A stretch of DNA of 64,000 nt from Apostichopus japonicus. Taxonomy: Eukaryota > Echinodermata > Holothuroidea > Aspidochirotida > Stichopodidae. The position numbers and the translations under genes were made by a program. The notes below the pieces were generated by a model, which was given only the letters and a program-made list of their open reading frames with translations, was not told where the DNA came from and searched no databases. Shown here in pieces: positions 1 through 64,000 of the stretch. The stretch spans positions 26,084,376-26,148,375 of the forward strand of contig NC_092567.1 of assembly GCF_037975245.1 (NCBI RefSeq). Direction: 5' to 3'. Numbering within the stretch: the first letter of the stretch is position 1; each line of letters opens with the position of its first letter.

Positions 1-292
1 TTTCAACATGTGAATCCAATTCTAGAAAGTACTTGTAAACATTTCTAAACAGAATTTATTGACAAACTAAGGCTCAAGTTAAACCGTGTAATTACAAAAT
101 TAATATCAAACTAAATTATTTATGTCGCTGTTGCTAATGGCTGCTACATTCTATGAATATCCAAGACAACTTCTACCTCGACCTTAAAAACAAAAAAATT
201 TGCCTTTCGATCTATCATATCCTATAATTTAAGCCTTGCAATAAGTCTTATCATTTCTAAAATAAATTGATTGAGAGACCAAGGTGACTTAC

Positions 293-3200
293 CTCTTTGA
301 TAAATAGAGCTTCTAATTCAAAAGAATCTAGTGAACCATCACCGTTTGTGTCGTGGAGCATAAAGAATGTCTTAGGGTTAAAGGTATCTTTCTCTAAATG
401 GTCGGTCTTCTCCCAAACATCTTCAAGTTGAGCTTTGCTTCCCTGGGAAAAATAACATTGAAGAAGAATAATAGCTTCCCTGGGAATTAAACATATGGAG
501 TCGATCGCAAAACTGCTTTGCAGTGTGGGCAAATTGCTATACAAGTTCAAAGATGCATTATAACAGTTTTTGTACTCAGAATCATAGTAATGTATAAGGA
601 CAAAGTTCTGATCTTTCAACACTGCTACAAAATTAAACACTACATTTTCCCTGTATTTTTTTCTTTTCTAATGTCGCTTTGTGCGTAAGTGGGGCTTTCT
701 ATAATTCACATATGAAAACAACTAGGCCAAATGTCAGAATAATGAAACATACTGTTTCATCCAGGGGAACCCTTAAAAACATCACATATTATAAAGCACA
801 TAAAGAGGAATAATAATAATCTGTTAACTTTAAACTGTTTTAAACAAGTATGACAAATTTCATGTCAGCTTCTCAAAGTCTGAATTTTCTAAAAATGTTT
901 TTTTGTAAACTGCTACAATTCATGCTTTCTAGCTGGGTCTCAACGCATCTTTGCAAGAATACTTGCCGATTGAAAAGGTTCTATAAATTATCACTTGACA
1001 GCAAATCCTTTTTCCTACAAGCTATCGACCTTAAAGGGTGTGAAGACTTGCCCAAAAAGAAACGTCTAATGCCTGTAATCTGACCTAGTTTCGAATGAGG
1101 TGTAACAGAAGTGTAAGACACCACCATCGATCCCAGAAAATACACACACAGCTTGCTACCATCAATAATTAGACACTAGTGTACAATCAGTACATACAGC
1201 TACGGTCAATACCAACAGCACAGTGTATAAACCATACAGCGATGGACATCTCAGGTGCAGCTAAAGATAACAAGGTATCACGTTTCATTACTGTCTGCAT
1301 TTTGTAGCGACACGAACAAAACATTACTTGCAAGCAACGGAAAGTTAACGTTTTCAGATAACCGCACGCGGTTTGGGGCGAGTCTTCAATGCCTTTAAAG
1401 ATTCATTCCTTCAAACTCACTGGATGTTTCATCTCTTTGTGGTTGTTCTTCGCTTTCTTCGCTTCCTCCCAATTTTTCACCGCTTCTGCTCGAGCCTTTT
1501 CGTCCAGCTTGTTCATCTGTTGGCGACGCCTAAGTTCTTTCTCCATCTCATATTTTTTGAAATCTGTTTTTCTTCTTTTGTCTGCTTCTTCTAAGTCAGA
1601 GGTTGCCTAAAGAAGTTGTTGCAAAGGATGTGTTTTAATGGGTTTGGTTTTCTATTTTATGATTTTTTTAACATAATATAAGTTATTAATCAAATACAAT
1701 ATGAATTCAATCTGAATAGGAATTTTAATTTAAGAAAACTTTCAATCTCTGGTTAAAATTCTTGTCAGTAATTATGAAGATATACGTTATGGTTTGGCTC
1801 TCCATTTAGAAGAATAATGATTATCACAATGCATTTTTGAAGGCACTGAAACAAACAAATGCACTATAGCAACTTAACCTTAACAAAATTAATTTTTGTT
1901 TATCAAAATGGCACTGGTTTCATTTTCATATCACTAGAAACATTCTCTGCATTACTATTCAAATATTTCTTCACCCTTTTAGCATTTACATTTTAATAGG
2001 TGAAATTTCATATTAATATCTATATGGCCAGTGGACATCACCACAACAATATTCTTCATAATCTAATAAACGTATTCAAAACATCTACTTCCAAGTTTCA
2101 ACACTTAATTCTAAAGAAAGTATTACAGTACTACTATGGATACCTACCCAATTTGCCCCATGTTAAGTACATTTTGTTGTATGTGAGAACCTCATTCAAA
2201 TTCTGTTGACATTTTTCGAACAGCTCTGTTCATTTCTAAGATACTGTATGCACATTTGAAGTTTTGATAAATCGGGGAAATTTGTTAAATATTTGCAAAC
2301 TATGACGTGGAGTGTTGCGCTCATCAAAATTTCTTATTTTAGCAATTAATAAGTTAACCCATAATTACAAGCTCACATGTGTATCATTTGAATAATATGA
2401 TGTTCCTATTTTCAAAGAAGACAAAATATTTCAAAAATTGCTGTAGGCCCAAAAACCTGTGTTCAGTGTCCTTGAAACAAAGATATAATATAACAGGAAA
2501 TAAGGCATTCACTCACTCTGCATTATCAATGTACATAATTAGCTAATGTTTATTCATAACTAAAACTAGAATTGAGAAGAGACTTGTGAAATGGTCAATC
2601 TCTGATGGATTTTGATTGGAGTTGCAGCTATTCTCATGATTTCTAATGCCTTTTAGAGTGATTAGGACAATGTTGTTAATAAGTGTCCATAGACTTTAAA
2701 TGTTGCGTTTTCCAGCATTTTTTTGAGAAAATTAAAACTTGCAATATAAAATGACAATTCTCAGCAAAATAAACATTGTTGCAAGGAGAATAAACATGTA
2801 AAGACAGAAAATCATGAGAAACACGATAAATTTGGTGAATTTGTTAAAGAAAAAAACAAAACAAGAATAACAATGCAACATACATGCAAACATTACCAAC
2901 TTACCATGCAACTTACGGTGGAATTGTGAAAATAATTAAAATTGTGAAAATAAAGGGATGACTTTGACCTGTCCCAGAAATTGGTAACAATTTGCTGTCA
3001 GTGCAGGCTACAATTTGCAATCATATTTTAATTTTGGGGCAATCAAGAAAGCCTCATCAGGGAAAGCAGCAAATCTAGCAAGTTAGAGGCTGCTAATCTA
3101 GCAAATTAGAAGTAATCATTACTGTTACCAATTCCAAATATGCCAGAGTCTTATGCTAGAGAGTTTTTACCAGGACTTTATAGGCACGGTAGAACGAGGT

Positions 3201-6200
3201 GCTAAGGTTGTGAGGAGACAGGTAAGCTAGGAGCGAAGTAAATTAGAGGTAATCATTACTGTCTCCAATTCAAAATATGCTAGAGAGTCAAATAATGGCC
3301 ACTGATACGTCATGTTCCAAATTTCCTTGCTCAGTTTTTGCTATTTTTTTATATTAACACTAAGAAGCAAACCGGCAGTTAATGCACCTTCTTGAGTTTC
3401 AGTTCATTATTTGATATGCAGCATTTTGAAGACAAGCAAAAGGTCTTTTTTTCAATGACATGAACGAATAAATATATTAATTATACCTTTGGACTACTCC
3501 CAGCATGGTTAATATACAAAATGCAGTCAAATAATATAAAATGAAAATGGATGCATGTTGTATAAAGAAAAAAGTATCATAAACATAAATAAGTTGAAAC
3601 ATGTTTAAAATGCCTGCTTTTTCTTATTTTGTTCTTCTTTTTTTTAGGGGGAGGGGGGAGGGGTTCTTCTTTTTTTTAGGGGGAGGGGGAGGGGGAGGGG
3701 GGCACAGGGTGCCTGCTACTTAAATCTATGAGCTCTGTCAAAAATCCTTTATTTTTTTCTCTTATTCCTTTTCTTTTCAAGCTGCTTATTATGTGTGTAA
3801 AGTATCAGCCTTTTACATGAAAAAGACCATAATATGGAACCCCCCTTCCCTCTCCCCTCCTCACCATCTCCACTATATTACCGTACATGGTACAAGCAAG
3901 GAAGTTTAAGAAATACTTGCTTCTTCTCTTACGGATGGACAGACAAACTAACAAGCTCCACTGACAAAGGTATCTTTCAGCAAAACTAGAGAATATTTCT
4001 GTTCACATTGAGGACACTTGGAAGCTGCACCAAGGTAAAGGATGAGCAACGTATTTAATTTATACCTTCTCAAATAGCTTTTGAAAATCATCTGGTCTGA
4101 AAGAGGAGAGGTCTTCTGGATCAACGTGGGCAATAAGATTTGAAAGGAAGGCTTCTTCAATGTGATCTGAAAATGGTTAGTAAACAATGATTGCAACAGA
4201 ATGGAAAGAGGGAATCAAATTAATTTAACCAGCAAAACAAACACCCTCAGTCACCATGGTAGCCAAAAAAAAATTAAATAAATTCTGTAGAAAAAAAAAA
4301 GGGAACCGCAACCAATTCCAAAGCAGCAAGATAATTTGCAGATTAGAGCAGGATTTTGCCTCCCAGTGCATGCTGGATTATCAGTTCTAGTTTACACAAA
4401 GATGTTGACAATGTGGCTTTTAGTTAGTCCATTACTTGTGTATTAGCTACCCTTCAGTAGTGCACAGGACACACTGTGCACAACCAGAGAAGGTAATTAA
4501 TTCATCAAACAAAAAACCAAATTAGGTTTATTTGGGCCATTACTCAGTACTGCATTATCAAGAACTAATTTTTTTAATTTCTTTTTTTTTTTTGAGGGGA
4601 GGGGGGGGGGGAAGGTGTTTGCAGGCAAACTTAGAACAAAGGCAAAAGATAACAATGCGATACAAAAGAATAAATGCAGGACCATGAAGGGGCAGTGTAA
4701 ATAAGAACCAAAAGGGGTTAGGCATGCAAGTACACTGTGTAACTAGCTGAGAAGATGCAAACAGACAACTGAAACATAAAATTCTGTTCCATCGTACATG
4801 ACCAACCTTATGTAGAAGTTTTTCAAAGTCCTTAGGTCCAAAGGCATTAGTGTTGGCTGGATCAATATGCCCTATCAAATTATCCACAAATTTACTGTCT
4901 AATGTTCTAGCACCTGAGGAGAAATATTACGATATCATAGAAACTTTTTAATTTAGGTTCGGAAATGGTCTTGGCATTATATAGGCAAATGGGTATTAAT
5001 CTCTTAAAACCTTCAGTCATAAAACTGACTTAAAACAGCTATCACTGATGTAGAACAGCAGGTTTCACAGAATTAGAAGTTATCACTGATCATTAGACTG
5101 TTCCTTCAGCCATATAAATGAGTTCTCTGTTAATGAAAGTTTACATATATCACCAAATAAAAATGTTTCTTAAGTTTGAACCAATTGCTGGTTTAAAATA
5201 TATATATTTGCTTAATTCCACACAGTTAGAGGGAATGATTTATCCTGAATTCCATAGCAAAATGTTATGCTATCTCAATTCGCTACCGGTAATTGGCTAA
5301 AAAATTGTAAACAGCCCAAGTTTTTCTCCACTTTCATGATAGATTAATAAATAAATCTTTAACATATATGTAAAAAGAGAACGAATCTATAATAGTACAT
5401 TACACAAGATAAAAAATATGGTATCTACAATTTCAATTTTCAAATTCTTCAATTTCAATTTTCATATATCAAATTCTTCAATTTCAACTTGATAATGCAA
5501 AGGAGATTTGAAAGAACACTGCACTGAAGCTGGATTATGGCTGATTTTTTTGAAAGGTTGATGTATCTACAAACCCACACCCACACTATAACATTCAGAA
5601 CAAACTGAATATTCAATATGCAGAGGAGTAGATGTTTATTCATTAACTTTAACTTACATACTAAATGAGTATGTGGTGGCATAGAAACACTTGGCAAGTG
5701 GTTTTATTGTCTTTTAGGCTTGGATTTATTCTCCTCTAAATTATAAAACCCCATAATAGAGTCCTAACCTTGTGGGTCCAAGGTAAACTGATACCTCCCC
5801 CACCCCCACCTCCCCTCCAAACCCCACCCATCCATTAGTGCTCAGTGCTTTGACAAACATTTATTTGGACATCTCTGTGTACAAGTCATTCCACTTAGTG
5901 TACTGAGCAATTAATAGCAAAATGATAGTTTTTGTTTGATCCATCTAAACTTACCACCGGTATCCATTCTCTTTCGGGCAATATTTCTTAGCCTCTGTAT
6001 TTCTAATCTCTTCAATTCATCAAGTTCTGTTCGTATATTATGATCCAACCAGTTTATTTCTTCTCCCATCTTGCCAGCCTGTTTGTGGGGGAAAAATAGT
6101 AGATAAATGAACAAATGTATGGTTGCAAACATTTATGATGCTATAGTTGCATACTGACAAACTTTGTTATTTTTTATTTTTCCAACTTGGGATGCATTAA

Positions 6201-9200
6201 CATAAGAATACACTACACTGGTATAAACTGTTAACTTCACATCCCCTTAGATAAAGTTAGATACATATATCTTATTCAAGGTCAAAACAAAAATACCAAA
6301 ATCATAAAGTGAAAAAAAAAAAAAAGGTTGTCAGCTTGACCATTTGCAATATACAAATTTGCATGCAAATTTCACAAGGATGGTTAAATTTATTATTCTT
6401 CTTTCATTTGTCAATAACAAATTTTCCTCCAGAGGACCAATTGTTTGCAGGAAGTACCTTTAAGTCATCCATGGTCATTCCTTCAAGTTTCTCCCTCATG
6501 CTTGGATCCGTCTCTAGCACCTGAATAACTTGTTCCAAGTACTTCTCGTATTCTAGACCAGTTTGCTGAAAGAGACAAGCACACACGTTCAGTAATAATT
6601 ATCTCGCAAACCAAGAAAAAGTTTACAAAATTTCAACAAACAATTTTACAACAATCACAGACACCATAATGTAACAAAATTATGGCTTTCTTTAGACGTA
6701 GCCCATACTTTTGCTTTGATATTACCAAATGATGTTATTTATTGCTTTATACAGTACAGCACTTTTGATTAATCCAAAGTAGACAATTCATTGTGAAACT
6801 GTGAACGGCTGAATGCAATAAGGGCGTGTGTACTTCTGCAGTCTATGCTACATTAATATGAATATATGTCTAGCAAACTTTATATCCATTTTGCAAAGTT
6901 GAATTTTCTTGCTATGCAATATCAGACACATTCTTTCATTTAAAACTATGAAAGATGGCCTTAGTGTTTGTGTTTTCCATTCCTAGCTTTATGTACACTG
7001 AAATTATATTGATGCAAAATAATGATTTTTACATCCAACAAGTAAACTATAACCTAGGCAACACCTGGAGTAATGATCAACATGCACAGCTCATTTATTG
7101 TATACTATCACTAATATATACACATATTTAAACAATATGAATAATTAACTTATTTGTTTTGTAAGAAGTACTTGTTTGAATAAATTCGCAGCAGTAGGCA
7201 CATAACAACATGCACAGCTCATTTAGTGTATATACTGTACAATCACTTATATACACATATTTAAACGATATGAATAATAAACTTGTTTTGTAACAAGTTA
7301 ATTGTTTGAATGAATTCACAGCAGTAGGCACATAACGATGCATTACTGTGGTCTGAGTTATGATGTGGCACTGCGTTCGTAAACTAACACATACATTTAT
7401 ATACCACATTATTACTGCAGTGTGGTTATCTTGTGTTAGTGTCAGGCTATTAGCTACTGTAGGTGTTGGCTTGATCAGGTTCAAACTAGCAATAAATTAT
7501 ATCAAACACCAGGCAACTTTTCTATGCTGTTGTCTTCCATAAAAACGCTTCTATTCATCATTCCCTGTGCTATTGAGAATAATTTTCTCCACTTTCTAAT
7601 ATGACATATTATTTAACTATGGATCCATTGAGCATTTCACGCTGTTGTCATCTATGACAACCTTCTACTCTTCATTTCCTATGCTACGAGCATTATTCTC
7701 CATTATTTACTAATACAAAATTTCTTACGACTTCCTTCATTTTTGATGCTGTTGTCATATATACATGGAACATTCCTACTTTTCATTTCATGTACCAATG
7801 ATTATTATTTCCCATAGCTTAATATGATATATTATTTGACTATTCTATCCATTGAGCATTTGATGCTGTTGTTATGTATATATAAAACGCTTGTATTCTT
7901 CATATCCTGTAAAAAATGTATTCCTTGACTAGATGCTATCCATCTAGCATTTACTGCCATAGTCATTCATGAAAACCTATAAATCATTTCCTCTACTTAA
8001 GTACTGCACATTGTGTTTCATTATTTAATATATAATTTTGTTTGAATATTCAAAAGGTCTGTGTCACATCAGGTCATCCATTATTACTGTATGATTCAGA
8101 TATGTTTGTTTTAACAAAGACAGAGAAGCTTGAAAAAGATTACACCTGGCAACAAAGTGAACAGCAATTAAACTTGACAGAATTCACCAAAGAGCAGATT
8201 ATTAATTCATAGAAAAGATATTTTTCTGACTCAAGTTTTGGAATCTCAGTTTCAGCGATTGGTCCCAGAATGAAGAAGTTTAGGAGAAAGATGAAAGAGA
8301 ATGGATATGTCAGAGAGGCTAAATTTTCAATAAACTTTTCAAGAAAAAAGTCAAAAGAAAAGAGATAATGAATTGCATTGTACCTGCTTTATAAATAAAG
8401 AAACAAAACAGATTGTAAGATTTCTAAGCAAAGCAGAAATGAAAAGAAAGAATCGGAATAGTTGTAATGATTACTGGCAAAGAAAGGTGGATAGGAGAGT
8501 CCAGGTGTAGAATTCTGGTGTTAAAAAACGTTCAGTAAATTATGGCAACACTCCTAGGGTTTCGGGGATATTAGGCTACACAAATAAATCAAAAGTTGAT
8601 GAAAACAGACATCTGAAAGGATGAACTGGAAATAGTATCACAATGAAATGATTTACAAATTTTCCTGTCCAGTTAGACCACAAAGTTACAAACAGACTTT
8701 AGTAATTTACAACATGTTTAACTGATGAATATCTGGAGGCAGAGACAGTTTATTCCTTATAAAGTGCAATAGATGAGAAAATGTGAACTGTGTCAATGAA
8801 AAAGTTGTCATAGATAGCACAGGAAAAAAAAATCCAGAAGAAAATGGTAGGGGAATGTAGATAACGGTATCACTACCAAGTCAGTCGGTGAAGTCTCCTG
8901 CTTGGTAATATTGCTGCTGAAAAGGGTGTTACACAAGGCATACAGTCATATTGCTCTCAATACTGTATGAGAAGAGGGGGGAAATGTTCTTTCAGAAGAG
9001 AAATAAGGTTTTTATTTATGGAGGAATGTTTTAGGGAATGTAAACAATGGTATCCAGAACAAGTCAGTTAGTAGAGTCTCCTGCTTGGTAATGTTGCTGC
9101 TGAAACAATATTTACAAGGTTGATAAATCAACATTGTTTATATTATGAAGCTGATTCTTGCCTTGAAAACTGGTTTCTTAATAGAAACAATTAAATTTGA

Positions 9201-10927
9201 TGCACTGCGTTATCTTGCCTTGAAAGATGTCAATCAGTCCAGTCCACTTTGTGCTGACCGATCAAAGGTCATATCAAACAATCCTTCATGCACATTCACC
9301 ACCTGTCATGTTTGAAGCTAATGATCTCATTCCATTCTTAATGCAATATAGTCTACTGTACTGTAAGGGACCTTCTCAGTATATATACATTATGGGTACA
9401 ATCAATTCAATCTATGATTTTCTATTGATTTTGAACTGATTTACATCTTTGCATATAACCTTTGCCCTCAGTTGAGAGTAGTATCCCATGAATAATATAC
9501 AGTTCACTTTCTTCTTAAATGCAGTAAGTTGAGCTGCTTCAAAACTTTGGTCTTATTTATCTTGACCTAACCCCAAAACATGTGAGATTGTGATGTGTTA
9601 TTCAAGGGTGATGTAAAAACCTTGGTAGGAATTGACATAACCCATGGATATGTGCATCACCAAGCTGAATTAAGAAGTCAAGAAGAAGTCGATGTATGTT
9701 ACAGCTCAGAGGGGTAACATATTCTCCACTACCAGTGCAAGTCTTTCCCAGTTTGCAGAAAAGGCAAATGTTTATTAAAGAAAGGAGAATGTATAAATTT
9801 ATACCAAAAATTGTAAGAATGTCAGCAATGATATTACCTGCATCATTTGTTAAACTTACAGACAAGTCCTTTAGATTTTGCTAAAATTTGAAAAATTAAA
9901 ATATATTAATATTCGAGTAGAATGACATGGTAAGGTAAGGGATTAAACAAAAGGAACACTTTCTAGGATTAATGCTCTGAAATAAAGATCCAATCAAGCT
10001 AATAAAGATACCAGTTTTTAATTTTTCCATATCAGTCAGTATGTATTTAAATGCTAAAACTGTAATGTCTTGAAGGGGTTCTCAACAGGCAACTCGCTGG
10101 CCCAATCTGGGATGCAAAGACTTTAGACCATCCCACAGAAAGTATCAGCCCACAATGTTGCACTATTCGGGCATGCCAGCCCTTAGGCTGGAACACATAT
10201 CAACCTACCCTCCACAAATTTACTATAGGGCCGGCTATAGCTATGGTGAGACTTTGCTTCTCTCCTCTTATCACTTCACCAAAACCAATGTTTCTACTTC
10301 AGCTTTGATACTACTTCATTTGTATTCCCAGAGGTTTATGGTGAAGTACTTCATCAGAGGTCAACTCCAAATTTATTACTCTCTTTGGTGAATGTTTGCA
10401 AACTGTGCATGCAGTACTATCTGGTTATGCGATATTATTGTAGTTATCTAAAACATTGGGTTTGTGGCTACTGGTCATATTTTCCTCAAGTCTTGATAAT
10501 TAAGCTTGGTTTTAGAGGGTTGTATATCTTGTTAAAGTATTACCTGTGATGCCAAATGTTATATCTAGTCTTGTATTCTTCTCTGGTACATCTGGCAGCT
10601 GTTGTGAACGGTTGTTTTAAAAGCAATTGCTAATTTTTTCTGTGGTATAGTATTGCTGAGTACTTGTAATGTACAATTGAAAAGGCTTTAAGGATTACAT
10701 TATAATGAACTTAAGATTAATTTTCAATTTTAATGATATTTTCATAATTGTTCGATAAAAGTATTAAATTAAAGGTTAAGTGTTCTTACAGGTCCATCCA
10801 TCAGAGAGTCAGGGGGTAAGGCTTCCACATCTGTCTCTTCCTCCTCACTTTGTTTGGGGTTGAGAGGAGCAAAACTGGCTGCATGGATCCAAACCACAAG
10901 TATTAATAACAGCTCTGTGAACCTCAT
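293..10927 (-). CDS. NUCB: Nucleobindin (NUCB1/NUCB2 family), 5' part of gene, truncated by window edge
   Basis: Coding exons in transcript order: 10790-10927, 6458-6565, 5955-6078, then either 4807-4913 or 4066-4166, then 1421-1606 and 293-442; the gene continues past base 1. The start ATG at 10927 opens a hydrophobic signal peptide ([20 protein letters not shown]), followed by an acidic stretch. Exon 2 ([20 protein letters not shown]...) and exon 3 (...[20 protein letters not shown]) match the nesfatin-1/DNA-binding region of nucleobindins. Exon 1421-1606 is a highly charged helix ([12 protein letters not shown]). Exon 293-442 has the family block [19 protein letters not shown], an EF hand with loop [12 protein letters not shown]. 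The family consists of Golgi/ER-lumen and secreted calcium-binding proteins that bind G-alpha subunits and DNA. The second EF hand, G-alpha motif and leucine zipper should lie left of base 1. The HP/GSKAQ junction is about four residues shorter than in human NUCB1, so a micro-exon may be missing. Identity is very secure. Confidence 0.93.
443..1420 (-). other. Nucleobindin intron
   Basis: Intron between the charged-helix exon and the EF-hand exon. A TTAA-flanked MITE fills 1031-1398, ending only 22 bp from the splice donor at 1420. Nothing else was recognised. Confidence 0.8.
1031..1398 (+). mobile_element. TTAA-flanked MITE (piggyBac-like), copy 1
   Basis: 360 bp between TTAA at 1031-1034 and TTAA at 1395-1398. 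The left end reads AGGGTGTGAAGACTTGCCC and the right end, reversed, AGGCATTGAAGACTCGCC, so the element has imperfect terminal inverted repeats of about 17 bp. Nearly identical copies lie at 15383-15750 (inverted) and 40701-41065. There is no transposase, so it is non-autonomous. TTAA duplication fits piggyBac or Kolobok superfamilies. Confidence 0.85.
1607..4065 (-). other. Nucleobindin intron with small direct repeats
   Basis: AT-rich intron. A block of about 45 bp (AAATTAGAAGTAATCATTAC...) near 3103 recurs near 3240 with a few changes. A 31-bp pyrimidine-plus-G-run block is duplicated at about 3637-3705. No coding exon was found. Confidence 0.6.
4066..4166 (-). CDS. NUCB: Nucleobindin alternative exon 4b (mutually exclusive)
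   Basis: Acceptor TTTTCAG precedes 4166 and donor AAG|GTATAA follows 4066. The exon is 101 nt, entered in phase 1 and left in phase 0. It encodes a split aspartate plus 33 residues, with core [20 protein letters not shown] and end DFQKLFEK, a paralogue of exon 4a. Only its phase-1 reading matches the family. If it is placed after exon 4a it is read in a foreign frame, and the next exon then stops at ACT TAG. Confidence 0.85.
4807..4913 (-). CDS. NUCB: Nucleobindin alternative exon 4a (mutually exclusive)
   Basis: Acceptor CTCAG precedes 4913 and donor AAG|GTTGGT follows 4807. The exon is 107 nt, entered in phase 1 and left in phase 0. It encodes a glycine split across the junction plus 35 residues, with core [20 protein letters not shown] and end DFEKLLHK. 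It aligns without gaps to the neighbouring exon 4b (14 of 33 identical, including FxxNLIxHxDP and FxPxDFxKLxxK). It corresponds to the vertebrate segment around [20 protein letters not shown]. The donor (GTTGGT) is weaker than that of exon 4b. Confidence 0.85.
4914..5954 (-). other. Nucleobindin intron
   Basis: AT-rich intron upstream of the alternative exon pair. It holds a short direct repeat of about 30 bp at 5425-5490 (TTCAATTTTCAAATTCTTC type). No exon or transposon was recognised. Confidence 0.6.
6566..10789 (-). other. Large first coding intron of nucleobindin
   Basis: A 4.2-kb intron with three repeat blocks. About 129 bp is duplicated at 7079-7207 and 7208-7336 (CATGCACAGCTCATTTA start). 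A diverged tandem repeat of roughly 107-122 bp, about four units, spans 7515-7990 (CTGTTGTCATCTATGAC landmark). A block of about 70 bp near 8855 recurs near 9030 (TCTCCTGCTTGGTAATATTG). No coding exon was found in the rest. Confidence 0.6.
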
Positions 10928-11491
10928 CGTGGAAAAATCTATAGTAAATAGAGTGTAAAAAGAATTTTATTTCTTTTCAATGATACAAACAACTGCAAGT
11001 ATTGGTTTACGTTAGGCTGGAATAAGTTAGACTTAAATTAGGCTCCTAAACCTGAAGGAAAGATATGCTTTACTTATGTACTGATGGTATTCACATCATA
11101 TTCTTTGAAACTGTTGGATGAAAAAATTAGGTAGCCTAGTCCTTTAAAAGAACTTTCACAATGTTCTATCCAACACAACACTCGGCATGTTGTTGGAGAT
11201 AAAAGATCAACCACATCGACAGTTGGGAACATTATGGTGATAAGGACGGACTGTTGTAAGGTTGGGTGCCATTTCAATAATGTAGTCCTAGCCTAGTTAC
11301 ATAAGCCTACCCACTTACTCCTTAGGCTACGTTTGCCTTCCCAACTCAGTTAGTGACTCAGTAACCCTACGCCGTATGGCACCAACATAAACCTAATAAC
11401 TATATATAGTAAAAAAGCATTCAGAAAACATTAAATTGGATGTAAGTAGTAAGACTAAGAAAAAAACTACAAGAACTCACTGTAAACTTAC

Positions 11492-11570
11492 TATGAAACG
11501 CGTTGATGTTCAGTAAATATTGAGAAAATGTATGACCTCCACGCAGTAACTTCAGTCGATCTCGCGAAAC
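11492..11570 (-). other. Possible 5' UTR exon and promoter side of nucleobindin
   Basis: A good donor, GTAAGT on the minus strand at 11486-11491, and a good acceptor (TACTATAG) just before 10938 would join a short non-coding leader to the start-codon exon. The upper limit, and whether this is really transcribed, cannot be seen. Confidence 0.3.
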
Positions 11571-11886
11571 TGAATCAACTGAATGAAAGGAAAAATTGTT
11601 GCCAACCTACACTACCGAAAATATATATCGCAACTTTTCACACACAAATTATTTTCCAATCAATATCTTCAAAATCAACTAAAATGCATTTAAAACAGTT
11701 AAACATATTATTTCAAAATATTTAGAAATATATACATATTTTTCTCAGTATTCTTCGGTATCAATAAAACAATATGTTAATGTAGTTTCGTGTTGTGGAA
11801 GGACACGTCGATCTGTAATATATATTATATATCACTATAATTTCTATGATATATATAGATATATAACTATCACTACAAATTCAATA

Positions 11887-12165
<279 letters not shown>

Positions 12166-12712
12166 TATTATGAATTTATCTCAGAATGCATCATTCCATG
12201 TGTAAACAAACAAAAAACGATTATGGGAAGGACAACTGAACCATGCAGCTACATTGACGTTAGGATCAAAGACCTCAGGGTCGCACCTCTCCTTTTTAGA
12301 ATCATGGATCTGCTTCTGAATGAGGAATGGAATTAGTTGGGGAAAAATGAAGTGGCAATGTAGGTGAGATCTGGGAAAGGGGATGTGATATGGAAATGTT
12401 TGGTTCATATAGCAGGAACATGATCGCTTTAGTATGTAACTCGAGAACTGATGTTGGTGCAAGTCTCCACAATATATAATAACATGATATGAAAATATAA
12501 TAATATGAAAGCAGTTATTCACAATTATACTTTTTAAGAAAAAATCGCCCAGGAAAGAACCTGGGCACGAAAACCAAACTACCAAACGACTGATCCGCTC
12601 TCAGCCCAGTCTCCTTGCATCGGGACTGTGACTGTGTGATCATCGTCGGGTGTGCATCACCATTCCCCTCGAAAGGGAACAGATACTACACATGATCTTA
12701 GCCAAAAGGCAC
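12166..12712 (-). mobile_element. Putative retroelement with a U2-snRNA-like head
   Basis: Read on the minus strand, 12710-12677 matches the 5' end of U2 snRNA: stem-loop I core GCCTTTTGGC, then TAAGATCATGTGTAGTATCT and GTTC, which is 33 of 34 bases by comparison with my recollection of human U2. The branch-site pairing GTAGTA is intact. The rest is not U2: a hairpin TTCCC...GGGGAAT, a segment with GCGGATCAGTCGTTTGGTAG, a terminal hairpin GCCCAGG...CCTGGGC and a T6 run near 12545. An AT-rich body and a long (TAA)n tract follow. A second, shorter copy of the head lies at 48812-48863, so this is a dispersed repeat, most likely a SINE whose 5' head was captured from U2. A U2 pseudogene joined to other repeats is the alternative. 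Confidence 0.55.
12547..12712 (-). ncRNA. U2-like small RNA segment (derived or pseudogene)
   Basis: About 166 nt, close to U2 length (about 188). It has the U2 stem-loop I and branch-recognition region, but no recognisable stem-loops IIb, III or IV and no internal Sm site. It ends in a strong hairpin followed by ATTTTTTC, which could act as a Pol III terminator. Unlikely to be a working spliceosomal U2. Confidence 0.4.
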
Positions 12713-13540
12713 AATTTGGAACGCTAAACTGCACTCGATTTAAATGTTTAATTTCCTGCTCTCACGAGTCGTCACTGATTTTTTATCGACTTGAACTTTT
12801 AAAAAAGTGATCGTACATTTGGACATTGGTTCTGTGTTTTATGTCTGACTTTTAATCGAAAATTAAGGAAATGACGAAAATGTCGGTCAAGCAATCTTCA
12901 AAAGCCCTCTGTTAATGTTATATCCTCCTTCCCATTTCAAATGGGATCATGATAAACAAATTACAACAAAATCTTCAAAGCCAAATAGTAGACTGTACTA
13001 TTTTGCTAAAAGGGGGTGATGTAATATTTACGAATAGTTTTGGTACTAATTAGTGCTTATATGTAATATTAATAATTATATGAAGTGCTTATAATAGTAA
13101 CTGGTCGTTTGAAGTTGCCACTGCCGCACTGCATACCATAACATTAAATTGTAGAAGTTTTTACCCCTTTAAAATAATGAAACGATCTTTATTTTGATGC
13201 TTTGGTTCCGCTATGCATTATCTGCCACAGTCTATCCTAGTATTGTTATCAGTCACTAAATAGGACAAATGTGGCAACCATGATCCATAACTATTGTAGC
13301 TGCTCAACTCGATCTGTCGGGCAATGTTTAAAATCATGTACTAAAATATTCAAAGGGACTCGTACCGATGATCGGTGACATTCTCGAAAAGTTGCTGGGG
13401 TTGAGATTGAATTGTACTCAGGCTCTCAGCATCTTGGGTGACTTTTCTGTTAAAGTAGCCTTTATTTAATGTGCAGAATGCATTTATGAATTGAAGTCAT
13501 ACATTCCTGTGCTTGGTGGCGTTATAATTGAGGTCGGTAT

Positions 13541-13880
13541 CCGGCTCTGCAGGCGCGCAGCGAAGGGGGGGGGACGAAGGGGGCGGCCGCCCCCCCCCCT
13601 TTGAGCATTTTTTTAAAAATGTTTTTATGATATCGCTAGTAATTTCAAAATAGAAAATCCTTAGATGCACCTTACAAGGCCTGGGAAGTGCCATTTCCAG
13701 CGATCTGGGAGGCATTTTCGGGCAAAATTTTCTTGTACGCTTCGCGCCAACATATGGTGGCGCTACGCTAAATATACGGCTCTGATATTTTCCAGTGCCG
13801 AATCTACGGCTCTAATAGTTTGCCTACAGGTTCGCCCCTCCCATGGCAAATTCCCCGCCACGCGCCTGCGACTCTGGGTA
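13541..13880. mobile_element. hAT-like MITE, diverged
   Basis: Both ends carry GCAGGCGCG in opposite orientation (CTGCAGGCGCG near 13546, CGCGCCTGCGACTC near 13861). The right half (TTTCCAGCGATCTGGG ... GTACGCTTCGCGCCAAC ... GGTGGCGCTACGCT) is homologous to that of the element at 32103-32491. Interior G and C runs are present. No clear target duplication was identified. Confidence 0.5.
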
Positions 13881-14996
13881 TAAGTGCTTGACACATTCCA
13901 ATGCCCAGGAGGGGAAGGGAGGGGTGTTAGCTGTCCCACCGTCATTCATCCATCCAGTCATTCAGAGAGTTCTCTCAGCTCACGGGGGTATAGTTTACTC
14001 CGTGTTTCAGCTCCGTTAAAATACTTTCCTTGTTGGCGTGGCTATAGGATTAAAAATATTGTTGTCCCCGGCCCTAAATTATACAAGAACACCGAAATTA
14101 TCTTCCTTGTCTAACTTAGCATGGTATGATGAAAATATCATGTTTTGTTTCGCTGAAAATGGACATGTCTAATATTGACCCTGCTCTATGTCTGTGAAAT
14201 TTGAAATCTCAGAAAAGTACATGAAAGACTCAGCTTTTATCTGGCGTCGTAGTACACTTTACCAAGAGAGGCCAACACGTATACCGGGTTCTCCTATACT
14301 GTATAACCGATTAACAATAACAGTAACCAAAATTACGTCGATGTATTTGGTTGTTAATGTTTTCTAGTCTTCAAGCTGAAACATTCTCAAATTAGCTCTT
14401 GTCGCCGACGATCCATTTATTCATACACACAACACACAGCCGCTATATTATTTTGTTTCACATGAAAAGGTTGGTAGTAGGTTGTCTATAGGCCTATATC
14501 ATATACACCAGTTCCGCTACTACTAGTACTACTGTGTAAAGCAGTCGGCTGTGTAGTTACAACACTGACTACGTACTGTGCAGTGCCCTGTTTGCGGAAG
14601 TACGACCCGTTCTTTGAACGTTTTCCAATCTCTTTTCCATAAAGTTATAGTAAGTACGCTAGTAGTAAGTAGGCTAGCATTAATTAATGTTGTGTCCATT
14701 CACCTTCACTCTTTCTGTTGTCTGCCATATGCATGGCAAAGACTGGAGAAATTACAAACAGAAAAGGTGTGCAAGTAGGATATCATGCCTGTTTTGTTTG
14801 CTTTACGTTTATTTATAGTATGTTAATTCCACTAGTATGCATAGAATAGAATCCTCTATTATCATCAGGCAAACTAAAGTTTCCTCAGAAGTATCCCTTT
14901 TAATCTTATAGTTCTTATGTCATAAATCTTACAGATTCTTATAATATTTCTTATCATGTTTCAATGCTTATAGATTCTGGCACCATTCCAGCCATA

Positions 14997-17900
14997 ATGG
15001 AAATGTTTAACAAGTTCAAGAGTACTGTTGGGGGCCTCATTGGCAATCCTGTTACCAGGGAATTTGAGGTGGGCCCTCATATAGCAAGTGCAGGCCCAGG
15101 GCATCTCTGGAGGATATATGAAGGAACTAAAAAAACATCCAAGCAGAAAGTTTCACTGTTTTATTTGGAAAAGAAATATTTGGACAGATTTGCAAGGAAG
15201 GATCGAGATAAGATCTTGGAAACACTGAAGAAAGGACCAACTAAGCTGACACGACTTCGTCATCCCAATTTATTGACTGTCGAACATCCTCTTGAAGAGT
15301 CAAGGTGAGAAATAGGGAATTATGATAATAGACTGGACAGGGAATTTCACTAAGAGACTGACTATGTAATTAGACATGGAAATTAAAGGCATTGAAGACT
15401 CGCCCCAAACCGTGTGTGGCCAATCTGAAAAAGTTAACTTTCCGTTGCTTGCGAGTGATGTTTTGTTCGTGTCGCTACAAAATGCAGACAGTAATGAAAC
15501 GTGATACCTTGTAATCTTTAGCTGGACCTGAGATGTCCATCGCTGTATCGTTTTATACACTGTGCTGTGGGTATTGACTGCAGCTGTATGTACTGACTGT
15601 ACACTAGTGTCTAATTACCGAGGGTAGCAAGCTGCGTGTGTATTTTCTGGGATTGATGGTGGTGTCTAACACTTCTGTTACACCTCATTCGAAACTAGGT
15701 CAGATTACCGGCATTAGACGTTTCTTTTTGCGAGTCTTCACACCCTTTAAGAGACTGTCTAGCTATCGAGACTGAAAAAAATGATATTCATGGGCATACA
15801 CAGAAGGTGTTTGGTTAACTGAAGCCCCCTATAAAGCAACTCTTCCATCACACAGAAACTTCTTGCCAAGCTGTTCCTATCCTCCTTAAGACCATTCCTC
15901 AGCTGTCTATAATTATATAAGCATGTTGAAATATCAAAAAGTGCAGAGCCTGTTTAATGAATGAGTTCAGAAACTGTTTGTATAAATAATTATTCTCTAA
16001 ATGCTGTAGTACTTAGGAAATTCATAGAAATTTTGTAATTTTGTTTCATTACAGGGATAGCATAGCATTTGCAACCGAACCAGTCTTTGCGAGTCTTTCA
16101 AACTTACTGGGAGATCGGGAAAATATGCCAAGCCCTCTACCACCAGAATTGACAGAACATGAACTGTTTGAGGTTGAGATCAAGTATGGACTGCTTCAGG
16201 TAAGGATATGATCCTACTACAGGTTAATAACAGCCTTTGATTTGTTTTTATGAATGGCTGCAGTTAACGTTGAGCCTTTGGTTTGTATGGACTGCTGAAG
16301 CTAAGGTACCGTTTGTATATGATCCTACTACAGGTACTGTAAATAAGAGCATTTGGTTTGTTTTTATGAATGGCTGCAGTTAACGTAAAGCCTTTGGTTT
16401 GTATGGACTGCTGAAGTTAAGGTACTGCTTGGATATGATCCTACTACAGGTACTGTAAATAAGAGCCTTTGGTTTGTTTTTATGAGTGGCTGCAGTTAAT
16501 GTAGAACCTTTGGTTTGTATGGACTGCTGGAGGTAGATCAGTGCCCTTGACTTATCAATGTTTACAGCAAAGAAAAAGTTTATGTAACTAGTTCAAACTT
16601 ATTATTTTTTTTTCATTTAGACTTCTTCAGCTACAGTAAAGTAGTGTTTTGATTTGCTTAATGATAATACATCATTTGTCTATCTTCTGCTACAGCCACA
16701 CTTAGTCTTTGTCACTATTTGTTGTTTTCTATTTCATACATTTTCTCTATCACAATACAGGTTACAGAAGCCCTAAAGTTTCTCCACAACAGTGTCAAAA
16801 TGATCCATGGTAACATTTGCCCTGAAAACATAATCCTGAATACCAATGGAGCGTGGAAGTTGACCGGGTTTGACTTCTTTATCCAGTCTTCCAGCCCACC
16901 AGAGCAACCGGTAAACATTTGTTGTGTGGTAACAATGCCATGAGTTAACACAGGCTGCACAGTATTATTTGTTGTGTGGTAACAATGCCATGAGTTAACA
17001 CAGGCTGCACGGTATTATGATCCTGTGATTATTGAGTCCTATGTATGTCATAGTGCACACATAATGCACATGTATTATATTAACATACCTCAACTTTATC
17101 AGCTTCCATTTATGGTTTTCTTCTGTCTCAGATAAAAGCACAGCTCATTTGTTTAAAAGAAAGATCTTCTTTCAATTAAAGTTTGGAAAAGTCCTTCTAG
17201 CAGTCATGACATGAATTTGAATTATAAGGAATTCCTTTGTTAGGAACAATTTCATCCCCTTTTTAATGATTAGAGAATTTATATTGTGTATGCTACAATA
17301 TCATCTCTTTGTCATTTTGGAGTGACACAAATTTATGAAGTAGTCATATATGTTTTTTTTTTTTATGAGGATACATGCATAGATAGACAAAATATGACCC
17401 TCTTCATGCACACTAGTCTGCTGTATCAAACTATATTAAATATTTGACAACATTTCTGCAGTTCAATTTTACTTCTTTACAACAACAAAAAACTCAACCA
17501 AATAATTATTTACAAAGAAATGCTTTGATGTTGTGTGTTTCATAACAGTGGCATAGTTTGTCTTCTTTTTGTATTATTTAAAACTAAAATAATTTCAAAC
17601 ACTCAGTTAATGATGTATGTAAGTTATTTGTAGTGTGCAGGTGATTAAACCCACTGTGCATCTTACTGTCAAGTGGAATGTTACTTCTTGACTTATTTGG
17701 ACCATTTGATATAAAACTATTTTCAAATTATATTTGAAAGATATTCTTGGTCATTTATTTTTATTCCTCAGGCAACATTCTCGGCTGGAGAATGGGAAGA
17801 TGGACTCTCACCAGTTGCTCAACCAAATTTAAACTTCCTGGCTCCGGAATACATTCTGACACTGAGTTGTGACACTGCCAGTGATCTGTTCTCTCTGGGC

Positions 17901-20900
17901 ATGCTCATGTATTCCACTGTAAACAAAGGCAAACCTCTCTATCAAAACAATGAAAATATCAGAACTTTCAAGCAGAACTGTTCTCAGGTTGGTAGAAGTG
18001 ATCTTTAAGGGTGGCAGAATCATTCTCAGGGACGGTAGAAGTAAACAAAAAAAAATTTTTTAATCAAGGAAATGTTGTATGTGGTAGGCTATGTTCAATA
18101 TTTATCTTAAAAGAAATAACGGTGGTAATCAATATAGTGTTTACATTTGTGAGATCATAGAAGACTTTAGGTCAGCATTTCTTGTCCTGGGATTGGCTTA
18201 AGTCCCTGAAGGTGCAACATAGGACTTCTTCAGTGGGTTCAATGCAATAGGCATATACAAAAAATCTCCATAAAGAATAAATTCATCCACAGCTGGTAAG
18301 TTTATTCAACAGCTTGGGGGATGAGAGTAGTGGAAAAGGTCAAGGAATGCTGTTTTAGGCAAATCTGTTGATTGTGAAAACAGAAAAAAAAGAATAAATT
18401 CCCTGTAATTGTAAACATTTGAGGCTTATCGGTCAAAACACATCATCGTGATTGTGTGATTGTTTACTATACAATAGATTGTAGAGTGAAGAATTGGTTA
18501 GTTCCATTTTGGAATGCATGATGGGGCCTTTATTTCTATTTCCCATGTTTTCTCTGTTTTTACAGTTGAAAGCACTGAATTTTACATCTCTGGGGAGTTT
18601 ACCTGAAGGCCTGAAAGAATATGTCAAAATGCTCCTCAGTGCAACACCGACGGTGAGACCAGATGCAGACCAGCTGTCCAAGGTATGGTGATGTTTGAAA
18701 GGACAAAATAATCAAAAATATGAAGGACCTGTTACAGTACACAAGATGTTAAGTCATGAACCATGTCCGTCCTAAATACAATTGTACACAAGATGTTAAG
18801 TCATGAAACCATGTCGGTCCTACTTACAATAGTACACAAAATGTTAAGTTATGACCATGTCGGTCCTACTTACAATTGTACACAAAATGTTAAGTTATGA
18901 CCATGTCGGTCCTACTTACAATTGTACACAAGATGTTAAGTCATGAACCATGTCGGTCCTACTTGCAATTGTACACAAGATGTTAAGTCATGAACCATGT
19001 CGGTCCTACTTACAATTGTGCACAAGATGTTAAGTCATGAACCATGTCAGTCCTACTTACAATTGTGCACAAGATGTTAAGTCATGAACCATGTTGGTCC
19101 TACTTACAATTGTACACAAGATGTTAAGTCATGAACCATGTCGGTCCTACTTACAATTGTGCACAAGATGTTAAGTCATGAACCATGTCAGTCCTACTTA
19201 CAATTGTACACAAGATGTTAAGTCATGAACCATGTCGTTCCTACTTACAATTGTACACAAGATGTTAAGTCATGAACCATGTCAGTCCTACTTACAATTG
19301 TGCACAAGATGTTAAGTCATGAACCATGTTGGTCCTACTTACAATTGTGCACAAGATGTTAAGTCATGAACCATGTCAGTCCTACTTACAATTGTACACA
19401 AGATATTAAGTCATGAACCATGTCGGTCCTACTTACAATTGTACACAAGATGTTAAGTCATGAACCATGTCGGTCCTACTTACAATTGTACAATAGATGT
19501 TAAGTCATGAACCATGTCAGTCCTACTTACAATTGTACACAAGATGTTAAGTCATGAGTCATGTCGTTCCTACTTACAATTGTACACAAGATGTTAAGTC
19601 ATGAGTCATGTCGTTCCTACTTACAATTGTACACAAGATGATAACTCATGAGTCATGTCGTTCCTACTTACAATTGCACACAAGATGATAAGTCATGCTT
19701 TGGGAGGCAAGGGGGGGGGGAGGATGGAGTAGGTGAATAACATTGATTGGTGTACACCAAACAGATTCCTATATTTTGTTTTAACTTGTTTACAGATTCC
19801 TTACTTTGATGATGTTGGTGCCATGACCCTTCAGTACTTAGATACGTTATTCCAGCAGGAAAATATTCAGAAATCCAAGTTCTTCAAAGGCCTGCCCAAA
19901 ATTTTATCCAAACTTCCCAAGGTAAGTTATTAAACCAGATCACCGTTCTGTGATTTGACCTGGTTTTTATATTCACATGTGTTGTTATGATGGGAATCTC
20001 AACTTCAAATTTACCTAAAATGTTCTGATAAACATGTTTCCTCTGTCACTGTTCTTTATCAAAAAGTCTTGAATTTTACTTGTTTAGAGAGTGGTTCTAA
20101 AAAGAATGTTACCCTCATGTACATTAAACTGTACAAATATGTTTCCTGGGGTAGCATTTCTCAACAACGAAATGTTTTGTATGTATTTTTCCTTGTTTTT
20201 AGAGAGTGATTCTTCAAAGGGTGTTACCGTGTCTCTGCAAAGAATTTTACAACCCAGATATGATCCCGTTTGTCCTGCCGAACGTTCTCCTGATAACAGA
20301 ACAGTGCACCAACGATGAATATGTGAGGCTAGTTTTTCCAGAGCTCATTCCAGTTTTCAAACTTCAGGAGCCGATTCAGATCTCATTAATATTCATGCAG
20401 AGGATGGACTTGTTGCTGACCAAAACACCAAAGGAAGATGTGAAGCACCATGTACTCCCGATGGTGTACCGAGCTCTAGAAGCACCATCACCACAAATAC
20501 AGGTAGGGGATGTTGGTATCATATAACCTGTGGACAGGATTGGGTGGGCAGGGGTGGGGGAGGGGCAAAAGGAAGGGGTTGGACAGTGCCAAGTCTTCCA
20601 GTAAAAGCTCCATGTTAATAAGGTAGTTTAAGGAATTCCAATGGGGAGGGGGGGGGGGCATGGATGAGTAAGGAGGAGGGAGTTAGTGTTGGTATTCTTT
20701 TTAAGGCATTGTATTAAATGACCTGAAGAAATTGTCATGCTTTTGATAACTTTATGTAACCTTGGGTTTTGGGATACCTGTTTACAACTCTGTCAGCCAC
20801 ATGTCTTGTGTTTGCAACATGTTGTTTCTAGCATTACAAGTATCCAAATAGAAATGCATTGTTAGGGTTTTGTATTAATGTCACATAATTTAAAATTACC

Positions 20901-23900
20901 TTGAGAAATTGAGCAATCTTTTTATTACTGTAGTCAACATTTTCAGTATAGCCCAATTAGCATAAAGAGATCCAGACTAATGCTATTATTGTAACCTATT
21001 GCTGATTGTTTTCATAATAGTATTCAGAAATCTTTGATAAGGTTGCTAGGAAATCATGCATTTTTTATTAAATTTAGTGAGTCTCATCGGTCAGAAGTGT
21101 TAAGCTATGTCATACAATTATGTTATTTCTAAATGTTGTTGTAGTTTTTATTGAATTACTTCATGACTGAGTCGGAAACCATTCTTACTTTCAGGAGTTA
21201 TGTTTGACTATTCTACCGACATTCGCTGCGATGATTGAACTGTCCTCCATGAAGCACGCCATCATTCCAAGAATCAAAAAACTCTGCCTGGATACTGACA
21301 GACTTTCTGTGAGTCAAGATTTTATTTCTTGTCATTTAAGCTTGTATCTAAAAAATTATAAGTGATGGTTTCTCTTCTTGTGTAAAAGTAAGTTGGCCTG
21401 ACATTTCGATCCTAGCAGGATCTTCTTTAAAGGCTAAATGACAAGTAAGAGTAACAGAAGGGACAAAAACACACACACCGAATACAGACAGGTTAATGAG
21501 CATGGTGAACACAAAGAGATAGATGTAAGGGGATTAGTAGACAAGGGATGGAGAGAAGAAAGAAAGAAACCAACAGGGGAAGAGGAGCGGTAGGAGAGGT
21601 CTCTGTGTGTGTTTTGTTCAAGCCTTCATATTGACATAGACTGTTCTCTATTTCAATGAAAGAATGTATTTAAAGGCTACACTGTATGGTTGCTTCAGAC
21701 TTGCAACCAAATTAGGAAAGAAATGTTAATGAATTGAAACAGAAACTAATTAAGAACTGGATAGCCCATCAGCAAGGTGTGTAATTCTGTAATTCTCTGT
21801 GTGTAATTTTACAGAAACAAAGAGTTATGTTAAAGCAGGGAGGTCTGTTTTTACCTCCATGGTTAAAAGTAACAGTTTCTCCTTTCATGTTTGATAGATG
21901 TCAATATGCTATGGCCCCTAAGAATATTTAACATTAATGAGTATAGTTCTTGTACATGCATGATATGCTCTATGGGTCCTTTCTAGGATAAGTTAAATCC
22001 AATGGCTATAGGGTCTGTAAAATATCAAACATGTAAATATGAGGGCTTGAGGTTCTGTATGTATATGAGATAGTATTTTTTATTTGTTTATTAACATTGA
22101 GATGACATCATCCTTATGTCCACTGAGTAGTATAACAGTATTACAGTATATAGAATAAGGTAAAATGCAAACAAATCCTGAGAAAGGATATGTCCAGCTG
22201 GTTAGGTTGATTAACTGGACACCTACAGTTTTAGGGATGCAGCTTGTGTCTAATGGACATGGCATGATCAATATGTATGTATTTATGTATTTTAGATCCT
22301 CCTGCCAGCAGGAACTCGCGAAGAAGCCTCATTGGCTTTTCAAAGCCGCAAGCTGACCGAAGTCAGTCTCTTACATTCATATTTAACGTCCAGAATTATG
22401 AATTGTCAATTTTCAACAACTCTGTAACTGGGGGACATACAATAATCTTGGATTGACTCGAACTTGAATCAATACTCAATACTGGACTCAATATGAAAGC
22501 TGTCTTAAATCAGAAGAAAAGGTCGACACTGCAACTGCTTGTTTTATTTTAATAGTCTGTTTGCTATTTTCATCCCTTTATCATTGCTTTGCAATAAATT
22601 CATTTTCAGAAATTGTTTCAGTCTTCAGAAACCTATTCCATAATTTTTAGTTTACTCAATTTCTAATGCCATCCAGAATTTGAATAATATGTTTTACTAT
22701 ACACAAACAAACTGAATTTTAACTTAGATATTACCTTTCCCTTTTGTTTCTAACAGACTCGGGTGGGTTGTTTAGTCTGCATAGGTAAGCTTCTTGAACA
22801 TATGGATAAATGGTTTGTCCTGGACGAAGTACTGCCTATGGTTATGCAGATACCCTCAAAGGAACCAGCAGTACTTATGGGAATTCTTGGTAAGTCATGT
22901 GTTTACTCTGGAAAATTTGTTGGGGGGGGGGGGCGGGGTTATTGAAGGATTTATTTAAGCACAAAATCAGTTTTGTATTCAACTGATGCTGTGATAGGTC
23001 CAGGTTGTATTTCTTTACCACTTATAAATATTGAGAAATGACCCTCAAAGCATCTGAGGCTCGTTAATTAAAGTGGCTGTACTACTTAGTCTAGCTCACA
23101 GACTATTAGATCAGCTCCTCATAAGCAACTCAAAACTCAATAGGAAACATAACAATTTTCATGACATCATATAACACGTTTTCAAAGCATAACACATTGG
23201 TCTAGTAGAAACAGTGGCAGTGAGTGCTATGCTGTCTGTGTGGAGATCAAAGGACATGTGCTGGTTGTTGTTATAAAAAAATTGATGAACACTAATATTT
23301 TGGCCTGGAATAAGGATTTCAAAAATATTTGTTCTCATCCTTTCATATTTTATTATTCATATTTACATTCTTTTTTATTATTGTTTTTATCATCTTTTTG
23401 TTATTGTTGACAGGTATCATTAAGATGACAATATCCCACAAAAAGCTTGGAATCACAAAAGATATAGCTGCGACTAAGGTTTTGCCATTCCTTTTCCCTC
23501 TGTGCATCGACAACAGCCTGAATCTTAACCAGGTAGGTGTGAAGACTGTTTTATCATAACCATTTTAATGTGTGTACAGGGAATAATGTATCTAGTATCA
23601 AACTGCTATACAACTCCAAAGATGTATAGCAATGTCTTTACACAGTAACCAAGTCATTTTATAAAGACAAAACTCTTCAAAGCTGCTACACAAAGATGGA
23701 ACACTAAATTATTCACTGGCAGAGATCAGAGCAGAAGGTGGAAGAGGGTGGATAAAGGTGAGGAGGGGGTGGGGGAGGGAAGAGTTTGGAGGAGGATGGG
23801 GGATGACTGCTGAGGAGGATGGGGGATGACTGCTGAGGAGGATGGGGGATGATGGCTGAGGAGGATGGGGGAAAACAAAGAGGGTGGATGAAGGTGAGGA

Positions 23901-26181
23901 GGGGGTGGGGGAGGGAAGAATTTGGAGGAGGATGGGGGATGACTGCTGATGAGGGTGGGAGAAGGTGGAGGAGGTTGGACAGATGTGGAAGAGGGAAGAT
24001 GGAGGTGGGGAGGGGAGAGAAGAGTTTGGAGGAGGATGGAGGTAGACAGTTGAGGAGGGTGGACAAGGGTGGAAGGTGGAGGAGGGAAGATGGTGGAGAA
24101 GGTTGAAGGAAGACAAAGTGGGTGGATAAAGGTTTGGGGGCAGAGGGTGGAGGAAGAGAGTGGAAGAAGATTGAGGAGGGTGGATGAAGGAAGAGCGTGG
24201 AGGAGGAGGGTATAGCAGAGGGCAAAAGAGGGTGGAGATGAGAGAAGCCATTGAATTACACAATGATAATTGCCATTAGAGAAATAGTTAACTGTCACTC
24301 CAGGTCGTAAGTTTCAGAAATATTTCTCATTTCATAGAAATGAGTTTAATTTATTATTTTTATATCTTTTTCATTCAGTTCAATGCCTACATGACTACCA
24401 TTAAGGAACTTGTGACGAAAGTTGAAACAGACCACAAAGGAAAGTTGGAACAACTCAACAGTCTTCAAGAGGAACATAAGTTAGTTTCACAGATGTTTTC
24501 TGAGTTTTTTTTACATTTCTACTCTGTTGTTTTCAATTAGTGAAATGTTTGAGAATTGAAATAGTAAGTGTAAAAGTTAGTTGGCCTGACGTAGTACAAT
24601 AAAACATATTTCAGAGAATAGAACTAAGAGCTTATGTATCATGCTTTGAGTGGGATTATATTTTTGGAGCTATTTCCGGTACCACAAAGTCCCACTAAAA
24701 GGTGCTCGGGCCTCCAGGCCCTCTTCCTGGGTCCGACCTAGATAGTTACTAGTTTGTTGGAAAAGTTTCAAGAAAGCCTCTACTCTTGATGTTCTTATAA
24801 CTTTCCTTTCCATTTCTTTGTCCTAGAACATCCCTTCAGTTTGCACAGAAACTTCAAGATGATAAAAGTGCAACCTCTGATCCATTTGTTACTTTGGAGA
24901 AAAAGCCTGCAGCTAAACCGGAGCCGTCTGGGGAGGTGAGCTGTTTTCCTTTCTACTATATTATGTACTGATGTTGAGATACCAGTAGTGTCCAATATTC
25001 GGTATTAAACCTTCCACATCCCCTTTTGAATCTGCGATAGTGTTACATCAGGTGGGCTGTTCCATGTTATTGAGAGAAGTTAATATTGGTTCCTGCCTCA
25101 GAGCAAGTCATTTCAATGAAAAGTGAAAATTGTGTTTTTTTTTGCTCAGCTGTGTGAATTTTTACCCTTCATTTAACAATAATTACTAGTATTATCACAC
25201 TGCGGTACTGGAATTTGACGCTTTCAGAACAGCTGAGAAGGTCAACAAACATATCTCACAGCTAAATCTCTTTTTGACCACACTTTGTGCTTTCATTTTT
25301 CATTTCAGGTGGAGGCAATGTTCCAAAGCTTTGGTCTGGAGAACTACATGGGATCTAGCTCTGAAAAACTAAGAGCAGCAAATGCTGGAACTGATGATCG
25401 TACTGGGACAAGTGGGTCAGGAAGGGGTCCAATAGTCCCATCCCAGCCAACTCAGCTTTCACTGACCTTGGAGGAAAAACAGAGGCTTCAAAATGAACAA
25501 GAATTTCAGCAGAGAATGAAACAGCAAAAGCCCATATCTGCAAAGACCCCGTCTGGGCCATCAGGGCCCAAGAGAAATGACCCAAAGGACCTGACCGCAT
25601 CGCTGTTGGACTCTAGCATCAACCGACAGGTCAAGTCTGTTGCCCAGCCAAATTACAATTCTTCATTGGGCCTTGGAGCTGGTGTAGGCCTTGGACCTGG
25701 TGTAGGCCTGAACAACTCCACCTTGGGCTACAACCCCTCCCACCCTGCCATTAATCAGCCAAGTGGTATGAATGTGATTGGCTCTAATCCAGGCCAAACA
25801 TCTTTACAGAGTAACAATCAACCCAAACCTAAAGTGGACATGTCTGCATTTGATTCTCTACTGGAGACACAGTCATCTCGAACAAAGCCCTCACTCAATC
25901 AAATGGGTCCTCCTCAAAGGTCAAATCAAGGTCAGATGATAATGAATCCTGGCATGCCAGTGCAGGGCATGATGGGAATGCAACAACAACAGCATAGACA
26001 ATTTCAACCAATGGCAGGGGGTATGCCATCCACAGGACAATATTCAATGTATGGAAATACAAACCAAGGCAGAGGCAGTATGCAGACCGGTCAGATGTCC
26101 GGTGGGTTTGACCCACTGGCACCGTCACCCACAAAGCAGAACAGTAACCATGGTGATAACCTACTTGACTTCTTAAATTAA
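14997..26181 (+). CDS. SCYL2: SCYL2 (SCY1-like pseudokinase 2, CVAK104)
   Basis: Thirteen coding exons: 14997-15304, 16055-16199, 16761-16910, 17772-17987, 18566-18682, 19796-19921, 20203-20502, 21195-21308, 22757-22889, 23414-23532, 24379-24479, 24827-24935, 25309-26181. All phases agree, giving about 936 residues (human about 929). The start MEMFNKFKST is chosen because it follows a likely leader acceptor and matches human MESMLNKLKS. The kinase-like N-half has HGN where active kinases have HRD (MIHGNICPENIIL) and GFDF where they have DFG. The middle is a HEAT-repeat solenoid (GLPKILSKLPKRVILQRVLP ...). The C-tail is Gln/Asn/Gly/Met-rich and ends GDNLLDFLN, with a clathrin-box-like LLDFL. 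In the family, SCYL2 binds clathrin and AP-2 and acts at endosomes and the trans-Golgi network. Many introns carry tandem repeats. Confidence 0.96.
15305..16054 (+). other. SCYL2 intron 1
   Basis: Donor AG|GTGAGA at 15305 and acceptor TTACAG ending at 16054. MITE copy 2 occupies half of it; nothing else was seen. Confidence 0.8.
15383..15750 (-). mobile_element. TTAA-flanked MITE (piggyBac-like), copy 2
   Basis: Inverted copy in SCYL2 intron 1. TTAA lies at 15383-15386 and 15747-15750 with 360 bp between, the same length as copy 1. The ends are AGGCATTGAAGACTCGCC and, reversed, AGGGTGTGAAGACTCGC. Confidence 0.85.
16200..16545 (+). repeat. Tandem repeat of about 116 bp, three units
   Basis: Begins at the splice donor of SCYL2 exon 2. 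Units share GATATGATCCTACTACAGG and GGTTTGTATGGACTGCTG; landmarks recur near 16204, 16318 and 16434. The first unit includes the splice-donor neighbourhood. Confidence 0.75.
16911..17771 (+). other. SCYL2 intron 3 with a duplicated splice-donor flank
   Basis: The first about 100 bp is a direct duplication (about 51 bp period) of TTGTTGTGTGGTAACAATGC followed by CATGAGTTAACACAGGCTGC. The rest is unremarkable AT-rich intron. Confidence 0.7.
18738..19695 (+). repeat. 47-bp satellite array, about 20 units, in SCYL2 intron
   Basis: Unit includes ACACAAGATGTTAAGTCATG and AACCATGTCGGTCCTACTTA, then CAATTGT. Most units are within a few bases of the consensus; later units drift to GAGTCATGTCGTTCC. 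The array lies in the intron between coding exons 5 and 6. Confidence 0.92.
20088..20202 (+). pseudogene. Possible decayed duplicate of the start of SCYL2 exon 7
   Basis: TTGTTTAG followed by AGAGTGGTTCTAAAAAGAAT and GTTACC resembles the true exon start 115 bp downstream (AGAGTGATTCTTCAAAGGGT, GTTACC): 22 of the first 28 bases agree, and the phase-0 reading starts RVVLKRMLP against RVILQRVLP. Similarity fades after that. Confidence 0.35.
20503..21194 (+). other. SCYL2 intron 7
   Basis: G-rich at its left end (about 20540-20690, several runs of four or more G), otherwise plain AT-rich intron with no feature recognised. Confidence 0.6.
21309..22756 (+). other. SCYL2 intron 8 with an interspersed-repeat fragment
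   Basis: Around 21385-21500 the sequence AAGTTGGCCTGACATTTCGA followed by TCCTAGCAGGATCTTC looks like a dispersed-repeat end. A fragment of the same start (GTTAGTTGGCCTGACG) recurs near 24577. No exon was recognised. Confidence 0.4.
23715..24240 (+). repeat. Purine-rich G-run minisatellite in SCYL2 intron 10
   Basis: Irregular units built from GGAGGATGGGGGATGACTGC and GGGTGGATGAAGGTGAGGAG. The minus strand is open in several frames as Pro/Ser/His-rich text purely because of composition. Several clustered G runs could fold as quadruplexes. Confidence 0.85.
24480..25308 (+). other. SCYL2 introns 11 and 12 (interrupted by exon 24827-24935)
   Basis: Two short introns. The first holds a short palindrome-rich stretch (GGGCCTCCAGGCCC near 24708). 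No other feature was recognised. Confidence 0.6.
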
Positions 26182-26945
26182 AAACAAATATGGATGTAAA
26201 TTACATGTGGATGTAAGTAACTTTCCTTGATGTTATCATTGTTCCAGTTAATGAATCAAAACCATCATCATTATCTTAAGACTTATAATAAGTTAATTAA
26301 TTCACTCAAAGGCTAAAGAAAATTGGTTTAGGCCATTAGACAAGGGAGGGATTCCCAGTGACCCCACAGTACCACCAGTGCTTTGTGTCAATTGTGTCAT
26401 AAGGGTGCGGTATAAATGTACATTATTATTATTATTAGTGTGTATGATTACAAGACACTATTGATGCTGAGGGAAGGGTATAGGGGGCTGTGTACTATGT
26501 TGTTTTTGTGTTATGCACTAGTTTCACACAATAGTCTGCTGAGATGACCTCTATTGTTTAATATTGTCCAGCCTTGCTGCAGGGAATATTGCAGCCGCTG
26601 CAGCTTTCAAGTTTGTAACCAAAACAAGTATATAAATTAAGCATCCTGTAGAATTGTTATCTTGTCAAACTATTAAAATATACATATTTCTTGAGCAGAT
26701 CCAGGACTTTAAGGAAGGAGGGAGGGGTGGGGTGGGGGGCTCAGTACATGTTGGAGTCAACTTAACCAACACCTATATAGAGGGATCTGGGGGTCCTCCC
26801 CCAGAAAGAAAAGTTTAGATTTGGGAGGGGGGAGTGTCATTCTCCCAAATCTGTGCCTGTACATGTATGTGTAAGCACGATAGTGTTTTCTTTTGTGTTT
26901 TTTGTCATGAACTATATTAATAAACTAGTTTAATAACACCTGATT
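26182..26945 (+). other. SCYL2 3' UTR with a SINE-like tail
   Basis: Follows the TAA stop at 26179-26181. AATAAA lies at 26919-26924. A segment ending GTGCGGTATAAATGTACATT then ATTATTATT (about 26395-26440) looks like the 3' tail of a SINE. Confidence 0.55.
26919..26924 (+). other. Likely SCYL2 polyadenylation signal
   Basis: AATAAA, the first canonical signal after the stop codon on this strand. A later AATAAA near 27382 is an alternative. Confidence 0.5.
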
Positions 26946-28011
26946 ATGATCAGTTAAATTTTGTGCAATATTGATAATGGTACTTTTTTCATTTGTGGTG
27001 ATTCAAAGACATTTTACAGGAAATTATTCATTGCACAAACCTATTAATATTTATTGCATTTTGTGCAAATGTTTTCATTGTTAATGAGGAACAAGAACAA
27101 ATTTTCGAATTGCCTTAGCTTTTTTATCATAGTTCATGGCTTACTCAATCTTGATGTATTCTATCATGCTGTTTGGAAAATAATTGAAAAATGAACCAGG
27201 CAAGAAAAAAAAGGAAATATAAACAGAGAGAAGCCATGGTCTCTTTGGAATTGATGGAAATTATTTGTTGAACTTGCACTGTGGCATTTACCCAGGTGGG
27301 TAGGTGACAGATATGAAGAGGGACCAGGGAGGGGGAGATTGGGGGGGCAGAAATATATCTGTATGATATTGGAGTATATTGTAATAAATGGGGTCTTTCT
27401 TTTTGCAGCAGGGGATGGGTGAGGGGAGCGGAGTGATGATAGTTATTATCGCCAAGTTTTTGAAGGAGCAGGTATCACTATATTTAGTATTTCCATAATG
27501 GGTTTGAAATTGAGAGATGGCAGAGTTATCAATAAATCAGCTGTTCATGATTGCTGGTTGCCTTAACATTATACTAAACTAGATTATTTTCAACCAAACA
27601 TATAATTTTTACTTTGCAGTTCATGTACTGTTTGAGAGTGTCAGATCAAATCAAGAAACTAAATGACTTTGGAATGGTTAGTCAGTAGTATGGTAGAACA
27701 GTAAGACCTTCAATATGTAAGCGGCTTCTGAAATTGATATGTTGCGGAACTTACCAACATATCCAGCCAAAGCCAATTCCACTGCAATTGGTTCGTAGAA
27801 TATTTCAAGAGATTTTCCAAATCTCAAGAAATTAAATTTTGATTCAGAATGATAAACATATCAATTTTTTACTCAATTCAGTAGAGAAAGAGTTAACAAA
27901 TTATCTAATCTTTTATTGTCATGTATCGTTAGTGTAATCTCCCTTTGCCTGTAAAGTACCGAGCTTTGGTTAAATATTGCTTCCTCAGTTGGCTGGCAGA
28001 AAGAAAGCGAG
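26946..28011. other. Intergenic, between SCYL2 and the SINE
   Basis: Nothing beyond G-rich patches (27325-27350, 27415-27435) was recognised. Confidence 0.6.
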
Positions 28012-28552
28012 GTAAATATGGGGGGCGGTGTGGTCAAGTGGTTAAGGCAGTGGACTGGTGATCTAAGGATTTACAGCTTCGAGCCTTGGCCAGATCATTG
28101 CGTTGTGTCCTTGGGCAAGGCAGTTGGCTGGCAGAAAGAAAGCGAGGTAAATATGGGGGGCGGTGTGGTCAAGTGGTTAAGGCAGTGGACTGGTGATCTA
28201 AGGATTTACAGCTTCGAGCCTTGGCCAGATCATTGCGTTGTGTCCTTGGGCAAGGCACTTTATTTCCATTGCCTCTCTTCACCCAGGTGTATAAATGGGG
28301 ACTTGTGAGGTAAGGTAACTTGTAAATATAGTTGCGTGTGCCAGTTGGTGGTTGAAGTCCCCCAGGGGACACGTGGTTGTGGTGCACTGTGGTGCCCGAG
28401 GAGAGATTGATTGAATTGCGCACACTTTGGTGTGTAGGTGTGACAAGTTACCAATGACCAAGGCTAAGTTGTCAAAGCGCTACGATCTCGATGTAGCAGC
28501 GCTATATAAGTGTCTAATATGTATGTAAGTGTCTAATATGTATGTAAATATG
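28012..28552 (+). mobile_element. tRNA-derived SINE with target duplication and duplicated head
   Basis: The head GGTGTGGTCAAGTGGTTAAG resembles a tRNA A-box region, and CTTCGAGCC fits a B box. The body TGTCCTTGGGCAAGGCACTT ... CTCTTCACCCAGGTGTATAA resembles the conserved central domain of broadly distributed marine-invertebrate SINEs (Nin-type, named from memory). The tail ends AGCGCTATATAAG. GTAAATATG lies at 28012-28020 and again at 28544-28552, a 9-bp target duplication. The head with its left flank is present twice, at 28012 and 28147 (about 135 bp apart); the first copy is cut off at GGGCAAGGCA. Confidence 0.8.
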
Positions 28553-28814
28553 CCAACCAAGCTAGGTAACGTTGGCTTCTCCCTAAGATCGTTCGTTATG
28601 GTTTTCTCATGAGAATGTCAAAATTCAAATACTCCAAACTCATAAATAGTGGTCTATATACATCCCATTCCTAAAATGCTAATTACTATTTGGAAAACAA
28701 CTCAATGATTTCCAAGTACAAAAAAGTAGTTTTACAGTATCTGTTTTTGAATGTTTCTTGGATTTTATTGAATCAAGTTGTTCACCATGCTTTACATATG
28801 TTCAATTTACCCTG

Positions 28815-29480
28815 CAATGAGGTATACCTTTAAAGTGCCTCATATTGACCTTTGTATCTATTTAGATTTATTGATCAGTGAGGTTTATATACAGTAAAAG
28901 GACCTCCTAATCTTTTGTATGTATTTAGTTTATCCTGCAAAGAGGTGTATATGTAACATGCCTCATATTGACCTTCATATCTATTTAGATTTATCAAGCA
29001 GTGAGGTTTATATACAGTAAAAGGACCTCCTAATCTTTTGTAGGTATTTAGTATTATTCAGCCATGAGGTGTATATGTAACATGCCTCAAATTAACTCCA
29101 GTTATGAGATTAAGCATGCCTCTTGTTGAGCTTTGTAGCTACTTTTATTCAGCCATGGGGTTTATGCTAAAAGCACCTCATACTTTGTATAGCTACTTAG
29201 TTTTATCCTGCAATGAGGTGTATATGTAATATGCCTCAAATTGACTCCAGTTATGAGGTTTAGCATGCCTCTATTGAGCTTTGTGGCTACTTTTATTCAG
29301 CAATGAGGTTTATGCTAAAAGCACCTCATACTTTGTGTAGCTACTTAGTTTTATCCAGCAATGAGGTTAACATCTTAAAAGGTCTCATATTGACCCTTTA
29401 TCAACTATGTAGTTTTATCCAGCAACGAAGTTTACGTTTAAAAGTTGTCATATTTCTTTTGCAGCTATTCAGGTTTTTTG
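28815..29480 (+). repeat. Higher-order tandem repeat, periods about 122 and 149 bp
   Basis: Units open with GAGGTGTATATGTAACATGC and alternate with GAGGTTTAT...CACCTC and TTTAGTTTTATCCAGCAAT. Unit starts fall near 28819, 28942, 29064, 29214 and 29362. Short GAGGT...CCTC arms recur inside each unit. Confidence 0.75.
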
Positions 29481-29499
29481 CAGCTTTTGTAGAGCTGTT

Positions 29500-32102
29500 A
29501 AGTGTTTGTGGTAGTTTTACTTAACCAGAAAACAATAGAATAAGCCAATATATGCTTTGTGTTACATCAAAGAGTTTACTTATAGAACATTGTATTTCAT
29601 TTTAAATATTAAATAAACAAATTAAAGGAATGTTTAAGTGCAATGATCGAGTAACAGTGTCTGATTTATGTTTATGAAAATCAAAATTACTGAATAAAAT
29701 ACTTCACCATGTTTTTGTTTAAAAAGTTTTTTATTTGAAAACTAGCTGACCTAATCAGACACAGATCCCATATCATGACCAAAACTTAATTCCCAAGCTC
29801 CAATACTTAATTCTTCATAGCAGCTGAAGGTGAGGGTGGAAGTAGTGGGGAGGTGTGGGGTGGGGAGGTGTGGGGGTGGGAGGTGTGAGATAGGATGGGG
29901 CAGATATATCCAGATATTTCCCAGTAGGTTAAATTATATGATCCCTCTGCACTTAGATCAGTTATTAAGAAGGGAATGAGAATTACTTAAATGAGAAGAA
30001 TATGTTGACTGCGCATCCTCCTAGCCGGTCGCTTATAGGGGATACCTTTAATGTAAGAGTTGCCAGCGTTTCAACAATATATTCCATATGTTAACAAGGT
30101 ACGTGGAGCTACCAAGTCGTTAATAGAGAAAATCTTTACGTTATAATGTCAGAGGTGCGTCTTTGAGCCCTCATACAGTAGACTTGTGTTGTAGAATCTG
30201 GATGTTGTAATTTATGAAAACGAGCAATTATAGCTTTTTCACGATACTTGAAGTCACATGCTCGCCTCCCCTAATGGTGCTTCCATAGGAAGTTATGGAA
30301 TTTTGTGGCACACAATGCGAGGTTCAATTCTGTCAAAAGTTTGACATAACTTTTTGGTTTGCCTCCTCAAATTAAAGTCTACACCTCAAAAGTTTGTTTC
30401 TCTTTCATTATCAGCAGATTGAGACCTCTCCCCCCCCCCCTTCCGATCATAGCTGTTGGTTGGGAACCTTTATGGCATGTGGGCATATTCAAAACTACAG
30501 CTATATGCATATTTTTAAGACTCGTACAAATTAATCTCTTCTCAATTCAGCCCACTGATAGAAAAATACAATGTCACTACAGTACATTTTTGATAGTTAA
30601 TATATTCTTTAAGATCTTTCTGCATAAATGAAACACCAAAAAAATAAATAAAAGTTGTCGTCGTAATTAACAAAAAGGACTTATCACCATTGTTTATCAT
30701 TAATATATATGAACCTGTATTCTTTAGTAATTCTACTTCAACGGTATAGTATGACTTAAGGAAAAATGTTAGTCATGATATGTTATAGGTCAAGAAAAAA
30801 TTGAATGCTAGTAAAGTTTCTTCCAGTTTCAAAGATGTTTGATCAGCTTCAAAATAAGTCTATGGAAAGTCCCTTTAAGGCTAAAATTATGATGGTGTTG
30901 GCTCCGAGTCCGTGCCAGCATAAATGTTAATCCATAATGGTCTGCTTGTTACACTTAAGTGTTCTGTTTCATCTGAGGAATCAACCTTGTATGTATATAC
31001 AAACAGTATATTAAATGATTGTCTTAATAAATTTTTTGAATTATTACAATATAAACTGATATAGATAACGATTAATATCTTTTCCCTTAGTAAGATTTCG
31101 TGGATGAATAGTTTGATAGATTTTGAAGTGACTAATGCAAAAACTGAAAATTTAAAGATGACCATTCTGCCCATATTCTCTGATATTAAAGGCTCTAAAG
31201 CATATATTTAACAGCCTTATCTTCAGCAATATATATCTGAGATCAAACACCAAAGTTGTTTTATATGAAACAGCAGACAACCCCATAGAATAATGAACAT
31301 GATACACTGTAACATTGTACTGATTCATACAGAAATTCAGCTACTTACAGTAGTTTTCTACAAAAATTAAACTTTAATTAAATTATATACATATAAACAA
31401 ATCCAAAACTGTACATAAAACTGTACATAAATTCATCAAATGGTGCACAAACTACCTAGCCTCCTTCTAAAGAACACATTTCCACGAAAGCAAAACAAAT
31501 AGGATCTAGTGATTGCAGAATTTGGGACTGAACAATTTCCAAAAATAAGCATCTGAGCATCAGCAGCACAACATCAGTTATCAGATAAATTGTATATGAA
31601 GATGAATACATTTATAGTTCAGTACATTAATAGCAGAGTACATTAATAGCAGAGAACATTAATAGCAGAGTACATTGATAGCTGAGTACATTAATAGCTT
31701 AGTACATTTATAGTACATTATTAGAAAGGTCTATAACACTGCAGCGATGGAAAGATCAATAACACTAACATCAGTTAGCAATGAAAACAATAAAACTCTC
31801 ATTAGATTGGCTTTTCAGTTCTCTGGCAACAAAGAATACAACCAGAAATGATGATAAACACCTGTTTGAAAAAAATAGAATAACAAAACAGTATAATTTT
31901 GCATTAGCTGTTTCTCTTTCTTTCGCTTTGAATGAAACTAAAACTTTAATTACTAGTATCAGGATGGTAACATTTTAACCAGCATTTTACTGTGTGCACC
32001 CTCCTCAGAAGAATTTCATCAATGCAAGACATTTGTCTAAATTAAGGCCCGTTTTCCCGGTATTTCTACACAGGGCCCTTTCATGTAGGTATTACTGCGT
32101 TA
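29500..32102. other. Intergenic, 3' of tetraspanin B
   Basis: AT-rich. A G-rich stretch (GGGGTGGGGAGGTGTGG) lies at about 29840-29890. A 17-bp tandem repeat (GCAGAGTACATTAATA) with about six irregular units lies at about 31620-31715. No exon was recognised. Confidence 0.55.
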
Positions 32103-32491
32103 CACAGTGGCGGAGCGTCAATAAAGTCGGGCGGATGCCCCCCCTCCCCCTCCCCCTGACGGACTCAAATGGACTGCTGGCGCCCTTTCCAGCTCTTATA
32201 CCACTTTTTACTGATTCGTGATTATTGACTTTTTTTTGCGCTCTCATCTACTTATTGACATTTGTCACATTTTGTTTTGTAATTTGGTGATGACACCTAT
32301 TTATTCTTCGTTTATCTGCAAATTAGCCAGGCCCGGAAAGGGTCATTTCCGGCGATCTAGGGAGTATCTTTACTCCAAAAATTTCTGTACGCTACGCGCC
32401 AACCAGTGGTGGCGCTCCGCTTAGATAGTGTCAAAAGCGCCCCTACAGACCATTTTCGTCCCTCCTGACCAATGCCCTAGCTCCGCCACTG
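32103..32491. mobile_element. hAT-like MITE with terminal inverted repeats
   Basis: Ends CAGTGGCGGAGC (from 32105) and GCTCCGCCACTG (to 32491) are perfect 12-bp inverted repeats. ACTGCGTTA precedes the left end (32094-32102) and ACTGCGTA follows the right end (32492-32499), an 8-bp duplication with one extra base. The interior has C runs and a half shared with 13541-13880. About 390 bp, with no transposase. Confidence 0.8.
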
Positions 32492-32666
32492 ACTGCGTAT
32501 GATCTGTACTGTTCATAGAGCAATAAAACTCAATGAAATATGAGCACCAGCACCGAGTGAACTTGCACGCAGACACGTTCGATGATTAGGCCTATAGTTC
32601 AAGGTTACGCTTGTGCAGTTTGGCCAAACAAAACAAAATGCTTTTCAGAAACAATTAAGTTAAGGC

Positions 32667-39069
<6,403 letters not shown>

Positions 39070-39759
39070 GTTCTTCTTGACACTGGATCGATTCGCCTTC
39101 AAATATGATAAATAACAAATAGCTTGTGAAACATGTAACAAACGCAAATTTGTGAAGCAATAGGCTATAAGTATAAGCGTGTCCCCTGATACAGATGTGA
39201 TAATCTGCGGGTATTCTAGTGTTATTTTATGGGGATGCCGAAATTATAAGACTGTAAAAATGATGTAACTTGACCCTTGCTGCCCTATTCCGACAGATGC
39301 ACAAATAGAAACGCCAAAATAGGAATGCTAATTAATTGAACTGTTGGGAAGATGGTGGCGAGAGGGGAGATTTAATCCCTCTTAATGGAAGCGTGGCCGT
39401 TAAGCAGTTGAGTGTATTCCTCTTTATCATCGGGTTCCGGATTTTCGATCTCGACCATATATGATTTAAACTTGCTGATTTGCAATGTTGTCGAGTGCAC
39501 CGGGATTTTTTAGGCCTACTATATTGGTTAATTGCGAATTGGGAACTAGTGCTTTCTAGATCTGTTTTGCAGTGGTTTCGGCGGAACAACAGGATTTGAG
39601 GTTTCTGCGTTTGTTCCTTTTTTCTTTTTCTTTTTCTTCACCAAATTAAACCAAGCCTGTGCCGCAGTGATGAATGAGATAAGTTCACCTCCTTGAGTGA
39701 TTAATTGAATTATATTTGCAAGTTTTGTTAACGTTTCCTTAAACTATGAACCGTAAAAC

Positions 39760-39811
39760 AATAATAAACATTAAGCTAATTATTTAAATAATTAGCTTAA
39801 TGTTTATTATT
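39760..39811. repeat. Perfect 52-bp palindrome
   Basis: Left arm AATAATAAACATTAAGCTAA plus TTATTT is followed at once by its exact reverse complement, 26 bp per arm with no spacer. It lies about 0.7 kb upstream of the tetraspanin B start codon, just before a G-rich patch (39829-39853). Confidence 0.95.
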
Positions 39812-40700
39812 TTTTGTGTTGGAGAATGGGAGGGGGGTTGGGGGGGGGGCGGTTGACGGGTTGTGTGTGTTTGAGTTTTTATTTTACTTTGCATTCCTTT
39901 AGAAGAAGCTGATCGCTCTACGAGCTATCCATTGAACATTTAGTTTTGGCTTCAATTCACGGTCTAGCAATCACTGTCTGTCGATGTATACCCCCGAAAA
40001 AAAAACAGTATATACTAATTCCAACCTCTTTGCAGTTGTCCCCGGCATAACAAGTATATATTACACTGTTTACCTACCACTGCTTTTGTTAAATGATAGT
40101 TATAAATAACCAGTTATGTTGTTCTTTCATTTGCACAGCGGTTACTCATTGGGATTAAGAAGGAAGTTTTGTGCACTATAGTATGTCGGATTGTAATCTA
40201 TAGCTAGTTAACAGTCCTTCTTCATATTGTCCGTACATAGGAACTCTGCATTACAACATGTTTAATGTGTGACTTACTGCTAACTTCAACCTTTTTTCTT
40301 ATTTAAAATTATTTCACGTTGATTTTAACGAAGAAAAGAAGTAAGACGATATGAATAATAACTTTATTATGAATTAATTCGGCAAACTCTACAACATTTC
40401 CGATCCCGATCTTTGCATCTGTAAAACTCAGAAAATTCATGTTATTGCATAACGTCGTATATACCATCTAGAGACCAATATCATAAACGACATGCGCTTC
40501 TGGCAACGATGTGTTTTAAACTCTATATAAACTCTATAAGTAACACTGACTGAAAGGTTATTCCTATATCGACAGCAAATGTAACTCTGGATCTTCCGCT
40601 ATTGACGAACTAAACTGACGATCGATAAACCCCCCCCCCCCCCTCCCAACCCCCTCTCCACTTGCTTTGAATCAGCATAGGCAGCTAACCGGCTTCGGCA

Positions 40701-41065
40701 TTAAAGGGTGTGAAGACTCGCGCACAAAGAAACGTCTCATGCCGGTAATCTGACCCAGTTTCGAATGAGGTGTAACAGAAGTGTTAGACACCACCATCGA
40801 TCCCAGAAAATACACACACAGCTTGCTACCGTCGGTAATTATACACTAGTGTACAGTCAATACATACAGCTACGATCGGTCAATACCCACAACACAGTCA
40901 ACATAGCAGCGATGGACATCTCTGGTCTAAAAGATAACAAGGTGTTTCGTTTCATTACCGTCTGTATTTTGTAGCGACAAGAAGAAAACGTCACTTGCAA
41001 GCAACGGAAAGTTAACTTTTTCAGAGCGCGGCACGCGCTTTGAGGCGAGTCTTCAATGCCTTTAA
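40701..41065 (+). mobile_element. TTAA-flanked MITE (piggyBac-like), copy 3
   Basis: 357 bp between TTAA at 40701 and TTAA at 41062, in the spacer between the two tetraspanin genes. The terminal repeats are the same as in copies 1 and 2 (GTGTGAAGACTCGC / GCGAGTCTTCAATGCC). Confidence 0.85.
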
Positions 41066-42398
41066 CCTTGAGTTTTATAATGGTTTATTACAGTACGACA
41101 CTCATTACTTTATACGTTCTGGTATACTGCTTTGCTATTACATCGCTAACATCATACTACACTATATGTTATGCTGCTTTGTTTTTAACGCTGAAAAAAG
41201 ATAGCAATAAAATGATCAACTTTACCGTAAGTCGTACCAGAATTTACCTACAAATAATAAGCAGAAATCCTTGACGGAAATATCCGATGGAAGAGAGAAA
41301 TATAGATTTCGAGTCGGACTTCGTTTTGCTAGCGAAGATTAGTTTACTTCCAGGGCTTAAGTCGCTATATGAATACCTTTTGATTTATCCCTTACTTGGT
41401 ATAGGAACATATATATATATATATTGTAAAATTCTGTGGTTGTTACGCCTCGTCGAGTTTACATAGAACAAAACGCACCATGCATAATAGTTTATTTAGC
41501 TAGATGCAACGTATATATTTGGCACTTATAGCCACAATGGTTTGCTGCAAATGATTGTAACCTAACCTATAAATAGAAACATGTTACGTATTTACAGAGC
41601 TACATACAAATAAGATCTCTCTATTTGTGTCATATATATGTCCCTGGTGAATCCTCGCCTGCATGTACGAGCCTTCTATATAGCTATATGGTACGTAGTA
41701 TGCACGTAAATTCAGCAAGCAAATAGAACGAAGACTTAATGATATAGTTCACAACAGTCTTGGTACAAGTAGATTATCATTTCCCCTCCAAAATTATCTA
41801 CTTCATAAAAATATGGCAATAATATTACAATTCTATAGCAAGGAAAGAAGAAATAATATAGTTATATTGCGTTTATTTTTTTTTTAATTTTCCAATCCTG
41901 AGTTGCATTACATGCCATGTTAGCCTATATAACAAAATAATATGAAAGTACAGGCAATGGTATGTGTTAACTTGATTTCATTTTGAGTTTGAAATTATTC
42001 AGCTTAATTAATATGCAGAATTTACATAAAATGTTAAAGAATTCAATTACTGACATGTAGCATATCCCTCTTTATCTCTCTCTCTCCCTCTCTCTGTTTT
42101 CGATGATTCAAGGTTTAGGGGATCAATTGATAGGATGCAGCCGATTAAGGTCAATTACAACTGGTCACACAAAACTTGAAATAAAAATATATCACATTCA
42201 CCAAAAAAAAGGAGATAATTTGCATTTTCTTTTTCTGGTAATAAGGTCATAGTTTTTACCTGAAATATCCGCGTTGACTACGCTATATACAATAATTTGC
42301 AAAAAAAAAAAAAAAAACGGAGAAAATAAGTGCTTTCTTTTATAAATGTTTTTGATGCAACTTTCACCAGCAAGCAAGTGTCATCGCCAAATCCTGTG

Positions 42399-45300
42399 TT
42401 ATAAGCGTGATGTCGCTATAGGTAAATTACGATCGTACATGTCCGTATAAACTAGATTCTCAAAAGCAGATGGCGAGTCCACTCTTATTTTTTTAGTTGT
42501 CCCCTTTTGAATATTCAGTGATACGTTCCCGCCATATTTTTCGTACATTGAATTATATAGCTTTGCTATGTATTCTGATTCTCTCATTTCTAAGGGATCG
42601 TCTGCTCGGATATGATGTAAGACTATAATGCTGTTAACGATGACCAGAATCTGAAATAAGATATAAAAATATATGCTAAATGTAACATGTAATACATGCA
42701 GTATGCAATTTGTACTATTATGTATAACGTACAATATATAACGTGCTATTTATATGAAAGATTATGCATATGAAAGTTTAAAGTAAGCTTAAATCCATTG
42801 TATTGATACCATAGATATGTATACAAGTAGGAACGTTAATAGAAAGGTATATTTTAGAGGGTTACTCGGTTAACCGGAGGCTCATCTTCCCAGAGGCCAT
42901 TCTTAAATATAAGTGTTAGAAAAAACATATTTGTAAATGCAATAATCATTTTGAACAAGAACTAACATGTCACAAGATCATGAACAATATTAACAGATAA
43001 CTAAACGTAAACGAATGAAACTTCGCACGCAAGCATCAACACATAACATAAATATAACTTTCATTAAATAGATAAATAACGGGAAACGAATACAATGAGC
43101 CTATTAAAAAACATGAACATATAAGTAGGTAAGATGTGACAAACCTTGATATAAAAAAGTTAGAATTTAAGCATAATAAGATATTTAGAACATTAACATA
43201 AATAAAATAATGGGTGGGCCAACGGAAGAGTGATTTGTGATAAGGGAGGGGTGCATGGGCAATGGTAGAGATGATTTGTGATATGGGAGGGTAGACCAAC
43301 GGGAGAGATGAATTGTGATATGATAGGGCTGGGCCATCGGGAGAGATGATTTGTGATAAGGGAGGGGGTGGGCAAACGGTAGAGATGATTTCCGATATGG
43401 TAGGGGTGGGCCAACGGTAGAGATGATTTGTGATATGGAAGGGGTGGGCCAACGGGAGAGATGATTTGTGATATGTGAGGGGTGGGCCAACGGTAGAGAT
43501 GATTTGTGATTTTGGAGGGGCGGGCCAACGGGAGAGATTATTTGTGATATAGGAGGGGGTGGGCCAACGGTAGAGATGATTTGTGTTTTTCGAGGGGCGG
43601 GCCAACGGTAGAGATGATTTCCGATATGGTAGGGGTGGGCCAACGGTAGAGATGATTTGTGATATGGAAGGGGTGGGCCAACGGGAGAGATTATTTGTAA
43701 TATAGGAGGGGGTGGGCAACGGTAGAAATGATTTGTGATATGATGCTCAACTCCATTGTATATTTATACTTACTTCCATAACGAACAGGCAGACTTGAGA
43801 GACAGCGATAACAATCAGAAAGGGAACGACGGTTGCCATGACGTCATTTAAGCACCCCTAAAAAGATAACATGAAAAGAAGTAAAAGCGAATATTTATTA
43901 TTAATATTATATAAATTATTAATATTTTTTTCACTTTTTAAATGATTAGATTCATGCTAAAGAAAAAAACACAACTCCACATAAATGATCATAATCCTCT
44001 TTCTTACAAAAAAAAAAATGTTCACTATTTCGGATTAAGAGTGATGTGTCCCTATACATGTTGTTGGCAATAACTACAAAACATAATTATCGAGAAAATC
44101 ATTCATCATATTGCTTGATTTACGATAAATTCTTACCATTTGATACATGAATTCGTTAGGTATCGGTCGATCGATGCCTTGGCAAGCTTTCAGGTTTATT
44201 GGGTACAAATTATTCCGGGTTGAGTTTGGATGTAAGAGGCAGCAAGATGGCGGTAAATTTGGTATAGCCTCTCCTTGGAAATGTGCCAGCCGTTCCAATT
44301 CTAGCCATTCACTATCAGCCCATGAATCGTAAGATACACTACCACAGCAAGTCAACTGAGATAAGAAAGAAGGCAGAGAGCACGTTCTAAAAACACGAGA
44401 AGAGTGTTTATATCGGCTAGGAAATGCTCTGTTATGACATAAACAGTAAGAATTAATATTTAGTAAATAGCATAAATAAGAATAAAGAACAGCTTCAGTG
44501 TATTTGATTTACCTCTGTCTGTAATATATCTATATCGGCTGTGACGTCATCAGCACCGTAAACACCATACGCTGTATCAATACTCGTCTCGATTGTACTG
44601 CTAATATTTTCAGTCTGAGTAAAAAAAAAAAGTGAACAAGGGCTGATTATTGGTTATGTTAATAGATGTAATAATTAAATCACGTTTGAGATATGAAATA
44701 TTCCACACTAGGGGAGTCGAGAGGGGTGGGTGGGGTGGTTGGGGGGGTGTTGACATTCAAACCAGAAAGGGATGACATATGTATAGCCTACATATTGAGG
44801 TCACTAACATATATTGACGTATATATGCAATGTAGGCGTATAAAGATTATCCTCGGAAAATTTCCCCTTGTCCCAGGTCAGGGGCAACTGGCGGCAGAAT
44901 TCTGTGAGGGGGACTAGGAGCTAAGCAGCAAGGTCCGGAATCGAGCAGAGGGTTCGTGATAAAGGTTAGGGTGGATCAGTCCAGGGCTTCAACGAAGCAG
45001 TAAAATTATTCATACGCCAATCAATGGACCATAACTTACTCGTGGACATAAAATTCCCGGTCCCGACCTGACCGTCAACACCACTGTCTCAAGCATTGTC
45101 ACGTCTTTAATATTTATCGTTAACTATCATCCAGGATAAATTTAACCTTCAAGTTGAAACTGGACTTACCATTAACAAACTGAACGCTGTGACTATTGCA
45201 AAAATAACAGCTGTCAGTGAACTGATTAAGACGAGCGAGAAATGCTGCAAACAGAAAGACAAAACATTATCACTATTATACATGACTGTGCGTGTTTATC

Positions 45301-47050
45301 AATGAAATGTGATGATTAATAATGGTCATATTTCCACGGATTTAGTCAACGCTTTATTAAGATGTAAATATAGCATGCAGCGTATCAATTGAAATAGAAT
45401 CTAAGTCACTAAAGGAAAGAAAATATCGACAAAACTTAAAGTAAAATTTGACTACATATTTTCAGTTCAAGTATGTTGGAACAATACTATTCTGCTACAT
45501 GCCATGTTCACCCATCACCCGCCACCCCACCCACCCCACCTCCTTGAGGGTGTCGAGAGGGAACAAATTTAGCACCGGGTCACATTCTGAAGTCTTCATT
45601 TCATGATTCAGGCGTATATATAGTTTATTCTATATTTTTCGGACCCTACAATTGACCGGGCCCTAGCCTGTTGAGCTTTTTCACCCCTCCGTCAGGCCTC
45701 TCAAACCCCTATTCCAGCCCCAACCCCCTCTCCAACCCCTACTAACAGAGACTAGTCGGTAATAAATCACCAAGAGTCTTGTGTATCTTCGTACCAAGAA
45801 CAAAATGCCTCTCCTCCTGTATTGAACGCCGTAAAGGCCAAAAAGTACGCCAACCACTGCGACGGCACACTCAACAGCAGGTGTTACCAGGCAAGCTAGG
45901 AAGAGTGGTCCCATCGCTAGGAGGATTCCCTCTCTTCCGGGTAACTTGTTGACCTCGATCCATGTCCATAGACTGACACCACCAGTAAGGAACGCCACAA
46001 GCTATATAGCATGGAGAAGAAAGAAGGATACATTAACAACTGCGTTAATATTTAACATTGTTATGGTGCCGTCTTTAACGTTAGAAACGAAAGCAAATCT
46101 ATTCCAGAAATGTAGCCTATACCTTTGAAACTTCCAATAATTTTGAACATGCTAAAATGTGGACCAAAACCGATGATTTTCATAGAAGAAGCAAATTCGA
46201 TTACCATAACTAGATCAGTAGATAAGACTTTTCAATTAGAATAAGTTTAAGATTAAGATTAAGATTTGTACTGTAGACAAGTTTTCCAATGAGAATCAAG
46301 TCCCATAGACAAAAGAATGGGTACGGTGTAGAGGGGAACAAATGAGGACGCGAAAGTATGTTTCTACCCCTAATTTTTTACCTATAGAGTTGCCCTCCAG
46401 GGCATTGATGGATCATTCAGTCGGATCCTTTGCATTACGGATTGCCAGATAAAATATTGAACTACGGATAACGGATCGAAATAAAAAACTTTAACGAACT
46501 ATTTACAGATTAGATCGAAATTTCGAGAAAAACTTAAGTCACAATTTCCAGAAAAGAGTTGGAAAATATGGAATGAAATAGTCGTATAAGTTTTGAGATA
46601 ACATTTCCAGCAAAATGTGGAAACTTCAAAATAAAAGTCGAAATGTTGTGATCGAAGATCCTAAATTTGGGGTACAAAGTAAAATTCCGGTATAAAATTG
46701 TGAGATAAAGTCAATCTTTTGAGAAGAAAATGTCGAAATGTCACTTTATCTTCTAGCCTACATTTTGAATCTAAATATTTTCTGGAGAAGATCCTCAGAT
46801 TCTGTCAGTTTTCACAACTTTTATGTCTTCCTACGCCGCTATGGCTTAAGGTAATGAGTAGGGTTTAACTTAAAAATATTTAAAAACATTTAAGATATGG
46901 ATGGGAACTTACCAGCAGCATAAAATTGAAGAAAAAACTAGAATATTTGGAGCAGGAACGATCCCGTTGGTCTTGCAAATCAGAATCCGTAGAAGTAGAT
47001 TCACGTAGTAACTGCCTTTGTGACGTCACACTTATTTGAGGGGATGCCAT
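42399..47050 (-). CDS. Tetraspanin A
   Basis: Seven coding exons in transcript order: 46913-47050, 45795-46001, 45170-45244, 44513-44614, 44137-44355, 43774-43857, 42399-42650, all phase 0, giving about 358 residues. The N-tail is long (MASPQISVTSQRQLLRESTS ...). TM1 starts FFFNFMLLLVAFLTGGVSLW; TM2 is LFLACLVTPAVECAVAVVGV; TM3 is FSLVLISSLTAVIFAIVTAF. The large loop carries LTCCGS, PPSCC, ACQG and GCLND, again six cysteines, plus glycosylation sites NIS and NST. TM4 spans the last two exons (VVPFLIVIAVSQVCLFVME|ILVIVNSIIVL). The cytoplasmic tail is unusually long, about 70 residues, with many charged residues and EYIAKLYNSMYEKYGG. It is a tandem paralogue of tetraspanin B: both TM3 exons are exactly 25 codons with the same phase. 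Confidence 0.88.
43200..43745 (+). repeat. About 38-bp minisatellite in tetraspanin A intron
   Basis: About 14 units of GGTGGGCCAACGGTAGAGAT followed by GATTTGTGATATGGAA. It ends about 30 bp before the donor of exon 43774-43857. Minus-strand frames read as repeated YHKSSLPLAHP-like text, a composition artefact. Confidence 0.92.
44356..46912 (-). other. Tetraspanin A introns (interrupted by its exons)
   Basis: Introns of roughly 160 to 910 bp. A G-rich patch lies at 44720-44755 and a C-rich patch at 45510-45545. No transposon was recognised. Confidence 0.55.
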
Positions 47051-48811
47051 ATTTTCGTACCTAAAAAAATCTTGTAATTATCGAAACGAAAAACTGATAT
47101 AAAGTTCTTGAAAGAAGAATGTTTCCCGTGAAAATAATCGTTGGTTTGAAGTAAAATCGGGTGCATTTCAGAAATCGCGGAACCACTACTATATAAGTCG
47201 ACATGCAGAATTTGTGTATGTGTATAGCAATCTACATCCTTCATTATATTCACAATGAGTTGCGATCAAAACACGTTAGCTGATGTTAGCAATCTAAGCC
47301 AATTATTTGAATTAACGCTATATTCGCTCTTAAATCATAATAAATTCATGTAATTTGCTCTCAAATGTTAGTTAAAATGTTAGTTAACCGGTCAAATTCA
47401 ATCAAAAAACTTCATAAACATATTACAGGCTACCATTAAGTTGAACATGTATCCATATTGAAATTATTCCAAAGATTAATGAAAGTCACTGGAATTCAGT
47501 ATGCAACTTTCTATTTTACTTTGACCGTATTCAGGACATGTATTAAACAACCAAGAAATGTTAAAAAAAGTAGCACAAATTATTCCACAGAACGATTGTC
47601 CAGGTTCACGTTTTCCAAAAGTAAAATATTCCGTTCAGTAGACGGTTTGCCGATGTGTAGATGCATACTTATCCTATAAATCCAGTAAATTAGCAGGTTT
47701 ATCTTCTTAAACAGCATAAAATAAGTTCTTCTTGCAAGTTATCGTAATTTGAATTTATTTATGCAATAGTAGCTGACCAATAGTTATAATTTATAAAGCA
47801 TTCTGCGTAATCACTGTAGAGCTCCTGTATACTAACACGTGTTTTTAATGCTTCAACACAATGGCCTATACTGCTAGCAAAGCCAGTTCTAATCGCGCCC
47901 ACTCGAAATCTTTGGCATAGTTTTCAACCTCCAATTACAACAAATGCCCTATGCAGTGTACAGTAGGGCCTAGCTACTATGGATTCCATTACGTAATTGT
48001 ATTTGACTACGTAGTAGCCTAGACATTCATTGAATGGACAAAAGAAGGATTAACTCAATGAAAGATAAACTCAGAGAATGAAAGACATTAAGGAAACGAA
48101 TCAATAGAATTCGACCTCTGTAAAGGCAGTGGAGTGTTGGATCGAAAAAGGGTGTTTCCTTCAAAATAAACCACGTCATCGTGTTAACTATAACAAGAAT
48201 TATACTCTCTGTGAAAGGCAACCATTGTAAGAAACAATTTTTTTTATTAGATATAGCCCTAACGGGGAGCAAGTTCTCTTACCAGTCTCTGACCATAGCC
48301 CTATCAACACCATGATTGAATGACTTAATGTCATCATTTATTAGTGCTCACGGCGACTGGATAGTTTAGACACTAGAAATAGATGAATTTTAATTGTTTC
48401 TCACGGCTTGTAGTAATTTCTTTTGTGCCTCATGATATCACGTTTCAATAAATGACGTGTATACCCCGCTTCAAAGATGCGACGAACGTAGAATGAATTG
48501 TGGTATGACGTAGAGTTAGATAAGAACCAATCACGAAATAGCAACTTTTTTAATGAGTGAAACCTGTCTTATGCCGGATAAGTGATATATCTAATGTATG
48601 CTATTATAGAATTGTGTAACATTTATCCTAAATGTAGTAATTAACCTTCCCAAATAGTTAAAATAATCATCTTAATGGATGTTAAACTTATATTAATCTA
48701 ATTTTGTGTTACACATTACTGTCAGTTGATTGGTGACAGTATAGGCAGGATGACAGAGTAGACAGTTCATGTTTTTGTTGTTGTTAAAGTCCTATATGTA
48801 TTTGTATGAGA

Positions 48812-48863
48812 TTTGGCTAAGATGTGTAGTAGCCTATCTGTTCGAGGGGAATGGTGATGCACC
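48812..48863 (+). mobile_element. Fragment of the U2-headed element
   Basis: TTTGGCTAAGATGTGTAGTA, then CTATCTGTTCGAGGGGAATG and GTGATGCACC, matches the head of the element at 12712 with small deletions and one insertion. It breaks off in a C run and runs straight into the GTAGTAGC array. Confidence 0.6.
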
Positions 48864-48874
48864 CCCCCCCCGTT

Positions 48875-49545
48875 TAGGGTAGTGGCGCCACTAATTTACA
48901 GTAGCAACGCCGTCTGTAGCAGTAGTAGCATCGCCTATTTAGAGTACTAGCGCCATCTTTTTACAGCAGCCTCGTCACTTAGAAGTAGTAGCACCTCCTG
49001 TTTAGAGTAGTAGCACCTCCTGTTTAGAGTAGTAGCCAAGGGCGTAGGAACCGGGGGGCTGGGGGCGCCAGCCCCCCCAGTGAAAAATATGGAGGGGGAA
49101 GTATCATTCCGCCCCCCCCCCCCCCGCTTTGCAAGTCAGAAAACCCCTTTTTCATTTCCAAATGAGAAAAACATCTCATTTGGAGCACCAAATTGCATCT
49201 AAGGCCAGGTGAAAATGCAAAATTATTTACAAAATGGAGTGGGTGTTGAAGTGTGCTATATTGTACCAAATTGCATCTGAGGCCACCTGGAAATGCCACA
49301 AATTTCCAAAGGGGAGGGGGACACCCCCTTCCCTTAGACCCCTCCCCAGGCCGGCCATCAGTCGTCAGCCCCCCACTCAAAAGTACCTTTCTACGCCATT
49401 GGACTAGTAGCACCTCCTGTTTAGAGTAGTAGCACCTCCTGTTTAGGGTAGTAGCACCTTCTGTTTTGGGTAGTAGCACCTCCTGTGTCAGAGCCGTCTC
49501 TATATACGGCTCTGTCCTGTGTAGAGTAGTAGCGCCACCTATAGT
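48875..49545 (+). repeat. About 20-21-bp tandem array (GTAGTAGCACCTCCTGTTTA), split by a transposon
   Basis: Diverged units at the left (TAGCGCCATCT type) become regular to the right. The array is interrupted at 49036-49402 by a MITE and resumes after it. Confidence 0.85.
49036..49402. mobile_element. hAT-like MITE inserted in the GTAG array
   Basis: Ends CCAAGGGCGTAGGAA and, reversed, CCAATGGCGTAGAAA are inverted repeats of about 15 bp. Flanks AGTAGTAG (49028-49035) and ACTAGTAG (49403-49410) agree at 7 of 8 bases, a probable 8-bp duplication. An internal direct repeat, CCAAATTGCATCTAAGGCCA, lies near 49189 and 49266. Confidence 0.7.
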
Positions 49546-49666
49546 CCTTTTGGCGTTCAATACTTCTACTCTTCTTTAGTTTACCTCATCGCGACAATCA
49601 TGTGATGCTTTCATGAAACCCTCAGGAATTAACTAACTTTATTTTTAGACGTATCATCAATTCAAA

Positions 49667-52600
49667 ATGCCGGGCTCCTCTGTTGATCATTCACTTTACT
49701 TTGCAAGGAACTGGGTAAGTGTAAATGTAATTTTATGTGTAGTGTGAATTTTTAGTTTGAATATGTCAGTAGTAAGTCCACCGTACTCCGTATCTTAGTT
49801 CTGAAGAAGTAATATCTGTCTGCTGACCGAGACGAATTTTACAACAAGTAATAACTAATAGGAATAGGCTATCATGTGTATTGTCTACAACTGCACTCAC
49901 GTTCACAGTACATTACTCCATGACATGACTCGATACAGAGAAGTTCTAACGTTAGTCCTAACGCTAGAGTCTAGGCCTACAATTAGGTGCTTCCTACTTT
50001 TGCCTAGCATATTATAACAACATTCGCATAACAAAGGTATCTGGAAGCAAATGATTATCAGTAAATTTCAAAACTGCATACTAGAGAAATGCGGTAATGC
50101 ATATGAAGTATTAACATCTGTTAACTGTTTATTATGCTATTGCTAGTCAATAATGTATAACTCAGCCAAGCAATATTGTTATGGGATTGTATCGGCTACA
50201 ATTTGCATTTATGAATAGTATCACAACAATGGCACCAACAAGAAACCTTTCTAAGCTCCTTTAATATCAGAATTTTTTTTTTTTCTAGTTGATTGACAGA
50301 TATAATTATCTCAAGTAATTTCATATCATTGCTGTATGTTTTATTTGTATCAATAGTTTGGTTATCCAACATCATATCCTCAAAGTGATGATAAAGGCAT
50401 GTTATTGTGTTTCTATTTGTCAGGTGGGGTTTTTCCTGCTGGGAGTCACAAATACTCTCCCTTATGCTATGGTCACGACAGCTGCTAACAGCATTGCTGA
50501 CAGGTGAGAGTTTTCAACCTCTGACTGCAAACTAGAGGATGTGACCCAGAAATATTTATGGGGGTCATGGAATTTTGCAAGTACAAGTTAACAAAGTTTT
50601 CAACAGTTTTCAGGGTTTACAGATGTCTATAGTCCAAGCTAGCTTGATTATACTTTATGAGTATTGATTCTAAAGGCAGGTATCTAGTTGGTTGTGGCTC
50701 AGTCCCCATAGAAACATCCTGGGACATAACAGTTTGTAGACTGATGATTTAAAATAAGTAAAATCGTAGATCATGTCAGATGATACTTTCTTAGGCATAT
50801 ATTTATGCTATAAATTTAGTCAGTAATTAATATAGAAATGCAACATTGTACTAATAAATACATGTCATTTGTTTGGTTGAGACTGAGATCCCCCCCCCCT
50901 TCCCCTTTCCAGGATCCACACATGAAGATGTGGTATCCAAAAATAAAATTTGTTGTTTTCTTCCACCAAGATTGCACAGTATGTTATAAAGTTAGGCATG
51001 CATTTAAGTTACTGTACTAGCTTGCTAATTGCTAACCAAGGCATATTAAAGGTATGCTGTATTGGCCCGATATATGCTAGATATTCAAATATGGTCACCT
51101 TTGGTTGAAATTCTTGAACTGTTTTTGTTACAATCTTTGAGGAAATTGTCCTCACTTAGACATTTACTCATCTTGTGTGTTCCTTAAAAATGTCTGAGAA
51201 CAATTTGGAGAGTAAAGACCTCCAGGAAAATACCTTTTGATGACTTCTAGCAATTATAGGGGGCAATATTTTGGGGCCTATATACTGACTACCTTTAATC
51301 ACATATATTTCGTAGTTAACTGGAAATCATATATTTCTTTCAAAAAGTAAACAAGGGATTGTGTTTTAAAATTACATACATTATATATTTTTATTGAGTG
51401 ATAAATCCATTTCAGTGTGGATTTTGTGGATGGTTTGATCAGAATTATGGATACGCTCAGACAAAAGTTTCTTTTCTAAAAGTACAGTAGCATTTGTCTT
51501 GTTTCAGAATGTATTGTCTAGCTCCAAAACACAGCCTAACCTGAAATTTTAGTTATACTTGATGACCGTACACAAAGTTTCGGTGTAGCAAAAATGTCTG
51601 AATGTACAAGCTTGAGAGAAACGAAGTATGTAACTAGGTGTAAAGCATCCATCTTGCTTTTCAGAAATTAACTTTAACTGCTCCGTAACATAAGATATTT
51701 TTTTTTTTTTTAAAGTTAACATAGCAATATGTTTTAAACCGGATTTGGAATGATACACAGCATTTTTTTTTAAATTTAGAGAATTATAATGAAAACATTC
51801 TTCTCAAATATGTTTTTTTCTACAGCTGGAAACGACCACAGTTTGTTCCAACCGTTTATGGGGCTGCTGGATCGGCTACCATCATAGCTAAAAGTAAGTA
51901 AAGTTGATCATCTTACAGATGCTCAAAACTCATGCTAAGTTAGTTAGCAAGATATTATTTAAACAGAATAAATTGATTTAAATTAGAAATAGCATATATT
52001 ATAACTAGATATTCATATCTTGAACCCTAAAATTGAGCTTTTCTCTGATTTAATGCAGCTGTAAATGCAGTACTTGTCAATAAAGTTCATTATGGATGGC
52101 GCTTCCTTGTCAACAGCTGTTTCCTTGTAATAGGTAAGTTTGTTTCATTTGGTTATAAATGATTATAAATTTATACATACAGTACTAGAACATTTGGCAG
52201 TACAGGAAAAAATATGTATAGTTGTTATCAGATCTGTTTATTGAAAAACAATCCCGGTACAGATTTATTGAATAATTGTGTGTATATACGCTAGAAAGGT
52301 TGGGACTTTACATGGCAAATCTGAAGAAATTTACCACCAATTCCAAATACTTACTACACAGTACTTACTACAGTACTTAGTATTCAATACTTACAATAGT
52401 AATACTAACTATACAGTACACATGATGCAGGTCGACAAGGTCAAATGTGTTTGACCAATTCCAAATTAAAGTAAGTTTGAAATTATCTGATTTTCATACA
52501 AGGGAATAAATTAACTAATAATCAATAGCAAGTTGTAAATGTGAAAAAAGGGGCAAAATATCCTAATAATATTTGGTTGTGGAAAGAGAAATGAATGAAA

Positions 52601-55600
52601 TTAATTTGGTACTGTACCATGGTTTTAATGATATAGAAACATTGTGGGAACCTTACTTTCGAAGCTATTTTACATAACAGCCTATTCCTGGCACAGGCTG
52701 TAGTTTTGACCAGTATGACATGGAAAGTATTAGAAACTCTGACAGACAAGCTCAAAGTTTGTCGTAATATCTTCCTTGGGAACAGTTTATTTAGTTTGAG
52801 GTTTGTATGACATTTACACCGAGCCAGATATATTCTAGCTCGGTCTCCTTTATCATTCTGGATCTCTTAATATTTTGTGAATCTTGTCTATGGGATGTTG
52901 TTGAGGTACTCATTCATGTGCAGTCCGAACCATTGACAACATCTACCACAAGAGTGGACTGCAAATACCTACGGGCAGAAAATAAATATGATGTGCAATA
53001 AAGCTACAGTACCTTGGTTTCTTCGTAGGCTTAAAGGGTTATTCTGGTCACTGAAGTTGAACATTGTTTAGGTTGAAATTTGGACAAGATAGTAACTAAG
53101 GGAAGATGGATCACATTTTATGCCAAGTCTGCAAAATCCATTTAATTTAACCAGGGCTGGAAAACCTTGCGAACCTGCCGAACCAGGTTCGCGGGAAATC
53201 CGCGATGCTCGCGGAAAATCCAGCCTGGCTGGAGAAAAAAAAAAATCGGGGAAAAAAAACGAAAAAAGAAAACGGGACGAACCTTAAAAAAAAAACATGA
53301 AAGAGCAAAAAAGTACATCTGTAAAAACAATAAGGAAAATTTCAGAAGAAAAGTTTCAGAAACAAAAGAAAAATGTCCAGAGAGCGTGCTCGCAATTTTA
53401 GTCACAATAGCCTATAACGAGTAATGATGTGTCCCCAACCCACTCACAAAGGGAAATGTCACACGGACACACACGACCCAGCGCGGGAAGGTTGCTGTAA
53501 TAAATCAGCCTCGCGGGAAATGTTTTGAACAATATTGCCATTCCACATTTGTTATACTCATATTGTATGTTAGTTAGTCAACGTTTTCTTTCATATGAAT
53601 TTGACTTCAATTCAGTGTTCCCTCTAAGGTGCAGGATTCCCTTCAACTGACTCAGTAATCCCGCAAAGAAAACATTTGTCTGCTGGAAATCCCCGCATCG
53701 TTTTCTTGCATTCGCGATAAGTTTATACTCAATGCACATCGTATTCACTTGACTGTAAAAAAACTCCGAAAATCAGTAGAGAAATTACCAATTGTGTACG
53801 AAAAGTAAGTTGGTACACCTTTCAAATTTTACGAAAGATCCAGCAAAACACTTTCGAAAAATTCACGCGAAACTGGCATATCGTGCTAAATGCAACTAAT
53901 GTCATGTAAACAAGGCTCTAGTACACCCATTTATGAATAAACCGTAAGACCACATCTGGTGTTAAGCGGGGGGAAAAGAAAGTATTTTCTAGAATTTCAA
54001 AAAATACGGAAAAAATAATATCCTACCATAGTTAAGTGCATAGCAAATAGCCTAACCACCTCGTCGGTTATGGATCTCACGTAACTACAAAAACACAACT
54101 AATTGTATTTTGCGAACTTGACATTTTCTACAAGAACATGGAAATAATATTAAGCATTTAGTTAATCATGCCAAGTGGCCTAAAACATATTTTATTACAA
54201 GGTTTTACTTTCATAAAGATGGCCATAGCTAGTGGGGCCTCGATGTGCTGCGTGTATCATGGGGAATACGCCATGAAACGTTTCTTGGAAACGTGCCAAA
54301 AATGTTAACAAACAGGTGTAAGACAGGGGATGGGCGCGCAGTTGTTTGGTAAGGTACAGTACCTGGGAAAATTCGCAGCACATGTACAGTAAGTAGCCTA
54401 CCGTAGTATATAAGTAGGGACCGTACTGCAGTTTTAAACTGATGTACGTATAGTGTGCGCGGGGCTTTGCCGAACGTTGTTTGTTTCATAATATCGGAAG
54501 TTCTGTAAGTTAAACTTTTTAAAGATTGTAAGGCAGATTAAATCTTTTTTCATTTTATAACATAATATAGCTACTCTAACTTGTCATTTTCAAATTTTCA
54601 TCAGCTTCGTGACAATTTAAATTCAAAAAGTTGTCAGTATTTTGCATCCTCAACTGCGAGTTTTTTATCGCCAGACACGCAAAAATACCAACATTTTCCG
54701 GGGTCTTTTCCCCCTCAACCCCACAAGGGGTTCCACCCCTTGACCCTACCAGGCCCCTAGGGCGGGCCCCTGGACCCCACGCCTTTATGCTCGCACGCTA
54801 CGCATGCTCGGCGTGTTCGCTACGCGAACACCGGCGGGAAATCGGAAGTGTGTTCGCGGGAAATTGAACAAGGTTTTCCAACACTGAATTTAACCCACCA
54901 AAATTGGGAATTTGATTGATGTGGCTTGCAAAAAATGATGATCTTTTCCATTTCTACTTGCAGGGTGCGTCGTTATTGCTATGGCAGGAAACTTTAGAGC
55001 AGCCATTTTTGGAATTGTGAGTGAAAACCAGTGGTCAGCTGGTTATCAGTTCTTTGCTTTGATTGGCTAACATGGCAGCCGTGGTGCTAACATGGCAGCC
55101 CATGGTGTTAACATGGCAGCCCATGGTGCTATCATGGCAGCCCATGGTGCTAACATGGCAGCCCATGGTGCTAACATGGCAGCTCATGGTGCTAACATGG
55201 CAGCCCATGGTGCTAACATGGCAGCCCGTGGTGCTAACATGGCAGCCTGTGGTGCTAACATGGCAGCCTGTGGTGCTAAAATGGCAGCCATCGTGTTAAC
55301 ATGGCACCCCATGGTGCTAACATGGCAGCCCATGGTGCTAACATGGCAGCCCGTGGTGCTAACATGGCAGCCCATGGTGCTAACATGGCGGCCCATGGTG
55401 CATTGTATCTTTATAATTTAAACCTGTGACTATATCATTAACAAGTGTTCAAATAGCATCGGTATGATGATACTCCCTTTTAATACACGAACTGGCAATT
55501 ATCTCCATGTACTATAGGTAGGCCAATAGCTTTGGTAATAAATGGTAACAAGGTCTTTTGCATGCAATTAAATCCAATACTAGCTAGATCAATCGGTCTG

Positions 55601-58600
55601 TAGTTATGTGCAGTAATGGGGTTAAAATCCTTGGGTATGGTTATTGCATGCTTCCAGTGAACTTAATTAAACCTTTGGGGTCATGCACTCATTCGTGACC
55701 AGAAAGTAAAATGGCTTCCGTACATTTCCACCCCTGGTGATCTACATATATATTTCTCTGAAAAACTACATTCATCATCGTCTAATTCTTTTGAAACTTT
55801 TCACTTATCTATTATTTCTTAGGTAGTTGTTGGAGCCGGCAATGCATTTGGCGAGAAGTAAGTCTAAATCTATCATGTTCATTACATTAGTAAATGACAA
55901 ACCAGCTTTGGTGAGATACTTATGGAAACTAGCAACATCTTGTCAACAAGAGGGTGCCTCCCACCAGAATACTCCCAGAATTCTAGGGAAAATCAATTTA
56001 GACAACTATGTTTCTGTGAGGTAAATTTTCTTGACAAAAAAATCATGATATGGGGGAAAAATTATAGATCCTGGGTGACCATTTTTGGTCTATCTAGAAT
56101 ATCTGGAATTGGGAACATTAAAGATGACCTTAATTATATGTGTCCAACCTGACAAAATATCTTTCCACTTCAATATATTCCTCAGCTGAATGGTTTCATC
56201 TAAGGTGCTAGCATCAGAAGCCTACCCATAACCTCTCCCAGATTATTTGGTCCATACTAGATTCGTTACTGAACAAAGCCTAATCTCATAATAGCACATT
56301 GACCAAGTACCCTCAATTTAATGAAGAGGGGGCACTTTACAAACTTCCTGCCCAAAATGGTACCCTTAAGTGTCATAATGCCAATAACATCGATGAACAC
56401 TTTAGAGATATCGTTGTTTTTTTTTTACTATTTAAATCTCTAGCATTGCCTTAGGATATCTCTCAGGACAGGGATTTGATGATGATCTTGTCAATGCCTG
56501 GGCCAGCGGGACTGGTCTAGCTGGACTTCTTGGAGCTTGCATATACGTTCTTGCAGGTATTGTTATCTAGTTTAGTAAGGTTTGGTTCATTTCTTTTGTT
56601 TAAGATAGTTTAGAACTAAAGAGAGGGTCAGAAGGGAAGGATAAAATCTTTCTTATTTTGGCCCTTCATGGCTACCACACATGATCTCCTACTCCATATC
56701 ATTATTGTACATTATATATACCAGTGAGTGCAGCTATCTGGATAATGTTCTCAGGAGCTGTGTACAGCAGCCCTCCCTCCTACTCCATATCATTATTGTA
56801 CATTATATTTACCAGTGAGTGCAGCTATCTGGTTAATGTCTTCTACTCCCATATCTGCCATTTCTGTTTCTATCAGTTGTTCAATTTCTCATTTTTTACA
56901 GGATGTATCTTTTTTGAAAATGATGGCAATGTTGATGAGATGCAGTACTTAAATGAGTGAGTAAAGACTTGCTTCCAATTCAAACCGTGTTTAATAATCA
57001 CATTTGGGGGGTGTTCTACCCTTTTCATGTCATATGGTTTCACAGAACACTTCCTTTCACAACTATGCATGCTGTATATTTAACTTTCATAAACTATATG
57101 TACATAATGCAAACGGTTGTGGAATAACAAATAAATGAAATGAATTATGTAACTGAAAATCTTCAGATTCTTCTATGCCAAAACATTTGGTGCGGCAAAT
57201 TGTTTGACTTGAAAAACCAAAAAGACTGGAAGAGAAAGTTGAGAAGAGAGGTAGATATTTTGCGAATCCTCCGAACGACTACTATGCTCAAAGATTAACA
57301 TTTGTTCAGAGAAATAAAAACTATTTGTAAACTTCATCTAAATCTTTTAGATCACTGTTTAATTTTTCTTCTCTTGTTGTTTTATATTTTACCTGTAAAT
57401 CTGCCCTATTCTGTACTTTTATGTCTCATTTGTTTTGTATCAATTTTTTTTTTATATTAACAATCTATTTTCTTTGTCTCTGTTCCTACAGGTGGGCTTT
57501 CTTAATAATCACACCGACAGTTTTTATATATCTCTTATCATTCATGAAAATCATCATTCCACCGTCAGATGAAGTGATCAGGTCCAACGGCATACAACAC
57601 TCGATCGCAAACAGGACCTCAACGACGACCTACCCAGGGCTGCAGACAGACGACGACGAGACCAATCCTTTACTAGCAGAGAGTACCGAAACAACAGGTT
57701 TGTTACTTCAAGTCATGTCCTGGTTCACTTAAGAGTGAACATGATTCCAGTTGATAAATATCAACCGGGCATTGAAGACATTCAGAGTGTAAGGTTTGGA
57801 AGGAGGTGAAAGTGGGCCTTGACCCTGAACTGGGTCAGTGGAGTTGCAGTGCCAAAACGTTACCAGTTTTTGTGAGCTTGGTAGGTTGCAGATTTGGATG
57901 GAAGCTGATCTGGTTCTATGTAACAAAATGCCATGCTGGTTGGTCATACACCGACTGCAAATATGAACATAGCAGCTTTTGTACACAGAAGCTTTAGAAG
58001 TTTTGATATTTGAATACAAATAATTTGATAAACTTCAAAAAGTGCAAAATGTTATTATCTTTATTACTTTCCAGAATTTGCTATCAATATGCAGGCAATT
58101 TGCAATAACATCTTCAAATCATTGAATTATGGACATGTTATTGTTTTTAAAAATCCATGTGATATAGGTCTGTGGAATATTTCATTTGTTTGATAGAATC
58201 AGAAGACCTCTCCGTCCTACTCAGATCCAGAAACTATGGTCTCTGGGGGAAAAGAATTGGTGCTGCATTGTGTGTAGTCCTTCCTCTTGCCATTAATGTG
58301 AGTACATTACTTACTTTGAATGTAAAATTTCACTTTTCAAGTATGATCACAACTCCACAGTTTCCTAGTAAATGTGGACTTTCTCGCTCAGATGCTAGTA
58401 ATTCAACTGTTTACAATGATTAATATAGTTTGTTGCGTAATGGCATTATTTCTCACAAAAGAAGTGAATACCTCAGCATGTGCAAAGTGGAATGGTAGAC
58501 ATTTTAATTATATTATTTAAGACATTATACATACGTTTGTTAGTTCGTTTGCTGGTTCGTTCGTTCATTTGTTTTGTCACTTGTAGAGTTGAAGATTAAG

Positions 58601-61600
58601 TATGAAAGTACATGTAATATGTAAAAGTGAAAGGAAGTAAACTTAACACCCTTGAGGGTTTACCGAGTAGAATACTACCTTGATTTTAACAAGTAGAATT
58701 GTTCAACCACTTGCTTTTATTAAACAAGTGGCTGAAATGTTTCAAACCTCATGCCGGAAAATTGCCAGCAATTCATCACAATAATTGAATGTACTGGTGG
58801 TTTTTAAAAGTTTCCTTAGTATTGTTGGTCTTCGTGCCCATTACAGTTAGTGTTTCATCTTTATGTACCATAATGAATATTCATTAAAAAATGGTTTAAA
58901 TTATACCAAGCATATCCACAATCCCTATTACTTACATTTGCTTTGAGTTTGTTATTTTTCTTTTGACAGCTGGGACTCTCCACATTCTTTGCTTTTGTTT
59001 CAAGAGTGGCTGCATCCAAGGCTCTCACCCCAGATCAATACAATAAAAATTGTCCTGAAGTATTTGCAGCTCTTCAGCTCTGTTACCAGGTTACTGGCTT
59101 TTAATTTCTTCTGCTTACAAATGTAAAAATTGAACTGAATTTCTAACCTCTAAAGCTGACATCACAATCTGAGATAAATCTTCTACAATACCATTGGCTA
59201 AAATTAACGGGAAGATACTTGCTGTATATTTACCTTTGTAGACTGCCAAAGGGATATTCTGATGGCTATAGTTGATAGCTTTACAAAACTGCTGAAAATG
59301 TTTTTTTTTTTGTTTTGTTAAATTGTTAATGTTTTTCACTCCATCTTTTTTTAGTAGCTGGGTGCAATGGCCAGATAATGTAGTATGCCACATCTTTCCA
59401 CACAGAGAAAGATTCTAAATTCCTCTCATTTATTTCACTCTGTTGTATGAATACCAAAGCTGATACTTATAAGTCAAACAAGCTATTAAACAATCTCTGT
59501 TTGTATGAAATATATCTCGTTTGTTCTTAGTTTCTTTATTATATCTTTTTCTGATCTTTTTTTTTCCCTATTTTTTTTATCAAGGCTGGATTATTTGTGT
59601 CTCAATCATCTTTACAACTTGTGAAGTTTAAGTATCCTTACCATCTGACTGCCTTACAATTCCTCATCACCGTAGTGTGGATCACAAATGAACCGGTGAG
59701 TCTTACTTGAAATAAAGCAATTATTGTTTTAACAGAGAAACGCAATGCTATGGACGGAGGATGAATATAAACCAGCACTGTAACTGTGTGGTCGTTATGT
59801 GATAATGTAGCTAGTGAATATGTTTGACATTTTATTATAAAGCCACTGCTATTTATGGTGAATGAAGTTGTGAGTACCCAATCCATGCAAACCTTTTACT
59901 ATCTATGCTAAATGAGGTAGTGAGTACTCCATCTTCTTTTGGCTGCGGAGTCCAGCGTCTTATTCCATCTTGTTCTGACCTCATCAATATGTATTTTCGA
60001 TCAGGACTGTTAATCTTTCTCTAAACTTAGTGCTACTTGTGGTGAAAATAAATCTACGAATCCACATTGGTTGATGAGCCCCTGATGTTTTGTGTCTAAG
60101 GTATAAGTCTTAAAAGAAAAGAAACCATCAAGTGTTACCAATTCGGTTTAATAACTAACACCATATCATTTAATTTATTTCTATCTTCATCATCATTTTA
60201 AATGTAAATGGTTCATTCAAGAGGTTCATTAGGGGTGAAACTTGAATTTTTTAATTGTGGCCAATTTCCATTTTTTTCTCTCTTTATTTTGGATTTCTTT
60301 AGCTGAAGTTTCTTCCAGTCTATATGCTTCCAGCACTGATGATTGTGGTTGGCCTTCTGAATGGTACAGTGTATGTCAATACATTTTATTTGATTCAAAC
60401 CAAAGAAATATTTGGCCCTCCAAACGACCGAGAACTCTGCACCAATATAGCAGCTATATTTATCAACATAGGTGAGTCTTCTGACTATACGAAACTGATG
60501 TTTTTAGGTTTAAATAAAAGTGATTTAAGAATCAAAAAGAAAACAATACAAGCCAAGAACTCAGGACTAAAGATGCAAGATCCTAAAGACAACAGGTGGG
60601 CATTGCCAGCGGGCCTGAGAAAATATTCTCTGGGCCCCTAAGAAGGTATTTGGAAACCTTTTCATATGAGCTGCAGAACCTTATGACAGGAAATAACATG
60701 ATATATGTATACCTTTGGGAATGTAGTGGCTTAAGGCCCGGTCACACTATACCGATTTTTTATCGGAATACTATCCGATTTTCCCGGAGGAATCGAAAAT
60801 GCCAGTTTTTCGTTCGGGTCTTCTAGCCACAGTGATAAAGGACCTGATTTGCTATCTGTTGAGCCATTCCGATGTGGAATAGCCCTCTCCTAACTTTTGA
60901 TATTGAATATTGGATAGCTATCCGATTTCTCTTACGATTTTTAACGTTTTTCGATGTGACGTCACTTCAGAATGTAGTCCGTTCCAGAACCCCTCAGATT
61001 TGGAGTAGGTATTCGAATATTCCACTGCGTTCATTACATTCACTACCACAAACCTCACTCTTCGGCCTAAAATCGGAAAAATAGGACCGTATTCCGATAA
61101 AATATCGCTGCAGTGTGACCGGGCCTTTAGTGCCCACTTGTGATTGGATACTTCAACGTAACAGATAGACCCTTCCTTTGTAGAATTTTCTTGACCATAT
61201 GATGCAACATTTCCATCTCACAGGAGTAGGTACATCCATAAGGGTTGTGGCCCACTAATAAAATATAACATTTCACTCTGGCAGGTTATAATCCCCCCTC
61301 CCCACCCCCTGCTGGAGACCATTTGTGATTGTTATGTTGTGAGTCTCTATGTTGAGAGTCAAGTACCTTTTGTATGGAATGCCAAAAAGGACAAAAGCTG
61401 ATGATAATGAGATAACAGTAAATGAATGATAATATAAAAGTAAACGAATGATAATATAACAGTAAATGATGATAATATAACAGTAAATGATGATAATATA
61501 ACAGAAAATGATGATAATATAACAGTAAATGATGATAATATAACAGTAAATGATGATAATATAACAGTAAATGATGATAATATAACAGTAAATGATGATA

Positions 61601-62457
61601 ATATAACAGTAAATGATGATAATATAACAGTAAATGATGATAATATAAAAGTAAATGAATGATAATATAACAGTAAATGATGATAATATAACAGTAAATG
61701 ATGATAATATAACAGTAAATGATGATAATATAAAAGTAAATGAATGATAATATAACAGTAAATGATGAAAATATAAATGTAAATGATGATAATATAACAG
61801 TAAATGAATGATAATATAACAGTAAATGATGAAAATATAAAAGTAAATGATGATAATATAAAAGTAAATGAATGATAATATAACAGTAAATGATGATAAT
61901 ATAAAAGTGTTTGCCTCTACTTTCTAAGAGATGAGCTAGATAGATTTATTCTACTGATTTTCAACTTTCAGTTGTTTATAAATCAGATTGGTGGAGATAG
62001 TTCGAATATCCCTTCATGACGATAAACTGCTTTTTTCAAATTCATTCTGTGCTCTTGCACCAATCAGTTTGCTTTAGTCAACAGTTTAGTAAACTATACC
62101 ATTTTATTTAACTTATTTCCTTATGTTGCTCCAGCACAAATAAACATTTACTGGCACTATACTATACATAGGAACTCAGTAACTGAAGTAATCGTGGGCC
62201 TGTAGCAGCTAATCAGCAAATAACTCCCTAATGCAGGAACTTAGCAATAAGAATTGAATGACTATGAACCATTATTTTGTCATTTTTTAAACCCATAAAT
62301 ATCCTTGTGTACCTTAGGATGTTACTCCCACTCCACCCATTCTCCTCTCACTTCTTTAGTAATTCTCATATTTTATTCTTTCCGTTATTCTTCAGGTATA
62401 TCTTGCTGCTGTATCCTTCAAACAGTTCTAGACAACACGGCATTTATGCCATTTTGA
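49667..62457 (+). CDS. CLN3: CLN3 (battenin)-like lysosomal membrane protein
   Basis: Fourteen coding exons: 49667-49714, 50424-50503, 51826-51893, 52059-52133, 54964-55016, 55823-55857, 56444-56556, 56902-56956, 57492-57697, 58197-58297, 58970-59089, 59585-59695, 60303-60471, 62396-62457; all phases close, about 431 residues (human CLN3 438). The N-end MPGSSVDHSLYFARNW leads to VGFFLLGVTNTLPYAMVTTA, matching the CLN3 start of TM1. Further family blocks are SGTGLAGLLGA, LCYQAGLFVSQSSLQLVKF and NGTVYVNTFYLI. The central loop has NRT and two acidic dileucine-type signals, DETNPLL and EDLSVLL, where human CLN3 has its lysosomal sorting motif. CLN3 is a multi-pass protein of late endosomes and lysosomes needed for glycerophosphodiester clearance. 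The last exon (ISCCCILQTVLDNTAFMPF) lacks the human C-terminal CAAX-type motif. TM1 is rather divergent, so it could be a CLN3-like paralogue. Confidence 0.92.
53152..54886. mobile_element. Non-autonomous hAT-like transposon, 1735 bp, perfect 8-bp target duplication
   Basis: Left end CAGGGCTGGAAAACCTTG and right end, reversed, CAGTGTTGGAAAACCTTG are 18-bp inverted repeats with two to three mismatches. AATTTAAC lies at 53144-53151 and 54887-54894, exact copies. The subterminal repeats include TTCGCGGGAAAT in both ends. No transposase frame was recognised. It sits in CLN3-like intron 4. Confidence 0.92.
55062..55400 (+). repeat. 21-bp minisatellite (GCTAACATGGCAGCCCATG)
   Basis: About 16 units starting 45 bp after the donor of CLN3-like exon 5. 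Because 21 is a multiple of three, several frames on both strands stay open. Confidence 0.93.
55858..60302 (+). other. Other CLN3-like introns (interrupted by exons)
   Basis: Introns of roughly 300-700 bp, AT-rich, with T runs before acceptors. Nothing further was recognised apart from the direct duplication at 56690-56842. Confidence 0.55.
56690..56842 (+). repeat. Direct duplication of about 90 bp period
   Basis: CTACTCCATATCATTATTGT ... CCAGTGAGTGCAGCTATCTG occurs at 56689-56745 and 56779-56834, in CLN3-like intron 7. Confidence 0.8.
60735..61125. mobile_element. MITE with GGCCCGGTCACAC ends
   Basis: 391 bp with inverted ends GGCCCGGTCACACT / AGTGTGACCGGGCC; similarity continues inward (TTTTATCGGAATAC on both sides). 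Flanks are TTAA on the left and TTTA on the right, a possible TTAA duplication. It lies in the last CLN3-like intron. Confidence 0.8.
61405..61910 (+). repeat. 21-bp tandem array (ACAGTAAATGATGATAATAT)
   Basis: About 24 units, some with an extra four bases (AATGAATGATAAT). Last CLN3-like intron. Confidence 0.93.
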
Positions 62458-63000
62458 CCTCAACATTCAGCAGAAAGGCAGCACAAACATACTCAATTTA
62501 TCGGCCATTTCATCTAGGTGGTCAACTTAATTTGTAACAGGTGTTTTCCTTGTTGCTACGACCTGCTTGCTGTTTGAGGGTCTCTTTATATATGCTTTTT
62601 ACAAGTGGAGGATTGGCCTTTGTTTCAGCTTTAAAGATTTGGTTGCCCAAGGGTGTATGAATATGGTGAAATCTTGTCTTTGTTTACTTTGCTACATCGC
62701 TTTATAAAAGTAGAAAATTTGTCTATTTTTGAGATGTTAACCTTATTTTTACTTCTTTTAATCAAGTCTTAACCAGAATTTTAATACAGAGAACAGTATT
62801 TTAAACTTCCAGATCATAATTTGTTTTATAGAAACACTAAGACAACATAGTAGCTATGCTTTATACAAATTATCTAAAATTCCCTGACGATTTTGTCATG
62901 AAATATTCATTAGGTCATGAATATTCATGCTGATCAATTTACAGTAACCAGAGAGTGTTGGTAAGTGATCATTCATAGTCTTATTAAAATAAATTTGTTT
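62458..63000 (+). other. Probable 3' UTR of the CLN3-like gene
   Basis: Follows the TGA stop at 62455-62457. The first AATAAA is at 62988-62993; another near 63560 would give a longer form. Confidence 0.5.
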
Positions 63001-64000
63001 GAAAAAGAGCACAGAAAAATGTTTTGTTAGATAAAAACAGGATTTTGACTTGATTTGCCCAGTCAGGTTCCCATGATTACATTGTTCCTATAGTTTCCAT
63101 GGTAACCAATGGCAAGGATGTTCGACATAACTTGCAGCTATATAGAATCATAAAACTCTGTTGTTCTCTTTTTGGTTAATTAAAATCTGTTGACAGTTTA
63201 CATGTTATGTTTTAATTTTCATCACAGCACTTCTATTCTGGTAATGGGGAACATTGAATCTTGGAAAGACAAATGAATTTTAACAAGTCTTAATCAATTA
63301 TTTCTGGGAGGTTTCCATATTAGGTGTCTGACAAACTTACTTACAGTACGTGAACCAACCATAATCAGAACAAAAAGATAGAATCTCACTTACATCAATT
63401 GAAACCAGTACTTTCAAAGAGTAAAATCTATTTAAGAAAGATAATTCATTGCTGGTCACAACTATATATGTTTATATATAGACAGAGATATAGAGATATA
63501 TATATATATAGATATTAAAAACAAATTACAATGTTAAGTGATGTTTATTTTTTTCTTAATAAACTGAAATAACTGTAAAGGCGAGGCTTAAGGACAAATG
63601 AACAGTTTTCAAGAGGAGCAACACCTCTGTTGTGCCTTTTTATTTAATTTGTTTTAGAATTACTTTTTCTATTACTGATTCTTTTGTTTTAAAACCTCTT
63701 GACCATAAGTGCATCTTATGGTGCATATATATACATCAGTGTATGTCGTATACTTCTCTTATATGACTGATATGACTGGTATTTTACTTCCTTTTAGGCC
63801 TGTATCCAAGTCAAAGAGTTTGTGTGAGTTTGAAATCTCGGAGCTTATTATTCTTTAAGTAATTTGCATTGCATAATGTGATCCAGAGATTTCTGGAACC
63901 AATACAACCAAGGTTATGGAGACGAGGTGAGAGAGATAGTAAGGGGGGGGGGGGAGGGTGGAAGGGGTGGTGGATAGGAGAAGGAGACAGGGGGTTTGAT
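63001..64000. other. Right end of window, intergenic
   Basis: AT-rich, with a short (AT)n/(GATA)-like patch at 63470-63520 and a G-rich tract beginning near 63940. No exon was recognised. Confidence 0.55.

Follow-up and report, generated by a model that had tools for sequence, protein, structure and literature searches.

Does the nucleobindin gene of the sea cucumber Apostichopus japonicus carry a pair of homologous internal exons of which the reading frame allows exactly one to be used, and, if so, which part of the protein is exchanged and how could the choice between the two be made? The question was raised by a prediction made from the DNA letters of a 64,000-nt stretch of contig NC_092567.1 (positions 26,084,376 to 26,148,375; hereafter the window). 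Rebuilding the gene exon by exon from the DNA placed its first seven exons in the window, on the minus strand, and the remaining ones (Fa, Fb, G, H and I) past window position 1, in the adjoining region L002, with Fa and Fb about 0.65–1.5 kb beyond that position (Table 1). In addition to the pair predicted originally (C1 and C2, termed here cluster C), the reconstruction includes a second pair of homologous exons (Fa and Fb, cluster F). A transcript that takes one exon from each cluster would encode a protein of 387 or 389 aa, with a single stop at its end (the C1/Fa and C2/Fb forms were read from the DNA).

By its predicted product, the locus is an echinoderm gene for nucleobindin, a hormone precursor that binds calcium. 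Both forms match the NUCB1_N profile (PF25434; 112.3 bits for the C1/Fa form and 109.7 bits for the C2/Fb form, cut-off 27, exon S left out) and score above the cut-off of EF-hand_1, while the pair model EF-hand_7 gives 26.6 and 28.0 in the two forms, just under its cut-off of 30. Human nucleobindin-1 (1SNL) is matched with an E-value of 2e-28 by residues 180–277 of the C1/Fa form, again lacking exon S, and the string LVTLEEFL in exon G is identical to 1SNL in all 8 of 8 residues. As in vertebrate NUCB1 and NUCB2 (calnuc, NEFA/nesfatin), the product combines a NUCB1_N domain, a basic region and two EF-hands with LVTLEEF. LVTLEEFL may correspond to the G-alpha-i-binding (GBA) motif; the LDELKR processing site of exon B has a vertebrate counterpart, and we take the stretch from LDELKR to KRR to correspond to nesfatin-2. 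The cleavage sites of nucleobindin have been described as conserved in echinoderms (PMC5627052). The nesfatin-1 region of the sea cucumber gene contains two phase-0 introns, as does the same region in a comparison of NUCB gene structures across animals, in the available part of which duplicated exons are not mentioned (PMC9004410). Protein searches of the 671.6-Mb genome, in which two portions of the product served as queries (exon S in neither; 9 and 6 candidates, all scored), revealed no second gene copy or retrocopy: all matches at E <= 1 fall within the nucleobindin gene (6 of 6 and 4 of 4). Unlike vertebrates, which have two NUCB genes (PMC5627052), the sea cucumber thus appears to have one gene with two duplicated exon pairs.

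Table 1. Exons of the reconstructed nucleobindin gene and the intron of cluster C. Coordinates refer to the window or, where so marked, to the adjoining region L002; phases are those at entry and exit of the exon.
Feature	Position	Strand	Remarks
Exon S	10790..10927	minus	Start codon, putative signal peptide, acidic N-terminus; 46 aa; ends in phase 0; open frame with hydrophobic stretch and splice donor, chosen by resemblance
Exon A	6458..6565	minus	First part of nesfatin-1-like region; phase 0-0
Exon B	5955..6078	minus	Closes the nesfatin-1-like region (LDELKR) and opens the nesfatin-2-like region; enters in phase 0, leaves in phase 1
Exon C1	4807..4913	minus	107 nt; cluster C, alternative 1; enters in phase 1, leaves in phase 0; net charge 0
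C1-C2 intron	4167..4806	minus	640 nt; GT-AG
Exon C2	4066..4166	minus	101 nt; cluster C, alternative 2; enters in phase 1, leaves in phase 0; net charge -6
Exon D	1421..1606	minus	Basic region, net charge +5; holds the stops reached with both or neither C exon
Exon E	293..442	minus	First EF-hand
Exon Fa	L002:9349-9263	minus	87 nt; phase 0-0; first alternative of cluster F
Exon Fb	L002:8604-8518	minus	87 nt; phase 0-0; second alternative of cluster F
Exon G	L002:6900-6811	minus	Carries the EF2 loop; constitutive
Exon H	L002:4708-4544	minus	
Exon I (last)	L002:1706-1692	minus	Five codons including the stop

The arrangement is very probably that of a single nucleobindin gene in which internal exons have been duplicated in tandem at two places, and in which each of the two resulting clusters is spliced in a mutually exclusive manner. 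We infer that every mature mRNA would contain one C and one F exon, which allows for up to four proteins. For cluster C, the coordinates, phases, 640-nt spacing and stop codons of the original prediction were all recovered when re-read from the DNA, and so was its central claim, namely that exactly one C exon is needed for a full protein. The lengths of C1 and C2 are both 2 mod 3, and AG/GT is found at all four exon edges. The frames of B-C1-D and B-C2-D are open, while B-C1-C2-D runs into a stop in exon D at ...CTG ACT TAG, and B-D, with the C exons skipped, stops at GGC AAC CTC TGA. Thus, given these predicted splice sites, the frame leaves single inclusion as the only productive outcome. 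A possible alternative donor of C1 (GTCATG), 4 nt downstream, would bring C1 and C2 jointly in frame, but it looks poor.

Nonsense-mediated decay follows the rule that a stop lies more than 50–55 nt before an exon junction. The premature stops reached with both or neither C exon are 170 or 175 nt ahead of the D/E junction, so double inclusion as well as double skipping should trigger the decay of the transcript. The same positions would also be expected if the C pair served mainly as an expression switch, with double inclusion or skipping as a regulated decay outcome and the amino-acid difference as a secondary matter. Nevertheless, a poison exon needs no second coding exon that is constrained and family-like, and the F pair, which is in frame in all combinations, cannot work in this way, hence we regard such a switch as highly improbable. 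Under mutually exclusive splicing, the frame disqualifies the wrong products after they have been spliced; it does not explain the choice made by the spliceosome.

How could this choice be made? Steric block between neighbouring splice sites finds no support in the distances within the clusters (introns of 640 nt between C1 and C2 and 658 nt between Fa and Fb), and for cluster C it is disfavoured because a 640-nt intron is too long for it. A second known device is the incompatibility of U2 and U12 introns, the U12-type donor being GTATCCTT. Inspection of the listed donors by eye revealed none of the type GTATCCTT, the donor of C2 sharing its first four letters. Pairing between introns was assessed by a crude comparison, limited to the first 700 of the 2459 nt of the intron that follows C2, and all four intron-intron duplexes compared had weaker energies than 24 shuffles had on average. 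Since neither steric block nor U12 type nor intron pairing gained support, regulation by splicing factors may be inferred, and the choice between C1 and C2 would probably be set by regulatory proteins that act on moderate or weak splice sites. Scoring with a donor matrix put C2 lowest of 11 (0.44); the donors of S, A and C1 scored 1.55, 1.61 and 1.83. Weak donors are not special to cluster C, because the constitutive exons S and A score below C1, and the strength of the splice sites alone proves nothing. A TACTAAC sequence that resembles a branch point was also observed unusually near the C2 acceptor (window 4166), at a distance of about 11 nt.

The two members of each pair are homologous. The ungapped local alignment of C1 and C2 exhibits 14 identical residues (BLOSUM62 score 87), exactly the number predicted, albeit over a length of 32 rather than the predicted 33; for Fa and Fb, 17 of 29 residues are identical (score 89). 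The chance expectation of such scores is estimated at 6e-6 for cluster C and 3e-6 for cluster F, according to Karlin-Altschul statistics for six frames of 25 kb. The probability that either pair reflects chance similarity or an assembly duplicate is practically nil: the low expectations argue against the former, while the identity of the encoded proteins (14/32 and 17/29) betrays copies too diverged for a mis-assembled haplotype, and both explanations were therefore rejected. The published A. japonicus assembly was built from HiFi reads (PMC10344927). A scan of 25 kb of the locus on both strands, which covered ten exons (A, B, C1, C2, D, E, Fa, Fb, G and H, i.e. all but exon S and the five-codon last exon), revealed no third copy of C or F and no duplicates of A, B, D, E, G or H: apart from C1/C2 and Fa/Fb, no non-self score exceeded 41. 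In the protein search of the 671.6-Mb genome, C2 was the weakest of the 6 matches at E <= 1 (genome-wide E 0.227).

Comparison with the family profile indicates that both C exons encode a genuine piece of nucleobindin. Against NUCB1_N, exon B reaches 40.4 bits by itself; extension by C1 and seven residues of exon D raises the score to 60.9 bits, and extension by C2 and the same residues raises it to 59.1 bits. The control without a C exon gives 41.0 bits, and six shuffled C exons give 39.9, 39.5, 39.7, 42.6, 40.8 and 43.2 bits. C1 and C2 thus each add about 18–20 bits of family signal and are genuine nucleobindin segments. The FxxNLIxHxDP motif, predicted to characterize the swapped segment, is present in both, and the segment is followed by a basic region, encoded by exon D, which the original prediction took for a coiled coil.

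The pattern of substitutions suggests that neither copy has drifted freely. C1 and C2 differ at 23 of 32 third codon positions versus 7 of 32 second positions, and the Nei-Gojobori method yielded pS 0.89 and pN 0.37 for cluster C, pS 0.86 and pN 0.30 for cluster F, and 0.88 and 0.34 for the pooled data. Both copies look constrained, because synonymous sites are saturated and amino-acid-changing sites are not, while free drift would have saturated both; the argument comes from one genome and does not involve a tree-based test. It bears directly on the idea that one C exon, more likely C2, is merely left over from an old duplication and is spliced rarely or never, so that a single protein is made. 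C2 does have the lowest donor score of the 11 and fits the family profile slightly less well than C1 (59.1 versus 60.9 bits), but a relic would hardly be expected to retain unsaturated amino-acid sites beside saturated synonymous ones, an open frame, an intact GT-AG and a family fit far above that of the shuffled exons. Cluster F exhibits the same pattern, and since the arrangement thus occurs twice in one gene, the reading as a relic becomes less likely for either pair; we consider it improbable. The mutually exclusive reading of C1 and C2, as originally proposed, agrees with all of the features collected here: tandem homologous internal exons of equal phases and similar length, GT-AG boundaries, fit to the family, signs of constraint, and stops with both or neither exon.

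Fa and Fb, which likewise have GT-AG splice sites, are separated by 658 nt; exon E with EF-hand 1 precedes them, and exon G with EF-hand 2 follows. The F pair looks like an either-or choice too, but here the frame does not enforce exclusion: the lengths are 0 mod 3, and the transcripts with both exons in or both out also retain open frames. It is therefore conceivable that Fa and Fb are included jointly to give a longer linker between the EF-hands, a possibility consistent with their 87 nt and phase 0-0 and one that concerns cluster F alone, without competing with the reading of cluster C, which would then be the only exclusive one. Human NUCB1, however, has one such segment, and the comparison of the EF-hand region with 1SNL gave scores of 284 with Fa and 291 with Fb, which dropped to 258 with both (and to 185 with neither); joint inclusion is accordingly viewed as unlikely. 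The donor of Fa is located within a 23-nt tandem repeat (2.4 copies, L002:9229-9283), and the repeat thereby provides GAG|GTAGGG once more, 23 nt further downstream; splicing at this second donor would put the transcript out of frame and run into a stop.

Both the F and the C pair look old. Identity between Fa and Fb amounts to 59%, compared to 45% (Fa) and 52% (Fb) with the human sequence, and the synonymous sites are saturated; of the constitutive exons that flank the pair, E shares 64% and G 52% of its residues with human in the parts compared. Because the duplication appears to be old, the pairs may well occur in other echinoderms, and the odds of finding them in sea urchin, starfish and hemichordate genomes would be good. 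With 163 aa of the protein as query, relatives were found neither among prokaryote contigs (0 of 88 pattern matches) nor in IMG/VR (0 of 9), and a near-match query of 204 bases found none among plasmids, but these are non-animal collections, and the results have no bearing on conservation.

What would the swaps change? Cluster C would supply the last quarter of NUCB1_N (profile positions about 105–140 of 140) and more than half of the nesfatin-2-like stretch: C1 makes up 58% and C2 57% of the sequence from LDELKR to KRR, and no dibasic site is present in either exon. Cluster F would supply the linker and, since it precedes the EF2 loop, the entering helix of EF-hand 2. If the pairs are used, the swapped parts would mark tunable regions of the protein, namely the end of the N-terminal domain with the nesfatin-2 region, and the stretch that leads into EF-hand 2, where calcium and G protein bind. 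The likely effect of the swaps would be a change in charge. The net charge (K+R minus D+E) of Fa is 0 and that of Fb is -4, so in each cluster the first alternative is neutral and the second acidic (compare C1 and C2 in Table 1). This agreement between the clusters is striking, although it may be due to chance, as there are just two of them. If both pairs are used, studies of echinoderm nucleobindin that assume one protein per gene concern a mixture.

The GBA motif of mammalian nucleobindin lies in EF2 (PMC10943482, PMC8198689); it overlaps the EF-hands and is buried upon calcium binding (PMC10943482). By analogy, the stretch encoded by Fa or Fb could be a plausible point for tuning. It is tempting to speculate, although we hold it to be rather unlikely, that the two clusters act in concert as a splice switch between a neutral form (C1 and Fa) and an acidic form (C2 and Fb), ten charges apart, in which the swap in cluster C could give two different peptides and the swap in cluster F would retune the EF2 helix, which in mammals governs the calcium-gated access to the G-alpha-i site. 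Exon duplication would then do part of the job done in vertebrates by the duplication into NUCB1 and NUCB2, and the nesfatin-2 peptide, the function of which was called an open question by a 2021 review (PMC8198689), would gain a reason to exist.

How does this arrangement compare with known systems? In 377 (60%) of the human clusters of mutually exclusive exons, the exon lengths do not permit joint use (Hatje et al. 2017, PMC5740500). The sea cucumber exons resemble the clusters described there in being homologous neighbouring internal exons with the same frame and similar length, and, in the case of cluster C, in a length that is not divisible by three; unlike the human clusters, for which exclusivity was tested with RNA reads (PMC5740500), they are assigned as exclusive from the genomic sequence. 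Cluster F can be compared with ACTN1 and ACTN4, where a tandem exon pair also alters the EF-hand region of a calcium-binding protein (PMC9741552). In the actinins, however, only one of the alternatives keeps calcium binding (PMC9741552), whereas in the sea cucumber the EF2 loop resides in the constitutive exon G, and it is the preceding stretch that would be swapped. Among echinoderm neuropeptide precursors, duplicated peptide-coding exons that are alternatively spliced have been described in the calcitonin gene of brittle stars and of A. japonicus itself (PMC5627052). The long form of that precursor holds both of these exons (PMC5627052), in contrast to the nucleobindin gene, where C1 and C2 jointly break the frame.

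The original prediction knew of no description of an exclusive pair in nucleobindin, and no report of exclusive exons in nucleobindin was found in searches of the open literature. Nucleobindin (or nucb) is named nowhere in the main text of the survey of human clusters (0 occurrences in PMC5740500) and is likewise absent from the main text of PMC9741552. Mouse Nucb2 is alternatively spliced (PMC10932545, PMC9031102), but the available parts of these reports do not term the splicing mutually exclusive, and PMC9031102 gives one skipped-exon event. The mechanism of exclusive exons is in itself ordinary; what appears to be undescribed is the presence of such exons in nucleobindin.

Several features were observed in the surroundings of the gene. 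Two minisatellites are present in L002, one with a 33-nt unit in 50 copies within the intron between exons G and H (L002:5027-6694), and the other beyond the downstream end of the nucleobindin gene, with 22.6 copies of a 49-nt unit (L002:1-1109). Open frames on the minus strand at window 37713-46001 resemble, by eye, a membrane protein of the tetraspanin type, but the 4 pieces scanned (4 of 4) gave no Pfam match at E <= 0.001. Open frames on the plus strand at window 14904-26181 perhaps belong to one gene, oriented divergently from nucleobindin; a 50-aa piece of them shows a weak match to Pkinase (22.9 bits, below the cut-off of 31.7), another scanned piece matched nothing, and we presume a resemblance to SCYL2. 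Since some 4 kb separate its first frame from the start codon of nucleobindin, this putative gene and nucleobindin may share an upstream region.
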